Notes under the pieces: generated by a model
Database searches by the model: none
What the model was told of the DNA's origin: nothing
The model's input: only the letters and a program-made list of their open reading frames with translations
DNA from: Paenibacillus swuensis
GTDB lineage: Bacteria > Bacillota > Bacilli > Paenibacillales > DY6
NCBI RefSeq assembly: GCF_001644605.1
Contig: NZ_CP011388.1
Span: 4,879,501 to 4,943,500 of the forward strand
Direction: 5' to 3'
DNA length: 64,000 nt
Program-made: the position numbers and the translations under genes
Shown: piece by piece, positions 1-64,000 of the stretch
Layout of the letters: every line of letters begins with the position of its first letter
Position numbering within the stretch: position 1 is the first letter of the stretch

Positions 1-107
1 ATGAGCGCATCGACGCGCGAGCCGGGCCGCGCGCAGTCTTGCAGGATCTGTTCCCGCTCCGCGGGCGGGTACAGGTCCAGATGAATATGCGCATCGATTA
101 GCCGCAT
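1..107 (-). CDS. TatD-like metal-dependent hydrolase, N-terminal fragment
   Basis: Only the first 35 codons lie in the window; the gene runs off the left edge. The protein opens MRLIDAHIHLDLYPP, and the HxH pair directly after the first beta strand is the metal-binding start of TatD-type and related amidohydrolases. The ATG at 107 follows a GGAGGGG ribosome-binding site with a 7-base spacer. The family mostly holds Mg2+/Zn2+-dependent hydrolases, but the fragment is too short to name a substrate. It points away from the AraC gene at 175-1035 on the same strand and lies downstream of it by 67 bases, so the two could be co-transcribed. Confidence 0.6.
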   Translation of the reverse strand, partial: MRLIDAHIHLDLYPPAEREQILQDCARPGSRVDAL

Positions 108-174
108 GTGATGTCCCCTCCATTTTGCACATAATAGTCGCAGTAACTCTTGCTCGCTTCGCTCTTTGATTTCG

Positions 175-1035
175 TCATAACAGTACGCCCCTTGTCCGAT
201 ATTTGTGGGGAGAGATGCCTGTGACTTTTTTGAACGTCTGACAGAAATAGGATGTGTTTCCCAGACCGACCTCGCTACCGACCCACTCCACCGATTTGGA
301 AGTTGTCTGCAATAACCGGCAGGCATGTCGGATTCGAGTGGCATTTACATATTCCGTAATACTGCTGCCCGTCTCTTGACGAAACACCCGCGAGCAATAG
401 GATTTAGACAGATGCAAGGCTTCTGCCAACATATCCAGATCAAAGCCTTTCGCATAATGCTGTTCGATCCATTGCATGATCTGTTCCGAATACCGGGTGA
501 CGCGAATGGCGGGGGGAAGCGGCGTGGCTTTCTCATCAATGCATGTCATGAGCTGCATTAGCAACAAAAGTGTTCTTTCCTCTTGTTCTTCATGCCGTTG
601 CGCCTCTTTATGTAACCCGCTCATATCGAATATCCCTTCAACAAACGCAAACCGATCCGAGAGGTCAAACGCGCATTCCGCTAACGATTGAAACCAGAGC
701 CGTTGAAATTTCCCGTGCATCCAATCCCAACTCTTCAGTTTGGCGGCAACCTGTACCGGATCAAAGCTGAATATCGTGCGTTCATAAGGCGTCTCCGGAC
801 TGGTCTCCGCATGCACGAGGTGCAGTTCATAAGGTTGGAAATAGTAGAGCATGCCCGGTTTCATCGGATAATTTTCTTCATTCACGATGACATGTCCGGT
901 GCCTCGATGGATATATAACAGCTCGCAGCTTTGGTGGAAATGGCAATAGCCTTCAAATTCTGTCTCCGTCCGTTGCCGATGCGCGATATCGAACAGTTTG
1001 GTGCCGAAGTCCACCTGCTTAAAAAATTGTTTCAT
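175..1035 (-). CDS. AraC-family transcriptional regulator
   Basis: A 286-residue regulator. The N-terminal half is a cupin-type ligand-sensing domain (CHFHQSCELLYIHRGTGHV and the YYFQPYELHLVHA strand). The last 100 residues carry the two AraC helix-turn-helix units, including LAEALHLSKSYCSRVFRQE and VGLGNTSYFCQTFKKVTGISPHKYR. I place the start at the ATG at 1035, preceded by GGTGGGGG, rather than at an earlier in-frame codon lacking a site. It is divergent from the GH88 gene at 1164, with 128 bases between, so it most likely controls that gene in response to a uronic-acid sugar. The inducer is inferred only from the neighbour. Confidence 0.9.
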   Translation of the reverse strand: MKQFFKQVDFGTKLFDIAHRQRTETEFEGYCHFHQSCELLYIHRGTGHVIVNEENYPMKPGMLYYFQPYELHLVHAETSPETPYERTIFSFDPVQVAAKLKSWDWMHGKFQRLWFQSLAECAFDLSDRFAFVEGIFDMSGLHKEAQRHEEQEERTLLLLMQLMTCIDEKATPLPPAIRVTRYSEQIMQWIEQHYAKGFDLDMLAEALHLSKSYCSRVFRQETGSSITEYVNATRIRHACRLLQTTSKSVEWVGSEVGLGNTSYFCQTFKKVTGISPHKYRTRGVLL

Positions 1036-1163
1036 TCCATCCCCCACCGCAGTTCGTAGAATATCAAATGACAATAGAGCAACATTTTTGGACAAAGCAA
1101 TGCAACCGATTTCAACAATCAACCCTTATACTGAACATACGAAATCATAAGGAGGCATATACA

Positions 1164-2276
1164 ATGACAGTAACATTGACAGGCACCCTGTTGCAACGTC
1201 TGGAAGAGAAAGTGCTGCGTATGGTACAGCAAATGGGAGATAAATCTCCGCATGTGGCGCGCGCGGACGGCAAGTATGATGATATGGCTACGGACTGGTG
1301 GACATCCGGATTTTGGCCGGGGATGCTTTGGATTATGTATGATATGACAGGAAATGAAAAGTTTAAAGAGGCGGCTTGGGGCTGGGACGCGAAGATTGAG
1401 CCTTGGTTAACGAAAACCTCACTGGATTTGCATCATGATGTAGGCTTTCAGTTTTTGGCCACGGCGGTAATTAAACATACGTTGACCGGCGATGCGGACG
1501 GATTGCGCAGAGGCTTGCAAGCGGCGAATTTCCTGGCTGGACGGTTCAACCCCGCAGGTAACTTCATTCGCGCATGGAACGGGGACGACAACGCGGGTTG
1601 GGCGATTATCGACTGCATGATGAACATCTCTCTGTTGTTCTGGGCTTCCGAAGTGACCGGCGATCCGCGTTACAGACATATTGCGGTTCGACATGCGGAT
1701 ACCGCCTTGGCGAACTTCATTCGGGAAGACGGCTCCGTTCGTCACATTGTGAGCTTCGATCCGGAAACAGGCGGGTTTATTGAGGCATTCGGCGGCCAGG
1801 GCTTCGCTCCGGATTCCGCCTGGAGCCGGGGCAACGCATGGGCGCTGCACGGATTCGCCAACGTGTACCGTTGGACGAAGGACGTGAAGTATCTGCATGC
1901 GGCCAAGCGCGTAGCGCATTATTTTATCGCGGCCTTGCCGGAGGACGGCGTGGCGCATTGGGATTTTCGCACCGGCGAAAACAACCCGCCGCGTGACAGC
2001 TCCGCTTCCGCGATCGCCGCTTCCGGCTTGTTGGAAATTGCCGATGCGGTTGGTGAAGGCGAGCGCGGCTTGTATCTGAAGAAGGCGGAACATATTGTCG
2101 CCTCCCTTACGGAGAACTACGGAACCTGGGATGACCCGTCTCACGAAGCGATCCTTACGCAAGGAACCGGGCATTTGCCGGCTAACTCCAACATCAACGT
2201 TTCGCTCATTTATGGCGATTACTATTATATTGAAGCGGTTGCCAAGCTAAACGGCTGGAAACATCGCATTCATTAA
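1164..2276 (+). CDS. GH88 unsaturated glucuronyl hydrolase
   Basis: A 370-residue cytoplasmic enzyme with no signal peptide. It fits glycoside hydrolase family 88, which hydrates the 4,5-double bond of unsaturated uronic acids left by polysaccharide lyases and so releases the next sugar. The two aspartates known to be catalytic in this family are in place: D92 in HHDVGFQF and D150 in WAIIDCMMN, close to the D88/D149 numbering of Bacillus sp. GL1 UGL. The (alpha/alpha)6-barrel pattern of aromatic-rich repeats runs the whole length. The ATG at 1164 follows AAGGAGG with good spacing. A clear terminator follows, so the gene is monocistronic. Substrate could be pectin-, xanthan- or glycosaminoglycan-derived. 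Confidence 0.9.
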   Translation: MTVTLTGTLLQRLEEKVLRMVQQMGDKSPHVARADGKYDDMATDWWTSGFWPGMLWIMYDMTGNEKFKEAAWGWDAKIEPWLTKTSLDLHHDVGFQFLATAVIKHTLTGDADGLRRGLQAANFLAGRFNPAGNFIRAWNGDDNAGWAIIDCMMNISLLFWASEVTGDPRYRHIAVRHADTALANFIREDGSVRHIVSFDPETGGFIEAFGGQGFAPDSAWSRGNAWALHGFANVYRWTKDVKYLHAAKRVAHYFIAALPEDGVAHWDFRTGENNPPRDSSASAIAASGLLEIADAVGEGERGLYLKKAEHIVASLTENYGTWDDPSHEAILTQGTGHLPANSNINVSLIYGDYYYIEAVAKLNGWKHRIH

Positions 2277-2279
2277 AAA

Positions 2280-2310
2280 GAAGCCGATCCTGTTTAACGG
2301 GATCGGCTTC
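2280..2310 (+). terminator. Rho-independent terminator of GH88 gene
   Basis: A perfect 11-base-pair stem (GAAGCCGATCC / GGATCGGCTTC) with a 9-base loop, starting four bases after the stop codon and followed by TCTTTC. Confidence 0.8.
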
Positions 2311-2344
2311 TCTTTCACTAGAGGACACATTAACTAATACGATG

Positions 2345-4198
2345 TCAATTAGGCACTTGAATACTCAGTCCCGTTAGTTTGCCTTGCTTTTCTGTATATA
2401 CAACTACAATCTCACCGTTCGGAAAAGACAGGGTGGCTTTATATTTCTGTACTCTATCAGAATTTTTGGAAAGAACCTCGCCCTTATACCCGCCGTCCGT
2501 AAGACCTGTTCTGGACAGGTAGGTCATAACGGTTGTTACATCCGCTCCCCGATAAAGCCCGCGAAGATAAGTCGTCCACTCGCTTGCGCTCCAATCGGGC
2601 CCTCGAACTTCCATATTACGCGATCTTAGATATTCCAAACGCTTCCCTAAGGTTTCCCCATCCGCTTCCTGTAAAGAAGCGATCATTTGGGCAGGTATGC
2701 CGTCTGACAGATGAATTGTTTGATTTTTGGCTTGTAACATCGTAAAAATATCCTCTTGTGTTCTTTCGTTACTAAACCAGTAGTATTTAAATTCATTCGG
2801 ATTGACATGCGAAGGCGCGGGTAACATATAATTCCCATCTGAAGAAGCCGGTATTTCAAGCACAGGGAATCTCGCCGGGTGTTGAGCTATGAAAACGGAT
2901 TTTCCGTCCCCGCTAACCATCATTTTAATGTCCAGCACGTTGCGTGAGTCTCCATCTTCCGTTGTTAACCCCGCAGTTCCGCTTAAGGATGAATAGTAGA
3001 ACGAACCGTCCGTTCCCTTCTCTTTGCTGAGTCTATAAAAGAACCGATCTTTTTCTTTAACATTTTCAACTGTATTATAGGTTGTGTTCCCTTTGTTCTT
3101 ATATTCATCTTGGTCAACTGACCACAGAATCTCACCCGTCCCCCTTAGTTCATCCGGAGCATCCTCCACTGTCCATTGGGGTAAATTCAACCGTATTCGG
3201 TAGCTGTCCTGACTCCAAGCATAAGTATGATAACTTTGTTTCGAGAGTCTGTACGCCTCCGAATAATCCGCAGAGTACCCGACTCCCTCCATTTCACGCA
3301 TGGATTGCAGAGGTTGAAACGCCGTTAAATAGGAGCCCTGCGCTACATAAACGCCCGCCAGAGGTAATGTGATCAAGAGTACATAAGAAAAGCCCTGTGC
3401 CCATCTACCGTAACGCGCGGCAACCGCCGGATAATCAGCAATTGTCTCTCCGTCCTTCGTCAGGCAGTCGGTCAACTTCTTTACAAACTCATAAATCAAC
3501 CAGGTTCCGGTGCAAGAATAGAGGATCAGCACCAAATACACATTTATAGGTTCCTCCAGTAAGCTGATTAAACTAATACTTAACGTGCAGACCAATGCCA
3601 GTATCACTAACGGGATAAAAGATGAGAAGTATTTCTTCATATAAGTCGCGGAAGTGTTCAGTGCTTTAGCGACCCTTAAGTCTTGAATGATAATCAGGTA
3701 TGGCGCCAAAGAAAAGAACAAGAACAGAAGTGACAGCACAATCCCTAACGGCCAAAGGAACAGAGCGGAAATAAACACGATCGCACCCGTGAATGTTTCA
3801 AAAACAGTCCAGCCTATCATCCGTTTAAAGAACATTCTTCCACCCGACAGCATGTTGTACGGCTTACCTTGAACTAAGGCATGTATTCCTCCTATATACA
3901 TACCGCGGATATAACTGTGTACCAAGATGTACAATATCGTCATTGGAACCGTCCATTCCATATGAATGTGTTCCACCTTGAAAGGAGTCAGTTGTATTTT
4001 AAGCTGCTGCAGCGATGGGAGATGGAAAGGGATTGCCGCAGTAATTCCCGGACGTTGGACAGGCGCAATCTCTGGCGTCCCCCCTAAGAATGAGAAATGA
4101 GGGATAACAGTGAAGCCGTAATAGGCTCCCCATCCCAGCAATAAACCCAATCCTATGTCTAGAGTCATTGCCAATAAAACCAGTTTTCTGAAATTCAA
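2345..4198 (-). CDS. Multi-pass membrane protein of unknown function
   Basis: I do not recognise this 617-residue protein. About seven hydrophobic segments fall in the first 300 residues (near 7-29, 85-105, 133-175, 195-240 and 275-297). A long hydrophilic C-terminal part of about 310 residues follows and should sit outside the cell. The N-terminal half has the feel of a polytopic DUF975/YesL-like membrane block; the C-terminal half shows no motif I can name. The start is a TTG at 4198, chosen because GGAGAG lies 7 bases upstream. It lies downstream of the SLH protein on the same strand, but a terminator at 4298-4324 separates them. Confidence 0.7.
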   Translation of the reverse strand: MNFRKLVLLAMTLDIGLGLLLGWGAYYGFTVIPHFSFLGGTPEIAPVQRPGITAAIPFHLPSLQQLKIQLTPFKVEHIHMEWTVPMTILYILVHSYIRGMYIGGIHALVQGKPYNMLSGGRMFFKRMIGWTVFETFTGAIVFISALFLWPLGIVLSLLFLFFSLAPYLIIIQDLRVAKALNTSATYMKKYFSSFIPLVILALVCTLSISLISLLEEPINVYLVLILYSCTGTWLIYEFVKKLTDCLTKDGETIADYPAVAARYGRWAQGFSYVLLITLPLAGVYVAQGSYLTAFQPLQSMREMEGVGYSADYSEAYRLSKQSYHTYAWSQDSYRIRLNLPQWTVEDAPDELRGTGEILWSVDQDEYKNKGNTTYNTVENVKEKDRFFYRLSKEKGTDGSFYYSSLSGTAGLTTEDGDSRNVLDIKMMVSGDGKSVFIAQHPARFPVLEIPASSDGNYMLPAPSHVNPNEFKYYWFSNERTQEDIFTMLQAKNQTIHLSDGIPAQMIASLQEADGETLGKRLEYLRSRNMEVRGPDWSASEWTTYLRGLYRGADVTTVMTYLSRTGLTDGGYKGEVLSKNSDRVQKYKATLSFPNGEIVVVYTEKQGKLTGLSIQVPN

Positions 4199-4297
4199 AA
4201 TAACTCTCCGTTCTTCTGCTTAATTCTCATGATGTCTAACGCAATAGGGCGCTCTAAAGTTACAGTGTTGTACATTAACACAACATCACAAAGAAAA

Positions 4298-4324
4298 GCA
4301 ATACCCGCTTTTTGCGGATATTGC
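4298..4324 (-). terminator. Terminator of the SLH-domain gene
   Basis: On the minus strand GCAATATCCGC pairs with GCGGGTATTGC (one G-T pair) around AAAAA, followed by TTTTCTTT, ten bases past the stop at 4334. Confidence 0.8.
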
Positions 4325-4333
4325 CTACCATGT

Positions 4334-6571
4334 TTATTCTTCAACAAGCTTAGCAAGGACTACTGCCGCCTGTGCCCGAGTGGTCAGCCCTTTGGGTTCG
4401 AACCGGTTGTCATTGCCGCCGCTAATAAACCCGAGCGAAACCGATTCCTTCACACTGGATTGAGCCCAAGCACTAATCAAAGCACTGTCAAGGAAAGACT
4501 TCCCGGATTCAGAAAGCACTCCTGCTTCCGTTGTTTCCTGCGGTTCCGCTGTTTGTACTGACTTGTAGCGATATGCATTCACCAACATAACGGCCATTTG
4601 CTCCCGCGTCAGCGTATCGTTGGAGCCGAACTGGCTCCCCGTTATGCCCTGGGTAATGCCGGCTATCACCGCCGCATACACATCCTTGCTGTACCAGGCC
4701 TTCGGCGGAACATCCCGGAAGCTGCCGTCTGTAACCGTTCCCCTTAACCCCAGCGCTCTCGACAGCATGGATACGAATTCGGCACGGGTAACTTTACCGC
4801 CTGGACTGAAGGTGTCTCTAGTCGTTCCACTGACAACTTGACGCCCGATCAGATGCTCAATGGGTTGTTGCGCCCAATGTCCGCGGATATCATCGAACGT
4901 CTTCTTGTATTCGAGCATCACCATGACCCGGTGTTGAATTGGCGCAGTAAGCGTATGTGCTTCCGTATCCCGTTGTCCGCCAATATAAGCCCAGTCTCTG
5001 TCGTAGTTCTGATATCCGAAGAAATGAAGCCTTTCAGTCTTGTTATAATGCCAAGGATCGTAGAACATGGTAAGTTCAACAGGATGGTGTTTAATCGGGG
5101 AGTCCTTGCCCCCCTTTATCTCCAAACCGTAATAGCTGGCCAGGTCCATTGGAGCGGAGTTATCATCACCCAGTGTCATTTCAAAATGATAGTACTCCGA
5201 CTTCTCGTGGGCATCCGATGGATTGTAAGGAACGCGTTCTTGTGCATTCGCATTCATAACCCGGAACCGAATGCCGTTCTCAGAAGTTTCTTCTTGAAGC
5301 AGAGCTACCGGGAAATTCAACGTGAACTCACGAGTTCTCAATTCAATGGGTTTACTAGCGCGACCCGCCTCCGTCACCATCTCCTTGGACAGGAATACGT
5401 CCAACTTATCCAAGCGCTCCGGATTGACGGAATGAATCGTGATTTTGTCCGAATTGACCGCTTGGACTTGAGGTTCCCAGTCCGTTCTTGCCGGATTCAC
5501 ATTTAACACATTCGAGCCGAATGAATCCACGGTTGTGCTATAAGGGGGCATCTGATGATCTTGTGCGAGTTGCTTCACAGCATCCATGTCCTTGAATGAA
5601 TAAATGCGATGATCCCCCTGATGGGGATCTTCTTGAATATCATTGCCTATATGCATGAGCATACTGCCGTCTTTCATGGAGATCATGTGTTCAACCTTAT
5701 ATGGCAGATCGAACAGTTTACTGTACGTATTCTTTAAGTACACCGCCTTGGTTGTAAAGACATACTCCCCGTTCGTCCCAATAATGTACTGATCCATGTA
5801 ACTTCCATAAATCTGGGCTACCTTGTCCGCATTCATTCGTCGACCCGCATAATACACAGAGGTTCCATCCTGCACAACGAGATTGGACGGGGGATACATG
5901 AATCCGTAGCCTTCCGTTTCACTTTGGAACGAATAATCTGTCATGTTCAAAGCGGTGATGGAGCCGCCTGACGTACCGCCTTCTCCAATATATAACAGGT
6001 CCCGTCCAACATCAGCTTTGATGTCCGGCGAGCTGAACGAATAACGGTTATTATGGAAATGACTGCCTATGTCCATGTTGTGTCCTGAAGCGCGGTCGTA
6101 TACGTTAATATCGTTGTAGTAGCTGTCTATGTAGAATATTTTGTCCCCGGCCAGCGCAATTCGGTTTGTGGTTCTGCCTAACTCGATACTCGTTAGCGGT
6201 CCGTTCAGCAGAGCGCCGTGTCCGGTATCAATGACATTCAGCGACGTGGCTTCGGTTTGAGCAATGTATAACCGATCATCGGGACCCAGCTCAATATCCG
6301 CTGTACCAGATCCTGCATAACGTTTATGTTCAATCTTCAGTGTTGTAGCGTTTATGTATAGCAGTTCGTTGCGTACGAGCGCATAAATATACTTTCCGTC
6401 CCGGCTCGTGGTCCAATCTGTAAGCGGTGCGTCCAACGTTAACGGAAGGTTGTTGTTGGATGGGGTCAAATGCGGCGTGGCGGCTTGTATGGCGGTTTGC
6501 CCGACAGGAAGTACGGTTCCCAGGCATACGGAAAGAAGAGTTGAAGTAATAATCAGTGTCTGTCTAAACAC
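4334..6571 (-). CDS. Secreted beta-propeller protein with three SLH domains
   Basis: A 745-residue exported protein. Residues 1-30 form a signal peptide ending near IQAATP. Residues 40-330 hold repeated strand motifs with DGKYIYAL, DDRLYIAQ and ERSG-like turns typical of YVTN/WD-type propellers. Residues 563-745 hold three S-layer homology domains, recognisable by FDDIRGHWAQ, FRDVPPKAWY and the FSPGGKVTRAEF / FGSNDTLTREQM / FEPKGLTTRAQA motifs. SLH domains anchor proteins to pyruvylated cell-wall polymer, so this is probably a surface protein. Its ligand is unknown. The start is a GTG at 6571 with AGGG 8 bases upstream. It is divergent from spoVR. Confidence 0.88.
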   Translation of the reverse strand: MFRQTLIITSTLLSVCLGTVLPVGQTAIQAATPHLTPSNNNLPLTLDAPLTDWTTSRDGKYIYALVRNELLYINATTLKIEHKRYAGSGTADIELGPDDRLYIAQTEATSLNVIDTGHGALLNGPLTSIELGRTTNRIALAGDKIFYIDSYYNDINVYDRASGHNMDIGSHFHNNRYSFSSPDIKADVGRDLLYIGEGGTSGGSITALNMTDYSFQSETEGYGFMYPPSNLVVQDGTSVYYAGRRMNADKVAQIYGSYMDQYIIGTNGEYVFTTKAVYLKNTYSKLFDLPYKVEHMISMKDGSMLMHIGNDIQEDPHQGDHRIYSFKDMDAVKQLAQDHQMPPYSTTVDSFGSNVLNVNPARTDWEPQVQAVNSDKITIHSVNPERLDKLDVFLSKEMVTEAGRASKPIELRTREFTLNFPVALLQEETSENGIRFRVMNANAQERVPYNPSDAHEKSEYYHFEMTLGDDNSAPMDLASYYGLEIKGGKDSPIKHHPVELTMFYDPWHYNKTERLHFFGYQNYDRDWAYIGGQRDTEAHTLTAPIQHRVMVMLEYKKTFDDIRGHWAQQPIEHLIGRQVVSGTTRDTFSPGGKVTRAEFVSMLSRALGLRGTVTDGSFRDVPPKAWYSKDVYAAVIAGITQGITGSQFGSNDTLTREQMAVMLVNAYRYKSVQTAEPQETTEAGVLSESGKSFLDSALISAWAQSSVKESVSLGFISGGNDNRFEPKGLTTRAQAAVVLAKLVEE

Positions 6572-6751
6572 GGTGACGTCCCTACCTTTCTATGAAGAAG
6601 TTGAGGGTTTATTCTAACGGAAGCGGTTTAATTTTGCCATGCAAATATATGGAATTAAAAAAACGACTCGCGATGGAGCCGGTTCATGTTCAATATAAGG
6701 ATACTCTTCAACATGGCGCATCCTAGGATATATAGATACTGAGTTGATTAA

Positions 6752-6785
6752 AAGCCAAGAAAACAGCCCTACTGTTTCTTGGCTT
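6752..6785. terminator. Terminator-like hairpin in a divergent intergenic region
   Basis: An 11-base-pair stem (AAGCCAAGAAA / TTTCTTGGCTT) with T-rich flanks on both sides. It sits between two genes that diverge (SLH gene and spoVR), where no gene ends. It could attenuate spoVR or be left over from a lost gene. The rest of 6572-6861 shows no ORF and nothing else I can support. Confidence 0.55.
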
Positions 6786-6861
6786 TATTCTTTCCCTCAT
6801 ACCCCCTCCCCCACGCACATATACATAGCTACAGACAGCAATTTACCAAGGGGTGAAGGAC

Positions 6862-8289
6862 ATGCGTGACACGGAAATCAAGGAACTGGAATACGCCATA
6901 GCGGAAATCATGGAGGTGGCGGACGGGTTCGGGCTCGACTATTATCCGATGCGATACGAGGTTTGTCCGGCAGATATCATCTATACCTTCGGCGCGTACG
7001 GCATGCCTACCCGGTTCTCGCACTGGAGCTTCGGCAAGACGTTCAATAAGATGAAGACGCAATACGACTTGGGTTTAAGCAAAATATACGAGCTCGTCAT
7101 CAACTCAAACCCCTGCTATGCCTTCCTTCTGGACGGTAACTCTTTGATCCAAAATAAACTGATCGTAGCCCACGTCCTTGCCCACTGCGATTTCTTCAAA
7201 AATAATGCCCGCTTCTCCAAGACGAACCGCAATATGGTCGAGAGCATGTCTGCAACCGCCGAGCGCGTTCGTGAATATGAGATGCAGTACGGAACGGATC
7301 AAGTCGAAAAGTTCATTGACGCCGTCCTGGCCATTCAAGAGCATGTCGATCCAACCATTGTGAAGCCTTACCAACTGGAGAAGGAACGTTATCTCGACCT
7401 GATGCAGCGCAAACATGAACCGTCTCCTCCGCCCATCACGGCTTATGACGATTTATGGAATTTGGAGAATACAGGGCAAGAAAAGGATGCAACCCCTGAA
7501 CTGAAGCGTTTTCCGCCGCATCCGGAGAAGGATATTCTGTGGTTTATCGAGGAATATTCCACTGTGCTTGAGCCGTGGCAACGCGATATTCTGACGATGC
7601 TGCGCGATGAGATGCTCTACTTCTGGCCTCAGCTGGAGACGAAGATCATGAATGAAGGCTGGGCTTCCTACTGGCATCAGCGCATTCTTCGGGAGCTTGA
7701 CCTGACCGCAAGCGAGACCATCGAGTTTGCCAAATTAAACGCATCGGTGGTGCAGCCGTCCCAACATACCCTGAACCCTTACTACCTGGGGCTGAAAATA
7801 TTCGAAGATATCGAGAAGCGCTGGGAGAATCCTTCGGCTGAGGATCGCGAACGCTTTAAGCGCGAGCCCGGCCGCGGCCGCGAGAAGATGTTTGAGGTGC
7901 GCGAAAACGATTCTGATCTGTCGTTTATCCGTAACTATATGACCAAAGATCTGGTGAAAGAGCTGGATTTGTACGTTTTTGAGAAAAAGGGGCCGGAATG
8001 GAAAATTACCGATAAGTCGTGGCAAAATATCCGCGACCAGCTGGTCTATTCCCGCGTCAACGGCGGTTTCCCTTATCTTGTCGTGCAAGACGGCGATTTC
8101 TTGCGGAACGGCGAGCTGTATCTGCTTCACCAGTACGAAGGCGTGGAGCTTGACCTAAAGTATCTGGAGCGCACTCTACCCTACGTCTTCCAAATTTGGG
8201 GTAAATCCATCCATATGGAAACCGTCGTGGAGGATAAGCGCGCGGTGTTCACCTATGACGGGAAGAAGCTGCATCGCAAGTTTCTATAA
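6862..8289 (+). CDS. spoVR: SpoVR family protein
   Basis: A 475-residue protein matching the SpoVR family, which in Bacillus subtilis is needed for normal spore cortex and in enteric bacteria (YcgB) is linked to the PrkA/YeaG stress kinase system. Family-like stretches are [34 protein letters not shown]-type sequence near residues 25-60, the [14 protein letters not shown] region, and [18 protein letters not shown] near residue 270. The H and E in the last motif are suggestive of a metal site. An in-frame GTG at 6853 exists, but ATG 6862 has the better-spaced AAGGGG. PrkA is also in this window but 48 kb away. Confidence 0.93.
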
Positions 8290-8309
8290 ACGCACTTCGC
8301 CACAAAGGA

Positions 8310-8350
8310 AGAGCCCGAACGAGAAGCGAAACGCTTCGTGTTCGGGCTCT
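8310..8350. terminator. Bidirectional terminator between spoVR and an AraC gene
   Basis: AGAGCCCGAAC pairs with GTTCGGGCTCT and an inner GAAGCG/CGCTTC stem extends it. It sits between convergent genes ending at 8289 and 8352 and can serve both. Confidence 0.8.
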
Positions 8351-8351
8351 A

Positions 8352-9152
8352 TTATTTGTGCCAAGCGTCCAATCGAATTTCCGTTGGAGTTCTGCCGGTT
8401 TGCTTTTTCATGACTCTGGCAAAATGGTACGTGCTCTTAAACCCGCAGCGTTCAGTAATTTCGTTAATCCGAAGCCCCGTCTGAATGAGAAGCTCGTTTG
8501 CCCTTAGCACTCGATAGTTCCAGACATATTTCATCGGAGTCGTGTCTTCATGCAGCCGGAACAAGCGTACCAGATGCTCCGGGGACACCCCGGCTTGGGA
8601 AGCAATGTCCCGGAGGGACAGCTCCTCGTGAAAATGACTGTTTATGAAATCCTTCGCAAGCAGGATGGAAGGGTGAAGATCCTGAAGTTGCCTGGACCTG
8701 AAGTTGGCTGCCATAAACAGTTCAATAGCCCCGTAACCTATGCTGCGAATGACATTACTGGTCTGTTCGTATTGCGTTTGAAGTGACAACAGCAGTTCGA
8801 CCGTTCGATTCAATTCGGAAGGAATGGAAATGATGTTTGGAAGGGCTTCAAGGCCGTTTCGTTTCAATTCCGTCAACTCAGGCACATGCACGCTGATCCA
8901 GCGATGCCAGGTTTCCTGATGCGAACTGAATTTGAACCATTCTTGATGCTGCGGCTTCAACAACAGCACTTGCCCGGGCAATACCTGATGCAGAACGCCA
9001 TCCACGGTCACTTCCATAGAACCGCTGTGCACCAGAACCAGCTGGATATCCTGCTGCTTTCTCGGACCATAGCTCCCGCCCGGGGGATAGACGATATTGC
9101 CGGCATAGACCGAGTATACGTCGTCTAAACCGAGCAGGTGCTTCTGATCCAT
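8352..9152 (-). CDS. AraC-family transcriptional regulator
   Basis: A 266-residue regulator: cupin sensing domain in residues 15-100 (IQLVLVHSGSMEVTVDG, LPGQVLLLKPQHQEWF) and two helix-turn-helix units in residues 165-262 (IASQAGVSPEHLVRLFRLH; ITERCGFKSTYHFARVMKKQTGRTP). The ATG at 9152 is preceded by GGAG. It starts 30 bases after the stop of the PhyH-type gene on the same strand, so the two likely form an operon in which the regulator is the second gene. That points to local control of the dioxygenase, probably by the product of its pathway; this is inference. Confidence 0.9.
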   Translation of the reverse strand: MDQKHLLGLDDVYSVYAGNIVYPPGGSYGPRKQQDIQLVLVHSGSMEVTVDGVLHQVLPGQVLLLKPQHQEWFKFSSHQETWHRWISVHVPELTELKRNGLEALPNIISIPSELNRTVELLLSLQTQYEQTSNVIRSIGYGAIELFMAANFRSRQLQDLHPSILLAKDFINSHFHEELSLRDIASQAGVSPEHLVRLFRLHEDTTPMKYVWNYRVLRANELLIQTGLRINEITERCGFKSTYHFARVMKKQTGRTPTEIRLDAWHK

Positions 9153-9182
9153 AGATCTTTAACTCCTTAATCTAATAATCCC

Positions 9183-9926
9183 TTAATATAGCGGATACTT
9201 TTCTCTTAAATCTTCACGCAGTGTAATGTTGGCGTCTTCACGAATGTAATGGCACACATAAGAACGGCGCCATCTGTTCAAACTGCGATTCTTGTTGGAT
9301 GAATGGATAACCAGCTCGTGAAAGAACAGGATATCCCCCTTCTCCATCACGACCGGAATCTGGTTGCTCACATCCACGCCTTCCGTTTCTTTTGTCCAAC
9401 TTTCATGTTCATCCAGATTCTTCACAGCTCCGTGCGGGAGCAAACCTAATTTATGCGTCCCGGGAATGACCCAGAGACATCCGTTCTCTTCATCGACAAG
9501 ATCCTCCATGGCCACCCAAGCCGCAATCATCGTCATCGGATCGTTCTTGATATAATAATAATCCTGATGGGAAGCTTGCCCCGGTGAACCCGGCTCTTTG
9601 TAGAAATACATGCTTTGCACACCGGCCGCTTCTTTGCCCATCAGTTGCGCCAACCCGCCGCGGATGATCGGCAATTTCATCATTTGACGGGAGAAACTGT
9701 CATGACGATGCGGGTTAAACAGGCGCAAAGAATATTTCTTATCTTCGTCACAGGCGGCCCAGTCCGGCATCGGTGTCTGGTTCCGTATATCATAGATGTG
9801 TCCGTTGAAGGCATCGATCAGGTCCGCGCTGCAACCTTTCTTAACAAGCAGATAGCCTTGCTCCTCATATGTCCGAATATCCTCTTCTGTGAATGGTTTC
9901 ATTAATGTGCTCGCTAATTCAATCAT
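9183..9926 (-). CDS. Phytanoyl-CoA dioxygenase (PhyH) family protein
   Basis: A 247-residue Fe(II)/2-oxoglutarate-dependent oxygenase-like protein. The facial triad is visible as H120-x-D122 in ASHQDYYY and H208 in LVIHSSNKN, with arginines at 214-221 placed to bind 2-oxoglutarate. The PGTHKLG stretch between them is typical of PhyH proteins. Family members hydroxylate very different small molecules, so no substrate can be assigned. The ATG at 9926 follows AGGAG. The gene is upstream of an AraC gene on the same strand, 30 bases apart. Confidence 0.85.
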   Translation of the reverse strand: MIELASTLMKPFTEEDIRTYEEQGYLLVKKGCSADLIDAFNGHIYDIRNQTPMPDWAACDEDKKYSLRLFNPHRHDSFSRQMMKLPIIRGGLAQLMGKEAAGVQSMYFYKEPGSPGQASHQDYYYIKNDPMTMIAAWVAMEDLVDEENGCLWVIPGTHKLGLLPHGAVKNLDEHESWTKETEGVDVSNQIPVVMEKGDILFFHELVIHSSNKNRSLNRWRRSYVCHYIREDANITLREDLREKYPLY

Positions 9927-10040
9927 ATACCCTAATCTCCTCTCGAATCAATCATTGGATTTGTATCTTTATCATAGCGCGAGGCCAATGATCCAACAAT
10001 GCTTCGGATTATCACATTTGTGTCTGTAAATGATATCTTG

Positions 10041-11504
10041 CTATGGAGAGACCACGGTGAAGTTATCTACGTAGCTCACACCCGACAAGCCTGTAATGGA
10101 TACAATCACACTGCTGTTGCTTCCGCTGTTGAAATTCAACGTATACTCTGTCCAGACTCCGTTCACAGGCGTTGAACCTGAAGCGATGACAGCCCAGGAG
10201 GAGTTCACGATTTTGTAACCTAACGTCGCCCCCGTCTTGGCATAGAACTTTAACTGATAAGCCGTGTTGGGCTTGGTTAATATGGTTTGGAACAGATTCG
10301 TGTAACTGCCTGTGCCGTTGAATCCCGCTGAATAAGCGCCTGCATATTTATCGGCCGTTGAACGGGCAAATCCGTTCTGCCAAGTCCAACCCGTAAGCCC
10401 CCATTCGAACCCGGGATTCCGGACAAGATTCGGTTGTCGCCCAAACGCCGGGATATCCTCCAGATTTGCGACCCAGCTGTCATTCATCAACAAGTTCCCG
10501 TTCGTATTCGCATAGCGTCCGATGGTCCAGTTTCCGTTCCAGGCTTGGAAGAAAGCCGTCTTAGGGAAGGAAGCTTTAATGCCGCCGATCAGGTTGCTCC
10601 AGTTGAATGCGGGGTTCGCGCCGGCACCGTCCCCGGAACCAAATTCCGTAAATCCGAACGGTTTATTCAGTGCAATCAGCTCGTTATAGCCGACGATATG
10701 AGCCGGGTCGATGTAACTGTTATAGACGTCCAGTCCCACAACATCCACATATCCTGCGCCCGGATAATAGTCATCCACTTCGCTGCCGGTCCCTCCGTTA
10801 CTTATAGGCGCATAAACCCAAAGTAAGTTATCCAGTCCTCTGGTATTCGTGAAATAAGTGTACATCTCCGTCCATAATTGCTTATATTTAGCTGTCGACA
10901 TTTGTCCCCACCAGAACCATCCCGCGTTCATTTCGTGAAACGGCCTCCATAGGACGACAATCCCTTCATCCCTTAACACTTTCAATCCGTCCGCGATTTT
11001 AGCTAACTGTTCACGATAATTGTTGTAAGTCGTTGTTCCCGGCGTGAAGATATCAGTTTCATTCGCAAGCTCAGACTTGGAGCCCAATAATGGATTGTCC
11101 GGATTGTACAAATGAGCGCTGACAGTAACAAGTCCGCCCTGTTTCCAGTACTCTCTGGCCACCTGGTTAGGTTGATCATATTTAATATATTTGCCACCGC
11201 CCGACTGAAAAATAAAGGCGTAATCCACACCCACCATACCCGCCCAGGAACCTGTATTGGTGTAAACTTCCGACGGGAACGTGCTCATAGTCGCATAGTC
11301 GCCGTAATGGGCAAATTGTCCCGAGACGACTTTGTTGTTTGTAGCGGCGGCCCGCGTGCTTAAATAATTTCGAACCTCCGCTTTCGTTTCCGCCACTGTA
11401 GCGGCCCCGACTTGGATCGCTGATAATCCGGAAAGACCACTAAGTAATACTGCCGCAGACAAACTCTTCATCAACCAAGCATAAGATAACTTTCTCATCA
11501 TCAT
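10041..11504 (-). CDS. Secreted GH26 beta-mannanase with C-terminal CBM
   Basis: A 487-residue secreted enzyme. A signal peptide covers residues 1-35 (ending VGAATVA). The GH26 barrel spans roughly 36-345 and shows both catalytic glutamates: E191 in WRPFHEMNAGWFWWG (acid/base) and E287 in GFTEFGSGDG (nucleophile). Residues 358-487 form a beta-sandwich module (NLVRNPGFEWGLTGW, then YVDNFTV) of the CBM4_9-like type that recurs four times in the neighbouring enzyme. GH26 enzymes are mainly endo-beta-1,4-mannanases. It starts 18 bases after the stop of the GH5-like gene, with GGAGGA 7 bases before the ATG, so the two share a transcript. Confidence 0.92.
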   Translation of the reverse strand: MMMRKLSYAWLMKSLSAAVLLSGLSGLSAIQVGAATVAETKAEVRNYLSTRAAATNNKVVSGQFAHYGDYATMSTFPSEVYTNTGSWAGMVGVDYAFIFQSGGGKYIKYDQPNQVAREYWKQGGLVTVSAHLYNPDNPLLGSKSELANETDIFTPGTTTYNNYREQLAKIADGLKVLRDEGIVVLWRPFHEMNAGWFWWGQMSTAKYKQLWTEMYTYFTNTRGLDNLLWVYAPISNGGTGSEVDDYYPGAGYVDVVGLDVYNSYIDPAHIVGYNELIALNKPFGFTEFGSGDGAGANPAFNWSNLIGGIKASFPKTAFFQAWNGNWTIGRYANTNGNLLMNDSWVANLEDIPAFGRQPNLVRNPGFEWGLTGWTWQNGFARSTADKYAGAYSAGFNGTGSYTNLFQTILTKPNTAYQLKFYAKTGATLGYKIVNSSWAVIASGSTPVNGVWTEYTLNFNSGSNSSVIVSITGLSGVSYVDNFTVVSP

Positions 11505-11522
11505 GATTAGTTCCTCCGCTTC

Positions 11523-14500
11523 CTATGATTTGTTTAATTGCTTGATTACCATAATCAAATCCGTATAACTGATCTTCAAATCCCCATCCACGTCGCAATT
11601 CACGATGCGTTGCCAATCGACATGGGCTGAGTTTTTACCCAAATTCGGTAAAATCAGCAGCAAATCCAAGAGATTCGTCTTGCTGTCTCCGTTTACATCT
11701 TCCTTCTTGCGTACAACAACAGAGTTGTTAAACTGATTCAGGGCAGCTGACAGCCGCGCTGCGGCTTCATCCGCATGAGCCTGAGTTGACTTTTCATTAC
11801 CCGCGACTGACTCAGCTAATTCAAGCTCGGTGTGTAACGCCGCTTTGGAGCCCGGGGCATATTGACCGATACTTGCCCCTTCCGCTGCGGATTCCAGCTT
11901 ATGCTGAACCGCGGCGATCAGATCAATCAACGTTGTCTTATCCACACCGATCATTTGTATAGCCAGGGTTGATTCGATACCTGGTAAAGCATCACCCACG
12001 CCGCTGCGGAAGGCAGAAGAGCCTCTTATCGTGGTTTCATAGTTCGTTGACCGGATCTTGGCTCTCCACTGAAGCTCAAAGAGCTGCGTATCGCCTGAGA
12101 CGGCTCCATTAGAACCAGCCGAATCTGACAAGACTTGAATGCGGCCAGGTTCCGTATCGTTTACCCGTGTAATTTCATAACCGGGTTTGACGGATGTCGC
12201 CCCGATAAATTCAACGGCTTCCGGATCGTATTGAATGAGAGTGCTCGGAACATATACATTCTGATATACACTCTGGGTCACATAAGAAACCCCGTAGATG
12301 GTTGAGAAGTACGCATCCGCATTCACGGTCACCGGTCCCGATAGTTGACTGTATAGGCTCAGATTTGAATAAAATTCGGCCTTCGCCGCTTTCAACTCGG
12401 TTACAGCAAGCTCGATATCAGCTTGCTTGATTCCTTGTGTGGCTAAAGACGCTCGAGCCTCCTCTATAGCCCTGCCGAACACCTCCACGGGTTCCGAACG
12501 GACTTGCATGCTGGACAACGCTTCTTCATAAACAGCCTGAGTAACGGTTAACTCCGTACGCAACGCCGACTTGTCCACGACTGTCACCGTTGCATTTGCT
12601 GAATGAGCACCGTCCGGTGTGATGACGTTGATTGTCGCATCGCCCGAAAGATGCGCGGTTACTTTGCCGGCCGCATCCACACTCGCGATGTCGGGTTGCC
12701 CCGAGCTCCATACCAGCTGGGAAGCGGCTCCCAAAGGAGCAATCCTCGCCTCCAGCGCCAAATCTTCTCCCTTTTCCAAGTACCCGCTTTCAGGGGTAAC
12801 GGATACACCGGTAACCGGTATCGTCTGGGTCGCTTGAATATCATCGAAGTAGATGGCGCCCGCTGCCGGACCGTCAGCGGATCTTCCCACATACAACGCG
12901 AAGCTGGTCACGGAGCTCAAATCAAGAACCGCGTCGCGGTTCGCTACCCAAGAAGCTAACTTAAATTCACTGAAAGGGATGGTGACTACTCTCGGCGTGG
13001 TTCCAGTAAGCTTGATTTGGCTTTCCCAACCATAACCTGACGCATCGGAGAATTGAACCGTCAATGTATTATTGGAACCGTCCGGTTGAACCCACATGGA
13101 TAAGCCTTTGTATTCATACCAGTTTTTCAGTAATCCGAAGATAACCCCTGCGTACGTTTTGGCACCCATATCGTAACTGTACTTCATTCCGTAATCTCCC
13201 CCGCTCTTCATGGAGGAATCCAACGTTGTAGTTATCATTCCGCCGCCTGCGTTTCTCGCCCAGGCACCCGTTAAAGCGGCGTTCATATCCGGTTTGTTAC
13301 CATAAACCTCAAAATTGTCTATAAACCAGTTGTAGCTTTGATAGTTTTCGGGAGCTTTAAAGCCAATCATGAATTCATCCAAATAGATCGGAGTTGAATT
13401 CGTCTGCATGACTTTTAACTTCAACTCACGAAATTCACCGCTATTGAAATTGACCGTATTGTACGTCCAACCTCCTCCGATATTAAGCGTGACTGCCTCC
13501 GCAACAGGAACTTCCCCAGAGACGTTCGTAATGCTGTAAGCCGCGCTGCCGCCGGAGGTTTTAGAGTAAAATGAAATCGTATAGTCCTTCCGGGCTTCAA
13601 CATCGAAATCTTGAGAAAGTATAGTTTCCCCTTCTCCCTGGCCGGCCAATTTGAGAGATTGCAAACCGAGCCTCCGCTCCTCTGTTGTCACTGTAACCGG
13701 CCCGCTGGCCAGCCAAGGAAACAAGCGGCCCGTTTCAAAGTCACCGTTCATCAAGAAGGAGACTTTCGCCGCAGCCGGCGGTGTTTCTATGATCTCGATA
13801 TCATCAAAATAAGTAATCGCAGCCGTACCCGGCTCTGTAAGCATTACTTTCAATGTAGAATGGGTCCCGCTGACAAACTCACGAGTATATTTCACCCAGT
13901 CGGTACTGGAAGGCACGGGTACATCCATGAGCGTAGTTCCTAAATCTGAACTTACGACTTTATATCGCCCTCCCTGTCCCTTGGCGTATAGGTTTAGGGT
14001 ATATTGTGTTCCGGGCTTGACCGTGATCTGCTGGGAAGATAACGTATAATTCCCTTTGGCGCCTGTTTTCAACGCGTTGATTCCTGTCCGTTTCTCCACG
14101 GAACTTATCGTTGCCCCGCTACCCAGCACCCAAGGAGAGATACCTGCTTCAAATCCGCCGTTCGCCACGGTATTTGGAGTTTCGCGGACATCAACGTCAT
14201 CAATATACATTGTTGTCGGTGTACTGCCTTCATAGAACGTTAAATACACGGTGCTGAAATTGCCGCTGTTAAAGGACTGTGTACAACGCGTCCATTCCGT
14301 TGCCGAGACGGTACAGGCACTGTTTGTCACCGTATTGGACAGACCCGGATCCGTAGTCACCTTCGCTCTCGGATTCTGGCCTTTCGCGTAATAAGATAAC
14401 TCGTAGTTGGTATTGGGCGTAACGGACATCGTTTGGGTTATACTTGCATATCCGCCTTTATTTCCGCTTTTTAACGAAGCCGTTCCGGATTTCGCTTCAT

Positions 14501-16451
14501 TGCTCACCACAGCCGCGCCGCTTGTTCCCGCAGACCAGGATTTCAGTCCCGCTTCAAAGCCCGCATTCATCACGTAATTTTCATCCTGTTTCAACTCCGC
14601 GTCATCCACATACGTATTATTATTCAAGGATAAATTTAATAGGGAAACAATGACTGCTTCTTGGTTACCGCTGTTAAAGTTTAACGTGTGAAGTTTCCAT
14701 TCCGCGCTCGGCGAAATAGATGTAACATTCGCAGGATCTGTCGTCCCGCCAAGGCCGATGACTCCCTGATTAACGTCAGTCACTTGCAACCTCGCGGATC
14801 CGCCGTCGGACTTGGCATACAGAGTCAGCTTGTAGTTTGTCTTCGGCTTCACTTTAAGCGACTGCTTTGCGGTTTGGGTTCCGTTCACCGGACCTAGTAA
14901 CAAGGAGGTTCGTCCCGTACGATGCCCTTCCCGCGTTATGGCGTTGGACTCATTCTCCATGCTCCATCCATACGTGCCAAGCTCCAGTCCTCCATTCACC
15001 AACAAGTTTTCTTTTGAAGAGATAACCGTCGGGACCGGTCCCGCAACATTAGAATAAGGCGATGCGCCGGACATATTGTTAGCGGTCATTCGGTAATAGT
15101 AGCTTTTTCCTCCAACTGCGGTAGCATCCTGATAAGGAACATAAGGATTACTGCTGTCTACAACTTCGGTGGCTACCACCGACCATGGACCATCCGGAGT
15201 ATTCGCTCTCTCGAGCGTATAACTTTCCGCGCCCGTGCTTCCACGCCAGGCAATCTTCTGAACCGATTGAATCGGCAGCAATAAAGGCGCCTCAGGCACA
15301 GGGATGGGAGGTACTTCCCTATTCTGTATGCGGTAAGCCCGGTCCGTTACCATCCTCACGACGTTCGCCTGATCATTCGTGACCGGATACCCGATTGCGG
15401 TAGGCAGAATCGGCGGATAATGGTAAGAGAAATAACTCGAGTTTTCCCGGTGCTGATAATACCCGCCGTCTTCCTTATGGAAACGCAAGCTCCAAATCAT
15501 CGCGCCGGAGGTGCCGTTTTCGATGACTTTATCAAACATCTTCTGCATATTCAGCGTGGCCGTTAAACCTACTTCCCCGATAATCAGGGGTTTCTTCCCC
15601 TTGGTCCGAAGTCTGTCTCTGTCCGCCGTACCCGCGAGATCCGTATTCGAATAATAGTGATTAGACAGGATGTCCACATTCGGATCCTCAATGGATTGCT
15701 CGCTAAGCGTCCCCCAGTTTCCGTCCATGAATAACTGATTCGCATTAACCGACTTGAAGTACGCCGCAATATCCCCGATCCACTCATCGGGAGCATGAAG
15801 CTCATTCCCGGTTTCCCAAGCCATGATCGCCTTGTCATCCTTATATTTAATGTTCGTATACGTATTGGTTCGGTTCATAATGTGATGCATGACTTCCTTG
15901 AAATCTTGCCTTACGCCCGGATCCGTGTAGAATTCCTCCGCAGTTTTCCCACGCAAGTTAGCGAAAGCGGCTTTCCCGCCGAAATATTCTACATCATTGG
16001 TAAACGGAATGATCAACCGAATTCCGTACTGGTTGCATAACTGAATCGCTTTATCCAAATTCACAAACAGACTCTCGTCATATTGCATCGTCCCTGTACC
16101 GTCCCGTCCGTGAATGAAACGGAGCGCGGTATCCGCTGCAGACTTTTTCACGGTAAATTGCATAATCCGGATGACTTGCCCGCCCATCTGCGCAACGGAT
16201 CGAATCGCATCCTCCATCTCCCAAGCTGTGGATTTATGAAGAACGGGATCTTCATTAAGCACCAAGCTCGGCACGTTCCACGAAATGAATCTGAACTCTT
16301 CCGAACCATTCATCAGTTTATCTCCTGATCTGGTAATGAAACGGGATTCGTTACTCACCTCAGCCTGAGCAAGTTGAGGGGTCCATTCTGTCATGCAAGC
16401 GCTTAACAAAAACAGTACAACAAAAGATAACATACCGGTTTTCTTTAACAT
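11523..16451 (-). CDS. Giant secreted GH5-like glycosidase with CBMs, cohesin and dockerin
   Basis: A 1642-residue exported protein; FLLSAC at residues 14-19 could be a lipobox. Residues 35-350 form a GH5-type barrel with E217 in ETGNELHAP (acid/base) and E293 in LIIGEVGLT (nucleophile), most like mannanases. Then come FN3 (385-475) and four CBM4_9-like sandwiches (481-622, 624-757, 758-890, 897-1030), each opening with an NxGFExG-type motif. These are followed by a CBM11/27-like module (1036-1208), Big2 (1211-1292), FIVAR (1293-1362), a cohesin-like domain (1370-1500), a second FIVAR (1502-1580) and a dockerin with DVNGDSKTNLLDL and DVDGDLKISYTDL (1582-1642). It is the first gene of the mannanase operon. 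Confidence 0.88.
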   Translation of the reverse strand: MLKKTGMLSFVVLFLLSACMTEWTPQLAQAEVSNESRFITRSGDKLMNGSEEFRFISWNVPSLVLNEDPVLHKSTAWEMEDAIRSVAQMGGQVIRIMQFTVKKSAADTALRFIHGRDGTGTMQYDESLFVNLDKAIQLCNQYGIRLIIPFTNDVEYFGGKAAFANLRGKTAEEFYTDPGVRQDFKEVMHHIMNRTNTYTNIKYKDDKAIMAWETGNELHAPDEWIGDIAAYFKSVNANQLFMDGNWGTLSEQSIEDPNVDILSNHYYSNTDLAGTADRDRLRTKGKKPLIIGEVGLTATLNMQKMFDKVIENGTSGAMIWSLRFHKEDGGYYQHRENSSYFSYHYPPILPTAIGYPVTNDQANVVRMVTDRAYRIQNREVPPIPVPEAPLLLPIQSVQKIAWRGSTGAESYTLERANTPDGPWSVVATEVVDSSNPYVPYQDATAVGGKSYYYRMTANNMSGASPYSNVAGPVPTVISSKENLLVNGGLELGTYGWSMENESNAITREGHRTGRTSLLLGPVNGTQTAKQSLKVKPKTNYKLTLYAKSDGGSARLQVTDVNQGVIGLGGTTDPANVTSISPSAEWKLHTLNFNSGNQEAVIVSLLNLSLNNNTYVDDAELKQDENYVMNAGFEAGLKSWSAGTSGAAVVSNEAKSGTASLKSGNKGGYASITQTMSVTPNTNYELSYYAKGQNPRAKVTTDPGLSNTVTNSACTVSATEWTRCTQSFNSGNFSTVYLTFYEGSTPTTMYIDDVDVRETPNTVANGGFEAGISPWVLGSGATISSVEKRTGINALKTGAKGNYTLSSQQITVKPGTQYTLNLYAKGQGGRYKVVSSDLGTTLMDVPVPSSTDWVKYTREFVSGTHSTLKVMLTEPGTAAITYFDDIEIIETPPAAAKVSFLMNGDFETGRLFPWLASGPVTVTTEERRLGLQSLKLAGQGEGETILSQDFDVEARKDYTISFYSKTSGGSAAYSITNVSGEVPVAEAVTLNIGGGWTYNTVNFNSGEFRELKLKVMQTNSTPIYLDEFMIGFKAPENYQSYNWFIDNFEVYGNKPDMNAALTGAWARNAGGGMITTTLDSSMKSGGDYGMKYSYDMGAKTYAGVIFGLLKNWYEYKGLSMWVQPDGSNNTLTVQFSDASGYGWESQIKLTGTTPRVVTIPFSEFKLASWVANRDAVLDLSSVTSFALYVGRSADGPAAGAIYFDDIQATQTIPVTGVSVTPESGYLEKGEDLALEARIAPLGAASQLVWSSGQPDIASVDAAGKVTAHLSGDATINVITPDGAHSANATVTVVDKSALRTELTVTQAVYEEALSSMQVRSEPVEVFGRAIEEARASLATQGIKQADIELAVTELKAAKAEFYSNLSLYSQLSGPVTVNADAYFSTIYGVSYVTQSVYQNVYVPSTLIQYDPEAVEFIGATSVKPGYEITRVNDTEPGRIQVLSDSAGSNGAVSGDTQLFELQWRAKIRSTNYETTIRGSSAFRSGVGDALPGIESTLAIQMIGVDKTTLIDLIAAVQHKLESAAEGASIGQYAPGSKAALHTELELAESVAGNEKSTQAHADEAAARLSAALNQFNNSVVVRKKEDVNGDSKTNLLDLLLILPNLGKNSAHVDWQRIVNCDVDGDLKISYTDLIMVIKQLNKS

Positions 16452-16708
16452 AAATTCACTCCTTACTGTAATGGTTGTCTATGAAACCGATGGTACATCC
16501 TTTATGTTAGAACCGAAGTCCAACTAAATCTATCGATAATGGCACCTAAGTAACATTTTGCGACACAAATTCGAAACTTCCACTATCAATCTTGGCACTT
16601 TTTTATCCCGATCGTGACATTGTCCGAAACTTTCAAGACGTGCTTGACGTGACTGCTTTATAATAGAAACATGCAAAGAATAACTGTGGCATCCAGAGGA
16701 GAATGCGT

Positions 16709-18418
16709 ATGTTAAAGCCCAGCGGATCATTAAAGAAAAGCCTTATCATACATATGATTCTACTAATGATAACGCTTACGAGTTTGTTGGTATATATTCT
16801 GTATTACGGCATTGGCATTCTCACAACCCAGGCGCTCGATTCCCACCGACAACTGACGAATACGTACATGGAGCGGATGGACAGCGCCCTGACGAAGACG
16901 AACAGTTTCTTGTCCCACCTTGCGGCGTACGACAGCGACTTGAGTTCCATCGGAGCTTATCCCTACGGATCGACAGAATATATTATGAGCAAAATCAACA
17001 TTCAGAAGGAATTCACAACCAACACAGGCCTATATGACGGCGTTGCCGCTTTTTTTCTGTATATCGAACCGACCAACGATCTCTTATTGTCCGAAGGCAG
17101 CAGCGTCATTAAGCCGGACACGCTTCGCCGAGCCATTTCGTCAACACAGGCAAAGGAACGTAACATTTACATTGACGAAAAATCCCAAGCCATTATTCAA
17201 ATCACATCGATTTCGAGAGGGGTGTATATCGGAGCTTGGATTGATCCGAACCGTTACAGCTTTTCCTATGACGGCTTCCTCTTTATGTTTAGCGACGGAG
17301 GAACTTCCTTACTTCGTAAAGACTATAACAGTCTGTACAGCAATTTAACTCCGGCCTTAGCCTCCCGGGATGTAACCGTTTCGAACGAACTACAACATGA
17401 CGAGAAATCTTATCTTCTTGTGAAATCAACTTCCACCCTTGCGAATTTACAGTTAGCCATTCTAATCCCCGAATCCGATTTGTTAGGATCGCTGCGCATG
17501 ATTAAGAATTTGATGTGGTTGCTCCCGATTGCCTTTGTCGTCATCATCCTGCTGTTTTATTTCTATTTACAAAAAAGTTTCATGAAACCGGTCCAGCATT
17601 TGCATCAATCCTTCAAAAATGTAACCGCGGGTAAACGGGAAGTCGATATCCCGGAACATCACCATGATGAGTTTTCATTTCTGTTTCAATCGTTTCAAAA
17701 TATGGTCGGTGAAATCAATGAACTTAAGATTGATGTGTATGAAGAGCAGATCCGTGCTCAACAAGCGGAGTATAAGCATCTGCAGCTTCAAATTAACCCT
17801 CACTTTTATATGAATACGCTGAACATCATTTATAACATGGCTGCCGTCCGTGAATACCAATCCGTACAGAAGCTTACTTTGCATCTGGCCCATTATTTCC
17901 GGTTTATTACGAAAACCAATCGTCCTTTAATATCCTTAGGAGATGAAATGGATCAAGTCCGCAATTACCTGGACATTCAGTGCATGAGATTTGTGGACCG
18001 GCTTCATTATGAAATTGTCATGCCGGATGACATAAAGGCCTATCCAATTCCCCCCGTTACCCTGCTGACCTTTGTGGAGAACACGATGATTCACGGATTT
18101 CGCAACAAGCGTAAAGATTTAATGGTCCGAGTTGTCGTGGAACCGGATCAGTCACATCCCGATCAATTGTTCACCATCACCATTAAAGACAACGGCTGCG
18201 GATTCCCGCAATCTATTCTGGACGGTGCGCCCGCTACATTACCTCTTTCGCAATGGTCTCCTGCCGAGTCGGATGAGAGAGAGAGGGGCATTGGAATGTA
18301 TAACGTAGTAAGAAGAATAGGGATGATGCCGGGTGGTGCTCTGGCAAGACTAGAGCTCACCAATGATGAAATTACTTCCGGTGCCGTCGTTAAATTGACA
18401 CTTCCCAAAGCGATATAA
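16709..18418 (+). CDS. YesM-type sensor histidine kinase
   Basis: A 569-residue membrane kinase. Two transmembrane segments (about residues 10-38 and 268-288) flank a 230-residue extracytoplasmic sensor. A HAMP linker follows. The LytS/YesM-type His_kinase motif is LQLQINPHFYMNTLN with the phospho-acceptor at H365, and the ATPase domain has N-box FVENTMIHG and G-box DNGCGF / RGIGMYNV. The ATG at 16709 has GGAG 7 bases upstream; the ATG two codons earlier is too close to that site. It is 26 bases from the response regulator gene, its obvious partner. Context suggests it senses extracellular mannan- or hemicellulose-derived sugars, probably with the nearby binding protein. Confidence 0.92.
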   Translation: MLKPSGSLKKSLIIHMILLMITLTSLLVYILYYGIGILTTQALDSHRQLTNTYMERMDSALTKTNSFLSHLAAYDSDLSSIGAYPYGSTEYIMSKINIQKEFTTNTGLYDGVAAFFLYIEPTNDLLLSEGSSVIKPDTLRRAISSTQAKERNIYIDEKSQAIIQITSISRGVYIGAWIDPNRYSFSYDGFLFMFSDGGTSLLRKDYNSLYSNLTPALASRDVTVSNELQHDEKSYLLVKSTSTLANLQLAILIPESDLLGSLRMIKNLMWLLPIAFVVIILLFYFYLQKSFMKPVQHLHQSFKNVTAGKREVDIPEHHHDEFSFLFQSFQNMVGEINELKIDVYEEQIRAQQAEYKHLQLQINPHFYMNTLNIIYNMAAVREYQSVQKLTLHLAHYFRFITKTNRPLISLGDEMDQVRNYLDIQCMRFVDRLHYEIVMPDDIKAYPIPPVTLLTFVENTMIHGFRNKRKDLMVRVVVEPDQSHPDQLFTITIKDNGCGFPQSILDGAPATLPLSQWSPAESDERERGIGMYNVVRRIGMMPGGALARLELTNDEITSGAVVKLTLPKAI

Positions 18419-18444
18419 ACCGACAACCTGAAGGAGTGGCCTGA

Positions 18445-20031
18445 ATGTACAGTATGTTGATTGTCGATGATGAAGATTATGCGGTCAGAGGAATTAAAGA
18501 AGGCGTGGATTGGAGCGAGCTTGCGATACACACCCTTTACGAGGCCTATGATGCGGAACAAGCCATTGATTTGTTGCTAACCCAGACCATCGATATTGTG
18601 ATTGCGGATATTGAGATGCCTATGATGAACGGGTTGGAATTGCTGGAATGGATGAATGAGCATTCTCCTTCCACGATTACACTCTTCCTGACGGGACACG
18701 CGGACTTTCATTATGCCAAGGAAGCGATCCGCTTAGGCGGCTTTGATTACTTGTTAAAGCCGATTGAACATGACGAGCTCAAGCGCATTGTCGCTCTCGC
18801 CATTCAAGAGACGACCCGTAATAAGCGAAATGAAGAGGTCGATGATCTGTATACCAAGTATTTGCGCATGTGGGAGAGTCGGCTGCCCAGTATGGTAGAC
18901 CACTTCTGGCAAGAACTATTGGAGCGTAACAAACCCTATGATGAGGAACAGTGGACACAGGTTTCTGAGCAGCTGCGCATACCGTTCCAGTTTCGGGATT
19001 CGCTGATTGCCATTCTGATCAGCGTAGAGCAATGGAAGAAAGAATTCTCCGGCAGAGATGAGGAGATCATGATGTACGCGCTCCGCTCGGCGGCACAGGA
19101 CATCTTTATCAACAACCGGAAAGGACAAGTGTTTCAAGACAGCGGAGGAAGCATCTGGGTAGTGCTTGCAGCGGAACACACGTTGCCTGTGGATTGGGCG
19201 GCGGATTCCGATTCGTTCATTAACGCTTGCAACGAATACTTCTACTGTTCCGCATCCTGTTATATCAGCAACCCCGTGAATATAGGGGAATTAGCCGGGG
19301 CGTTCGGCGATCTTCTCAGCATGGAACGTTACAATGTCAAGGATACTAATACGGTACAATACCAAGGGACATCCCTTCCGGATTTGCCTGTGTACACGGT
19401 ACCTTGGCTTCCGAATTGGTTGCCCCTGCTGGACATGATGAAGAGGGAAGAGATTGTTCAGAAGGTGGACCTTACGATACAACAGCTTCGCGAGAGTAAA
19501 TCCGACCACTTCGAATTAATCGCAGCCATGGTGCATGGGACAACTTATATCCTTTATTGCGCGTGTCATAAGAAAGGTCTACTTCTCTCCACCCTAAAGC
19601 CGGCTTATGCAGTACAAGAGAGTCCGCGCAACCTTGCCGAACTAAGAGATTGGATGTTGCGGATGTTTCAGACGTACTTCGATGCGGCCGGAGGAAATAA
19701 CGATGATCATTCAGCCATCATTACAAAGATCAAGCATTATGTGAAAGATCATCTTCATGAAGAGCTTACCCGGGAGTCCATCTCAGCCCAAGTCTACTTA
19801 AACAGCGCCTACATGTCGAGATTGTTTAAAGTGGAAACCGGCGAGGCTCTGTTCGACTTTATCGTACAAGCGCGCATGGAGAAGGCACGAGAGTTGCTCA
19901 GACATTCGGCGCACAGTATCAGCAATATTGCGGTCTCTGTCGGCTATACTCACTTCTCTCATTTCTCCGGAATGTTCAAAAAAGTATACGGCGTCACCCC
20001 GAAGGAATATCGTAAACGTTACCAGGAATAA
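18445..20031 (+). CDS. YesN-type response regulator with AraC output domain
   Basis: A 528-residue regulator. The receiver domain (residues 1-120) has the acidic pair D8/D9, phospho-acceptor D55 in IVIADIEMP, and K near 106 in YLLKPIE. A long middle region without a clear motif follows. The C-terminal AraC DNA-binding domain (about 428-525) shows ISAQVYLNSAYMSRLFKVETG and VSVGYTHFSHFSGMFKKVYGVTPKEYR. It lies directly after the YesM-type kinase. By position it should control the GH5/GH26 operon on one side and the ABC transporter operon on the other. Confidence 0.93.
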   Translation: MYSMLIVDDEDYAVRGIKEGVDWSELAIHTLYEAYDAEQAIDLLLTQTIDIVIADIEMPMMNGLELLEWMNEHSPSTITLFLTGHADFHYAKEAIRLGGFDYLLKPIEHDELKRIVALAIQETTRNKRNEEVDDLYTKYLRMWESRLPSMVDHFWQELLERNKPYDEEQWTQVSEQLRIPFQFRDSLIAILISVEQWKKEFSGRDEEIMMYALRSAAQDIFINNRKGQVFQDSGGSIWVVLAAEHTLPVDWAADSDSFINACNEYFYCSASCYISNPVNIGELAGAFGDLLSMERYNVKDTNTVQYQGTSLPDLPVYTVPWLPNWLPLLDMMKREEIVQKVDLTIQQLRESKSDHFELIAAMVHGTTYILYCACHKKGLLLSTLKPAYAVQESPRNLAELRDWMLRMFQTYFDAAGGNNDDHSAIITKIKHYVKDHLHEELTRESISAQVYLNSAYMSRLFKVETGEALFDFIVQARMEKARELLRHSAHSISNIAVSVGYTHFSHFSGMFKKVYGVTPKEYRKRYQE

Positions 20032-20045
20032 TGTAAGATCCAAAA

Positions 20046-20082
20046 AGCGGCCCCCAGAAGAATGATCTTCCAAGGGGCCGCT
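20046..20082. terminator. Bidirectional terminator after the YesN gene
   Basis: AGCGGCCCC pairs with GGGGCCGCT, followed by CTTTTTAC on the plus strand and by a T tract (TTTTTGG) on the minus strand. It lies between convergent genes ending at 20031 and 20093. Confidence 0.85.
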
Positions 20083-20092
20083 CTTTTTACAC

Positions 20093-21718
20093 TTATTTGG
20101 CTTGATACGAAGTCTTAAATTCTTCTTGAATTTGTTTGTAGGTTTCATTGTTTACAATGGATGCGACGTATTTGTCCCAATCCTCGAAACTCATGGCGCC
20201 CATAACCACTTTAACCGAGTTATTATCCAGATCTTTCGTTAACGCTTTCCACTTGTCATCGTAAGTCGGAGCGTTCAAACCAATGGTAGGGTACGAAATT
20301 TTGTTCTCTTCAACAATGGACTTTAATTTGGTTTCCAACTCTTCAATCGTTTTGGTGTATTCCGGTTTATTGAAGTCTTTAGCCGCACCCAGTTGCCAAG
20401 GCACCGTTGCTGTTGCACCCATGAAGTTCTGGTAAATCCATACCGCATCGTCCTTATACTTCGGCGTTTCTACTTTCTTGCCGTCTTGAATCGTATAATA
20501 CACATTCTCAATCGGATTTTTGGCAAAGTCCAGATATTCCTTGGTAGCCGTATAATTGGCTATTTCCAGAATCCGTTCCGCACCTTCCTTACCGTACTTT
20601 TCATTAATGACCCATGCTACATCGAAAGGCTTTGAGGCGTTTATCGCATAGCCCTTAGGACCTTTCACTGGACCGTAAGCTACCAATTCAGGGTTATCCT
20701 GAACGCCGTCCTCGAAGTACTTGATACCGAATTGCGGCAAGTGCAGCCAATCATACATGTCTCCGAGAACAACACCCGATTTGCCTTTTTTGATAAAGGA
20801 TGTTGGTTGAGCCAAAGCAAATTCCGGGTTAATCGCTTTCTTCTCAACAAGTGTCTTTACCCATTGCAGGAAGTCCTTATATTCAGGAACAAAATCACGG
20901 TAGATAAAGTTTCCTTCCCCATCCATCCCCCATGGAGCATGGATGCCAGTGAACGAAGCAGCGATTGGCGCCAAATCTTGCGCGTGGAAATGTCCGCGGT
21001 CGAAGTTCAAACCGTAGCGCTCAGGCGGGTTCGTCAACTTCGTTAGCAACTCCGCCAATTCCTCTGTTGTTGCAGGCGCTTTCAAATTCATCTGTGTCAG
21101 CAAATCTTGACGTATTCTGGTTGAGCTCTGCACAAATTGATTATATGCGATTCCTTTTGGAATCCCGTAAATTTTGCCGTCCACCTTCATATACTCCCAG
21201 TATTCCTTCGGAATCTTCGCAAGCTCCGGATACTTCGTCGCGAAGTCTTCACTCTCGATGAGTGGTGTCAGATCGAAGAAAGCTCCGCCTTTAATAGCCT
21301 GGTAGGTTTGTGCAGGGAAGTTCACGTTATCGCCAAGCACAATTTCCACTGCATCCGGCAAATTTTTCGAAGCCAGCTGCACGTTCACACGGTCGATATA
21401 TTGCTCAATTTTATCAGCAGGCACGAATTGAATGTCTAACTTGGTGTTCAACTTCTTCTCCAGTTCCAACTCCAGCTGATTGTCATTCTGGGGCAACGTT
21501 CCCCACATTCTGGTTTGGATCACCGCGGTCATTTCTTTCGCAAAAGGCTTGTAAGCTTCAGCTGTTACATTAGCAGCCGGTGTTTCTGTATTCGTTCCGG
21601 AATTCGTGTTGGTGCTTGAAGCGCCATTATTGTTGTTGTTCGTATTGCAACCTGCCAGGACGGAAGCGGCTACAACGGTTAACGCCGTAAACTTCGCCCA
21701 ATTTTTAATCATTCCCAT
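20093..21718 (-). CDS. ABC transporter sugar-binding lipoprotein (LplA/YtcQ type)
   Basis: A 541-residue lipoprotein. Residues 1-23 are a signal peptide with lipobox VLAGC. An Asn/Thr-rich linker follows (residues 24-48), then a two-lobe solute-binding fold. Stretches such as GGAFFDLTPLIESE, WEYMKVDGKIYGIPKG and VINEKYGKEGAERILEIANY are typical of the large binding proteins that partner LplB/LplC permeases and import di- and oligosaccharides. It is the last gene of a three-gene minus-strand operon, with 110 bases after the permease. Its likely cargo is the oligosaccharide produced by the neighbouring secreted mannanases; no ATPase gene is present, which is usual because a shared MsmX-like ATPase serves these systems. 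Confidence 0.92.
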   Translation of the reverse strand: MGMIKNWAKFTALTVVAASVLAGCNTNNNNNGASSTNTNSGTNTETPAANVTAEAYKPFAKEMTAVIQTRMWGTLPQNDNQLELELEKKLNTKLDIQFVPADKIEQYIDRVNVQLASKNLPDAVEIVLGDNVNFPAQTYQAIKGGAFFDLTPLIESEDFATKYPELAKIPKEYWEYMKVDGKIYGIPKGIAYNQFVQSSTRIRQDLLTQMNLKAPATTEELAELLTKLTNPPERYGLNFDRGHFHAQDLAPIAASFTGIHAPWGMDGEGNFIYRDFVPEYKDFLQWVKTLVEKKAINPEFALAQPTSFIKKGKSGVVLGDMYDWLHLPQFGIKYFEDGVQDNPELVAYGPVKGPKGYAINASKPFDVAWVINEKYGKEGAERILEIANYTATKEYLDFAKNPIENVYYTIQDGKKVETPKYKDDAVWIYQNFMGATATVPWQLGAAKDFNKPEYTKTIEELETKLKSIVEENKISYPTIGLNAPTYDDKWKALTKDLDNNSVKVVMGAMSFEDWDKYVASIVNNETYKQIQEEFKTSYQAK

Positions 21719-21828
21719 GGTGATGACCTCCCGTTATATCTGTTTACATCATTTATAATGAACAGAGATGCGTCTCCGGCCGGAAGACCCTCCCGAACAT
21801 CCATATTTACCTTGTTTCCCGAACTTCT

Positions 21829-22728
21829 CTACCCTTTAACCGAACCAATTAACACACCTTTGGCAAAATATTTCTGAAGAAAAGGATACAGCGCCAGGAT
21901 CGGTGCCGTAACCACCATGACCGCGGTCATCTTCACAATTTCCGGATTAATCTGCTGATTACGCGTCATATCCACGCCGGAATCCGTAAATTCGTTTACA
22001 TTGGCCTGGACCACAATCTGTTGCAGAAACACCTGCAAGGGCCATTTCTCAGGGGTGGTTATATACATGATCGCGCTAAAGAAAGTATTCCAATAGGCAA
22101 CGGCGGCAAACAGCGTAAATGCGGCTAGCATAGCCTTGGATAGCGGCAGAATAATTCGAAAGAAGATGGTAAGGTCGTTACAACCGTCAATCTTCGCGGA
22201 TTCCTCAATTTCGGAAGGAAGTTCCTGAAAGAAGCTTTTCATCACGAGCAGTGTCCATGCGCCCACCAGTCCTGGAAGAATAAGCGACCACCACGAATCG
22301 ATCAGATTCAGCTTGTCAATTAAGAGGTAGTTTGGAATCAGGCCGGGTGAGAACAGCATCGTGAAGATGACCAGATTCAGAATCCATTTGCGTCCCGGCA
22401 GCGTCTTCTTGGCCAGCATATAGGCCATCATCGAACTGATGCCGATGGAAAGAGGAACACCGATGCAAGTGATAAATAGCGAAGCTTTAAACGCGTTAAG
22501 AAAACCTTGACCGGATAGAACGTAATCGTATGCTTCCCAGGAAAAGTCCTTGGGGAACAACATGAATCCTCCACTGATATAGTTGCTGGAATCGCTGAAT
22601 GAAATCGCCAGTACGTAGATGAAAGGGACAATCATGGTGAACGAAAGCAGCAACAACAAGAGTGTCAATATTCCCTGATAGACTCTCTCCATCCCTCTGT
22701 GACTACCCGCACTAATAAATGCCTTCAT
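21829..22728 (-). CDS. ABC sugar transporter permease (LplC/YtcP type)
   Basis: A 299-residue inner-membrane permease with about six hydrophobic segments. The EAA loop that contacts the ATPase is visible as EIEESAKIDGCNDLTIFFRIILPLS-like sequence near residues 190-215. The C-terminus PFLQKYFAKGVLIGSVKG is the standard ending of this permease class. It overlaps the 3' end of the upstream permease gene by 17 bases and has AAGGAG before its ATG, so translation is probably coupled. Confidence 0.93.
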   Translation of the reverse strand: MKAFISAGSHRGMERVYQGILTLLLLLLSFTMIVPFIYVLAISFSDSSNYISGGFMLFPKDFSWEAYDYVLSGQGFLNAFKASLFITCIGVPLSIGISSMMAYMLAKKTLPGRKWILNLVIFTMLFSPGLIPNYLLIDKLNLIDSWWSLILPGLVGAWTLLVMKSFFQELPSEIEESAKIDGCNDLTIFFRIILPLSKAMLAAFTLFAAVAYWNTFFSAIMYITTPEKWPLQVFLQQIVVQANVNEFTDSGVDMTRNQQINPEIVKMTAVMVVTAPILALYPFLQKYFAKGVLIGSVKG

Positions 22729-23665
22729 GTCCGCGTCTCCTTACCAGATAGTTACTGCCCAGAACCAGGATTAACCCGATGGTGGACTTGAAAATACCGA
22801 CCGCAGCCGTATAACTGAACTCGCCTTCCCGAATACCTTGCTTGTAAACGTAGGTTTCAAAGACTTCCGAATATTCGGAGTTTATAGGGTTCTGCATCAG
22901 ATAGATTTGTTCAAAATTCGTATCCAGCGTATGTCCAAGCGCAAGAATAAACATGATGATGACGGTGGGTATAATCGACGGCAACGTAACGGACCAGATC
23001 TGTCGGAGTCTGCCTGCCCCGTCCATCTTGGCGGATTCGTACAGAGCCGGATCGACGCCTGCAATGGCTGCCAGATAAATGATGGAACCCCAACCGATAT
23101 TCTTCCACTGTTCCTGCAAAATCACAAGAGGATAAAAGGCTTTGCCATTGAAAAGCAACTCGATGCGCTCCCCTCCCCATGTGTGAATGAGGTTATTGAG
23201 GATCCCGGTTTCTTTGGAAAGAAAGATGTACGTTAAACTGATGACAATAACCCACGATACGAAGTGGGGCACATAGACGAACGTCTGAATCCAGCGTTTG
23301 ACTGTGGCATTCTTCAATTCGTTGAGCAACAAGGCCAACACGATCGGTGCCGGGAACATAAGGATATGCAACAAACTGATCGTAATCGTATTGCGGAACA
23401 GCATGAAAAAATCCGGATCCTTGAACAGCGTTATGAAGTGCTGCAATCCAACCCATTCACTTTGCAGGATCCCCTTGTATACGGAATAATCCTGAAACGC
23501 GATCATAATGCCCGGCAATGGCAAATATTTAAATATAATGAAGCATAACATGCCGGGAAGCCCTAACAAATATAAGTACTTATGTTGAGCGATCTCCCGC
23601 AGAACAGAAGGTTTTCTCTTCACGGCGATCTGAGCCGGCAACCGTTGCGGCAGGGTATCTTCCAT
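22712..23665 (-). CDS. ABC sugar transporter permease (LplB/YteP type)
   Basis: A permease of about 317 residues with six hydrophobic segments and the EAA loop DPALYESAKMDGAGRLRQIW. The N-terminal KYLYLLGLPGMLCFIIFKYLP and the C-terminal NYLVRRRGHEGIY are characteristic of LplB-like proteins. I place the start at the ATG at 23665, after AAGGAG (12-base spacer). An upstream ATG at 23704 in the same frame has no clear site and would add 13 residues. It is the first gene of the transporter operon. Confidence 0.9.
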   Translation of the reverse strand: MEDTLPQRLPAQIAVKRKPSVLREIAQHKYLYLLGLPGMLCFIIFKYLPLPGIMIAFQDYSVYKGILQSEWVGLQHFITLFKDPDFFMLFRNTITISLLHILMFPAPIVLALLLNELKNATVKRWIQTFVYVPHFVSWVIVISLTYIFLSKETGILNNLIHTWGGERIELLFNGKAFYPLVILQEQWKNIGWGSIIYLAAIAGVDPALYESAKMDGAGRLRQIWSVTLPSIIPTVIIMFILALGHTLDTNFEQIYLMQNPINSEYSEVFETYVYKQGIREGEFSYTAAVGIFKSTIGLILVLGSNYLVRRRGHEGIY

Positions 23666-23834
23666 AGGTTTCTCTAACTCCTTCTCTGTCTGGTGTATCT
23701 TCATTCTACTCTGAAAAAAATAAGGGTTCTAACTGTCAAGCACATCATTTTATCAGAATTGTAACTTTCCGTAGTTGTCACTTTTTGATTAGCAAAATAA
23801 TGACAGCTCCATTGACATCCCTAGTGCAGAAAAA

Positions 23835-23859
23835 AGCTGCTTTCCTAAAGGAAGCAGCT
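23835..23859 (-). terminator. Terminator of the amidohydrolase/Rieske/DUF6259 operon
   Basis: On the minus strand AGCTGCTTCCT pairs with AGGAAAGCAGCT (one bulge) and is followed by TTTTTTC, ten bases after the stop at 23869. Confidence 0.8.
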
Positions 23860-23868
23860 CCATGTTAA

Positions 23869-25929
23869 CTATTGGAAGAGATACAAACGGACACTTTGAG
23901 GGGGAATTGGACTTGCAGCATCAACTGATTCCCCATCCGGATCAGCACAGCCGAATAAGGAACGTCGCCCCGCTCTAATGCTGCAATTCAGCTCTGTTGA
24001 AGAGCTGTTCCATACGAGTACGGCGATCCGGTCGCCGGCTGCATAAGCCTTAGCAGTCAATCCCTCAGACAGGCCGATAAGCTCGAAACCGGTGGTATCT
24101 AGGAATCGGCCCTCCCAAAGGTAATCTGAATACTTTTTGCAGAATTCAATAACCTGCCGCAAATATTGTTTTGCTTCAGCTGGAGGAATACTCCTCATCA
24201 ACTCATGATCAGGTGGATAATAAACTACATCCTCATAATCCTCAGACTCGGGAAGTTTATCTTGAAGCAAGTACTGTACATCGGCCCTGTAACGGGTTTC
24301 CAATTCAAACCTCAATCCATACAGGACTGCGAAGTTGGCGTAGTACCGGTCCATCATGGCCGTAGGATGACGCTGCGTCATAGGCAGTTCCGGAAACGTG
24401 TAACGGAACATCTCGGGGAAGGGCTCTTCCCCTGCGGAGGCATGCGTTTCTTCCGGCCTGAAGCCGCAGCCCCAGCCGTGAACATACGATATCCCGGAGA
24501 GCACAGAGTCATGAATCCCCTCGGTCATAATCGCGAAGTCAGGGCTTAGACTTCTCATATGCGTTGCGATAGAATGTATAATTTGACTTCGTTCTGTTGT
24601 ATATGCGGTCGCCGGTGTTTTATGTTTATGATTCGGGTTATGACATTCATCTGGACCATAGACTCCGATTTGGTCGAAAAGGATGCCATCGGCTCCCAGC
24701 TCATAGGCTTGTATAGCCAATTCCAGCATCCGGTTCTGCCATACGTCCGAACCTGTACAACCCATGGCGAACGGAACCGGTGTTGCACTGCGAAATTTAC
24801 GTACTGATGAAACTTGGAGTTCCTGGTTCTCCAGGAGCAACGCAGCATCATTGCCATGATAACGATAGAACTCCGTCATAAGGTCCATGATGACCCCATT
24901 AGCATAGAGAATCGTTCGCATGCCTCGCTCCTTGGCACGCCCCAGAGCTTTCCGCAGCGCCTCTTTACCTCCCATTAACTGATCGGGAATAAAATCGGGG
25001 AAACAGCGGTCATGTCCGCCATGCGCCCAACCGAACAAGCCAAGGGTGTCTAGACCGCGTTCCTCGGCGACTTGACATAACTGATCAATTCCGCTGTGGT
25101 AGTCCCACATGACCTCCCCGTTCTGCTGCTTCATTACGCTAAGCAGCCACCCGGAAGACCGGCGAACCCATTGTGGGGGCGTAATGATTGAAGCATGCGA
25201 ATCGTACCAACTTCGGTATATCTGAGCCGCTTCATGCCAGGTTCCCTGAAAAGCTTGTATGACGAAGGTCGGAGAATTCCAACTTCCTCCGGGCTGGATA
25301 TACGGATGATGCTTAACGCTGACATCCAGAACATCCAATAATTCATTATGATTTGCATGAATGTCTAATTTCCCCTTATCAGGATCATGTGTGCCGAAGT
25401 ATAATCCGCCACTGTTTTCACAAGCAAGAGCGAACCATGGCATCGTCCCTGTCCCGCTTGGATAGGACATCGACCTGCTTCCTATCGCCTGAAATCCGCG
25501 GAATCGCTGGCCCAGTCCGTTGGGCCAATATAAGTTGCTATTTTCGCCCGAAGCTTGTATACCCGATAACTTTACTCCTACGACCTCCCGAATATACCAA
25601 GCCTGCTCATTATGATTCTGAATGTGCAGAGAAATATCCCATTTCTGGGATGCTGTCTCCAATATCCGCATTTCGATCTGTATTTTTGAAAAAGGCACCG
25701 ATTCGCTTAGCCTACTGTACCGAATAAGATAACCCTGATCCACCGCTTCTGCCTGCCCGGAACAATCCTTGCTTGAAAGCAGCAACTTTACTCCCGGCTT
25801 CCAAGGTTGGGAGGGAAGCTGGGCGGTCAAACTCCATTCCAGTAGGCCTTCCTTATAACAATTCATGATACTTTCCAGACTAATAGCCTTTCCGTTCAAT
25901 TGAACTAACCCGTCTGATATTTTTGGCAC
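23869..25929 (-). CDS. GH36/DUF6259-like glycoside hydrolase
   Basis: A 686-residue intracellular protein with an N-terminal beta-sandwich (1-230), a TIM-barrel (about 240-570) and a small C-terminal sandwich, the build of GH36/GH31-type enzymes. It most resembles the DUF6259 group, whose activity is mostly untested. Candidate catalytic acids are D in ADGILFDQIGVYGPDE and E in FAIMTEGIHDSV. The barrel also has LGLFGWAHGGHD, as in retaining alpha-galactosidases. The start is a GTG at 25929 with GGAGGAG 8 bases upstream; the longer reading starts inside the ribosome-binding site. It is the last gene of a three-gene operon after an amidohydrolase and a Rieske protein. Substrate unknown. Confidence 0.78.
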   Translation of the reverse strand: MPKISDGLVQLNGKAISLESIMNCYKEGLLEWSLTAQLPSQPWKPGVKLLLSSKDCSGQAEAVDQGYLIRYSRLSESVPFSKIQIEMRILETASQKWDISLHIQNHNEQAWYIREVVGVKLSGIQASGENSNLYWPNGLGQRFRGFQAIGSRSMSYPSGTGTMPWFALACENSGGLYFGTHDPDKGKLDIHANHNELLDVLDVSVKHHPYIQPGGSWNSPTFVIQAFQGTWHEAAQIYRSWYDSHASIITPPQWVRRSSGWLLSVMKQQNGEVMWDYHSGIDQLCQVAEERGLDTLGLFGWAHGGHDRCFPDFIPDQLMGGKEALRKALGRAKERGMRTILYANGVIMDLMTEFYRYHGNDAALLLENQELQVSSVRKFRSATPVPFAMGCTGSDVWQNRMLELAIQAYELGADGILFDQIGVYGPDECHNPNHKHKTPATAYTTERSQIIHSIATHMRSLSPDFAIMTEGIHDSVLSGISYVHGWGCGFRPEETHASAGEEPFPEMFRYTFPELPMTQRHPTAMMDRYYANFAVLYGLRFELETRYRADVQYLLQDKLPESEDYEDVVYYPPDHELMRSIPPAEAKQYLRQVIEFCKKYSDYLWEGRFLDTTGFELIGLSEGLTAKAYAAGDRIAVLVWNSSSTELNCSIRAGRRSLFGCADPDGESVDAASPIPPQSVRLYLFQ

Positions 25930-25997
25930 TATGCATTCTCCTCCGCGCAATAAATATAATGAGTTCTACGCTTCCTTGAAATAGTATGAAGGCGGTT

Positions 25998-26378
25998 CTA
26001 AACCGTAGGCATGTATACAACGACATTTTCTTTCGACTGCTCAATATTGTAAGTCTCAACGACCACGTCATATGAGCGCGTCTTCACGCGCGGATCTGTT
26101 ATCAGGCAACCTGTCTTGATATCGAATTCCCACTGATGCCATGGGCAACGGATAATTTCGCCTTCACGCTCAGAGGAGAACTGACCCGGTTCTTCAGATG
26201 TCACCAGAGGTGTAATTAACCCGCTGCACAGCTCAGCGCCTTGATGAGGGCAATAATTCCGCAAAGCATATAATTTTCCTTCGATATTAAACACGCCGAT
26301 ACTTCGACCTCCAATGTCGATCACTCGACGGGACCCGACAGGGAACTCAGCTGCTGCTCCGATTATATGCGGCTTCAT
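25998..26378 (-). CDS. Stand-alone Rieske [2Fe-2S] ferredoxin
   Basis: A 126-residue soluble protein with both Rieske ligand pairs: C43-P-H45 in NYCPHQGAELC and C78-P-W-H81 in RCPWHQWEF. A 20-residue acidic insertion (about 55-74) lies between them. No oxygenase alpha subunit is encoded with it, so it should act as an electron carrier or as a subunit of a partner elsewhere. The ATG at 26378 overlaps the amidohydrolase stop as ATGA and follows GGAGGG, which indicates coupled translation. The pairing of Rieske protein with amidohydrolase and GH-like genes is unusual and suggests an oxidative step on a sugar-derived ring or acid. Confidence 0.9.
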   Translation of the reverse strand: MKPHIIGAAAEFPVGSRRVIDIGGRSIGVFNIEGKLYALRNYCPHQGAELCSGLITPLVTSEEPGQFSSEREGEIIRCPWHQWEFDIKTGCLITDPRVKTRSYDVVVETYNIEQSKENVVVYMPTV

Positions 26379-27460
26379 ACACTTCCCTCCTTCGCCCAAG
26401 AACCAAGTTTGTATAATCGCGCTGCATTGTTGTAGTAAATATTCGCCGAAGTTTCCTCATCCAGCTTGGGTAAGGCCATCGCTGGAGAATCAAAGTCCCA
26501 ATGCGGATAATCGCTGCAGAATAACAGCTTCTCCTTCCCGTTCATCCATTCCAGCATTTGCTTGAAGGCTGCCGGATTAGGTCCCGTTTCAATCGGCTGA
26601 GAACCTATATATACATGATCCATAAAATACTCGCTCGGCTTCTTCTTCACCCACGGGGTTTGATACCGCAAGCCGATCCAGTCCTGATCCAGTCTCCATA
26701 AGTAAGGCACAATCCAGAACACGCCTGCTTCAAGCAACACTACCTTCAGGTTAGGGAAACGCTCGAATACCCCTTCAAAGATGAAACTCGCCAGGTGAGC
26801 CATTATTAACTGGGGCCGCAAAGCCCGGTATTCAATATAATAGGAAGGGTGACCGGCTCCTGTCGGTGAAGGATTGATTCCGAACCCTTCCATACCGATA
26901 TGAATGGTGAAAGGCAGATCGTTCCGTTCACAGGCCTCATAGATTGGATTGTAATAACGCTGGCCGTATAGAGATTTTGCGCCGCTTGGCGCAATAACCT
27001 GAACCACATCTTTATGTTTGCCCACACGGTCAATTTCTTTGGCGGCCAGCAATGGATCCTGAATCGGGATGAGTACGGATCCCTTCATGCGCTTATCCTT
27101 CTCTAACCAATGTTCCACGGTAAAGTCATTGTACGCTGAACATAAAGCTGCCGCGTAATTCGCGTCTGGTGTGGTCGTTACAGGTTGGAACTCCCCGGTT
27201 AATATGCCGTACTCCACGTTGAATTCGTCCATAAGTTGTTTCGCCAAGAAGGACAAATCCGATGCCGGTGGATTCCCGTTGGGCGGGAATGAATCCACCC
27301 TTCTCCCCTGTACCCCGCCGTTCAGTGTCGGCAGGGACGGCAGCTGTAAACCCCACGTCTCCACTTGAGAACGATAATGTTGAGACAAATAAGGGAACAA
27401 ATCTTTGACTTCGCCAAGCTGATGATGAATATCACAATCGATGATTTTACGTCGTCCCAT
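26375..27460 (-). CDS. Amidohydrolase-2 (ACMSD-like) family protein
   Basis: A 361-residue TIM-barrel metalloenzyme. It opens with IIDCDIHHQ (metal-binding D10-x-H12 region) and has HIGMEG near residue 190, MAHLASFIFEG, and the late CSDYPHWDFDSP motif with the catalytic aspartate. This set is typical of amidohydrolase-2 proteins, which include decarboxylases (ACMSD, gamma-resorcylate) and lactonases. The ATG at 27460 follows AAGGAGG. It is the first gene of the operon with the Rieske and DUF6259-like genes, and is divergent from the unusual regulator at 27672. Hydrolysis of a lactone or decarboxylation of a ring acid are both possible. Confidence 0.85.
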   Translation of the reverse strand: MGRRKIIDCDIHHQLGEVKDLFPYLSQHYRSQVETWGLQLPSLPTLNGGVQGRRVDSFPPNGNPPASDLSFLAKQLMDEFNVEYGILTGEFQPVTTTPDANYAAALCSAYNDFTVEHWLEKDKRMKGSVLIPIQDPLLAAKEIDRVGKHKDVVQVIAPSGAKSLYGQRYYNPIYEACERNDLPFTIHIGMEGFGINPSPTGAGHPSYYIEYRALRPQLIMAHLASFIFEGVFERFPNLKVVLLEAGVFWIVPYLWRLDQDWIGLRYQTPWVKKKPSEYFMDHVYIGSQPIETGPNPAAFKQMLEWMNGKEKLLFCSDYPHWDFDSPAMALPKLDEETSANIYYNNAARLYKLGSWAKEGSV

Positions 27461-27609
27461 ATAAATCCTCCTTGTTATTCACACTTGTTGTTTATATCAA
27501 TCATTTTGAAGAGCCTGTTATGTCAGGTATGTTGCTCCTTTTCATCGTAATCGGGTTTAGAGGGTCCAACAAGCATGAGAACAAGGTCGGAATGCGTTCC
27601 ATTTTAGCC

Positions 27610-27638
27610 TTGTGTATTTCGATATCATTCGTTATAAT
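27610..27638 (+). promoter_or_regulatory. SigA-type promoter of the LacI-like regulator gene
   Basis: TTGTGT (27610-27615) and TATAAT (27633-27638) with a 17-base spacer. The -10 box is perfect and the -35 is partial. The ribosome-binding site GGAG lies at 27660-27663, ahead of the ATG at 27672. Confidence 0.6.
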
Positions 27639-27671
27639 TACATGTTATTCTATCGGATCGGAGCCCCAGCC

Positions 27672-28820
27672 ATGATGAACAAGATGTTGCCGCTGATTGC
27701 GGAGCCCGCTTATACCCTGACCAGTTGGTACACAAAGACGGTTGCCGGCATTGAATCCGAAGCCGGGCGGAGAGGGTTAAAACTTACCGTATATCCAACA
27801 GAGCTGAATGATGTCATGGAAGAGATACCAAACCCGGGAGCCATTCTTGTTCTTGGCAGCTCCGCGGCGTGGGAACAAACCGTATTGAATCAGTTGCATG
27901 CCGCGGGCGTTCATCCCATTCTCGTGAGTACGCATTTCCATGAGATGCAGTCCTCCTCGAGCTACATAGCCCTCGACCATTCCCGGGCTGCATGCGAATT
28001 GACCCGATCTGTTATAGATTCGGGCTGTAAGCGCCTGGCCTTCTGCGGCATGAATCCGGACTCCCTTACCGATTTACTGAAGCACCGGGGATATGTTACG
28101 GCTCATTCGCAGGCAAATATTCTAGTCCATGATGAGGACATTTACAGAATGGACGGCTCCATAAGCCGTTGTTTTGAGAAACTTTTACCGATGCTTCCTC
28201 AATACGACGCCGTGATATGCACGAACGATGTTGTCGCCGTCCTTTTGATCCAAACATTGAAAGAAATCTCACCTAACTTGTTATCCCGCTTGTCGATCAC
28301 CGGTTTTGGCGATACGATGACGGGCCGGATTACAACCCCTTCCTTAACCACGGTGACGCTGGATTATGCTGAAGCTGGCCGGAAAGCCGTGGATCTTCTT
28401 CTTTATCTTGTTAAGCATGATAAGGTCGTCTCTTCTTCCATAACGGTTGCCAGCCACATTCAAACTAGGGAAACGACCTCCGGTTTCCACGACATGCCGG
28501 TGGACGAAGGATCACATTTAACGCTCTCCAAATCTTCGAATGCAGTTTCAGCCCGAACGGAACAACAATTTTACCGAATGGAGCACCTCTTGCAGGAATC
28601 GGATTCATTAGACCTGGATATTCTTCGCGCCCTGCTCACAGGCAACACCTACGAATCCCTGTCGGAACATATAAACCTGTCGGTGACCGCAATCAAATAC
28701 AGAATAAAAAAGATGCTGATTCGGTCCGAATCAACATCTAAAGCGGAGCTCCTGAAGCTCATCAGCACTTATGTGGAACAGAGCGACAACCTGAAAAATC
28801 TGTACGGGTGTTCAGGATAG
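27672..28820 (+). CDS. Regulator with LacI-type sensor and C-terminal helix-turn-helix
   Basis: A 382-residue protein. Residues 5-290 match the periplasmic-binding-protein-like effector domain of LacI/GalR regulators: YTKTVAGIESEAGRRGLKL, YIALDHSRAACELTRSVI, YDAVICTNDVVAVLLIQ, SITGFGD and LTTVTLDYAEAGRKAVDLL. The usual LacI N-terminal helix-turn-helix is missing; the protein starts directly with MLPLIAEPAYTLTSWY. Instead residues 314-366 (LDILRALLTGNTYESLSEHI, then NLSVTAIKYRIKKML) look like a LuxR/GerE- or sigma-4-type helix-turn-helix. ATG 27672 has GGAG 8 bases upstream. It is divergent from the amidohydrolase operon, which it probably controls in response to a sugar. Its 3' end overlaps the convergent AraC gene by 9 bases. 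Confidence 0.82.
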   Translation: MMNKMLPLIAEPAYTLTSWYTKTVAGIESEAGRRGLKLTVYPTELNDVMEEIPNPGAILVLGSSAAWEQTVLNQLHAAGVHPILVSTHFHEMQSSSSYIALDHSRAACELTRSVIDSGCKRLAFCGMNPDSLTDLLKHRGYVTAHSQANILVHDEDIYRMDGSISRCFEKLLPMLPQYDAVICTNDVVAVLLIQTLKEISPNLLSRLSITGFGDTMTGRITTPSLTTVTLDYAEAGRKAVDLLLYLVKHDKVVSSSITVASHIQTRETTSGFHDMPVDEGSHLTLSKSSNAVSARTEQQFYRMEHLLQESDSLDLDILRALLTGNTYESLSEHINLSVTAIKYRIKKMLIRSESTSKAELLKLISTYVEQSDNLKNLYGCSG

Positions 28821-29657
28821 ATTTATTTTCCTTACGGCCGATGGCGAACATCCCCGGAGTTGTTTGAATACCCGGTTAAACGTAGGGATGCTTCGAAACC
28901 CGCAGCGGTAAGCAATTTCCGTTACCGGAACATCCGTAAGCTGAAGCAGCCTGTCCGCTTCCGTGACACGGTAACTCGTTATATATCGGCCGACGGTCAT
29001 ACCTGTGGCCTCCTTAAAGAAGCGGGAGAAATGGTACACGCTCATGTTGGATACAGCGGCGAGCTGATTCAGCTTCAGCTCGTTAGCATAATGCGCTTCC
29101 ACATAATCGAAAACATGTTGCAGCCTTTCCAGTTTCGTTCTGTGCCTCGTTTGTTCATAGCCGGAGTAGACCTGATGCGGGACATCGCGGTAAACGATTT
29201 TCATAAGTTCATAGATGCTTGCCTTCACCGCCAGGGGGCATTCCTGATCCTGTTGCAAGCTCTCCTGATAAAGCTCCAGTACCGGCTTCAGAAGTCGCAT
29301 ATACAGTTTCCCGTCCTCCCCCTGCCGGGGCTTGGGGATATGGGGTTGCGCGACAATCCTGACCCTAACTTTCTCCGCGAGCTCATCATACAAAGTTAAA
29401 CCGTATTGGATGATGAATACACGGCTTCCTTCAGGCAGAGGAGCATAATGATGAACCTGACCCGAATGAATGAGGAACAGATCTCCCTCTCCTAACGTAT
29501 AGGAATCCTGATTTAACCCTACTCGTTGCCGCCCTTGCATAACGTAAACAACCTCGATCTCGTCATGCCAATGGGGGGAATATTCAATATCCCCGGTCTC
29601 AAAACTATGGATCGGACGCGTTGAGGTCGTCCTGCCTTTCTGTTGCCACGCGCGCAC
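28812..29657 (-). CDS. AraC-family transcriptional regulator
   Basis: A 281-residue regulator with a cupin domain (HWHDEIEVVYVMQGRQRVGL, GEGDLFLIHSGQVHHY) and two C-terminal helix-turn-helix units (LAAVSNMSVYHFSRFFKEATG; IAYRCGFRSIPTFNRVFKQLRGCSP). The start is a GTG at 29657 with GGAGGT 8 bases upstream. It lies 94 bases downstream of the GH3 gene on the same strand, so it may be the third gene of the GH43-like/GH3 operon. Its end overlaps the convergent LacI-like gene by 9 bases. Confidence 0.9.
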   Translation of the reverse strand: MRAWQQKGRTTSTRPIHSFETGDIEYSPHWHDEIEVVYVMQGRQRVGLNQDSYTLGEGDLFLIHSGQVHHYAPLPEGSRVFIIQYGLTLYDELAEKVRVRIVAQPHIPKPRQGEDGKLYMRLLKPVLELYQESLQQDQECPLAVKASIYELMKIVYRDVPHQVYSGYEQTRHRTKLERLQHVFDYVEAHYANELKLNQLAAVSNMSVYHFSRFFKEATGMTVGRYITSYRVTEADRLLQLTDVPVTEIAYRCGFRSIPTFNRVFKQLRGCSPSAVRKINLS

Positions 29658-29751
29658 GGTCTTCGACCTCCAACCTGAAATATAGCTTCATTCTAGCTCA
29701 GTCGGATGCAGAATGTAAGACCGCGCGCGTAATCACGTACATGAAATCGGA

Positions 29752-32340
29752 TTAAACCACCGTTAAACGCACGGTTTGCCTGATATCCGCTGACGAGGAA
29801 CCCAACATCAACTCGAAATCACCGGGCTCTACGATCCAGTTCAACGATTCATCTAACAATCTCAGCATACGCGGGGTGATGGTGAATGTCACATGGACAC
29901 ACTCACCCGCTTCGACCGTCACTCGTTTATAGTCTTTGAGCGAGAACAATGGAGTGGCCACAGTACCGTACAAATCGCGAATATACAGCTGTACAACCTC
30001 ATCGCCGTCCACTCCTCCTGTGTTCCTCACCTCGATTGAAAGCGTCGTTTCTTCGTCCTTGTCCACCGTCGTCTTCGATAACTTCGGTGTTCCGTATTCA
30101 AAGGTCGTATAGCTGAGACCGAAACCGAATGGAAACAACGGTTTATCCGGCATATCATTATAGCCGCTGTTGCGCCCGCGGGGCTCCGTATTATAACACA
30201 TGGGCAACTGCGCCACATGCTGAGGGAATGTGATGGGCAGGCGGCCCGCCGGATTGACAGCTCCATAAAGAATATCGGCAATCGCACTCGATCCCGCTTG
30301 ACCTGGATACCATACATGGAGGATGGCGCCCGCTTTACTCACCCAGTGTTGCATGGTCACCGCGCTGCCCCCGTACAGCACAACAATCACTTGCTTCCCC
30401 AGATCGGCCACATCCGTAATCAGCTTCTCCACGGACTGCGTCAGGTCGAGGTTGGCACGGTCGCTCCCCTCCCCTTCCGTCAGTCCAGCCGTCACGATGA
30501 CCGTTTCATAACCTTCCAACAGCGAGGCATAATCCGTCCGCGGTTGCACCCGGTCAGGCTGATAATCCCAAGTCAGCTTTAACCTCGGAGATGTGCCTGA
30601 GGTTCCGAACATGACGGAAATCGGATATTTCTTTCCTTTTTCCAGATCGTAACATGCGTATTGACAATCACTGACCGTATCATGAAACCGATCAATTAAC
30701 ATTTCCCCGTCTATGCTCAGTGAAATTCCGCCGTTAGCTTCCATGCAGAACGAAAATTGCCCGCTTGCGGGCGCTTCAATAAATCCTTTCCACTCGGCTG
30801 AGAATTCCCCGCCAGCAGGGAATTGAGCATGCTGCGCTACAGGCCCATCCGACCAGTCAAAGTGAAGTTCCGCATCCGTCCGCTTCACCACAGGCTGGCC
30901 GCAATACGTCTTATCCGGTTTGAAATAACCGTATAACCCTTGCTCTATGCCTTGATCCGTGATGCAACTAAACACTTTCTGCGGGATGACCGAGTAGGAT
31001 TGCCCCTGTCCTGCCGCCGGCTCCACAACCTCCGCTTCTTCCATCACATCAGCCAAGGAAGGGACCTCGATGCCCCAAGTGGAATATCCCCCTAATTTAG
31101 GCGCTTTGGCAAGTGATCCCATGATCGCGACCTTCCCGCCTTTGACCAGGGGCAGGACATTGTCGTTCTTTAGCATAACGATGGATTTCGTCGCGGCGCG
31201 ATAGGCCACTTCACCGTGCTTCGCGCATGCTGTAACGGCTTCAGTTTCTTTGAAGTCCAGCGAGAGTTCCTCATCAAACAGTCCCCGTTCAAATTTCACC
31301 CGAAGAATATCAACGACCAGAGCATCAATGTCTTCCTCAACCAGCAGTCCGCGGTCCAAAGCTTCCTCTAAGGAAGAATACCCGTTCTCGCCAAGGAAGC
31401 TTGGAATCTCCCGGTGCAATCCAGCCTTGACCGCTCGCGCGGCAATACGCGCATAGTCATTGTCCTCCACCCGATGCAAGGTTTTCGCTTTGTGCATAAG
31501 ACCGTAATCCGTCACAACAAAGCCTTTAAACCCAAGGTAGCCTTTGAGCATATCTGTCAGAAGCCACTTGTTGAGTCCGACTGGGATGCTGTCCAAAGCG
31601 TTATAAGATGCCATCACCGAGCGTACGCCCGCTTCCTCAATACATGCCTGATACGGTACAAAATACAGAGATTTCAAAACTCGCTCCGAATGATAGACAG
31701 GCCCGCTGTCCCTTCCGCCGTCCCCGCTATTCGCAACGAAGTGCTTGGGCGTGGTTACAATTCCCGCCGACTCTAAGCTTCGGCAGAAGCTGACCGCCGT
31801 CTTGGACGTGAGCACCGGGTCCTCGCCATACGTTTCTTCCACCCTTCCCCACCGTAAATCTCTCGCCATATCGATGGTAGGCGACAGCACTTGGCGTATA
31901 CCGCGCGCTTTGCTCTCCGCCGCGATGACACCCGATACTTCTTCCATAAGCTCCGGATTCCACATGGCCGCGAGTCCGATCGCCTGAGGGAACGATGTGG
32001 CCCCTTTAAGGCATAACCCGTGCAGCGCCTCCGCCGAAATGAACGGAGGGATGCCCAGCCGCGTATTTTCCTTGCAATGACGCAATACGCCGTTTACGAT
32101 TTCCACTTCCTTCTCCAGCGAATGCGGCATCATAATCCGTTCAAAGGCGATTCCGCCCAAGCCATGTTCACTAATCAGATGCTTCTTCGACAAATCTCCG
32201 TTCTCATCCATAAGCTCCTGGAGAAAAACACATTGCATCTGGGCAATTTTCTCCTTGATGTTCATCAGTGCTAACAATTGTGTTGCGCGTTCAGATGCTG
32301 TCAGCGTTCGGTCCATATAACTAATGCTGGTAGAGGTCAT
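29752..32340 (-). CDS. GH3 beta-glycosidase with PA14 domain
   Basis: An 862-residue enzyme without a signal peptide. The N-terminal GH3 barrel (1-350) has the substrate-binding KHFVANSGDGGR motif and the nucleophile D278 in GFVVTDYG, a variant of the common SDW. The C-terminal GH3 sandwich is split by a PA14-type domain (about 455-600, with EWKGFIEAPASGQFSFCM). An FN3-like domain ends the protein (from about 740). The general layout is that of bacterial beta-glucosidases and beta-xylosidases; PA14 insertions usually shape the active site for short oligosaccharides. It starts 7 bases after the GH43-like gene, so both are on one transcript. Confidence 0.92.
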   Translation of the reverse strand: MTSTSISYMDRTLTASERATQLLALMNIKEKIAQMQCVFLQELMDENGDLSKKHLISEHGLGGIAFERIMMPHSLEKEVEIVNGVLRHCKENTRLGIPPFISAEALHGLCLKGATSFPQAIGLAAMWNPELMEEVSGVIAAESKARGIRQVLSPTIDMARDLRWGRVEETYGEDPVLTSKTAVSFCRSLESAGIVTTPKHFVANSGDGGRDSGPVYHSERVLKSLYFVPYQACIEEAGVRSVMASYNALDSIPVGLNKWLLTDMLKGYLGFKGFVVTDYGLMHKAKTLHRVEDNDYARIAARAVKAGLHREIPSFLGENGYSSLEEALDRGLLVEEDIDALVVDILRVKFERGLFDEELSLDFKETEAVTACAKHGEVAYRAATKSIVMLKNDNVLPLVKGGKVAIMGSLAKAPKLGGYSTWGIEVPSLADVMEEAEVVEPAAGQGQSYSVIPQKVFSCITDQGIEQGLYGYFKPDKTYCGQPVVKRTDAELHFDWSDGPVAQHAQFPAGGEFSAEWKGFIEAPASGQFSFCMEANGGISLSIDGEMLIDRFHDTVSDCQYACYDLEKGKKYPISVMFGTSGTSPRLKLTWDYQPDRVQPRTDYASLLEGYETVIVTAGLTEGEGSDRANLDLTQSVEKLITDVADLGKQVIVVLYGGSAVTMQHWVSKAGAILHVWYPGQAGSSAIADILYGAVNPAGRLPITFPQHVAQLPMCYNTEPRGRNSGYNDMPDKPLFPFGFGLSYTTFEYGTPKLSKTTVDKDEETTLSIEVRNTGGVDGDEVVQLYIRDLYGTVATPLFSLKDYKRVTVEAGECVHVTFTITPRMLRLLDESLNWIVEPGDFELMLGSSSADIRQTVRLTVV

Positions 32341-32346
32341 CGTTCA

Positions 32347-33396
32347 TCACTCCTGATTTGATATGGTTTTAAGCGGTATAACCATGTTCCACGTAACCCC
32401 CTGAATATCCCAAGGTTCATCACCGTTACCGGTTGCGAGAAACAGGTGGGTTGGCTTACCGTCGTGGAACAACAGATTAGGTCTTTCCAGATTGCTCTGC
32501 TTCGTGACAGTGCCGTCGTCCCAAACGACGTCCCGCGTATAGGATAGAGGTTCAGGATGCAGCTTCCAGTGGACGCAATCCTCGCTTGTCGCGTAGACCC
32601 CCGCCCCCCACTCACCTGTAATTCCGCCTCCGTTGTTCTTGAAATCATCTTTCATGAGAACATGAAACTGATCGTCCTGATACCACAGATAAGGATCTTC
32701 CACATGAATATTTCCGTCATCAAACTGCAGAATCGGAGAGTCGCTTAACCGCTCGAAAGGACCTGCGGGATGCGGCGCTTTCACGATGCCCAGTTGTAAC
32801 GGAGCGTGCGCGTACTCCCTGGATTTATAGATCATGTACGTCGTGCCGTCAGGCATGATTACCGCGGATGGATTGGTCGTGATGGTACAATCCCAATGGC
32901 CGGGGGTGCGAGGCTCCAGCAGTGGCTGATCCATCCGCTCCCAAGGGCCGAATACCGATGTGGAGACGGCAACACCGATTCGCTTGCGGTTCCATACTTC
33001 GATGGCCCGTTCAGGGGAGATGAACTCCCCCGCTTCGGGAACAGGTCCGCCGAAGGTCGTTCCGAAATAATATAAATAATAAGTTCCCTTCCAATATTTA
33101 ATCGAAGGATTATGCTGATTCATCGCGTCGAAGTAGGAACGATGACGTCTCTCCATCACAACTTCCTGAAAGGTGTAAGGACCCTCCGGCGTATCGCTTA
33201 TAGCTCTTACGATTTCACTGTTAAACAGCCACTGCCACCCGAAACCCAACGCCTTTGGCCATCTCGATGCGAACATATGATACTTCCCGTCTTCGCCTTG
33301 AATGACTGAACCGCACCAGACAAAATAATCATCCATACGAAAACCGCCGTTCTTGGGTGCGGGAAGCAACTTCTCATTTATAGGGTTACTCAACAT
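32347..33396 (-). CDS. GH43/GH117-like five-bladed-propeller glycosidase
   Basis: A 349-residue cytoplasmic protein with the repeated strand pattern of clan GH-F/J propellers: DGKYHMFASRWP, GTYYLYYFGTTFGG, PDGTTYMIYKSREY, VEDPYLWYQDDQFHVLMKD and KPTHLFLATGNG. Acidic residues in VEDPYLW and GHWDCTITTNPS are likely catalytic. I cannot tell GH43 (arabinose/xylose release) from neighbouring families such as GH117. The ATG at 33396 follows GGAGG with a 6-base spacer; an ATG two codons earlier lies too close. It is the first gene of an operon with GH3 and probably AraC, pointing to disassembly of a short plant oligosaccharide inside the cell. Confidence 0.75.
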   Translation of the reverse strand: MLSNPINEKLLPAPKNGGFRMDDYFVWCGSVIQGEDGKYHMFASRWPKALGFGWQWLFNSEIVRAISDTPEGPYTFQEVVMERRHRSYFDAMNQHNPSIKYWKGTYYLYYFGTTFGGPVPEAGEFISPERAIEVWNRKRIGVAVSTSVFGPWERMDQPLLEPRTPGHWDCTITTNPSAVIMPDGTTYMIYKSREYAHAPLQLGIVKAPHPAGPFERLSDSPILQFDDGNIHVEDPYLWYQDDQFHVLMKDDFKNNGGGITGEWGAGVYATSEDCVHWKLHPEPLSYTRDVVWDDGTVTKQSNLERPNLLFHDGKPTHLFLATGNGDEPWDIQGVTWNMVIPLKTISNQE

Positions 33397-33503
33397 TAAC
33401 ATCCTCCATCTGTCATTGGACTCTGCTTCCCACTTTAGTGGATAAAATCAATGATCACTACTTATCCCCTGCTAACAAGTTCTCAAATATTGCTGTTTTG
33501 ACT

Positions 33504-33545
33504 CAAAAAAAAAGCAGTCAGCACTTGATCCTGTACTGATACTGC
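33504..33545 (-). terminator. Terminator of the fucU gene
   Basis: On the minus strand GCAGTATCAGTAC folds against GTGCTGACTGC with one 2-base bulge and one G-T pair, followed by nine T residues. Confidence 0.75.
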
Positions 33546-33582
33546 CTCTCTCTTATAGCAAAACATGAAGTTATCGATATCC

Positions 33583-34005
33583 CTAAACAAATATGCCTTT
33601 CTTCAATATAATATTGGCATAGAGCGCGCGCTCCCCTGTCGCCACAATCGCATAGGCTTTCTTCGCGCGTTCGTAGAACGCATATCGCTCCAGGTAATCG
33701 ATGGGAGAGGTCGTTTCCTGATCAATGATACATCTGTATTTATGCCATATGGTTGTCTCCGCCAGATCTCCCGGAACGACGGACATCAGCGCAATCGGGC
33801 TATCCGTGTATGTATCCAGGGGCATCAGTGACAGCACCGCCTTCAACAAATCCGGTAAACCGTGCCCATCGCATCTCACCACTCGGCTGGTATGGCTGGC
33901 GGCCGGAAAATTGCAATCGGCCAGTACAATCTCGTCACCATGACCCATTTCCATCAAGATTTTAATCAAATCCGGCGATATGATTGGCGGAATTCCTTTT
34001 AACAT
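33583..34005 (-). CDS. fucU: FucU/RbsD family sugar mutarotase
   Basis: A 140-residue protein, exactly the length of Escherichia coli FucU, which interconverts alpha and beta anomers of L-fucose. Family-typical stretches are MLKGIPPIISPDLIKILMEMGHGDEIVLAD with the active-site histidine in GHGDE, the SHTSRVVRCDGHG region, and the C-terminal YERAKKAYAIVATGERALYANIILKKG. The ATG at 34005 has GGGGAG 7 bases upstream; an ATG five codons earlier sits in front of that site. It is monocistronic, with its own promoter, operator and terminator. Fucose or a related 6-deoxy- or pento-sugar from plant side chains is the likely substrate. Confidence 0.88.
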   Translation of the reverse strand: MLKGIPPIISPDLIKILMEMGHGDEIVLADCNFPAASHTSRVVRCDGHGLPDLLKAVLSLMPLDTYTDSPIALMSVVPGDLAETTIWHKYRCIIDQETTSPIDYLERYAFYERAKKAYAIVATGERALYANIILKKGIFV

Positions 34006-34033
34006 CGTAAATCTCCCCATTCTTAAAATTAAT

Positions 34034-34078
34034 GTTATCGATAACCCTCAATTTATCAACAAAGATTTACGCTGTCAA
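34034..34078 (-). promoter_or_regulatory. fucU promoter with LacI-type operator at the start site
   Basis: On the minus strand TTGACA (34073-34078) and TAAATT (34050-34055) are 17 bases apart. The perfect 12-base palindrome GTTATCGATAAC (34034-34045) begins 5 bases below the -10 box, over the expected start point. CG-centred palindromes like this are typical LacI-family operators and the position fits repression. Confidence 0.75.
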
Positions 34079-34100
34079 TCCTAAATTTTAGGCGCAACAA

Positions 34101-34129
34101 AGAGTGCCGCCAATAAGATGCAGCACTCT
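34101..34129 (-). terminator. Terminator after the 95-residue protein gene
   Basis: On the minus strand AGAGTGCTGC pairs with GCGGCACTCT (one G-T pair), followed by TTTGTTG, 25 bases past the stop at 34154. Confidence 0.7.
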
Positions 34130-34153
34130 AACCATAACGTTTCCGTTGGGCGC

Positions 34154-34441
34154 TTACGCCAACAAACTAATCACTAACAACTCATACAACACAAGCGGCA
34201 GAATCACATTGTTGTAATAATAACCGCGCGCATCCACTTGAGCCACTTCCAAATACAGATGGTGGTCGTCAACGTTCGCGACCGTCCCTTGAATCGTTTC
34301 GCCGTGGATGGTTTCCACCTGAACCGGACGACCCACGCATTGAGCACATACGCCATAAGCGTCTTCCCGCATTTTCTTCAACGTCTCCACCATGCCGGTG
34401 TTCCCTTGCAGCACCGGTTGTACGCCAGTAACCTCTGTCAT
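34154..34441 (-). CDS. Small protein of unknown function, possibly Sm-like
   Basis: A 95-residue protein that I do not firmly recognise. The middle (VGRPVQVETIHGETIQGTVANVDDHHLYLEV) has the five-strand rhythm of small Sm-like/DUF2642-type barrels found in Bacillales. A Cys pair (CAQC) precedes it, and the last 20 residues (VILPLVLYELLVISLL) are very hydrophobic. The ATG at 34441 has GGAGGT 7 bases upstream. It lies 78 bases downstream of the second SMR gene with no terminator between, so it may be the last gene of the guanidine-riboswitch operon. Confidence 0.7.
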   Translation of the reverse strand: MTEVTGVQPVLQGNTGMVETLKKMREDAYGVCAQCVGRPVQVETIHGETIQGTVANVDDHHLYLEVAQVDARGYYYNNVILPLVLYELLVISLLA

Positions 34442-34519
34442 TTCAAGCACCTCCGAAGGATTTCATGAATATTGCTCATGCCATATCCTATGCGCCCGCC
34501 CAGAAAAGGTTCGTCGTTA

Positions 34520-34834
34520 TTAAGAAACTAACTTCAATCCGATGGCCGAACCAAGCACCATACAAAGGAACAGAATCCGCTTCAAACTTTTTGTTTCACC
34601 GTACACAATCATCCCGATTAGTGTACCGCCGGCAGCCCCGATCCCCGTCCATACGGCATAAGCCGTTCCCATGGGCAACGTGCGCATCGCGAACCAGAGC
34701 AAGATGAAGCTCACAGCGAAACTGCCCGACAACAACGCGTACGAAGTCCAATGCCGGTCCTTTTGCGCTTTATTCATCATGGCCACACCTGTCATTTCAA
34801 AAACACCCGCGCATACCAGATACATCCATGCCAT
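34520..34834 (-). CDS. ykkD: SMR family guanidinium exporter subunit (YkkD-like)
   Basis: A 104-residue membrane protein with four transmembrane helices. The conserved SMR glutamate is in helix 1 (CAGVFEMTGVAMM), and helix 3 has GTAYAVWTGIGAAGGTLIG, the packing motif of Gdx/SugE-type transporters. The ATG at 34834 follows GGAGG, one base past the stop of the upstream SMR gene, so the two are translated as a pair. The guanidine-I riboswitch upstream fixes the physiological role as guanidinium export, probably as a heterodimer like YkkC/YkkD. Quaternary-ammonium resistance is possible but less likely. Confidence 0.9.
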   Translation of the reverse strand: MAWMYLVCAGVFEMTGVAMMNKAQKDRHWTSYALLSGSFAVSFILLWFAMRTLPMGTAYAVWTGIGAAGGTLIGMIVYGETKSLKRILFLCMVLGSAIGLKLVS

Positions 34835-34835
34835 C

Positions 34836-35180
34836 TTACTCCGCCTCCTTCGCATTTACCGGTTCTTCCCCGTGCGTGGCTTTCAGGCCGATCACACCTA
34901 CTAACAGCAGCACAATAAGCGCAATTTTAATCCCGTATAAGGTTTCGCCAAAAAGGAATGATTCCGCAAGCACCGTACCCGCTGTCCCCAAACCTACAAA
35001 TACCGCGTAAACCGTACCGACCGGCAACTTCCGGGAAGCCGCGATCAACGCGTAAAAACTGACCGTAATGGCGACCACCGTAGCACCCCATTGCCACCAG
35101 GTTACGGAATGCTTCAAGCCAATCACCCATCCTACTTCAAAAAAAGCCGCCAAAAACACCTTCAACCATGATTGATTCAT
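34836..35180 (-). CDS. ykkC: SMR family guanidinium exporter subunit (YkkC-like)
   Basis: A 114-residue, four-helix SMR protein. Helix 1 has the proton/substrate-coupling glutamate in LAAFFEVGWVIGLKH, and helix 3 reads GTVYAVFVGLGTAGTVLAE. This WVIGLKH pattern resembles the Gdx (formerly SugE) guanidinium/H+ exchangers more than EmrE-type drug pumps. The ATG at 35180 has GGGAGG 9 bases upstream. It is the first gene behind the guanidine-I riboswitch and overlaps the operon with ykkD. Confidence 0.9.
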   Translation of the reverse strand: MNQSWLKVFLAAFFEVGWVIGLKHSVTWWQWGATVVAITVSFYALIAASRKLPVGTVYAVFVGLGTAGTVLAESFLFGETLYGIKIALIVLLLVGVIGLKATHGEEPVNAKEAE

Positions 35181-35241
35181 CTTTAATCCGCCTCCCTGTC
35201 TTCTCCTGTTGATCATTGCCGCAAACCGCAAAGCACAAAGC

Positions 35242-35365
35242 AAAAAGCCCGGGAAATATCGTCAGATATCTCCCGGGCTTTTGTCCCTCCGTGCAAGGCG
35301 CTGCATTATGGCAACGCGTTTTCCCTCGGACCAGCCAGCCGAAACGGCTGCGGAACCCTAGAAAA
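35242..35365 (-). promoter_or_regulatory. Guanidine-I (ykkC) riboswitch with terminator
   Basis: The minus-strand leader carries the conserved ykkC landmarks in order: CTAGGGTTCCGC, then a GCCGTTTCGGC hairpin, CTGGTCCGAG, and lower down ACGGAGGGACAAAAGCCCG. The last element runs into a strong terminator (AAGCCCGGGAGATATC against GATATTTCCCGGGCTT, then TTTTTG). When guanidine binds, the aptamer should use the GGGACAAAAGCCC strand and prevent the terminator. The start codon of ykkC is 62 bases further on. Recognition is by motif memory, not by a covariance model, but the match in order and spacing is strong. Confidence 0.92.
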
Positions 35366-35377
35366 CTTTATAATATA

Positions 35378-35406
35378 ACAATACCTCACATAAGCTGTAA
35401 TGTCCA
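35378..35406 (-). promoter_or_regulatory. Promoter of the guanidine riboswitch operon
   Basis: On the minus strand TGGACA (35401-35406) and TATTGT (35378-35383) with a 17-base spacer, ending about 15 bases before the first conserved riboswitch base. Confidence 0.5.
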
Positions 35407-35423
35407 GACTTTTGCCAAACTAA

Positions 35424-36347
35424 TTATTTCCTTAACATACCCTTCAGCACAAACAACAGATTTGCCGGACGTTCCGCAAGCCTCCGAGTGAAATAAGGAT
35501 ACCAATGCTCGCCGAAAGGCGTATATACACGAACTGTGTATCCCTCGTCGGCCAGTTGTTGCTGCAAGCTTGTGGAAATACCGTACAGCATTTGAAATTC
35601 GAATCGATCCCTGCCTATTTGGCGGGCTGCGGCATACGCTTTAACCTGATCAATGATGGTTACGTCATGCGTTGCCACGGCGGCATAACAACCCTGATCC
35701 AGCATCGCTTTCACCAGCTTCACGTAGTTGGCGTCGACATCCGCTTTACGCGGATAAGCTACCGAAGCCGGCTCGCGATAGGCGCCCTTGACCATCCTCA
35801 GATTCGGCTTGAACGGAGCCAGTTTCCGCAAATCGTCTTCCGTGCGATACAGGTAGGATTGCAGCACAAGACCGACATGCGCATTCCCGAATTCATTGCG
35901 GAGTGTAGTGTAAATGTCGATGGTTTGCTGGGTAATCGGCGAATCTTCCATATCAATACGCACAAAGTTTCCGTGTTCTCTGGCCTTCGCGGCAATTTTC
36001 CGCATAAGTTTAAGGCACAGCTCCGGGGAAATGGACAAGCCCAGTTGAGTCAGCTTTACGGAAACATTGGACTTTAGTTGATGATTGGCGATGCTATCGA
36101 ACGTGCGGAGCACCATATCGGCCGCATCTATGGCAAGTTTTTCCTCGTATACGCTTTCACCTAAGAAATCAAGGGTTGACGTAAGTTTGCGTTGGTTTAA
36201 CTCCGCCACCTTGGCACAGGCTCCCGAAAGTTGTTCATGCGCTACAAACCGGTGAGCAACTAGTCTCATCCCGTATTTGGTAAAGAAAGATTTCACAACA
36301 GGTAAATCGGCACCGAACAAAATAGTTTTACGAAAAAAAGTACTCAT
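35424..36347 (-). CDS. Proline dehydrogenase
   Basis: A 307-residue FAD enzyme that oxidises L-proline to 1-pyrroline-5-carboxylate. It is the short, single-function type found in Bacillus. Barrel motifs seen are NVSVKLTQLGLSIS, VRIDMEDSP, VGLVLQSYLYRTEDD, LRMVKGAYREP, ATHDV and FEFQMLYGIS; the YR(R)RL pair near the end (PYFTRRLAERP) binds the proline carboxylate. No P5C dehydrogenase gene is beside it. The gene has its own start region at 36347 and ends 18 bases before the riboswitch promoter, so it is probably independent of the SMR operon. Confidence 0.93.
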   Translation of the reverse strand: MSTFFRKTILFGADLPVVKSFFTKYGMRLVAHRFVAHEQLSGACAKVAELNQRKLTSTLDFLGESVYEEKLAIDAADMVLRTFDSIANHQLKSNVSVKLTQLGLSISPELCLKLMRKIAAKAREHGNFVRIDMEDSPITQQTIDIYTTLRNEFGNAHVGLVLQSYLYRTEDDLRKLAPFKPNLRMVKGAYREPASVAYPRKADVDANYVKLVKAMLDQGCYAAVATHDVTIIDQVKAYAAARQIGRDRFEFQMLYGISTSLQQQLADEGYTVRVYTPFGEHWYPYFTRRLAERPANLLFVLKGMLRK

Positions 36348-36505
36348 ACTGAAATAGCCTCCTAAGATGAATTACACTTACATCATATTCGGGATGTTTC
36401 GACAATGTCCTTCTTGCCTTTTTTGCCAATTTGGGCCAATAGGGAGTTCCTTTGAAATCATGTTTCATAGAATATACTAACTTGAATAATAGGAGAAGTT
36501 TGAAC

Positions 36506-37294
36506 ATGAACTGGACACCATCTCAACGTAAGGAAGTGATCACCTCCGAATTGATTGGCGGGTTGATGCGGCGAGAATTCTCTGTCCGTTATCAGCCGCA
36601 AATCAACACGCACAGCGAGGCATTGATCGGGGTTGAAGCGCTCTGCAGATGGACTCATCCGATTCTGGGCGTCATCTCGCCGGCCCAGTTTATTCCGATC
36701 GCCGAACAGGCGGGGCTCATCCCGTTCATCGGAGAATGGATACTGGATGCAGCTTGCAAGCAATTGATGCTTTGGAAGCATCGTCACGGAGTTCAGCTTG
36801 CATTAGGAATCAATGTGTCCGCTTACCAGTTACGGGATGCGCAGTTTCTGTCTGTGATCCAAAGGACGCTGGAATCTACAGGCTTCCCGGCCGATTACTT
36901 ACATCTCGAACTGACTGAGGGTGCTCATGTTCATGACGATATGGTTGAACAGTTGCGTGCCATCCGAATCGCCGGAGTCGGCATTTCAATGGATGATTTC
37001 GGTACAGGCTACAGCTCGCTCAGCCTATTATCACGGTTACCTGTCACGACGGTCAAAATAGCCCGGGAAATGATTAACGGCAAAGACGTTTCGGAACGAG
37101 CCGAAATCATCTTTGCCGCTATCGTTTCCCTGGCCGGTCAACTAAACATCAACGTTATTGCCGAAGGGGTGGAGACTTCGAAACAACTCGAGTTTGTAAA
37201 AAACGGCGGTTGTTCCGTCGTACAGGGTTACTATTTCAATCCTCCGTTGTCAGCAGGCGAGTTTGAGCGTGCTTACTTTATGGGGCGAGCTTAA
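36506..37294 (+). CDS. Stand-alone EAL-domain c-di-GMP phosphodiesterase
   Basis: A 262-residue cytoplasmic protein that is almost only an EAL domain. Residues known to bind metal and substrate are all there: E44 in GVEALCRW, N in NVSAYQL, E in LELTEG, DD in [10 protein letters not shown] in TVKIAREM, E in VIAEGVET and Q in VQGYYFNPP. So it should be active in hydrolysing cyclic di-GMP to pGpG. There is no sensor or membrane domain. The KIA in place of KID is a small departure. The ATG at 36506 follows GGAG; an upstream in-frame ATG at 36452 lacks a site. The last four bases overlap the convergent SEC-C gene. Confidence 0.9.
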
Positions 37295-38454
37295 GAACCG
37301 CAGCACTTCTTGAACTTCTTCCCGCTTCCGCAAGGGCACGGATCGTTACGACCCACTTTAAGTCCTGTGGCAAAGGAAAGCACTTGGCCCCCCTCGGTGC
37401 TTCCTCCGCTCAAACGGTCTTGCGCCGCGGATGCAGCATTCCGGGTATGGGACAGCTCCGAAGGCGAGTTGCCTTTCAGGAACCATTGACGCGTACCGTT
37501 ATAGAGCAATACCAACTGATCCGCCACGGGTCCGATGTCATCCATAGAGTCGAATTCAATGTAATGTTGTATTTCCTGCACCATATCGTGGAGTGAAGAC
37601 ATTCCCATCTGGACGCCAAATGTCAATCCGTCGATTACTTCCTGCGCATCCGACTTACTCATCCCGTAGTTGGAACGCAAGTATTTCATGAGATTAAGGT
37701 ACACAGGTGTTTGTTCCACAAAATCAGGGCGGCTCGCATCCAACAGCTCGGCTTTCGTGAAAGGATAATAAGGAATAGACGCTCTCATGTCATGTTCTCT
37801 GAGAATTTCCTCGTAATCTTCCACCGCACTGTGAAAGAAGATCTTTCCTTCAACCAGCATGTTCCCGTCATAATCACAATACTCTTGAATGACTCTAAGT
37901 ATTTGTTCTACATCTTGAATCATCACATATTTGGAAAGCAACTCAAGTAATGTTTCGCTGCGCAATGCGCCGTAATGCTCCATCATCCCCATAGAGAGCT
38001 TTATAATCTCTTCGTTATGAACAGCGTTCTGCTGATAGGACTTCCATGCCTGTCCATCCAGAGAACGAACGGAAGCTACCAGCTCCTCAGGCATCACTAA
38101 AGCCGATTTCCCCTTCACCGTTCCGTTGAAAGCAAGCCCCAGAAACTTATAGTAATTACTGGATTTGATCTTCGCCGAGCCCGGTACCATTCCGTCATTC
38201 TTAACCAAACGCTGGATGGTGTCCAAACGTTCACGGTCCATCGTATCTAACACATCACCGATCGCCTCAGGCAGCAAAGCGGCTAACCTGCTGGCCAGAT
38301 CCGTCTTGTTGAGAGAACTTAATCCCTTAAATCCGTAACGCGTACGAACTTCGGTCAACTCCTGTTTGGAACGTTGCGAAAGCACCTGTTCCAGCTTTAG
38401 AGGCCATTCAATGACCCCCGTATTAGTTACTTCCGAATCATATACACCTAACAA
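37291..38454 (-). CDS. SEC-C motif protein
   Basis: A 387-residue soluble protein. The only motif I can name is the C-terminal zinc-binding SEC-C knuckle [18 protein letters not shown], identical in pattern to the SecA C-terminus, which contacts SecB or ribosomes. The first 90 residues contain repeated [16 protein letters not shown]-like SAP/Rho-N-type helices; the middle is alpha-helical with no known motif. Such proteins are common in Bacillales and have no settled role. I choose a TTG start at 38454, 7 bases after GGAGGT; a GTG three codons earlier overlaps that site. Confidence 0.85.
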
Positions 38455-38530
38455 TCCGTTCACCTCCGAAATATAGCAACTATTATACCGAATTTCCGGT
38501 CAAAAAGGTAGTGAGTTACATTGAAGCAAA

Positions 38531-38558
38531 ATAACCCAGTGAGAATCCACCGGGTTAT
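38531..38558 (-). terminator. Terminator of the pst operon
   Basis: On the minus strand ATAACCCGGTG pairs with CACTGGGTTAT (one mismatch), followed by TTTTGCTTC, 23 bases past the pstA stop. Confidence 0.75.
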
Positions 38559-38581
38559 CGCTGTTGACAGTATATAATGAG

Positions 38582-39463
38582 TTAGGCTTTCAATTTACGA
38601 TTATTAAACCAGAGCGGAATACGGAACACCAAATTGATTAACAACACGACAAACACTAACACCGCCGCCGCTTTGTCGGCAATCTGCCGCGCGTCCGGCA
38701 CGATGGCTTCCGCCTGCACATACCACAGATGAACCGCAAGCGTTTCACCCGGGGACATCAGATTGAAATCCCACATTTCGCCGGAAGTGCTTAAGCCGCC
38801 TGTCAGGATGATGACGGCGGATTCGCCGAAAGCGCGTCCCGCAGTCAGGCAGATCCCTGTAATGATCCCGTTAAGAGCTACGGGAAGCACGACCGTGCGA
38901 ATGCATTGGAACTTGGTTGTCCCCATGGCGTAGGATGCCACTCTTAAATCTTTGGGCACCGCCCGAATCGACTCCTCCGTAACCCGGGTTAACACCGGGA
39001 GGTTCAACAGCGCCAAGGTAAGTCCCGCTCCGAGGATGGTATATCCAATCTGGAAATATTCAATAAACAACCAGATCCCAAGCAAACCGAATACGATGGA
39101 AGGTACGGAAGCCAGACCCTCCACACAGATCCTCAAGAAAGCCGTGAACTTATTGTCAGGCGCGTATTCCGCCATATAGATGCCGGCACCTAAACCGACA
39201 GGGATAGAACAAATCAAAGAAATGCCGAGCACATAGAAGGAATTCAGCAGCGTGGGACCGATCCCTCCGCCTTCTTCAATTTCGTCGGGGACCTTCACCA
39301 GAAAGTCCGGTGTGATGTAAGGTATTCCTTTGGCAAGTATTGTGAACAGAATCCAAAGAATCAGCGCCACGACAGCTCCGCCCAGCACCCACAAGGAGGC
39401 GGTTGCCATCCGATCCATCGTTTGAGCCCATGTGTTCTTTCTTGTAATCGATGTCATGCTCAT
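38582..39463 (-). CDS. pstA: Phosphate ABC transporter permease PstA
   Basis: A 293-residue inner-membrane permease with six transmembrane segments. PstA signatures are GIGPTLLNSFYVLG, PVGLGAGIYMAEYAP, GLASVPSIVFGLLG, the cytoplasmic coupling loop RVTEESIRAVPKDLRVASYAMGTTKFQ-like stretch, and GRAFGESAVIILTGG. Together with PstC it forms the channel for inorganic phosphate. Its ATG overlaps the pstC stop by four bases. It is the last gene before a terminator; the ATPase gene pstB, which normally follows, is not here. Confidence 0.96.
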   Translation of the reverse strand: MSMTSITRKNTWAQTMDRMATASLWVLGGAVVALILWILFTILAKGIPYITPDFLVKVPDEIEEGGGIGPTLLNSFYVLGISLICSIPVGLGAGIYMAEYAPDNKFTAFLRICVEGLASVPSIVFGLLGIWLFIEYFQIGYTILGAGLTLALLNLPVLTRVTEESIRAVPKDLRVASYAMGTTKFQCIRTVVLPVALNGIITGICLTAGRAFGESAVIILTGGLSTSGEMWDFNLMSPGETLAVHLWYVQAEAIVPDARQIADKAAAVLVFVVLLINLVFRIPLWFNNRKLKA

Positions 39464-40425
39464 ACGTTAACTTCTCCTTTCGGACGGATGACGCGAATAA
39501 GAATAATCAGAATCAGCGAGATCAGAAGCAGCAGGAAGGCCATCATGTATAATGCGTAATTCCAGGTGGAATCGAATGCTACGTTCATAATCTGCATGAC
39601 AATATTGCTGGTTAAGACGGAGGTTGCCCCGAATAAACCCTCCGCAATGATCGGACTGTTGCCGATAACCATCACCACAGCCATCGTCTCGCCGATCGCC
39701 CTCGCCATTCCCAGAATAACGGCGGACATGATACCGCGGTTGGCCGCGGGAAGGACGATCTTCGTAATGACTTGCAATCTCGTCGATCCCAGCGCGTAAG
39801 CGGCGTCCCGGTACTTCTTAGGCACGGCCACGATGGAATCATCGCTCACTCTCGCAATCGTCGGAAGGGTCATCAGCGTCAACACAAGCGCCGCTGCAAG
39901 CAACCCCTCTCCGATGGGTTGACCGAACACATTTTGCAGGAAAGGAATCAATACCGTCAGTCCCAAATATCCGTATACAACCGATGGAATCCCTACTAAT
40001 AAATCTAAGATCGGGCGAACCGTTTTTTTGACCCAATCCGGCGCGATCTCCGAAAGAAACACGGCAATCCCTACGGAAATAGGCGTTGAAATCAACAACG
40101 TAAGCGCGGTTAGCGCCAGTGTGCCGTAAATAAACAAGCCTGCGCCGAATTGTTCATCTTCCGGTGTCCAGTTGGTCGATAAGAAGAAGGTTGCCGCCGG
40201 TACCGATTGAAAGGCAAGTATGCCTGTCCGTCCTATAAATAGAATGATCGAGAAAAGTACAATACATAACAAGGCAATGGAGGAGAAACATATGATTCGG
40301 AACATCTTATTATTCAATCGGGTTCGAAATAAACGGTCGAAGCTCCGAGGCTTTTCCTTATAAGGACTTTGTTTAAGAACAGTCGATCCTTCTCCGTTTC
40401 CCGCTCGTTGCAGCATGGTGCTCAT
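39460..40425 (-). CDS. pstC: Phosphate ABC transporter permease PstC
   Basis: A 321-residue permease with six transmembrane helices after a 45-residue cytoplasmic N-terminus. Signatures are PISVGIAVFLSEIAP, LLVGIPSVVYGYLGL, the loop RVSDDSIVAVPKKYRDAAYALG and GMARAIGETMAVVMVIGNSP. The ATG at 40425 follows AGGAGG with 7-base spacing. A hairpin at 40454-40485 lies between it and pstS, which would let the binding protein be made in excess. Confidence 0.96.
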   Translation of the reverse strand: MSTMLQRAGNGEGSTVLKQSPYKEKPRSFDRLFRTRLNNKMFRIICFSSIALLCIVLFSIILFIGRTGILAFQSVPAATFFLSTNWTPEDEQFGAGLFIYGTLALTALTLLISTPISVGIAVFLSEIAPDWVKKTVRPILDLLVGIPSVVYGYLGLTVLIPFLQNVFGQPIGEGLLAAALVLTLMTLPTIARVSDDSIVAVPKKYRDAAYALGSTRLQVITKIVLPAANRGIMSAVILGMARAIGETMAVVMVIGNSPIIAEGLFGATSVLTSNIVMQIMNVAFDSTWNYALYMMAFLLLLISLILIILIRVIRPKGEVNV

Positions 40426-40453
40426 TATTTATCCTCCTCAGATTACAACAGAA

Positions 40454-40485
40454 GGTAACCAGCCTCATAGAAGAGACCGGTTACC
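40454..40485 (-). terminator. Intercistronic hairpin between pstS and pstC
   Basis: GGTAACC and GGTTACC form a 7-base-pair stem with weaker inner pairing and no long T tract on the minus strand. This looks like a partial terminator or an RNA-processing/stabilising hairpin, a common way to give more PstS than permease. Confidence 0.5.
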
Positions 40486-40542
40486 AGGGTTACTTAATGA
40501 ATTTCATTTCGGAAACCTAATGCTTCGAAGTTCTTAAGAATG

Positions 40543-41400
40543 TTACTTCTTGATGCTGGCAAGCGGGATGAATTTCAACTTTTTCAGGGAACCTTGTTGG
40601 AACTCTTTGCTTGTTACATAGTCGATGAACGCTTTCGTCGCGCCTGTCGGTTGACCTGCTGTCATGTAATAGCCCGTACCCCAAATCTTGTATTTACCGT
40701 TGACGATATTAGCAGTAGTGGCTTCAACGCCTTCGAATTTCAAAGCTTTAATGTCGCCTTTAATGTAAGGCAAGTCCACATAACCGATGGAGTTCGGCTT
40801 GGAACCAACGGTAGTAGCCATCGTACCGCTGTTGGAAGCCGCGATGGAACCGGAAGCTTTCTCGTCAATACGAGTGCCGCCCAAAGCTTTAAGCTCGAAG
40901 TTAACGCGTGTACCGGAACCGAAAGAACGGGTTACTACCACGATGGCAGCGTCCGCGCCGCCGACTTCTTTCCAGTTCTTGATCTTGCCAGTGTAGATGC
41001 CTTTCAATTGGTCGCTTGTCAGGTTGTCAACGCTAACGTTCTTGTTAACAATCGCTGCGAAAGGAATAACCGCAACCGGCGTAGCTACTTGACCGCTGAA
41101 AGCCGGGAAGCCGGGAACGGATGTGCTTGCATCCCAATCTACCGCGCCGATGTCTGCAATGCCTTTCTTAACCGATTGAGGTCCTGTAATCGAACCGGAA
41201 CCGGATGCCGCGATGCGAACGCGGGGGTTCTTCTTCTTAAATTCTTTAGCCGCTTGAAGCGTCATCGGCAACAGGGCCGAAGAACCGTTTACCGTAATCT
41301 TGCCGCTCAGGCTGGAAGCCGCGCTTGTTAATGTTGCACCTGCGGAAATGACGAGGGCGGATGCCAGTACAATCGCCGTAAATTTGTTAAATAGTTTCAT
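40543..41400 (-). CDS. pstS: Phosphate-binding protein PstS
   Basis: A 285-residue exported binding protein. Residues 1-28 are a signal peptide; no lipobox cysteine is visible, so it may be anchored otherwise or be cleaved at ASAASS. Phosphate-binding strands are GSSALLPMTLQAAKEF, ASGSGSITGPQSV, ADIGAVDWDAS, and VTRSFGSGTRVNFEL (the RxxGSGTR motif). It starts 37 bases after the stalk/propeller gene, with GGAG before the ATG, so the PhoP-controlled promoter upstream of that gene probably drives it too. Confidence 0.94.
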   Translation of the reverse strand: MKLFNKFTAIVLASALVISAGATLTSAASSLSGKITVNGSSALLPMTLQAAKEFKKKNPRVRIAASGSGSITGPQSVKKGIADIGAVDWDASTSVPGFPAFSGQVATPVAVIPFAAIVNKNVSVDNLTSDQLKGIYTGKIKNWKEVGGADAAIVVVTRSFGSGTRVNFELKALGGTRIDEKASGSIAASNSGTMATTVGSKPNSIGYVDLPYIKGDIKALKFEGVEATTANIVNGKYKIWGTGYYMTAGQPTGATKAFIDYVTSKEFQQGSLKKLKFIPLASIKK

Positions 41401-41437
41401 TGTTGTAAAACTCCTCTCAAGTTATAAGTGAATGATG

Positions 41438-42898
41438 TTAAATTTGTTCTTTCGTCAATGCTACGGCTTTACCGCCGGAGATTATAAGAATCTGGTCATT
41501 CTCTGTAACCAAGACATGCCCTTCAGCGTCTACGGATATTTCATAGATGTCGCCTTCACCCGCGTAAATTTGTGTTGCGGCGCCTGTTGTGAAATTTACC
41601 TGGTACACTTTGTTGTCGATGGTAACGGCATAGATGCTTCCGTCCTTCGCAACGGTGCTTACCAACACGTCCAGATCTTTATTCAGGTCTGAAATCGTCT
41701 TGTCACGGTTGACGATCTTCAAAGTGCCTTTAGCGTTAACACTGTCCACATCCACGCTTACATAAGCTACTCGGCCGTCTTTCAACAGGTCCAGGTACAG
41801 CTTGTTGTCAATACTTTCTGTTAATTTCTCAGGAACGATCAAACTTGTTTTCGCATCTTTCTTAGCGATGTCCGCGATGTAAATTTGAGTTCCGGCTTTG
41901 GTCGTATCCACTTTCAGATTATCATCTGTCGTGAGATCCACCGTTTTATCATCAATCTTGGAAGTTGTTGAAGTCGAACCGTTAATGTTAACAAAATAAG
42001 TGAAGAGTGTTCCGTCCCCGTTCGCGCGAAGGTCGGATTTGTAATCAGCGCCGGAATCCGCAACAAGCTTCGTCAGCTTGCCGTCGGCAATCGCCAATCC
42101 GTAAACTGTATTGAATTTGTTCTCAGGTCCGCCGATGAAGAACAAGTTGCTGTTATCTTCAGACCATTGCAAATCTGTTTTCGCATCATCATTGTCCGTA
42201 ATTCTTCTTTGGAAACCCGTGGACAAATCCACCGTGTACACATTGCCGCTTACCGAAACATAAGCGCCGTACTGACCGTTTGGCGAAACTACGACATTCG
42301 CTGTTTCTTCGCCCAGATGAATCGGAGACGCCTTCTTATCGGCATGGATGACGTAATCCATTGTGGATCCGTCTTCTTTACCATGAGAAACGACTACAGC
42401 TCCGTTGCTGGACCATCTCGGCAAGGAGTGCGTTCCGGATAGCAATTTCACCGTGCTGATTTCACCGGTTTCTTCGGAAACTTCCAGATCCAACGCTGTT
42501 GCAAGAGGCTGCCACTCCGCGAATAAGGTACCGCCCACGATTACAGGAACTAAAGTCAGTTCAGAAGCGCCCAGGTAACCGTTTAGAGATTTGGATTTAG
42601 CGGATAAAGTAACATGAGCATACTCTCTCATAACGGTGACCATGCCTTTGTCATAGCTAACATCTGCTCCGATGGCTGCCGCGAAATCCTTCACGGATAC
42701 CAATGTCGTACCGCCAACATTGACACTGCGCAATGCAGCCGGGGTACCGTCAATCACAGCCGTCGTCTTGGATACGGCGATTGCGGGTTTTACCACCGGT
42801 TTTACTGCCGGTTTAATTGTTGGAGCTGCATGTACGGAACCCCATGCGGATGTTGCCAATAAGGATGCTGTCATCATACCTAGAACCTTGCGTTTCAT
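41438..42898 (-). CDS. Secreted stalk-domain/beta-propeller protein in the Pho operon
   Basis: A 486-residue exported protein. Residues 1-24 are a signal peptide ending SVHAAPT, then a Pro/Lys/Val-rich linker (KPAVKPVVKPAI). Residues 40-145 match the copper-amine-oxidase N-terminal-like 'stalk' domain (VSVKDFAAAIGADVSYDKGMVTV). Residues 150-486 repeat propeller-like strands (LPRWSSNGAVVVSHG, VVVSPNGQYGAYVS, DLQWSEDNSNLFFIGG). No catalytic motif is seen. The ATG at 42898 begins a good signal peptide; a longer reading covers the leader only. A PhoP box lies 120 bases upstream and pstS follows 37 bases downstream, so it is most likely induced by phosphate starvation. Confidence 0.8.
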   Translation of the reverse strand: MKRKVLGMMTASLLATSAWGSVHAAPTIKPAVKPVVKPAIAVSKTTAVIDGTPAALRSVNVGGTTLVSVKDFAAAIGADVSYDKGMVTVMREYAHVTLSAKSKSLNGYLGASELTLVPVIVGGTLFAEWQPLATALDLEVSEETGEISTVKLLSGTHSLPRWSSNGAVVVSHGKEDGSTMDYVIHADKKASPIHLGEETANVVVSPNGQYGAYVSVSGNVYTVDLSTGFQRRITDNDDAKTDLQWSEDNSNLFFIGGPENKFNTVYGLAIADGKLTKLVADSGADYKSDLRANGDGTLFTYFVNINGSTSTTSKIDDKTVDLTTDDNLKVDTTKAGTQIYIADIAKKDAKTSLIVPEKLTESIDNKLYLDLLKDGRVAYVSVDVDSVNAKGTLKIVNRDKTISDLNKDLDVLVSTVAKDGSIYAVTIDNKVYQVNFTTGAATQIYAGEGDIYEISVDAEGHVLVTENDQILIISGGKAVALTKEQI

Positions 42899-43013
42899 TA
42901 AACTGATCACCCTATTCTGTTTATTTGGAAGGCTGACCTCGCCGTTGGATGAAGAATCCCCTCTTCGAGCGAACCTAGCCATTCGTGGTACAAGAAGTAT
43001 TTTCACATATCTT

Positions 43014-43063
43014 TGTAAAGGGACTTGCAGGCCATTGTAAAATTACCATTAATTACATGTAAA
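43014..43063 (-). promoter_or_regulatory. PhoP box: five direct repeats in 11-base phase
   Basis: On the minus strand the hexamers TTTACA, TTAATG, TTTACA, CTGCAA and TTTACA start exactly 11 bases apart, at 43063, 43052, 43041, 43030 and 43019. Three are perfect for the Bacillus PhoP consensus TT(A/T/C)ACA. Four such repeats spaced by 5 bases is the known PhoP dimer array. AAATAC or TATGTG just below could be the -10 box. The rest of 42899-43217 holds the pst leader and the 43156 terminator and no ORF. Confidence 0.88.
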
Positions 43064-43155
43064 TGTTTTATGAAGAAAACTGAAAAGGTTTGGAAATTAT
43101 GTCGTTGAAACTAGTCGAAACTGCTCATTTTTTGGATCTTTAAGTCAAACTAAAG

Positions 43156-43181
43156 AACCCCAATCGTGGTCGAAAGGGGTT
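43156..43181 (-). terminator. Weak terminator after the amidohydrolase gene
   Basis: AACCCC pairs with GGGGTT across a 14-base loop, followed on the minus strand by CTTTAG, 37 bases past the stop at 43218. Confidence 0.5.
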
Positions 43182-43217
43182 TCAGGTCCTGTTTCTTATA
43201 GCCTACGTTTACATTAT

Positions 43218-43961
43218 CTATGAAAACAAGTCATAGACTTGCCTAGCTGATTTGTGCAAAATGAATGCCTGTTCCTCTTCCGTCAACCCGGAAGTCCGAA
43301 TCTTGGCTAATTCCGTACCGGTATTATCCGCGTGATCGGTGCCAAACAGAAACCGGTGAGCGCCTAGTTCCCGTACCCATTGCCGAATGAGGAAACCGCC
43401 CGTCCAAGTGATATCCGCATACAGATTAGAGCAACACCGCATCGCTGTTATGGTTTCACCCGCAAGCACCATCATTCCGCAATGCGCGATGACAATTTTT
43501 ACTTCAGGGAACCGTTCGGCGACAGGAATGAGGTTGGAGGGATTCGCGAAAGGTATGCCCGCGCCGGTATGCACCATAACCGGAATGCCCAGCTTCCCGG
43601 CGAGTTCAAACACTTTCAAACCGTCGCGGCTCGCAGGATGAACCGCGTGAGCAAACGTATGAAGCTTGATCCCGATAAACCCATGTTCTTCCACGCAACG
43701 TCGTACTTCCTGTTCATATTGCGTATCAGGCAAATGAGGATTAGGGTTAGCCATCCCGTGAAATCGACCCGGGAAAGCTTTCATAGCCGCGAATATAGCG
43801 TCATGTTGTTTACGAACCTCCTCTAGACCGTGACAGGAAGCGGGTTGCAAAATCGTAACTTCAATCCCGTAAGTATCGTGTTTGTGAAGCTGTTCTACTA
43901 ATGTAAAATCCTCGTCAAACACCTGATCCCAGCCTAAATGCGCATGTACATCAATGATCAT
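43218..43961 (-). CDS. Amidohydrolase-2 family protein, candidate lactonase
   Basis: A 247-residue TIM-barrel metalloenzyme. It begins MIIDVHAHLGWD with the HxH metal pair (H6, H8). Further ligands are in GIKLHTF, MVHTGAG, IAHCG, and the catalytic aspartate in FGTDHADN. Small amidohydrolase-2 enzymes include several sugar lactonases. Its ATG overlaps the end of the oxidoreductase gene by four bases and follows AGGAGGAG. In the proposed pathway it would open the lactone made by the neighbouring dehydrogenase; that is inferred from context, since the characterised D-apionate lactonase is not of this family as far as I recall. Confidence 0.82.
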   Translation of the reverse strand: MIIDVHAHLGWDQVFDEDFTLVEQLHKHDTYGIEVTILQPASCHGLEEVRKQHDAIFAAMKAFPGRFHGMANPNPHLPDTQYEQEVRRCVEEHGFIGIKLHTFAHAVHPASRDGLKVFELAGKLGIPVMVHTGAGIPFANPSNLIPVAERFPEVKIVIAHCGMMVLAGETITAMRCCSNLYADITWTGGFLIRQWVRELGAHRFLFGTDHADNTGTELAKIRTSGLTEEEQAFILHKSARQVYDLFS

Positions 43962-45016
43962 GGGCTGCTTGCTCCTCCTGTTATTAAGATTGGCATATGC
44001 CGCACCGCGCTCTCGTATACACCGAACGTCATTCGCAGCGTAATCAGGTTATCCCTTCCTTCCGTTTGAAAAGGGGTGCCGTGATCAAGACAAGCGATGA
44101 AATGGGATTGCAGCAATACATGGCTGTAAGCATGATCCAACGTAGTGGAAGAGGTTAGGACCCGTTCCTCGGTTCCGTCTTCAGAAATAAACAGAATCTG
44201 ACCCGAAGTGTCGAGTTTCAGCGTACCGAGCGTGCCGTCAATGACCAGTTGCTCCAGATGAAGGGGTTTCACTCCTTGGCCAAGAGGACGATCCAGCTTC
44301 TGACGGGTAGCCCAGCTCATATCCATATATCCATAGAAGTCTTCGTGACTGAGCACCACAATGCCGCTGTCTTCCCCCGCGATATGGGGACTAATCGTAG
44401 CCGTTTCGGCATAGATTCGCTTGGGTGTGCCAAACAAATACCTCCAGGTATCGAACCAGTGCACACCCATCTCATAGAACAATAACCTCGGCATGTCACG
44501 GAAAAATGGTTGTGGCAACACCGCACCGGGTGCCATTCGCGGTGTGTAGTAGTCCGTATGGGTGTAACGAACCGTTTGCACCTTGCCGAGCGTACCGGCA
44601 TCCAGTACTTCCTTAATGAAACGAAACGGCTCAAGCCATCTCCAATTCTCCGTTACCATGAACCGAACTCCGCAGGACTCGGCCTTGGCCACCATCAGGG
44701 AAGCCTCTTTCTCTGAAGCCGCAAGGGGCTTCTGGCAGAGAATATGCTTTCCCGCATCAGCCGCTAAAGTCACCAACTCCGTATGCGTTTCCGGTCCCGT
44801 GACGATATCCACAATGTCGATATCCCCTTGGTTCAACATTTCTTCCAATGATGTGTAACATTGTTCATCCGGAATGCCGAACGCTAACGCCTTCTGACGA
44901 AGGTTCAGGGGGTTGCGGTCGCATAGCGCCGTCACCACCGCGCCCGGGATTTGCGCCCAAGCGGCAAGGTGATTATCTGACCAGAACCCGGTACCTACCA
45001 AGCCCACTTTCCACAC
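43958..45016 (-). CDS. Gfo/Idh/MocA oxidoreductase, candidate D-apiose dehydrogenase
   Basis: A 352-residue NAD(P)-dependent sugar dehydrogenase. The Rossmann motif is VGLVGTGFWSDNH; the family lysine is in ILCQKPLAAS (QKP in place of EKP); and YEMGVHWFDTWRYL holds the likely catalytic H near residue 185. The start is a GTG at 45016, two bases after the stop of the upstream gene, in front of which GAGGTGAAG lies. The known D-apiose dehydrogenase ApsD belongs to this family, and three neighbours fit later steps of that pathway, so oxidation of D-apiose to its lactone is my leading guess. Other aldoses cannot be excluded. Confidence 0.85.
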   Translation of the reverse strand: MWKVGLVGTGFWSDNHLAAWAQIPGAVVTALCDRNPLNLRQKALAFGIPDEQCYTSLEEMLNQGDIDIVDIVTGPETHTELVTLAADAGKHILCQKPLAASEKEASLMVAKAESCGVRFMVTENWRWLEPFRFIKEVLDAGTLGKVQTVRYTHTDYYTPRMAPGAVLPQPFFRDMPRLLFYEMGVHWFDTWRYLFGTPKRIYAETATISPHIAGEDSGIVVLSHEDFYGYMDMSWATRQKLDRPLGQGVKPLHLEQLVIDGTLGTLKLDTSGQILFISEDGTEERVLTSSTTLDHAYSHVLLQSHFIACLDHGTPFQTEGRDNLITLRMTFGVYESAVRHMPILITGGASSP

Positions 45017-45018
45017 CT

Positions 45019-45885
45019 CTACTTCACCTCTCCTTGCTCTTGCAGATGAAGCATCCTCTTCAGCACCTCATCTAACGAGGCCTTGGTAAACACCTGCTTC
45101 CAATCCGGCTTAAAGATCTTCTCATAACCGTAGTCAATGGCAATCTGAGCCGCATCCGAGAAAGGATTTACCTGATTAAACGCGATCGCGAGCGGAATCT
45201 GGATATGTCCCAGCATAAATGAACGGGCGGCGGCGGCGGGAACCCCCATTCGAATCACCTCATCCATCGCTTCTTTCATAATACAAGCCGCTGCCGCTGT
45301 TACTACCTCAGCCGCTGCGGGCTCCAACAACGCCATATGCTCGACGGTAATTTCATGGCATTCCACAACCGGCGCAAACATGCGGATGCAAATATCCTTC
45401 GCCTCGTCGAAAGGTTCACGCGAGCCTTCATGAAGCGCGATGACAATATCTTGCTTGGCCGCGATCCCCCCGAACATATCCTGTCTGGCTTCAGGGGTAT
45501 CCTGTTCATCAAACAAGGCGGGATGACAAGGATGCGTGACCACAAAAGTACAATCTTCTCTGAGCTTCACTTGATTGGCGTATGCCGCGGCGGGATCCAG
45601 CAAAATCAATGTACCTCCGGGCTTCATGCGGGGCACGACCTGCTCGGAAACGCTGCCGATCTTCGCGTCGGGTACAGCCAGGATGACGAAATCGGCTTCC
45701 GCTACCGCTTCCTCGTTGTCCGTAGGAGTAAGACCTCGCTCTGTGAGACGATCTTTGCCTTCTACCGAAGTCTCACACACGAGCAGTACATAGTCTGAAC
45801 GCTTTAAGTTATCGGTTAGCCGGCATCCCATCTTGCCGCCGGCTCCAATGAGGGCAATTGTAATGGAGGTGTCACGCTTTGTCAT
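45019..45885 (-). CDS. ApnO-like NAD-binding oxidoisomerase
   Basis: A 288-residue enzyme of the 6-phosphogluconate-dehydrogenase-like group with a PGDH_C-type C-terminus. The nucleotide motif is IALIGAGGKMGCRLTDNL. The second half has THPCHPALFDEQDTPEARQDMFGG, where HPCHP is a signature of the group, and AACIMKEAMDEVIRMGVPAAAA. The characterised member I know, D-apionate oxidoisomerase (ApnO), turns D-apionate into 3-oxo-isoapionate with NAD+. The call rests on motif resemblance and neighbours. The ATG at 45885 follows GAAGGA. It is first in a three-gene operon, divergent from the OiaC-like gene. Confidence 0.72.
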   Translation of the reverse strand: MTKRDTSITIALIGAGGKMGCRLTDNLKRSDYVLLVCETSVEGKDRLTERGLTPTDNEEAVAEADFVILAVPDAKIGSVSEQVVPRMKPGGTLILLDPAAAYANQVKLREDCTFVVTHPCHPALFDEQDTPEARQDMFGGIAAKQDIVIALHEGSREPFDEAKDICIRMFAPVVECHEITVEHMALLEPAAAEVVTAAAACIMKEAMDEVIRMGVPAAAARSFMLGHIQIPLAIAFNQVNPFSDAAQIAIDYGYEKIFKPDWKQVFTKASLDEVLKRMLHLQEQGEVK

Positions 45886-45955
45886 GGTACATTCCTTCTT
45901 TCAGATAAAAGGGATGTGTAACTTATTGAAAAGCATAACATTGAATTCAAGATGT

Positions 45956-45979
45956 ATACAATATGTTTTTTCATTGTAT
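45956..45979 (+). promoter_or_regulatory. Inverted repeat, probable GntR operator, with -35 box
   Basis: ATACAAT (45956-45962) and ATTGTAT (45973-45979) form a perfect 7-base inverted repeat with a 10-base spacer. It lies in the 153-base region between the divergent catabolic operons. A perfect -35 hexamer TTGACA (45979-45984) for the plus-strand operon starts at its edge. The -10 box is unclear (TAATCT at 46001). The GntR regulator encoded downstream is the natural candidate to bind here. Confidence 0.55.
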
Positions 45980-46038
45980 TGACACATCCATTCAGCATGG
46001 TAATCTGTATGTATTATATATGAAGGAGACTTTCATTG

Positions 46039-46863
46039 ATGAAGCTTGGAATCAGCACGTACACGCTGACCTGGTCATTTGGCGTACGGGGATTTGAGCG
46101 ACCTGTTCGACCTCTTACCCCTGTGGACTTAATCCGTATCGCCTCTGAACACGGGCTTTCTCTCGTCCAGATCGCGGATAACGTTCCGCTTCATGAAAGT
46201 TCAACCCGAGAGATCCATAAATTAATGCTTGCAGCGCTAGAAACAAACATCACGATTGAGATTGGCACCCGAGGCACGACACCCGCGCATCTGCTACGCT
46301 ATTTAGAGATTGCTCGTCAACTCGACAGTCCACTTGTGCGAACTTTGATAACACAGCCTGATTTGATTCTGGCAGAGCAAGAGATTCGGGAGATCCTTCC
46401 CCTCTATGAACGGGCAAACGTAATTTTGGCCATAGAGAATCATGGTTTACAGACCGCGCCGACACTTAAATCTCTTTTGGATCGGATCGACAGCCCTATG
46501 CTTGCCTGTTGTCTGGATACGGTAAATTCATACGGTTCGTTGGAGGGACCCGCCGAAGTGACCGAATTGCTGCTTCCCTTCACCGTAAACTTACATCTTA
46601 AGGATTATGAGATTGTTAGACTAGACCATCAGATGGGCTATGAGATCCGGGGTACCCCTGCAGGCAGCGGACGATTGAACATCCCCCTGCTTGTGGAACA
46701 ACTACAACAAAAGGGTCGGCCGTCAACCGCCATTCTGGAACAATGGACGCCCTATACGGGATCGATTGAGGATGCGATAGCTAAAGAACGGATTTGGATG
46801 CAGGAAAGTTTAACATACTTGAAACGTTTAAATGTATTTAACATGAAAGAGGGAACGAAATGA
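46039..46863 (+). CDS. Xylose-isomerase-like TIM-barrel protein, candidate OiaC
   Basis: A 274-residue sugar-phosphate isomerase/epimerase-type barrel. Metal-binding acids are seen in VILAIENHG (E, near 150), CCLDTVNSYG (D), NLHLKDYEI (H) and ILEQWTPY (E), the standard four-ligand set. The N-terminus KLGISTYTLTWSFG is typical of AP-endonuclease-2-like enzymes. The 3-oxo-isoapionate decarboxylase OiaC comes from this superfamily, and the divergent operon encodes ApnO-like and ApsD-like enzymes, so it may decarboxylate 3-oxo-isoapionate to L-erythrulose. A TTG one codon earlier is also possible; AAGGAG serves both. It overlaps the GntR gene as ATGA. Confidence 0.7.
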   Translation: MKLGISTYTLTWSFGVRGFERPVRPLTPVDLIRIASEHGLSLVQIADNVPLHESSTREIHKLMLAALETNITIEIGTRGTTPAHLLRYLEIARQLDSPLVRTLITQPDLILAEQEIREILPLYERANVILAIENHGLQTAPTLKSLLDRIDSPMLACCLDTVNSYGSLEGPAEVTELLLPFTVNLHLKDYEIVRLDHQMGYEIRGTPAGSGRLNIPLLVEQLQQKGRPSTAILEQWTPYTGSIEDAIAKERIWMQESLTYLKRLNVFNMKEGTK

Positions 46864-47486
46864 CATTAAAGGAACAGGCCTACAACCGACTACGCCAATT
46901 TATATTAAGCGGCAAAATACGTCCGGGTGAGCACCTCACCGAATTATCGCTGGTTGAGATGTTGGAAATGAGCCGAACTCCCATCCGTTCCGCGATGGAA
47001 CGACTGGCTTCGGAAGGCCTGGTCACCTATTCTCCCAACAGGGGCTTATCTGTGGCGGAGATGACGTTTGACCGGGTCATTGATTTCTTTGATTACCGTA
47101 TGGCCATTGAAGGGTACGCCGTGCGGAAGCTGGCAGACAGAGTGTGGTCGGAAGAGGAAAAGGAATGGTTCAGAATCAACCTGAGTATGCAGAAGAGATG
47201 TGTTGATGCTCACGATTCCGCCATGTTTACCCAAGCGGATTCGGATTTCCACCGGAAATTAATATATAATTATGACAATCAGGAAATGATCCAAACGATG
47301 GATAAACTTCAGGATCAGCTGTATCTAACCGCGTTGAAGGTACTGCGCAAGGATCAATCCCGTATTCACCAATCTTATGAAGATCATAAGCGAATCTTCG
47401 AACTGCTGGTCGACGGCAATGCGGAGGAAGCCGGACGTTTGATGCTGGCCCATCTGGAGTATGGCAAACGAATTCTAGTGATGTAA
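46860..47486 (+). CDS. GntR/FadR-family (FCD) regulator
   Basis: A 208-residue regulator. The winged helix-turn-helix is in residues 5-70 (AYNRLRQFILSGKIRPGEHL, LVEMLEMSRTPIRSAMERLASEGLV). The all-helical FCD effector domain follows (about 75-205), with metal/ligand residues D and H in DSDFHRKLI and H in LAHLEYGKR. It starts within the stop of the OiaC-like gene (ATGA), so it is made with that enzyme and probably binds the inverted repeat at 45956-45979 to control both divergent operons. FCD regulators usually respond to sugar acids or other carboxylates, in line with an apionate-like inducer. Confidence 0.9.
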   Translation: MTLKEQAYNRLRQFILSGKIRPGEHLTELSLVEMLEMSRTPIRSAMERLASEGLVTYSPNRGLSVAEMTFDRVIDFFDYRMAIEGYAVRKLADRVWSEEEKEWFRINLSMQKRCVDAHDSAMFTQADSDFHRKLIYNYDNQEMIQTMDKLQDQLYLTALKVLRKDQSRIHQSYEDHKRIFELLVDGNAEEAGRLMLAHLEYGKRILVM

Positions 47487-47547
47487 AATAACCTCTATCG
47501 TGGCCTCTCAGGATGGGCGACCGCGATTAAAGGTTGGTTATTATGCC

Positions 47548-47595
47548 CATTGGATAGCGTGTTTTCGCTGGCGAAAACACATATACTTTCCAATG
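47548..47595. repeat. Two-tier palindrome after the gntR gene
   Basis: A perfect inner hairpin, GTGTTTTCGC (47559-47568) and GCGAAAACAC (47571-47580) with a 2-base loop, lies inside an outer pair CATTGGA (47548-47554) and TCCAATG (47589-47595). It sits 60 bases after the gntR stop. No T tract follows, so it is not a standard terminator; it could be a small mobile palindrome or a protein-binding site. Confidence 0.6.
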
Positions 47596-47610
47596 TGGTA
47601 ACACAGGAAA

Positions 47611-47641
47611 GGACTCTGAACCTCTACAGGTGCCAGAGCCC
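47611..47641 (-). terminator. Terminator of the MATE gene
   Basis: On the minus strand GGGCTCTG and CAGAGTCC form the outer stem with an inner ACCT/AGGT pair, followed by TTTCCTG, ten bases past the stop at 47652. Confidence 0.6.
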
Positions 47642-47651
47642 TCTTCATTTA

Positions 47652-48998
47652 CTAAGAATGAGAAGCTTCGGTAATCCGAACGCTTGACCAGTCTGTCCGG
47701 TAGTATCGGATCGTAACCGCCAACCCGTACACGGTAATATAAGTATACAAAGCGATCCATGCGCCCAAACTGCCCGTGTCAAAGATGAAAATTAACACGT
47801 AAGCAAGCGGGATAAACAGGAAAATGCTTAACAGGAACGAGGTTCTTAACAAGAATGTCGTATCCCCTATGCCTCTCAAGCCGCCTGCGTAGAAATTGAA
47901 CAATCCGTCGAACAATTGCAAGAAAGCGGACACGGAGATGAGGTAAGCCGCCAGTTTATACACTTCAACTTCTGTCGGCGCATACAGTTTCGCGATGGGT
48001 ACGGCAAAGATGAATTCAATAATTCCCAATACAAGCAAGAACAACAGCCCCAGAATGGCTGTGTCCGTCCCTGCCCGTTTAGCCCCGTCAGGGTTCCGGT
48101 TGCCGATTTCCTGACCGACCAGAATCGTTGCGGTCGCGCCAAACGCGAAGGCAGGCATAAATCCGAAGGACATGACGTTCAGCGCGATTTCATTCGCGGC
48201 CACCGCCTTTTCACCCAGCCTCATGACGAATACTGTGAAAATGTACATCGAGAAACTCATGGAAAATTCCTGCACGCCCAGTTTTCCGCTCTCCTGCAGG
48301 ATTAATTTGGCTTCACCTGTATGGAAACGGGTCCGTACACGGGTGTTATACGGTTTATGCAACAGAATGTAGTAGACGAACAGACATCCCAACAAGTTAA
48401 GCAATTCGCCGAATAGAATGGCCCATGCGGCTCCGACGAGCCCCATCTCCGGGAGCCCGAAGTGTCCGAACGCCAGTCCGTAGGTAAGTACCACCATGAC
48501 TACATTCGCTGAGACAGATAGGATCATCGTTGTGGTCGTCCGGCCAATGCCCCGAAGGAAGCCCTGAAATGTGAAGACCACGATTCCGATCGCCATCGCA
48601 TAAAAGCGAATTCTTAAATAGTCGCTCCCTGTTTCCACGAACTTCTGACTGCCGCCGGTTAATTCCAGAATGAAATCCGAGCCGACCCAACCCGCCAACA
48701 TAATCAGGAAGCCGAACAGCAGCGCCAGATACAGCCCCATGTTCGTCCGTTCGATCCCCTTCTTCATATCATTCTGCCCGTAATTCTGGGCCACTAAATA
48801 ATTGATGGTATGTCCAAGCCCGGAGAAAATAGCGAATGCGTTGTACATAATAATGTTGCAAACCCCGACGATGGCAATAATGAGCGCGCCCATCTGTCCG
48901 AGGATAATTAAATTGATCGTACCCGTCACCGTTGCCGTGGCGAAAGAAGCAATAGACGGCAAGGCGAGCAGTAAGATGCGTTTCCAATTCGAGTTCAT
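47652..48998 (-). CDS. MATE family multidrug efflux transporter
   Basis: A 448-residue membrane protein with about 12 transmembrane helices in two halves. MATE signatures are INLIILGQMGA, NYLVAQNYGQND (the VAQxxG motif), RGIGRTTTTM, ATILVGQEIGNRNPDGAKRAG and AGGLRGIGDTTF. These transporters export cationic drugs or metabolites using Na+ or H+ gradients. It has its own start region (ATG 48998 after GGAG) and terminator, and its neighbours give no clue to substrate. Confidence 0.93.
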   Translation of the reverse strand: MNSNWKRILLLALPSIASFATATVTGTINLIILGQMGALIIAIVGVCNIIMYNAFAIFSGLGHTINYLVAQNYGQNDMKKGIERTNMGLYLALLFGFLIMLAGWVGSDFILELTGGSQKFVETGSDYLRIRFYAMAIGIVVFTFQGFLRGIGRTTTTMILSVSANVVMVVLTYGLAFGHFGLPEMGLVGAAWAILFGELLNLLGCLFVYYILLHKPYNTRVRTRFHTGEAKLILQESGKLGVQEFSMSFSMYIFTVFVMRLGEKAVAANEIALNVMSFGFMPAFAFGATATILVGQEIGNRNPDGAKRAGTDTAILGLLFLLVLGIIEFIFAVPIAKLYAPTEVEVYKLAAYLISVSAFLQLFDGLFNFYAGGLRGIGDTTFLLRTSFLLSIFLFIPLAYVLIFIFDTGSLGAWIALYTYITVYGLAVTIRYYRTDWSSVRITEASHS

Positions 48999-49076
48999 GG
49001 TGTTATGTTCTCCGTTACATATAGTGTTATATTCATTCTCCCTTACACCCGCGAAGCTGTCAACTTCTTCTCGTGT

Positions 49077-49871
49077 TTACAGGGGGCCGGTTTCTTGAGA
49101 AACGGCCTTATGCGGTGTGGTTTTGACATGCTTCAATTGAGCGACAATGATGAACGAGACGATGACCAGAAGAAACCATGAACTGATTTTGCCCAGATGC
49201 ACCAGTGTCCACTTTGCCGCTTGATCCGGATATTGCCATGCTCCCAGATATGTGCTTATATTTTCAGCGACCCAGATAAAGAAACCGATAAGTACGAATG
49301 ATAGAATCAACGGCATGCGATAAGTTCTGTGTTGGACGACATAAGTAACCGAAGTCCGCCAGAATACCGGAAAGAGCGCGGCGGTGAGCCACCAGCGTAA
49401 ATCCAGCCAGTAATGATGTGTCATAAAATTTAGATAAATCGCCGCACCTAGCGGAACCGTCATCCAAGCCGACGGCCAGTTCACGATCCCAACCTGTAAT
49501 CTGCGCCAAGCCTGACATAAGTAACTGGCTACACTGGCATACATAAATCCGCTATAAAGCGGAACGCCGAACCACTTGCTGTAAGCATCCTGAGGATAAC
49601 TCCAGGAACCCATACGCACTTTAAACAATTCCAGGACCAGGCCAATGATATGAAACACGCAAATGACGATCAGCTCATCCCTGCTTTCCAGGCGTAACCT
49701 TAACATCAACCACTGGCCCACAATACATACAATGAGAATAAAATCATAGTCAGGAAGCATCGGAATCTGGGTTACTTTAGCGATCAGCAGGGCTGTAAAG
49801 ATTAGGACCGGAAATATACAGGAAAGGGCTTGTTGTTTGCCAAAATGCCATAAAAAATGAATCTGTTTCAA
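49077..49871 (-). CDS. DUF817 (YoaT-like) integral membrane protein
   Basis: A 264-residue protein with about eight hydrophobic segments. WSYPQDAYSKWFGVPLYSGFMYASVASY and YLGAWQYPDQAAKWTLVHLGKISSW-like stretches are the hallmarks of DUF817/YoaT, found in many bacteria with no known role. I choose a TTG start at 49871 because GGAGGG lies 7 bases upstream and the resulting length fits the family. Longer readings add a charged, poorly conserved leader of 54 residues. It is divergent from the VanY-type gene. Confidence 0.85.
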   Translation of the reverse strand: MKQIHFLWHFGKQQALSCIFPVLIFTALLIAKVTQIPMLPDYDFILIVCIVGQWLMLRLRLESRDELIVICVFHIIGLVLELFKVRMGSWSYPQDAYSKWFGVPLYSGFMYASVASYLCQAWRRLQVGIVNWPSAWMTVPLGAAIYLNFMTHHYWLDLRWWLTAALFPVFWRTSVTYVVQHRTYRMPLILSFVLIGFFIWVAENISTYLGAWQYPDQAAKWTLVHLGKISSWFLLVIVSFIIVAQLKHVKTTPHKAVSQETGPL

Positions 49872-49955
49872 TGAGTAACCCTCCAAGATCTGGTTGTAAT
49901 GCCATGCAACCTTTGTGTTACAGCTAACGTTGATAACAATAATACCTGCTAAACG

Positions 49956-49964
49956 TGGTATAAT
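49956..49964 (+). promoter_or_regulatory. Extended -10 promoter of the VanY-type gene
   Basis: TGGTATAAT, a perfect extended -10 element, 57 bases before the ATG at 50022. No good -35 hexamer is present at the standard distance. Confidence 0.55.
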
Positions 49965-50021
49965 GATAGCGTCAAATTTATAAAACTTGATGAGCAAGAA
50001 ATCAACTTGGGGGATTAATAC

Positions 50022-51110
50022 ATGTATATTCACAAATGGAAGACGATATCTTTAACTATAGCATTATGCGCATCATTACTTGCCGGCTGCGGCCTGAATA
50101 CGGTGACGATCGGTAAGGAAAGCGGTGGCACGGGTAACGGGATAGAGAACGAATCCACCGTAGACGAAATTGGCAATGCCGGGGAAGCACTGAATCATGC
50201 AGGGTCCGGCAATGTTACAGGCGACACCACCGGGAATAGCGGGGATACGCCGGTAAGCAATGAGGGTTCAGGTGAAACCGGCCATTCTATTGAAGGGAAT
50301 GCCGGTACGGATCAAGGCGGTTCCGAGCCTGCGGGAACCCCCGCTAAAGGCGATGCTGTCGCGGAAATGCCGCCGCCAAAACCGGTAGCCGGAAACAGCG
50401 GTTCCGCCGGCAATGGTATGAATAGCGGGACAAAGCCGAACAAAGGGAACACGGCCGTTGCCGCGCTAAGCCCGCTGAAAGAAACCGTTAAGGTGAATGC
50501 CCAAGGTCTGGCTGTCGTGACGAACGCCACCAGCCGGACGGTCATTGTGAACAAGAAGCGCAACCTGCCTTCGGACTACAAGCCGGCGGATCTGGTTATC
50601 CCGAAGATTCCTTTCTCCTTTAGCGGAGAGAGTCCTAAGAAGCAGATGCGCAAAGAAGCGGCAAGAGCACTAGAGAAATTATTCGCTGCCGCTGACAAAG
50701 CCGGCATAGAATTAAAAGCTGTTTCGGGGTATCGCTCCTATGCGACCCAGAAGTCGATCTTCGACCGGAACGCCGAGCAGAAGGGCGCCGCGGAAGCGAA
50801 TCGCACAAGCGCTCACCCCGGTCAGAGTGAACATCAGACGGGGCTTGCGATGGATATATCCAGCAAGAGTGCGAACTACGCGCTGGAAACTTCGTTCGGC
50901 AAGACCAAAGAGGGCAAGTGGCTGGCAGCGAATGCGCCGAAATACGGCTTCATCATCCGGTATCTGGACGGAAAGGAAGCCATTACGGGTTACAGTTATG
51001 AGCCTTGGCATGTTCGCTATATCGGAACGGACTTGGCTGGGGACATTGCCGCATCCGGTCTGACCCTCGAGGAGTACGCGAACGAAGCGGTACCTGCGAG
51101 CGGTAATTAA
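50022..51110 (+). CDS. VanY-type D-alanyl-D-alanine carboxypeptidase lipoprotein
   Basis: A 362-residue lipoprotein. The signal peptide ends at lipobox LLAGC (C23). Residues 24-170 are a low-complexity Gly/Asn/Ser/Thr linker (repeated GNxG, TGD, GTD), probably spanning the cell wall. The C-terminal 170 residues are the zinc peptidase: SGYRSYATQ, SEHQTGLAMD (H and D ligands) and EPWHVRYIG (H ligand and catalytic E). It should trim the terminal D-Ala from peptidoglycan stem peptides. No vancomycin-resistance genes are near, so a housekeeping role is likely. Confidence 0.93.
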   Translation: MYIHKWKTISLTIALCASLLAGCGLNTVTIGKESGGTGNGIENESTVDEIGNAGEALNHAGSGNVTGDTTGNSGDTPVSNEGSGETGHSIEGNAGTDQGGSEPAGTPAKGDAVAEMPPPKPVAGNSGSAGNGMNSGTKPNKGNTAVAALSPLKETVKVNAQGLAVVTNATSRTVIVNKKRNLPSDYKPADLVIPKIPFSFSGESPKKQMRKEAARALEKLFAAADKAGIELKAVSGYRSYATQKSIFDRNAEQKGAAEANRTSAHPGQSEHQTGLAMDISSKSANYALETSFGKTKEGKWLAANAPKYGFIIRYLDGKEAITGYSYEPWHVRYIGTDLAGDIAASGLTLEEYANEAVPASGN

Positions 51111-51125
51111 TATTTTGAATCATAA

Positions 51126-51158
51126 AGGGACTTATCGGAATCAATCCGATAAGTCCCT
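51126..51158. terminator. Bidirectional terminator between convergent genes
   Basis: A perfect 14-base-pair stem (AGGGACTTATCGGA / TCCGATAAGTCCCT) with a 5-base loop, then ATTTTG. It serves the VanY-type gene and the aldolase gene ending at 51177. Confidence 0.9.
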
Positions 51159-51176
51159 ATTTTGACTATAATAAAA

Positions 51177-51833
51177 TTAGAATGTTGCTTGTTTCGCGCC
51201 TTCCCAGTCTTTCAAGAATCGCTCAATGCCCGCATCCGTGAGAGGATGATGAATCATGGACTCAATGAGTTTATAAGGAATGGTGGCAATGTCAGCCCCT
51301 GCGGAAGCCGCTTCAATCACGTGCGTGGTATGTCGGACACTGGCTGAAATAATTTGGCTGTCGATGTTTCCGGCTACGAAAATTTGGCGAATCTCCTTGA
51401 TCAGATTGATTCCGACTTGGTTAATATCATCCAGTCTTCCGATGAACGGGGACACATAGGTTGCGCCTGCTCTTGCGGCTAACAAGGCTTGCGGGGCACT
51501 GAAAATTAATGTAACGTTCGTAGGAATACCGAGCTTCTTGAACTCCGAAGTCGCTTTAAGTCCTTCCGCTGTCATGGGTAGTTTGATGACTACGCTGGAA
51601 CCGAGTTTAGAAAGCTTCTTTCCTTGCTCCACCATTTCTTTGGCTTCGAGCGAAACCACTTCGGCACTTATAGGCAAGTCACCTACGATTGAGATTATTT
51701 CTTTCACTACTTCGAAGAAGTCTCTGCCTTCCTTGGCAATCAATGAAGGGTTGGTTGTTATTCCTGAAATAACGCCTAGCTCGTGAGCCTTACGGATTTC
51801 TTCAACATTCGCGGTATCAATAAACAATCTCAT
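51177..51833 (-). CDS. fsa: Fructose-6-phosphate aldolase / transaldolase-like
   Basis: A 218-residue class I aldolase of the small transaldolase (FSA/TalC) group. The Schiff-base lysine is K84 in VVIKLPMT. Other motifs are [11 protein letters not shown] at the N-terminus, [31 protein letters not shown], and [11 protein letters not shown]. The length is exactly that of FSA-type enzymes. It either cleaves fructose 6-phosphate to dihydroxyacetone and glyceraldehyde 3-phosphate or acts as transaldolase; sequence alone cannot decide. The ATG at 51833 follows GAGGG. It lies 49 bases after the isomerase-like gene and may share its transcript. Confidence 0.92.
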
Positions 51834-51882
51834 GGTACATCCCTCTTCTCATAGAATGGTTGGAGCCTTCGGCAATAGTGTA

Positions 51883-52713
51883 CTAAAGTTTGTCCGCATT
51901 TACCAATGAAACAGGACCAACTTGACCGGCAATCCAATCATATTCCGCTTGAACGGATTCCCAGAAGGAATCCCCGAACCATTCTACTGCCAGATACCCT
52001 TGATAGTTGCAGGACTTCAGCACCTCTATAACCGGTATAAAATCCATCTCGCCGTCGCCTATCGGAACCCCGTAGGACACGGTGCCGTCAGGCGCATGCA
52101 CGCCGTTTTTGAGATGCACATTAACTGTGTGAGGCCAAAGCTTCTCCAAAGCTTCCAAAGGGTCCTCACCCATATGATAGAGATTATAAATATCCAAGTT
52201 GACCCGAACACAAGGTGACTGTGCCGCATGGATGATTTCTAGTGTGGTTTCCGTGGAATCCGTCCATTGATCGTTATGCGTCTCAAGAATGAGGGTCTTC
52301 CCCGCATCCTCCGCCATCTGCCCGGCCATGCGCAACCCCTCGAATAAACGCCTCTTCTGGCGTTCATCATAGGAAGCGGAAGGAATCCAGTCCGTAAACA
52401 GTCTGATATACGGAGCACCGATATCCACAGCATCTTCTATCAACGGACTCAGGTGGTCTCGAAGCGCCGCAAGCGCCTGTCCTCCTTCCAATCGCACAAA
52501 CTCGGAATAACCGGCAATGACCGTAGGCGTGACGTGATACTGATTTAACATGACGGCCAATGAATTCAATTCTCCATATCGCTTACGATACTGATCCGCA
52601 TGACCGCTCCAAATTTCCACTCCCTGGAATCCGACGGCGGCTGTCTTCGGAATGATTTCCTCCAATCCTTCGGTCTTGCAACCTACGCTGCACAGAGACA
52701 ACTTTAAGCTCAT
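51883..52713 (-). CDS. Sugar phosphate isomerase/epimerase family protein
   Basis: A 276-residue xylose-isomerase-like TIM barrel. Metal ligands are suggested by LILETHNDQW (E), VRVNLDIYNLYHMG (D), VHLKNGVHAPDG (H) and YLAVEWFGD (E). Relatives include IolE/IolI, tagatose epimerases and hydroxypyruvate isomerases. Its ATG overlaps the stop of the Gfo/Idh/MocA gene by four bases, so the two enzymes act on one pathway, probably oxidation of a sugar or polyol to a keto form followed by isomerisation. Confidence 0.88.
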   Translation of the reverse strand: MSLKLSLCSVGCKTEGLEEIIPKTAAVGFQGVEIWSGHADQYRKRYGELNSLAVMLNQYHVTPTVIAGYSEFVRLEGGQALAALRDHLSPLIEDAVDIGAPYIRLFTDWIPSASYDERQKRRLFEGLRMAGQMAEDAGKTLILETHNDQWTDSTETTLEIIHAAQSPCVRVNLDIYNLYHMGEDPLEALEKLWPHTVNVHLKNGVHAPDGTVSYGVPIGDGEMDFIPVIEVLKSCNYQGYLAVEWFGDSFWESVQAEYDWIAGQVGPVSLVNADKL

Positions 52714-53762
52714 GATCCCACCTCCACCGGTCGATGTTCACGGGCTGAACGGTGAACAGCGTCTACAATTCGCAGATTCCTTAGGCCTGTCTCCACGGTA
52801 ACCGTGGCGCTCTTGTTCTCGGCAATCGCTGTAATGAAGGCTTGATGCTGATTGTAAGGATTGTTTTCTATACATACTTCAGCCATCCGAAACTCCTCGT
52901 ATGTGCGGCGAGTGGGAATGTTGGGCTCCTTCACCTGAATAAACGATCCCTCATACCTAGCATTCAGCATGAGCTCCGTTTCCCGGTTATTAGTAATAGT
53001 CACGTATCCTTCCGTCCCATAAACCGTAACTACATACTGATAGCTGCAATAAGAGGATTCCAGCGTTCCCAGCGCTCCTCCCCGGAACCGGCAAGTCGCG
53101 GAAGTCACATCATCTCCGCCGATATTGGGCGAAAACCGGTTATGGCTGTATGCGAATACTTCTTCGATCTCATCATCAATTAACCATTCCGCCATATTCA
53201 CGCTATGCAGCGCCAGTTGAATGAACGATCCGCCGCCGGTCTTCACAAGCGAGCTCCGCCAGTTGTCTGCGGGAATGTACTTTCCGCTGACCCCTGCCCC
53301 TCTGCAACGCACGGAAGTCACCTCTCCAATCAATCCTCTAGAAATGATATCCTTCGCCTCGTGATACAATCCGTTATCATAGAAGCTCATGTACATGCCG
53401 GCGACGGTACCGCTCTCCCTGGCAGCGTGCGCAATCGCTTCCGCTTCCTGCACCGTTGTAGCCAGCGGCTTCTGGACCAACACGTGCTTGCCTGCTTGCA
53501 AAGCCGCTACAGCTTGTTCCGCATGCAGGTAATTCGGCGTAGAAATGTCCAGGGCATCAATACCTTCAACAAGCGCATCCACAAATCTAGTTGACCAAGG
53601 GATCCCCCTGAGTTCAGCCGATGCTTTCCGGCAAACCTCTTCATTGGAGTCCACTAACAGTACAAGCTTCGCATTCTTGGTTTCCAAATAACGCTTTCGG
53701 ATCATCGCAGCCATCCCTCCGCATCCGATCAGTGCCACATGAACTATTGCCTTCATCGTCAT
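52710..53762 (-). CDS. Gfo/Idh/MocA family oxidoreductase
   Basis: A 350-residue NAD(P)-dependent sugar or polyol dehydrogenase. The Rossmann motif is VALIGCGGMAAMIRKRY; the family QKP motif is in HVLVQKPLATT; and GGGSFIQLALHSVNMAEWL carries the catalytic H. Several start codons are close together (53765, 53762, 53756) behind GAGAGG; I take the ATG at 53762 for its 8-base spacer. It is the first gene of the isomerase operon and divergent from an AraC gene that probably controls it. Confidence 0.88.
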   Translation of the reverse strand: MTMKAIVHVALIGCGGMAAMIRKRYLETKNAKLVLLVDSNEEVCRKASAELRGIPWSTRFVDALVEGIDALDISTPNYLHAEQAVAALQAGKHVLVQKPLATTVQEAEAIAHAARESGTVAGMYMSFYDNGLYHEAKDIISRGLIGEVTSVRCRGAGVSGKYIPADNWRSSLVKTGGGSFIQLALHSVNMAEWLIDDEIEEVFAYSHNRFSPNIGGDDVTSATCRFRGGALGTLESSYCSYQYVVTVYGTEGYVTITNNRETELMLNARYEGSFIQVKEPNIPTRRTYEEFRMAEVCIENNPYNQHQAFITAIAENKSATVTVETGLRNLRIVDAVHRSAREHRPVEVGS

Positions 53763-53912
53763 CATCAAAACCTCTCTGCTAAAGTACTTTAAGAATACCA
53801 GAACCAACTTGAGATAAATGACAGAACAGTTATAATAAATAGCACTAAAGTATGATTAATACTATATAATCACATTATGAAGAATACCATTCTTACATAA
53901 AGGGGCTGCGCT

Positions 53913-54761
53913 ATGATTTTTTATCCGGGTTCAACAAAGCTTACTTACGGATCCCGTCTGACCTCGCAATCCCCTATTTCCGATCGATTCCATGCCCACC
54001 AAGGCATAGAGTTTTATTACATTCACGAAGGCCGGGGTAAGATGATGATCAATCGACGATTAATCGAATTCGGACCGGGCACCTTATTTATTTTTCAACC
54101 CTACCAGATGCACAAGCTGCTCCTTCAATCCCAAGAGTTCGTTCGTTCCTACATGCTGATGGAGCCTACTTCATTCATCTCTGCGGCTGCTCCCTTTCCT
54201 CAATTGTCTAAATTCTTAACGTATTTATGGAAGACTGACCTTGACCATCCTTATGTTATCGGATTACATGAGCATCATTCACTGGTAATACAACTGACTG
54301 AATTGCCTGTACTCCTGGATCACACGAAAGAAAATACGCAAGGAGAAGAACAACAATTAGCTATCCTATCTTTTTTGCATAAGCTCAGGCATTATTGGCA
54401 AACGACAACCGATGCCGCCCGGCAAGTACATGTTCCCAGACCGCTTACCCACACCGAACAGATTCTGGATTGGCTTGAATATCATTATACAGAGCCGTTT
54501 GAACTCCAGCGTCTTGCCGACGCGCTTCATCTGTCGCCAAAGCATTTGTCCACGTTGTTCAGGCAATCGACCGGGGAAACGTTAACGTCCTACATCACAA
54601 CTCGAAGGCTGAAGGATGCTTGTCTTCAGTTGCAATCCACCACGAAGTCCGTTGCGATCATCGGGGATGAAGCCGGCTTTCCGCATACTTCCTATTTCAT
54701 CCGAACCTTTAAGCAGGAATATGGCGTAACTCCTTTGCAATTCCGAAGAAGCTTTCAATAA
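53913..54761 (+). CDS. AraC-family transcriptional regulator
   Basis: A 282-residue regulator with a cupin domain (FHAHQGIEFYYIHEGRGKMMI, GTLFIFQPYQMHKL) and two C-terminal helix-turn-helix units (LADALHLSPKHLSTLFRQSTG; IGDEAGFPHTSYFIRTFKQEYGVTPLQFR). Its overall pattern is close to the AraC protein at 175-1035 (both have FQPY and SKSVEW/TKSVAI strings), suggesting paralogues. The ATG at 53913 follows AAGGGG. It is divergent from the Gfo/Idh/MocA-isomerase operon, its likely target. Confidence 0.9.
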   Translation: MIFYPGSTKLTYGSRLTSQSPISDRFHAHQGIEFYYIHEGRGKMMINRRLIEFGPGTLFIFQPYQMHKLLLQSQEFVRSYMLMEPTSFISAAAPFPQLSKFLTYLWKTDLDHPYVIGLHEHHSLVIQLTELPVLLDHTKENTQGEEQQLAILSFLHKLRHYWQTTTDAARQVHVPRPLTHTEQILDWLEYHYTEPFELQRLADALHLSPKHLSTLFRQSTGETLTSYITTRRLKDACLQLQSTTKSVAIIGDEAGFPHTSYFIRTFKQEYGVTPLQFRRSFQ

Positions 54762-54771
54762 CTCTGCGTAC

Positions 54772-54796
54772 AAAAAAAAAGAGAACCCTAAGGCTC
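54772..54796 (-). terminator. Weak terminator of prkA
   Basis: On the minus strand a short hairpin (GAGCC-TTAG-GG with a 2-base bulge before CTC) is followed by nine T residues. The stem is weak but the T tract is long, 22 bases past the prkA stop. Confidence 0.45.
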
Positions 54797-54818
54797 CCTT
54801 CAAATCAACTTGCATGTA

Positions 54819-56714
54819 TTATCGATTCAATAAACTTCCTACATACCGCAGCAATTCATTCGCGCAATGCGGGCAGTATCCGTGCTCATCAATTAACCTC
54901 TTCGTTACTTCATTCACGCGCTTGAGCTGACTCTCATCCGGCGTCTTCGAGGACGTTGTAATCTTCACGATGTCCTTCAAATCCGCGAACAATTTTTTCT
55001 CAATCGCTTCACGCAGACGCTCATGCGAGTTGTAATCAAACTTCTTCGCCTTCCGTGAATAGGAGGAAATGCGAATTAATATTTCCTCGCGGAACGCTTT
55101 CTTCGCGTTCTCGGAAATGCCGATTTGCTCCTCGATGGAACGCATCAGCCGCTCATCGGGATCCAGTTCCTCGCCTGTAAGAGGATCGCGTATTTTTTGC
55201 CAGTTGCAGAAGGCTTCGATATTGTCGAGGTAATTCTCGAACAATGTTTTGGCGGACTCCTCGAAGGAGTAAACAAACGCTTTCTGCACTTCTTTCTTAG
55301 CGAGATCATCGTATTCTTTACGCGCGATGGAGATATACGTCAAATACCGTTCCTTCTCATCCTTGGTAATCGACGAATGCTGATCCAATCCGTCTTTCAA
55401 GGCGCGGAGCACATCCAATGCGTTAATGCACTCCACGTCCTGGCGGATGAGCGCCGTCGAAATCCGGTTAATAACATAGCGGGGATCGATACCGGACATG
55501 CCCTCTTCCGTAAACTCATTCTGCATTTCCTTCACATCGGCATCTTTATAGCCTTCGATGATTTCCCCGTCGTACATACGCATCTTCTTCACAAGATCCA
55601 TGCCCTGTTTCTTGCTTTCCTTCAGGCGCGTCAGGATGGAAAAGATCGCCGAGGCCTTCAAGGTATGCGGCGCAATATGAATATGCTTCATATCGCTGTG
55701 ACCGATGAGCTTCGTATATATTTTCTCTTCTTCAGAAACCTTCAAATTGTACGGAATGCGCATGACAATCATCCGGGACTGAAGCGCTTCATTCTTCTTG
55801 TTGGCAATAAATGACTTGTATTCCGTCTCATTCGTATGGGCCACAATGAGCTCATCGGCCGAAATTAAGGCAAACCGCCCGGCTTTGAAATTCCCCTCCT
55901 GCGTCAGGGAGAGCAGGTTCCACAGAAACTTCTCATCACATTTGAGCATCTCCTGAAACTCCATTAACCCGCGATTCGCTTTGTTCAGCTCCCCGTCGAA
56001 CCGATAGGCCCGCGGATCCGATTCCGAGCCGAATTCGGTAATCGTGGAGAAATCGATGCTGCCGGTTAAATCCGCAATATCCTGCGACTTCGGATCCGAA
56101 GGGGAGAAGGTACCGATGCCTACCCGGTTTTCCTCCGAGATGAACACCCGTTCCACCATCACATCTTCGATTCGGCCGCCGTATTCCGTTTTGAGCAACA
56201 TTTGACTGTACGGGGACAGACTTCCTTCGATTTTCACACCGAGCTCTTTTTCCAGCTCAGGCCTTAACTCTTGCGGAATCAGATGAAGCGGATCCTCATG
56301 CATCGGGCAGCCCTTAATGGCGTACACCGCCCCGTATTCGGTTCGGGAGAAGCGTTCCAGCCCTCTTTTGAGCATCGTAACAATCGTTGATTTACCTCCG
56401 CTGACCGGACCCATCAATAGCAGAATCCGTTTACGAACCTCGAGCCGCCGAGCCGCCGAATGAAAATATTCCTCAACCAGCTTCTCGATGGACTGGTCCA
56501 GACCGAAAATTTCAGACTCGAAAAAATTATATTTTTTCACGCCGTTATCGGTCCGCACGCCCTGGGACTTAATCATATCGTAGACTCGTTCGTGCGCTGT
56601 CATGGCCAAATACGGCTTTTCCCTCACTAAATTAATGTATTCCGAGAAAGTACCCGTCCATGCCAATCGTTCGGTCTCAACTCTGTGTTCTGCGATTCTT
56701 CTCCAAATGTCCAC
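54819..56714 (-). CDS. prkA: PrkA serine protein kinase (AAA+ type)
   Basis: A 631-residue protein, the same length as Bacillus subtilis PrkA. An AAA domain spans about 60-370 with Walker A GPVSGGKST (102-110); the C-terminal PrkA domain contains the proposed Hank's-like catalytic region. The last part has CPHCANELL, a zinc-knuckle-like Cys pair. PrkA is reported as a kinase or AAA protease active early in sporulation and in stress (YeaG in enteric bacteria). The start is a GTG at 56714 (MDIWRRIAEHR) with GGAGG 7 bases upstream; a longer reading begins inside that site. The usual partner yhbH is not adjacent. Confidence 0.94.
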   Translation of the reverse strand: MDIWRRIAEHRVETERLAWTGTFSEYINLVREKPYLAMTAHERVYDMIKSQGVRTDNGVKKYNFFESEIFGLDQSIEKLVEEYFHSAARRLEVRKRILLLMGPVSGGKSTIVTMLKRGLERFSRTEYGAVYAIKGCPMHEDPLHLIPQELRPELEKELGVKIEGSLSPYSQMLLKTEYGGRIEDVMVERVFISEENRVGIGTFSPSDPKSQDIADLTGSIDFSTITEFGSESDPRAYRFDGELNKANRGLMEFQEMLKCDEKFLWNLLSLTQEGNFKAGRFALISADELIVAHTNETEYKSFIANKKNEALQSRMIVMRIPYNLKVSEEEKIYTKLIGHSDMKHIHIAPHTLKASAIFSILTRLKESKKQGMDLVKKMRMYDGEIIEGYKDADVKEMQNEFTEEGMSGIDPRYVINRISTALIRQDVECINALDVLRALKDGLDQHSSITKDEKERYLTYISIARKEYDDLAKKEVQKAFVYSFEESAKTLFENYLDNIEAFCNWQKIRDPLTGEELDPDERLMRSIEEQIGISENAKKAFREEILIRISSYSRKAKKFDYNSHERLREAIEKKLFADLKDIVKITTSSKTPDESQLKRVNEVTKRLIDEHGYCPHCANELLRYVGSLLNR

Positions 56715-56934
56715 CCCAGAACCTCCTCCCATGTGCTAGCCAAATTGTTAGAACTCACTTGAAGGTAAAAATAGTGTATTACATACCTATGCACCCGAGG
56801 GGGATAAGTTTCCCGAATTTTTAGGCAAAAGCCCTCTGATTTTTGGAGGCGGAACCTACATGGGACGAAAGAATCATGGGGTAGCTAACAAGGCCCAGAC
56901 TTGCGGTTTGGGAGACCGGTGATCGAGCAAATTA

Positions 56935-56943
56935 TGCTATAAT
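56935..56943 (+). promoter_or_regulatory. Extended -10 promoter of the DUF2161 gene
   Basis: TGCTATAAT, a perfect extended -10, 46 bases before the ATG at 56989. No clear -35 at the right distance. Confidence 0.55.
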
Positions 56944-56988
56944 GCCATAATAGAACTTCATGGGAAATGGAATCGGAGGGGCTCAACT

Positions 56989-57717
56989 ATGGCTGTCCGG
57001 GAAGAAACAGAACTATGCGCTCCGGTGAAAAGCTTCTTTGAAGCGCGAGGGTTCGCGGTGAAGAGCGAGGTGCGCGGTTGCGATCTGGTCGGGGTGCATC
57101 CTGAAGCGAAAGAACCGGTAATTGTTGAATTGAAAAAGACGTTTAATCTGGCCTTGTTATTTCAAGGCATGGAACGGCTCCGCATGTCGGGGAATGTATA
57201 TTTGGCGGTGGAACGGAACCGCGCCAAGAAAGGCGCCCACAATCAACGCTGGAGTGATATTGTGGAGCTGTGCCAGCGGCTGGGGCTGGGGTTTATCACC
57301 GTGACGTTCTACGTCACGAAGAAGCCGCTTGTCGAAGTGCTGTGCGAGCCTTCGGCGGCGGGGGCGGGTGTTCCCGCCGCCAAGCGCTCTCGCGTGCGCG
57401 CGAGCAAGCTGCTCTATGAATTCGCCGAGCGCAGCGGCGATTATAATGTAGGCGGCAGCACGAAGCGGAAGCTCGTGACCGCCTATCGGGAGAAGGCGCT
57501 GCAGATCGCCTATCATCTGGAGCAGCATGGCCGGCTAAGCCCGGTCAAGCTCAGGGAGCTGACCGGGTCGCCGAAGGCGGCCGGCATCCTGCAGAAGGAC
57601 TACTACGGCTGGTTCCGGCGGGCGCAGCGGGGCGTGTATGAGCTCACGCCCGAAGGAAAAGCCGCTCTGACTTCCCATGCGGAAGTCATAAGCGGCTTTA
57701 GCGGCGGTGCGAATTGA
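56989..57717 (+). CDS. DUF2161 PD-(D/E)XK nuclease-like protein
   Basis: A 242-residue protein. The first 110 residues carry the PD-(D/E)XK core: D32 in GCDLVGVHP and E47-x-K49 in VIVELKK, as in DUF2161 'putative PD-(D/E)XK phosphodiesterases'. The rest is helical with a winged-helix-like segment (LSPVKLRELTGSPKAAGILQ) and YGWFRRAQRGVYELTPEGK near the end. The second half of the gene is clearly richer in G and C (codons ending G/C) than its neighbours. The function in this family is unknown; DNA repair or defence is only a guess. The ATG at 56989 follows GGAGGGG. Confidence 0.78.
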   Translation: MAVREETELCAPVKSFFEARGFAVKSEVRGCDLVGVHPEAKEPVIVELKKTFNLALLFQGMERLRMSGNVYLAVERNRAKKGAHNQRWSDIVELCQRLGLGFITVTFYVTKKPLVEVLCEPSAAGAGVPAAKRSRVRASKLLYEFAERSGDYNVGGSTKRKLVTAYREKALQIAYHLEQHGRLSPVKLRELTGSPKAAGILQKDYYGWFRRAQRGVYELTPEGKAALTSHAEVISGFSGGAN

Positions 57718-57758
57718 ATTGCGTGTGGCAGTGCACGAGTTTAATGGACTTATGCAAG

Positions 57759-57933
57759 AATAACGTAGAAAAATTACGCTATTCGTTCATTTAGAAAAAA
57801 TAACGTAAAAAAATGATCTTATTTTCCAGTATATTTACTGGTAAACGGATAAATGGACTGATTATGAGGAAATAGCGTAGATAATTTACGCTATTTTTAG
57901 CTTTTTCAGGAGTAACGTAATATTTCTACGTTA
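57759..57933. repeat. Four-copy array of TAACGTA-type palindromes
   Basis: Imperfect palindromes built on TA(A/G)CGTA and TACG(C/T)TA occur at 57759-57783, 57798-57824 (decayed right arm), 57871-57895 and 57913-57933. A separate CCAGTA/TACTGG palindrome lies at 57826-57841. The copies face a stretch without any ORF. I know similar elements to be scattered in Paenibacillus intergenic DNA, but cannot confirm family membership here. Confidence 0.7.
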
Positions 57934-58002
57934 GATAGCCATATCCCCTTCGCTCAGCCATCGCCCGGATGAGTTCAATCAGCGGCAACGCCTAGCGCTA
58001 TC

Positions 58003-58046
58003 GCTAAGCTATCGCTTTGCCACTGCTAAGCTATTGTTTTGCCACC
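58003..58046. repeat. Two tandem 22-base repeats
   Basis: Two adjacent copies (58003-58024 and 58025-58046), both starting GCTAAGCTAT, differ at three positions. Similar CGCTA/GCCAC words surround them. The 388 bases 57718-58105 thus hold only repeats and no gene I can support. Confidence 0.6.
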
Positions 58047-58105
58047 GCTAGCGCCACCACTCAACAGCATCGCCTTGCGCATCTCCTCGATGTCATCGCT
58101 GCCTA

Positions 58106-59311
58106 CTACGCCTGGCCGATCGCCAACTGCGCTAACGCTGCCTTCAGCCGTTCCATCCCGACCACCGTGGTCTCCCGGTCGGTATGCGTGTAGTTCATGC
58201 GCAGCGTGTTTCTCCGCGGTTCCCCCGCGTAGAACGAGGAGCCCGGCACGAACGCCACGCCTTGCGCTACGGCCAGCTTCATAAGCACTTCCGCGTCCAT
58301 ACCTTCCGGCAGTTCCACCCAGATGAACATGCCGCCCTTCGGCTCGCGGAAGGTTAACCCCTCGAAAGCGGGATCACGCAGCAATTCCACCATGAAGCGC
58401 ATGCGCTCTTCATAGTTGCTGGAGATGAGCGCGATGTGCGCATCCAGCGAGAACTCCTCGCAGCTTAGCAGCTCGTACAGCGCTTGCTGGTCGGTCGCGC
58501 TCGAGTGCAGATCCGCGCTCTGCTTCGCGCGGGCAAGCATGGCGATCACGGCCGGATCACCAAGCACCCATCCGGTGCGCAGCGCAGGCGCCACCGTCTT
58601 GGAAAAGGTGCTCGTGTAGACGACCGCGCTTCCGTGAGGATGTTCGTCCAGCGAGAAAATCGTAGGATACGTTTCGCTGCGGTCGAACTGCACCTCACCG
58701 TAAGGATCGTCTTCCAGAATGAGCACATGGTTCGCTTTGCACGCCTGAAGCAAGCCTAATCGGCGTTCCAGGCTCCACACGCGGCCCGTCGGATTGGAGA
58801 ATGTAGGGACAACATAAACCATCTTGGGCTTGTGCTGCGCAAGCTTGCTTGCAAGGTCGTCCAGCAACATGCCGTTCGCATCGCTTTCCACCGCCACAAT
58901 CTGAACGCCTCGGGAGTGGAATACCTGCAGAGCGGCCAAATAGGTCGGATTCTCCACCAGCACCACGTCGCCAGGATCGAGATAGATACGGGACATCAGA
59001 TCAATGGATTGCTGCGAACCCGTGGTAAGGATGATTTCGTCCTTCGTAACCCGCATATTCTTGAGCGCCATTCGTTCCGCAATCTTCTCGCGGAGCGGGG
59101 CGAACCCTTCCGTCAGGTTGTATTGCAGCACGCCCTTGCCTTTCAGAAATACACGATCGTAAGCCGCGCGCACCGCATCCAGAGGAAACAACTCCTCCGC
59201 AGGCAAGCCGCCCGCGAATGAGATAATGGTGTTGCCCTGAGTCAACTTAAGAATTTCACGTACGGCTGAAGATTTAACGCCGCCCATCCCTTTTGAAAAA
59301 ACGTAGTCCAC
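58106..59311 (-). CDS. PLP-dependent aminotransferase (class I/II, LysN-like)
   Basis: A 401-residue fold-type I transaminase. The PLP lysine is in TSTFSKTVAPALRTGW, the phosphate-binding GSQQSIDLM follows a TTG, and NPTGRVW and LEDDPYGEVQF are the substrate and PLP-N1 motifs. The sequence is most like 2-aminoadipate/branched-chain or aromatic transaminases related to MocR C-terminal domains. No DNA-binding domain is attached. The start is a GTG at 59311 with GGAGG 7 bases upstream. It is not in an obvious operon. Confidence 0.9.
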   Translation of the reverse strand: MDYVFSKGMGGVKSSAVREILKLTQGNTIISFAGGLPAEELFPLDAVRAAYDRVFLKGKGVLQYNLTEGFAPLREKIAERMALKNMRVTKDEIILTTGSQQSIDLMSRIYLDPGDVVLVENPTYLAALQVFHSRGVQIVAVESDANGMLLDDLASKLAQHKPKMVYVVPTFSNPTGRVWSLERRLGLLQACKANHVLILEDDPYGEVQFDRSETYPTIFSLDEHPHGSAVVYTSTFSKTVAPALRTGWVLGDPAVIAMLARAKQSADLHSSATDQQALYELLSCEEFSLDAHIALISSNYEERMRFMVELLRDPAFEGLTFREPKGGMFIWVELPEGMDAEVLMKLAVAQGVAFVPGSSFYAGEPRRNTLRMNYTHTDRETTVVGMERLKAALAQLAIGQA

Positions 59312-59428
59312 AGTACTTCCTCCCTGTCCCTGTTATGAAAGTTTACGAATTGTTGATATTAGACAAATGTTACATGGAAATGACCATGTCCGCAACCTTA
59401 TTTTTTTCAAACATGTACAGCATAAAAT

Positions 59429-59469
59429 CATCCCCGACCCACGCCTCATCAGCAGTGAATTCGGGGATG
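59429..59469 (-). terminator. Terminator of the 55-residue protein gene
   Basis: CATCCCCGA and TCGGGGATG form a perfect 9-base-pair stem with a 23-base loop, followed on the minus strand by ATTTTATG. Confidence 0.6.
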
Positions 59470-59499
59470 TGAATTTTCATCTTTTAACGCAAAGTACAC

Positions 59500-59667
59500 T
59501 TACAAGCCGCAAGAGCCTTCATACCCGTCATTTCTCTTCATCTCGTCCAGGTGATCCCGCATTTCTTCATCATCAGGCATCTCAGCCACGATGGACGGCG
59601 GTTCATGAAACTCAACATGACCTTTGGGTTTACGCAAATCGGTGTCGGTACTCGGTGTTTGTTCCAT
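59500..59667 (-). CDS. Small acidic protein of unknown function
   Basis: A 55-residue, highly charged protein (EFHEPPSIVAEMPDDEE then MRDHLDEMKRNDGY) ending in YEGSCGL. Support for it being real: AGGAG lies 9 bases before the ATG at 59667; it lies 57 bases after the flavoprotein gene on the same strand; and a terminator follows. No known motif. The single Cys near the end could link it to the thiol-active flavoprotein upstream, but that is a guess. Confidence 0.6.
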   Translation of the reverse strand: MEQTPSTDTDLRKPKGHVEFHEPPSIVAEMPDDEEMRDHLDEMKRNDGYEGSCGL

Positions 59668-59724
59668 CAGCGAACACTCCTGTCTGTCCAAATCTATTCT
59701 ATAGAACTATCATTTACCAACACG

Positions 59725-60642
59725 TTACAAATTATTATTCTTTCGCTGCATGATGGTCTTGTGCATCCAGATTGCGGACTGCAGCCCTTCCCCCATCGCA
59801 ATAACCGCTTGCTCGGAGTGAACGCCAACATCGCCGGCCGCCCATAATCCCGGGACGTTCGTTTCCTTGGTTCGGGCATCCGTAACGACGTGTTTATTCT
59901 CCATCCGCTCCGCACCCAGCATGGAGGCCAAATCCGAGTGGATTTTATTCCCGCCAAACGCGATAAAGCCGCATTCTCCTCGGATCATGGACCCGTCTTC
60001 CATTAATGCGCCACGGAAATCATGATTCCCCACAAATTCGATTTGGGCGACGGATTGTTCAACATAGATGATCCCCTTTTCTTCCAGCCTTGCGAGCAAC
60101 CGATCTTCTATTCCAACCTTTTCATGATTAATATAAGTCAGCTTGTCCGTCCATGGTGAAATCGTCAGAGCCATATTCGCGCCCGGTATCCCGGAACCAA
60201 TGACGACTCCTTCCTTCCCCTTCATTTCGTAGCCGTCGCAATCCGGACATACATACAGGGTGGATCCCAGACATTCGGCCAGACCCGGTATAGGAGGATA
60301 ACGGTCGGACAATCCGGTGGCCAGGAGCAAGGTATACGCCTGCAGCGTCCCTCCGTCTTTCATCTTCAATTCAAATATATCCCCCTTCTTCGAAGCCTTA
60401 ATCACTTCTCCCTGCATGAAGCGAATGCCCGTCCGTTCCGCTTGCTCTCTTCCTAAGCGGCGCAGTTCAAGTCCGGAAACGCCGTCTGGCCACCCCAGAA
60501 TGTTATGATAACTGCGACATGTCGTAGATCTGCCGCTTCCCGCATCCACAACAAGCACGTTGTCTCCGTAACGTCCTAATTGAATGGCCGCCTGCGTTCC
60601 CGCCAAGCCGCCTCCGATAATAATTCCTTCAAATATAGACAT
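59725..60642 (-). CDS. Thioredoxin-reductase-like flavoprotein
   Basis: A 305-residue FAD/NAD(P)H oxidoreductase. The FAD motif is IIIGGGLAGTQAAIQLGRYG and the NADPH-binding site is GVVIGSGIPGANMA. The redox-active pair is C132-P-D-C135 in YVCPDCDGYE; thioredoxin reductases mostly have CATC here. PGLWAAGDVGVHSEQAVIAMGEG is the second FAD motif. NADPH site lacks the HRR motif of standard thioredoxin reductase (INHEKV), so the hydride donor or partner may differ, as in bacillithiol reductase or ferredoxin-type groups. The ATG at 60642 follows AAAGGAA. A good promoter is upstream. Confidence 0.88.
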   Translation of the reverse strand: MSIFEGIIIGGGLAGTQAAIQLGRYGDNVLVVDAGSGRSTTCRSYHNILGWPDGVSGLELRRLGREQAERTGIRFMQGEVIKASKKGDIFELKMKDGGTLQAYTLLLATGLSDRYPPIPGLAECLGSTLYVCPDCDGYEMKGKEGVVIGSGIPGANMALTISPWTDKLTYINHEKVGIEDRLLARLEEKGIIYVEQSVAQIEFVGNHDFRGALMEDGSMIRGECGFIAFGGNKIHSDLASMLGAERMENKHVVTDARTKETNVPGLWAAGDVGVHSEQAVIAMGEGLQSAIWMHKTIMQRKNNNL

Positions 60643-60678
60643 CGTGTTAAATTCCTTTCTTCCTGTAGACCATTCTGT

Positions 60679-60707
60679 ATTATCTTTACCCAAAATAAAG
60701 AAGACAA
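60679..60707 (-). promoter_or_regulatory. SigA-type promoter of the flavoprotein gene
   Basis: On the minus strand TTGTCT (60702-60707) and GATAAT (60679-60684) with a 17-base spacer, 37 bases before the start codon. Confidence 0.6.
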
Positions 60708-60766
60708 CCCAGCAGCTCACATGGAGCGTAAAGGTTGTCATGAGTTTCGTCTTGAATTGTCTTAAG

Positions 60767-62032
60767 TCAATCTTCCTTGTTCAACAGAAATATGATAAGG
60801 GCCTGCGATAATGCCCCGATCAATAACAAGACGGGCAGCGTCCCGGCATACAGATCGTCAGCCAGTATAATTACGGCGAACATCGCGATAACCCGTCCGA
60901 AACTCAAGGCAATTTCTCTAATTGCAATTGCTTCTACCCGAAATCCGCCTTTCAGCGGCATGGAGCCGATCGTCCTGAAATTATGAGCCGACATGAAATT
61001 GAATTGTATAGGGAAACAAACCGCATACACGATCATAAAGGCCACCACAGTCCATACCGTCACGTTCCAGAACAGTATCGAGGCGCCAACCGCGTAGAAT
61101 ATGGACGTGAATCCCGCATACCACCGTTCACTTGATGCATTCGCTTTTTGGGAGTAAAGATAGCTGGTGATAATGGTGATTCCTGTGAACAGAATACCGA
61201 TGTAACCGACAGAATCTTCTTTGCCAAAAACCTGTAACAGCAGAATGTTAGGAATGAATAACATGGTTCCGTTAAAGAGTCCGAATATAAACCAGGCGAC
61301 CAATATTTTGCCCCAGTCTTTGCTTTTGCGGAGCATTAAGAATGTATACTTTATGTAATAAGTTTTGTGGTGAGAGGGGTGGGCATGAAGCTTTAAACTT
61401 CCGACCGAAGCGATCAAAAACATAATAAACGCGATCGTAAATACGACGGTATAACCGCTGAGTCCCGTGCTGTTCGCGATAATAAACCCGGCTAAAGCCG
61501 GTCCGATCAGATTGGCTGTGTTCACCATAATCAGGTTGAATCCCAGAAATCTCACACGATTTAGTTGCGTAGACATATCAAATTGCAGGGTTAAATACCC
61601 CAACCAATAAAATCCGGTCGCGATCCCGTTCAACACGCCAAACCCGTAGGCGTAATCCGCCACATGTTCCTGCGCTAAGATGACAGCCAGATAGAACAAG
61701 GCGGTAAACAATATGCCCAGGCGGAACACCAGCAGCCGATCCTTCGTCTTCGCCCAATATCCGCAAATCACGAAGAAGATTGGTGTAACAGAGAAGATAA
61801 TAATGTTATACATACCGTTGACGAACAGATCATTCGTCAGGCGCCACAGGTACAAATTCAGGAATACCCCCGCCATCGCGGTTCCTATGTTATAAAAGCA
61901 ATGTAATGCTAATACCGTCTTGGCATCCCGAGACAGCAATTTTTCCGGCGGCAAGCCTGCGGCCACCGAATCTCTCCATCTTTTGAACACTGCGGATCCT
62001 TCTCTCTTTGGTGTAAAGTTTGTAACGCGCAT
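60767..62032 (-). CDS. MFS family transporter
   Basis: A 421-residue membrane protein with about 12 transmembrane segments after a basic cytoplasmic N-terminus. VFRLGILFTALFYLAV, TGFYWLGYLTLQFDM and NLIGPALAGFIIANSTG are in the usual MFS positions. It resembles Bacillus 'YqgE/YfkF-like' MFS proteins, whose substrate is unknown. The ATG at 62032 has AAGG upstream; earlier in-frame codons would extend into the terminator of the preceding gene. It is on the same strand as the sugar-binding lipoprotein but separated by its terminator. Confidence 0.85.
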   Translation of the reverse strand: MRVTNFTPKREGSAVFKRWRDSVAAGLPPEKLLSRDAKTVLALHCFYNIGTAMAGVFLNLYLWRLTNDLFVNGMYNIIIFSVTPIFFVICGYWAKTKDRLLVFRLGILFTALFYLAVILAQEHVADYAYGFGVLNGIATGFYWLGYLTLQFDMSTQLNRVRFLGFNLIMVNTANLIGPALAGFIIANSTGLSGYTVVFTIAFIMFLIASVGSLKLHAHPSHHKTYYIKYTFLMLRKSKDWGKILVAWFIFGLFNGTMLFIPNILLLQVFGKEDSVGYIGILFTGITIITSYLYSQKANASSERWYAGFTSIFYAVGASILFWNVTVWTVVAFMIVYAVCFPIQFNFMSAHNFRTIGSMPLKGGFRVEAIAIREIALSFGRVIAMFAVIILADDLYAGTLPVLLLIGALSQALIIFLLNKED

Positions 62033-62083
62033 CTTGCCTTTATGTATTGTAAACCTGCTGTCCTTCTTTGTTAAATGCGGAAA

Positions 62084-62107
62084 AACCCCAGCAAAGGCGC
62101 TGAGGTT
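62084..62107 (-). terminator. Terminator of the sugar-binding lipoprotein gene
   Basis: On the minus strand AACCTCAGC pairs with GCTGGGGTT (one G-T pair) around a short loop, followed by TTTTTCC, 31 bases past the stop at 62138. Confidence 0.8.
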
Positions 62108-62137
62108 TTCCAATGAACGGTTATGCTCTTGTTTTCC

Positions 62138-63469
62138 TTATTTCTTTAAGTTATCCCAAGTTTTTTGGAATGCGTCGAACATGCCGTCTTTATCGGATTT
62201 TTTCGCAATATAAGCTTGCATCGCGGAACCGAATTCTTGTGTGGCGCCGTCCGGATATTTAAACCAGTTCCAGGAAAGCGTTTTGCCTTCTTTGCTGTAA
62301 GTGATGATGTCCGTTGCGATATCGCCAAGAACGGTTTGATCCGTTACTTCGATGGATTTGAAAGCAGGAATAAATTTGAATTCGTTTACGATGTATTTCT
62401 TGCCTTCTTCGCTCGTAACCAGCCAGTTCAAGAATTGCTTAGCTTCTTCTTTCACTTTGGAATTCTTGTTTACAACCCAGTTGTTAGGTACGCCTACATA
62501 TAATTTGTCATTAGCGGCCGCATCTTCACTGATTGGCATCGGAAGCACGCCAAGATTCAGGTTAGGGTCAATGCCGTCGATTTGGACTTGTGTCCAGTTT
62601 CCTTGCTGCATCATAGCCGCTTTACCGCTTGCGAACAGCGTTACTTGTGTATTGTAATCCGTAGTCAAAGGATTCTTGTTGCCGTATTTCACGGTCATAT
62701 CCAACAGTTTGGACCAGTTGTTGAAGCTTTCATTGCCTTTGATTTTGGAAGTACCTTCGTTCAATCCTTTAATGAATTCATCCGGGCTCGCTTGGTTAGC
62801 GAAAGCCACGTTCAGGTTGTGAATACCTAGAATCCACCACTCTTGATATCCGTTAGCAAAAGGAGTGATGCCCGCAGCTTCAAGCTTCTTAGCCGCTTCT
62901 TCCAATTGAGTCAATGTTTTCGGAAGCTCTGTAACACCCGCTTTGGTGAACAGATCTTTATTGTACAAAAAGCCGTAGCCCTCAAGATTCATAGGCATAC
63001 CGTACATTTTGCCGTCTTTGGTCATTGGCTCTTTCGCCGCATCCACAACATCAGCTACCCAAGGTTGATCGGACAGATCCTCAAGATGCTCCATCCAAGT
63101 GTTCATTTCATTGTATCCGCCGTTGTTGAAAATGTCGGGAGTTTCGCCGGAAGCTACTTTCGCTTTCAGAGCCGCGCCATAATCCGCGCCGCCGCCTACA
63201 GATTCAATCTCCAGCTTTACGCCGGGATTTGCCGCTTCGTACTCGGCTTTCATCTTGTTCATCGCTTCTGCAATTTCAACTTTAAAGTTGAAGATTTTCA
63301 GCGTAACATCTTTCTTAGGCTCTTCCTTAGGCGTTTCCGTGTTGCCGCTATTTGTTGTTTCGTTCGTGCCTTTCGCCGCATTGCCGCCATTGTTGTTATT
63401 GGAACCGCAACCTGCCAATAGTCCAATCAGCATAACGAAAACCAGACTCATTAAAGACCATTTTTTCAT
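62138..63469 (-). CDS. Orphan ABC sugar-binding lipoprotein (family 1)
   Basis: A 443-residue lipoprotein with lipobox GLLAGC (C21), an Asn/Thr/Glu-rich linker (22-52), then a solute-binding fold of family 1 (MalE/UgpB-like). Typical stretches are YEAANPGVKLEIESVGG, KMYGMPMNLEGYGFLYNKDLFTKAGV, FASGKAAMMQQGNWTQ and VPNNWVVNKNSKVKEEAKQFLNWL. No permease or ATPase gene lies beside it, and its terminator separates it from the MFS gene, so it is an orphan that must use distant partners. Sugar specificity cannot be read from the sequence. Confidence 0.92.
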   Translation of the reverse strand: MKKWSLMSLVFVMLIGLLAGCGSNNNNGGNAAKGTNETTNSGNTETPKEEPKKDVTLKIFNFKVEIAEAMNKMKAEYEAANPGVKLEIESVGGGADYGAALKAKVASGETPDIFNNGGYNEMNTWMEHLEDLSDQPWVADVVDAAKEPMTKDGKMYGMPMNLEGYGFLYNKDLFTKAGVTELPKTLTQLEEAAKKLEAAGITPFANGYQEWWILGIHNLNVAFANQASPDEFIKGLNEGTSKIKGNESFNNWSKLLDMTVKYGNKNPLTTDYNTQVTLFASGKAAMMQQGNWTQVQIDGIDPNLNLGVLPMPISEDAAANDKLYVGVPNNWVVNKNSKVKEEAKQFLNWLVTSEEGKKYIVNEFKFIPAFKSIEVTDQTVLGDIATDIITYSKEGKTLSWNWFKYPDGATQEFGSAMQAYIAKKSDKDGMFDAFQKTWDNLKK

Positions 63470-63572
63470 ACTGTGATCCTCCCTTTTTCTCTGTACCTCA
63501 TTTGATGTAACTGCTTACAAGTAAAGTATAGGAAATAGAGAGAGACTCTGACACTTACCCTGTTGAACAAAA

Positions 63573-63610
63573 AGGTGCACTATGTTGACCTGAGACAACA
63601 TAGTGCACCT
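63573..63610 (-). terminator. Terminator of the flavin monooxygenase-like gene
   Basis: A perfect 15-base-pair stem (AGGTGCACTATGTTG / CAACATAGTGCACCT) with an 8-base loop, followed by TTTTTG on the minus strand, 20 bases past the stop at 63631. Confidence 0.85.
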
Positions 63611-63630
63611 TGGTACATAATGGATGTGGT

Positions 63631-64000
63631 TTAGGACGGAACCTGATCTTGCAATAGTTTGCCAATCACAGCACCCAGAGCTTCCGGCTCATGCGTATAG
63701 TTATAGATGCCTAAGAACACTTCTGTCGCTTCCGGACTTCCGGCAATCAACTGGTTTAAGGCTTGCTGTTGAGGTGTAATCGGTACATTTCTTGTAAACT
63801 GACATGCCAATGCAAATCGGCTCATCATCTTGGCTTCCATCTGACTACGATACGCTTCCGCCATAGGTTTCCAAGCCTGTTGCCACTGCCCCCTGTTTTC
63901 ATCGAGCAGCCTGCTCAGCGCTTTGCTGCCGTATAGTGCATCATGCATCCCCTGTCCGACAGCGGGATCTTTGAACGACAGGGCATCGCCAAGCAGTGCC
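63631..64000 (-). CDS. FAD-dependent monooxygenase-like protein, C-terminal fragment
   Basis: The last 122 codons of a gene that runs off the right edge. The fragment opens ALLGDALSFKDPAVGQGMHD, the GD-x8-P-x3-GQG ribityl-binding motif of flavin monooxygenases and geranylgeranyl-reductase-like flavoproteins (here GDALSFKDPAVGQG). The tail is helical with no further motif. Substrate and true length cannot be seen. Confidence 0.75.
   Translation of the reverse strand, partial: ALLGDALSFKDPAVGQGMHDALYGSKALSRLLDENRGQWQQAWKPMAEAYRSQMEAKMMSRFALACQFTRNVPITPQQQALNQLIAGSPEATEVFLGIYNYTHEPEALGAVIGKLLQDQVPS

Follow-up and report, generated by a model that had tools for sequence, protein, structure and literature searches.

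An ARO-type monooxygenase hydroxylase predicted beside a Rieske ferredoxin and a probable glycosidase in Paenibacillus swuensis

Within a 64,000-nucleotide stretch of the Paenibacillus swuensis genome (contig NZ_CP011388.1, positions 4,879,501 to 4,943,500), referred to here as the window, a gene with the Pfam name of an amidohydrolase is followed by genes for a small Rieske protein and a DUF6259 protein (E-values of 4e-37 for Amidohydro_2, 3e-16 for Rieske and 2e-29 for DUF6259). The locus raises the question of which enzyme the Rieske protein serves, and on what kind of substrate. An earlier note, made from the sequence, had described a coupled three-gene operon ending at one terminator, and this description was borne out. 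The amidohydrolase gene starts with ATG preceded by AAGGAGG, the Rieske gene, with AAGGAGGG upstream, starts within an ATGA overlap with the amidohydrolase stop, and the best start of the DUF6259 gene is a GTG at 25929 with GGAGGAG upstream, which leaves a gap of 68 bases after the Rieske gene. The features are as follows.

27612 to 28820, plus strand: divergent regulator combining a sugar-binding (LacI-type) domain with an HTH at its C-terminus (profile match)
26375 to 27460, minus strand: ARO, predicted amidohydrolase-fold dinuclear monooxygenase hydroxylase, 361 aa (Pfam, PDB matches, AlphaFold)
25998 to 26378, minus strand: Rieske [2Fe-2S] ferredoxin, 126 aa, putative AibG-like electron donor (Pfam, motifs)
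23869 to 25929, minus strand: DUF6259 (PF19773) protein of 686 aa from a GTG start, probable glycosidase of the TIM-barrel type (Pfam 2.4e-29)
23828 to 23861, minus strand: intrinsic terminator-like hairpin and T run closing the trio (-15.2 kcal/mol, z -2.15)
20093 to 23704, minus strand: LplA-like binding protein with permeases of the LplB/YtcP type, forming a unit of their own beyond the terminator

The hairpin was not among the sites listed by a generic consensus terminator scan. Judging by its position, the divergent regulator may control the trio, and no CcpA-like sites were seen in the promoter region of the trio. The LplA/LplB/YtcP-type unit could possibly be the importer of the substrate.

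The "amidohydrolase" itself is almost certainly an oxygen-using metal enzyme of the recently described family of amidohydrolase-related dinuclear oxygenases (AROs). In a PDB sequence search its nearest solved structures were the AROs SfbO (8SM6), 8SM7, 8SM8, 8SM9 and AibH2, with E-values of 1e-104 for 8SM7, 8e-99 for SfbO and 7e-58 for AibH2, and its AlphaFold model (pLDDT 89.9) matched the ARO crystal structures with Z values of 43-51 (51.4 for 8SM7, 51.1 for SfbO and 47.2 for AibH2). When ligands were mapped on an alignment of 116 sequences, all six metal ligands named for AibH2 (D25, H27, H211, E265, D337 and H340; PMC10401708) were found to be kept as D10, H12, H187, E244, D317 and H320. 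In addition, D322 matches the second-sphere D342 of AibH2, an Asp that was reported in binuclear members only (PMC7782822), and the DYPHWD motif that carries part of the site is conserved in 25 of 25 rows of alignment A4. The site and the pocket next considered map by alignment as follows.

27425 to 27433, minus strand: ligands D10 and H12 (AibH2 D25 and H27)
26900 to 26902, minus strand: ligand H187 (AibH2 H211)
26816 to 26827, minus strand: predicted anion pocket, R212 and R215 (SfbO R232 and R235), together with N47 and W321
26729 to 26731, minus strand: ligand E244 (AibH2 E265)
26495 to 26512, minus strand: metal-site motif DYPHWD, with ligands D317 and H320, W321 and second-sphere D322 (AibH2 D337, H340 and D342)

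Family, ligand set, fold and a conserved Rieske pairing thus identify the window protein as an ARO. By homology it is predicted to hold a redox-active Fe/Fe or Mn/Fe site and to oxidize C-H bonds in an O2-dependent manner, the metals, the O2 chemistry and the role of the Rieske protein being drawn from the literature on homologues (PMC10401708, PMC10811679, PMC7782822). The oxidative reaction suggested in the earlier note agrees with this assignment.

The Rieske protein is a small one-domain protein with the cluster motifs C43PH45 (C-x-H) and C78PWH81 (C-x2-H). By analogy with AibG, to which electron transfer to the oxygenase was assigned (PMC7782822), it is the putative electron donor of the adjacent ARO. 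An adjacent Rieske gene was found in 30 of the 30 best ARO relatives within the order, while at 66 of 80 loci found via the Rieske protein an ARO lay no more than 400 bases away on the same strand; four ARO-Rieske pairs are present in this genome, and the pair stays together across phyla. It is therefore very probable that the two proteins work together as a multicomponent monooxygenase, of the ARO type described in the literature (PMC10811679, PMC10401708), as judged from sequence and model. A profile search of the 5.01 Mb genome, in which the controls matched, gave no Ring_hydroxyl_A (PF00848), the alpha subunit of ring-hydroxylating oxygenases. The Rieske protein had been called a lone one, and it does lack a classical oxygenase subunit, but it is not orphaned, because the adjacent "amidohydrolase" is its likely oxygenase; the same search yielded no Rieske oxygenase that might account for the carrier, and the suggestion that it feeds an enzyme encoded elsewhere gives way to the neighboring ARO as partner. 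The AibF-type reductase domain FAD_binding_6 (PF00970) had no match in a profile search of the genome; the sole PF00175 match of the genome lies inside a 1073-residue open frame. An apparent natural ARO-Rieske fusion at another locus (L035) was discarded as a gene-calling or frameshift artefact, since its open frame continues into another frame past the metal-site region.

Comparison with characterized relatives bears on the substrate. The sulfate-binding residues named for SfbO (N67, R232, R235 and W341; PMC10811679) correspond in the alignment to N47, R212, R215 and W321 of the window ARO. For the SfbO pocket residue Y280 no match could be made, as the deposited sequence has Asp at position 280, and the window ARO has Asp there too. 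Like SfbO of Litorilinea aerophila (8SM6; PMC10811679), with which it shares 43% identity and the fold (TM 0.94), the window ARO has the six ligands, N-R-R-W and an adjacent Rieske gene, but SfbO belongs to another phylum and has a Tyr (Tyr287, near position 280) where the window ARO has Gln, and the glycosidase is a feature of the window operon. The N-R-R of SfbO is present in 48 of 51 rows of the window ARO clade, whereas in another clade, which holds 8SM7 and the remaining three AROs of the genome, H-L replaces R-R. Thus 8SM7 ("G. y4 TruffO" of Geobacillus sp. Y412MC10; PMC10811679), although alike in 46% identity, a Z of 51.4 and all ligands, falls outside the window clade. The 2-aminoisobutyrate monooxygenase AibH1H2-AibG-AibF (PMC7782822, PMC10401708) likewise combines an amidohydrolase-fold Mn/Fe oxygenase with a small Rieske ferredoxin, but at 33% identity, with an AibH1 heterotetramer, an operon that includes an FMN reductase gene (AibF), and an amino-acid substrate and pocket. 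The nonheme diiron monooxygenase PtmU3 (6OMP) belongs to this superfamily too and shares the fold (Z 34.8) and a dinuclear site, but has 18% identity and acts on natural-product CoA substrates.

It was previously found that gene neighbourhoods did not reveal the substrates of AROs (PMC10811679, PMC10401708). In this genome another ARO gene comes first in an operon that also carries GH88 and DUF2264 genes, in which successive genes overlap or nearly touch, and two genomes from another family have a related ARO-Rieske pair in a GH88/DUF2264 neighbourhood. AROs of the window clade in other genera adjoin an aldehyde dehydrogenase that passes the cut-off for GucD (ketoglutarate-semialdehyde dehydrogenase), and other AROs have GH2, heparinase-like and pectate-lyase-like genes as neighbours. 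Glycosidase families were not the commonest neighbours of the window clade, near which AraC regulators were the only group significantly enriched (26/114 versus 5/127 random regions, p 1e-5); ABC permeases were not (15/114 versus 9/127, p 0.13). Taken together, the N-R-R-W residues, the carbohydrate neighbours, including the GH88/DUF2264 operon, and the ketoglutarate-semialdehyde dehydrogenase make it reasonably likely that the substrate is anionic, and to a similar degree that it is sugar-derived, so that the sugar link of the earlier note stands as probable. As a specific substrate 4-O-methylglucuronate was not adopted, since GH67 is absent from the genome. A sulfonate pathway, considered from neighbouring Fe-ADH and ALDH genes, was rejected, as the ALDH passes the cut-off for GucD and not that for SafD, and the Fe-ADH passes none.

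The explanation that we consider probable overall is that an ARO-Rieske monooxygenase acts on a substrate released by the glycosidase of the operon. Electrons from NAD(P)H would reach the Rieske [2Fe-2S] cluster by way of an unlinked, presumed reductase and move on to the dinuclear Fe/Fe or Mn/Fe site, formed by the six ligands in the amidohydrolase barrel. There O2 would be activated and a C-H bond hydroxylated in a substrate whose anionic group would be held by R212, R215, N47 and W321; an oxidative O-dealkylation is one possible form of this reaction. Most likely, the DUF6259 enzyme would act on a glycoside brought in by a sugar ABC importer and free from it this substrate or a precursor.

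The DUF6259 gene is single-copy in the genome, and its product scores 102.9 bits against PF19773 (curated cut-off 28.7). Pfam assigns it to no named GH family, and a profile search returned weak TIM-barrel GH matches only (alpha-N-acetylgalactosaminidase 5wzq, E 0.006; alpha-galactosidase 6phw, 0.09); a single-sequence model was discarded (pLDDT 33). No paper naming DUF6259 turned up in the literature library searched, in line with the earlier remark that its activity is untested. Its homologues sit in cassettes with a galactonate-dehydratase-like enolase and an SDR, and share 24-51% identity with the window protein, but among 14 DUF6259 loci inspected a single one (L134) also had an ARO-Rieske pair. 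Although it had been thought worth checking whether the trio is conserved, with dispersal of the genes counting against the proposed link, dispersal was found only in part: the pair holds, while the glycosidase, kept near the pair in just one other sampled genome, mostly parts from it. The glycosidase is a loose part of the trio, and DUF6259 is no conserved partner of AROs.

This leaves room for another reading, not a very likely one, in which the pair acts on a small anionic non-sugar (a sulfonate, phosphonate, amino acid or carboxylate), DUF6259 having joined the operon as a passenger. AibH1H2 acts on 2-aminoisobutyrate (PMC7782822), aminoethylsulfonates are dealkylated by SfbO, which was assayed on surrogate buffers only (PMC10811679), just two genomes among those searched have DUF6259 close to an ARO, and no ARO pair lies within about 8 kb of the nearest DUF6259 homologue (51%). 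However, the trio is a same-strand operon with one terminator, a second DUF6259-ARO neighbourhood, with galactonate dehydratase, exists in another genome (G191), and a second ARO of this genome lies within the GH88 operon.

It is very unlikely that the enzyme is a hydrolase, lactonase or decarboxylase, as the earlier note had it, with the Rieske protein serving another enzyme. Decarboxylases and lactonases do occur in Amidohydro_2, but the Pfam name is all that points to them here, whereas the dinuclear ligand set is complete, PDB sequence matches to AROs (E 1e-104 to 1e-44) contrast with those to decarboxylases (3e-17 and weaker), and the Z of the model to decarboxylases is about 31. The protein likewise fails as a mononuclear PF04909 decarboxylase, as D322 is present and similarity is far under that to AROs; the constant Rieske neighbour and the missing alpha subunit argue the same way. 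It is more improbable still that the protein is a non-catalytic AibH1-like partner requiring another ARO subunit, for although AibH1 retains part of the ligands and there are paired AROs whose sites are degenerate (L029, L036), the window protein has the full set of six ligands together with Asp322, missing from AibH1 (PMC7782822), the operon has no second ARO, and SfbO, among other relatives, was studied by itself (PMC10811679).

Oxidative clearing of modified sugars has so far been credited to P450s and Rieske oxygenases. We tentatively raise the possibility, itself unlikely at present, that AROs of the N-R-R type serve as monooxygenases in the catabolism of acidic or O-alkylated sugars and would oxidatively clear modified sugars, perhaps uronic or aldonic acids that are O-methylated or blocked in some other way, after release by a partner glycosidase; if so, the trio would be the first case of such an ARO sharing an operon with its glycosidase. 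The window gene is also an example of how "amidohydrolase" annotations can hide oxygenases. AROs occur widely, manganese can serve them in C-H hydroxylation, and the natural substrate is known for hardly any of them. The window ARO joins this known but poorly characterised kind with an informative gene context, in which the glycosidase operon, the GH88/DUF2264 operon and the predicted anion pocket lead to a short, testable list of substrates, namely glycosides and sugar acids.

The three genes were present as first described and lie on the minus strand, with an ATGA overlap followed by a 68-base gap that was reproduced with a GTG start at 25929, and Pfam agreed with all three names:

26375-27460, minus strand: amidohydrolase gene, first of the trio, belonging to the amidohydrolase-related dinuclear oxygenases (AROs)
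25998-26378, minus strand: Rieske protein gene (126 aa), start within the ATGA overlap
23869-25929, minus strand: DUF6259 protein gene, GTG start with GGAGGAG ahead of it

Downstream of the DUF6259 gene, a hairpin with a T run bore out the proposed terminator. The source is a single-contig genome of 5.01 Mb, and the closest relatives of the ARO are mostly from Paenibacillus.

The first gene product had been described as a decarboxylase/lactonase-like enzyme. In a sequence search of solved structures its best matches, at E 1e-104 to 1e-44, were in order 8SM7, 8SM6, 8SM9, 8SM8 and the chains of AibH2 and AibH1; no decarboxylase scored better than 3e-17. The former four are AROs (PMC10811679), while AibH1/AibH2 is the Mn/Fe 2-aminoisobutyrate hydroxylase (PMC7782822, PMC10401708). 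An AlphaFold model built from 25 sequences (pLDDT 89.9) gave Z 51.4 against 8SM7 (1.3 A over 347 residues), 51.1 against SfbO, the ARO of 8SM6, and 47.2 against AibH2, compared with 34.8 for PtmU3 and about 31 for decarboxylases. With ARO structures far ahead of decarboxylases by both measures, the former description was abandoned. In alignment, the AibH2 ligands D25, H27, H211, E265, D337 and H340 correspond to D10, H12, H187, E244, D317 and H320, and AibH2 D342, a position where an acidic residue is reported for binuclear members only, to D322. By analogy with its ARO relatives, the protein would be expected to share their metal content and activity. Elsewhere, two ARO paralogues (L029:7370-8464 and L036:10329-11420) lack ligands, with D317 replaced by N and H320 by Y; each adjoins an intact ARO, and they are perhaps AibH1-like non-catalytic partners.

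The Rieske protein is one small domain with the motifs C43-P-H45 and C78-P-W-H81. Its pairing with AROs was examined from both sides. With the Rieske query, 66 of 80 loci had an ARO-like gene on the same strand within 400 bases, directly upstream in 60 of these 66; the loci extended to Chloroflexota, Poribacteria and Pseudomonadota, and annotated records added examples from a haloarchaeon and from a plasmid of Mesorhizobium. In the window genome itself there are four pairs, and co-occurrence has been reported as 90% (PMC10401708). The earlier note had asked whether a Rieske oxygenase elsewhere might account for the carrier; a genome-wide profile search found no Ring_hydroxyl_A protein, and thus no classical Rieske oxygenase to explain it. 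A further search of the genome found no FAD_binding_6 protein, so the reductase is not a homologue of AibF, the FMN reductase of the Aib operon.

Conservation of the trio held in part: a Rieske gene adjoined the ARO in all 30 of the best ARO loci of Paenibacillales (the window's own counted), but DUF6259 was found near an ARO in a single further neighbourhood, L134 of genome G191, where the ARO-Rieske pair stands behind a divergent AraC gene. A rough estimate, taking 16 loci, a span of 10 kb and about three AROs in a genome of 8 Mb, put the chance probability of one such neighbourhood near 0.06, so this case supports the link weakly. A profile search with the DUF6259 protein returned weak glycosidase matches only. 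Of 395 genomes in the order, 15 had a DUF6259 match (E under 1e-20). Fourteen loci were inspected, and at most of them, that of the closest homologue (L127) included, DUF6259 comes after a dehydratase of the enolase family and an SDR dehydrogenase; the L134 enolase scored above the NCBIfam galactonate dehydratase cut-off. This cassette recurs beside sugar ABC importers (L130-L138, L127), which suggests that DUF6259 feeds an oxidative galactonate-type pathway.

Sulfate in SfbO is held by N67, R232, R235, Y280 and W341 (PMC10811679). Alignment placed N47, R212, R215 and W321 of the window ARO at these sites; Y280 could not be placed, since the deposited chain has Asp at 280, and in the window ARO the nearby Y287 is replaced by Gln. 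In a quick maximum-likelihood tree (116 rows, short search, SH-aLRT support without bootstrap) the window ARO fell within a 51-row set (SH-aLRT 98), 48 of which keep the Asn-Arg-Arg residues, and which encloses a 32-row Bacillota group (SH-aLRT 100; 30 of 32). The other three AROs of the genome lay outside this set, with 8SM7. From these residues, the substrate may be anionic.

The neighbourhood of the trio includes an importer of the LplA/LplB/YtcP type, a GH3 enzyme and a regulator with a sugar-binding domain, with GH5 and GH26 enzymes farther off. The regulator (27612-28820, plus strand), divergent to the trio, has a LacI-type sugar-binding domain at its N terminus, without the HTH usual there, and a winged or LuxR-like HTH at its C terminus. 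A second ARO of the genome leads the run ARO, Rieske, PS_pyruv_trans, GH88, DUF2264 (L098, 4356-10120), whose genes overlap or nearly touch from the Rieske onward; related pairs (74% and 62%) have similar neighbourhoods in G262 and G356, and G368 and G074 carry homologues of the last three genes of the run without an ARO in the stretch read. Two window-clade AROs lie behind an aldehyde dehydrogenase scoring 894 and 896 bits, above the NCBIfam cut-off of 770 for GucD, a type of enzyme that takes part in sugar-acid breakdown. When the 114 proteins encoded no more than 5 kb from 21 window-clade AROs were compared with 127 from 20 random regions, AraC regulators were enriched (26/114 vs 5/127, p 1e-5) and ABC permeases were not (15/114 vs 9/127, p 0.13); glycosidases (GH2, DUF6259) were sparse but present. 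The controls came from four genomes of the order other than those of the AROs. Taken together, the link to sugars is suggestive.

Other loci of the window were also noted. A PhyH-type (phytanoyl-CoA dioxygenase family) gene (9183-9926, minus strand), with an AraC regulator on one side and GH26/GH5 genes on the other, is a second case of an oxygenase within a carbohydrate locus. At 11523-16451 (minus strand) a 1642-aa protein combines GH5, three CBM4_9, CBM11, Big_2 and a type I dockerin, and cohesins were matched twice in the genome, in open frames 939 and 2050 residues long; a small cellulosome-like system, if present, would be unusual for Paenibacillus swuensis. At 43218-45885 (minus strand) a short Amidohydro_2 protein (247 aa) without an adjoining Rieske gene accompanies GFO/IDH/MocA and PGDH_C dehydrogenases; this set probably serves a pathway for sugar acids or lactones that is unrelated to the trio.

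The core of the trio is a further member of the published ARO family and not a new type of system. Its value lies in its context, an ARO in one operon with a putative glycosidase and with a predicted anion pocket, which is of interest because natural substrates are known for almost no ARO.
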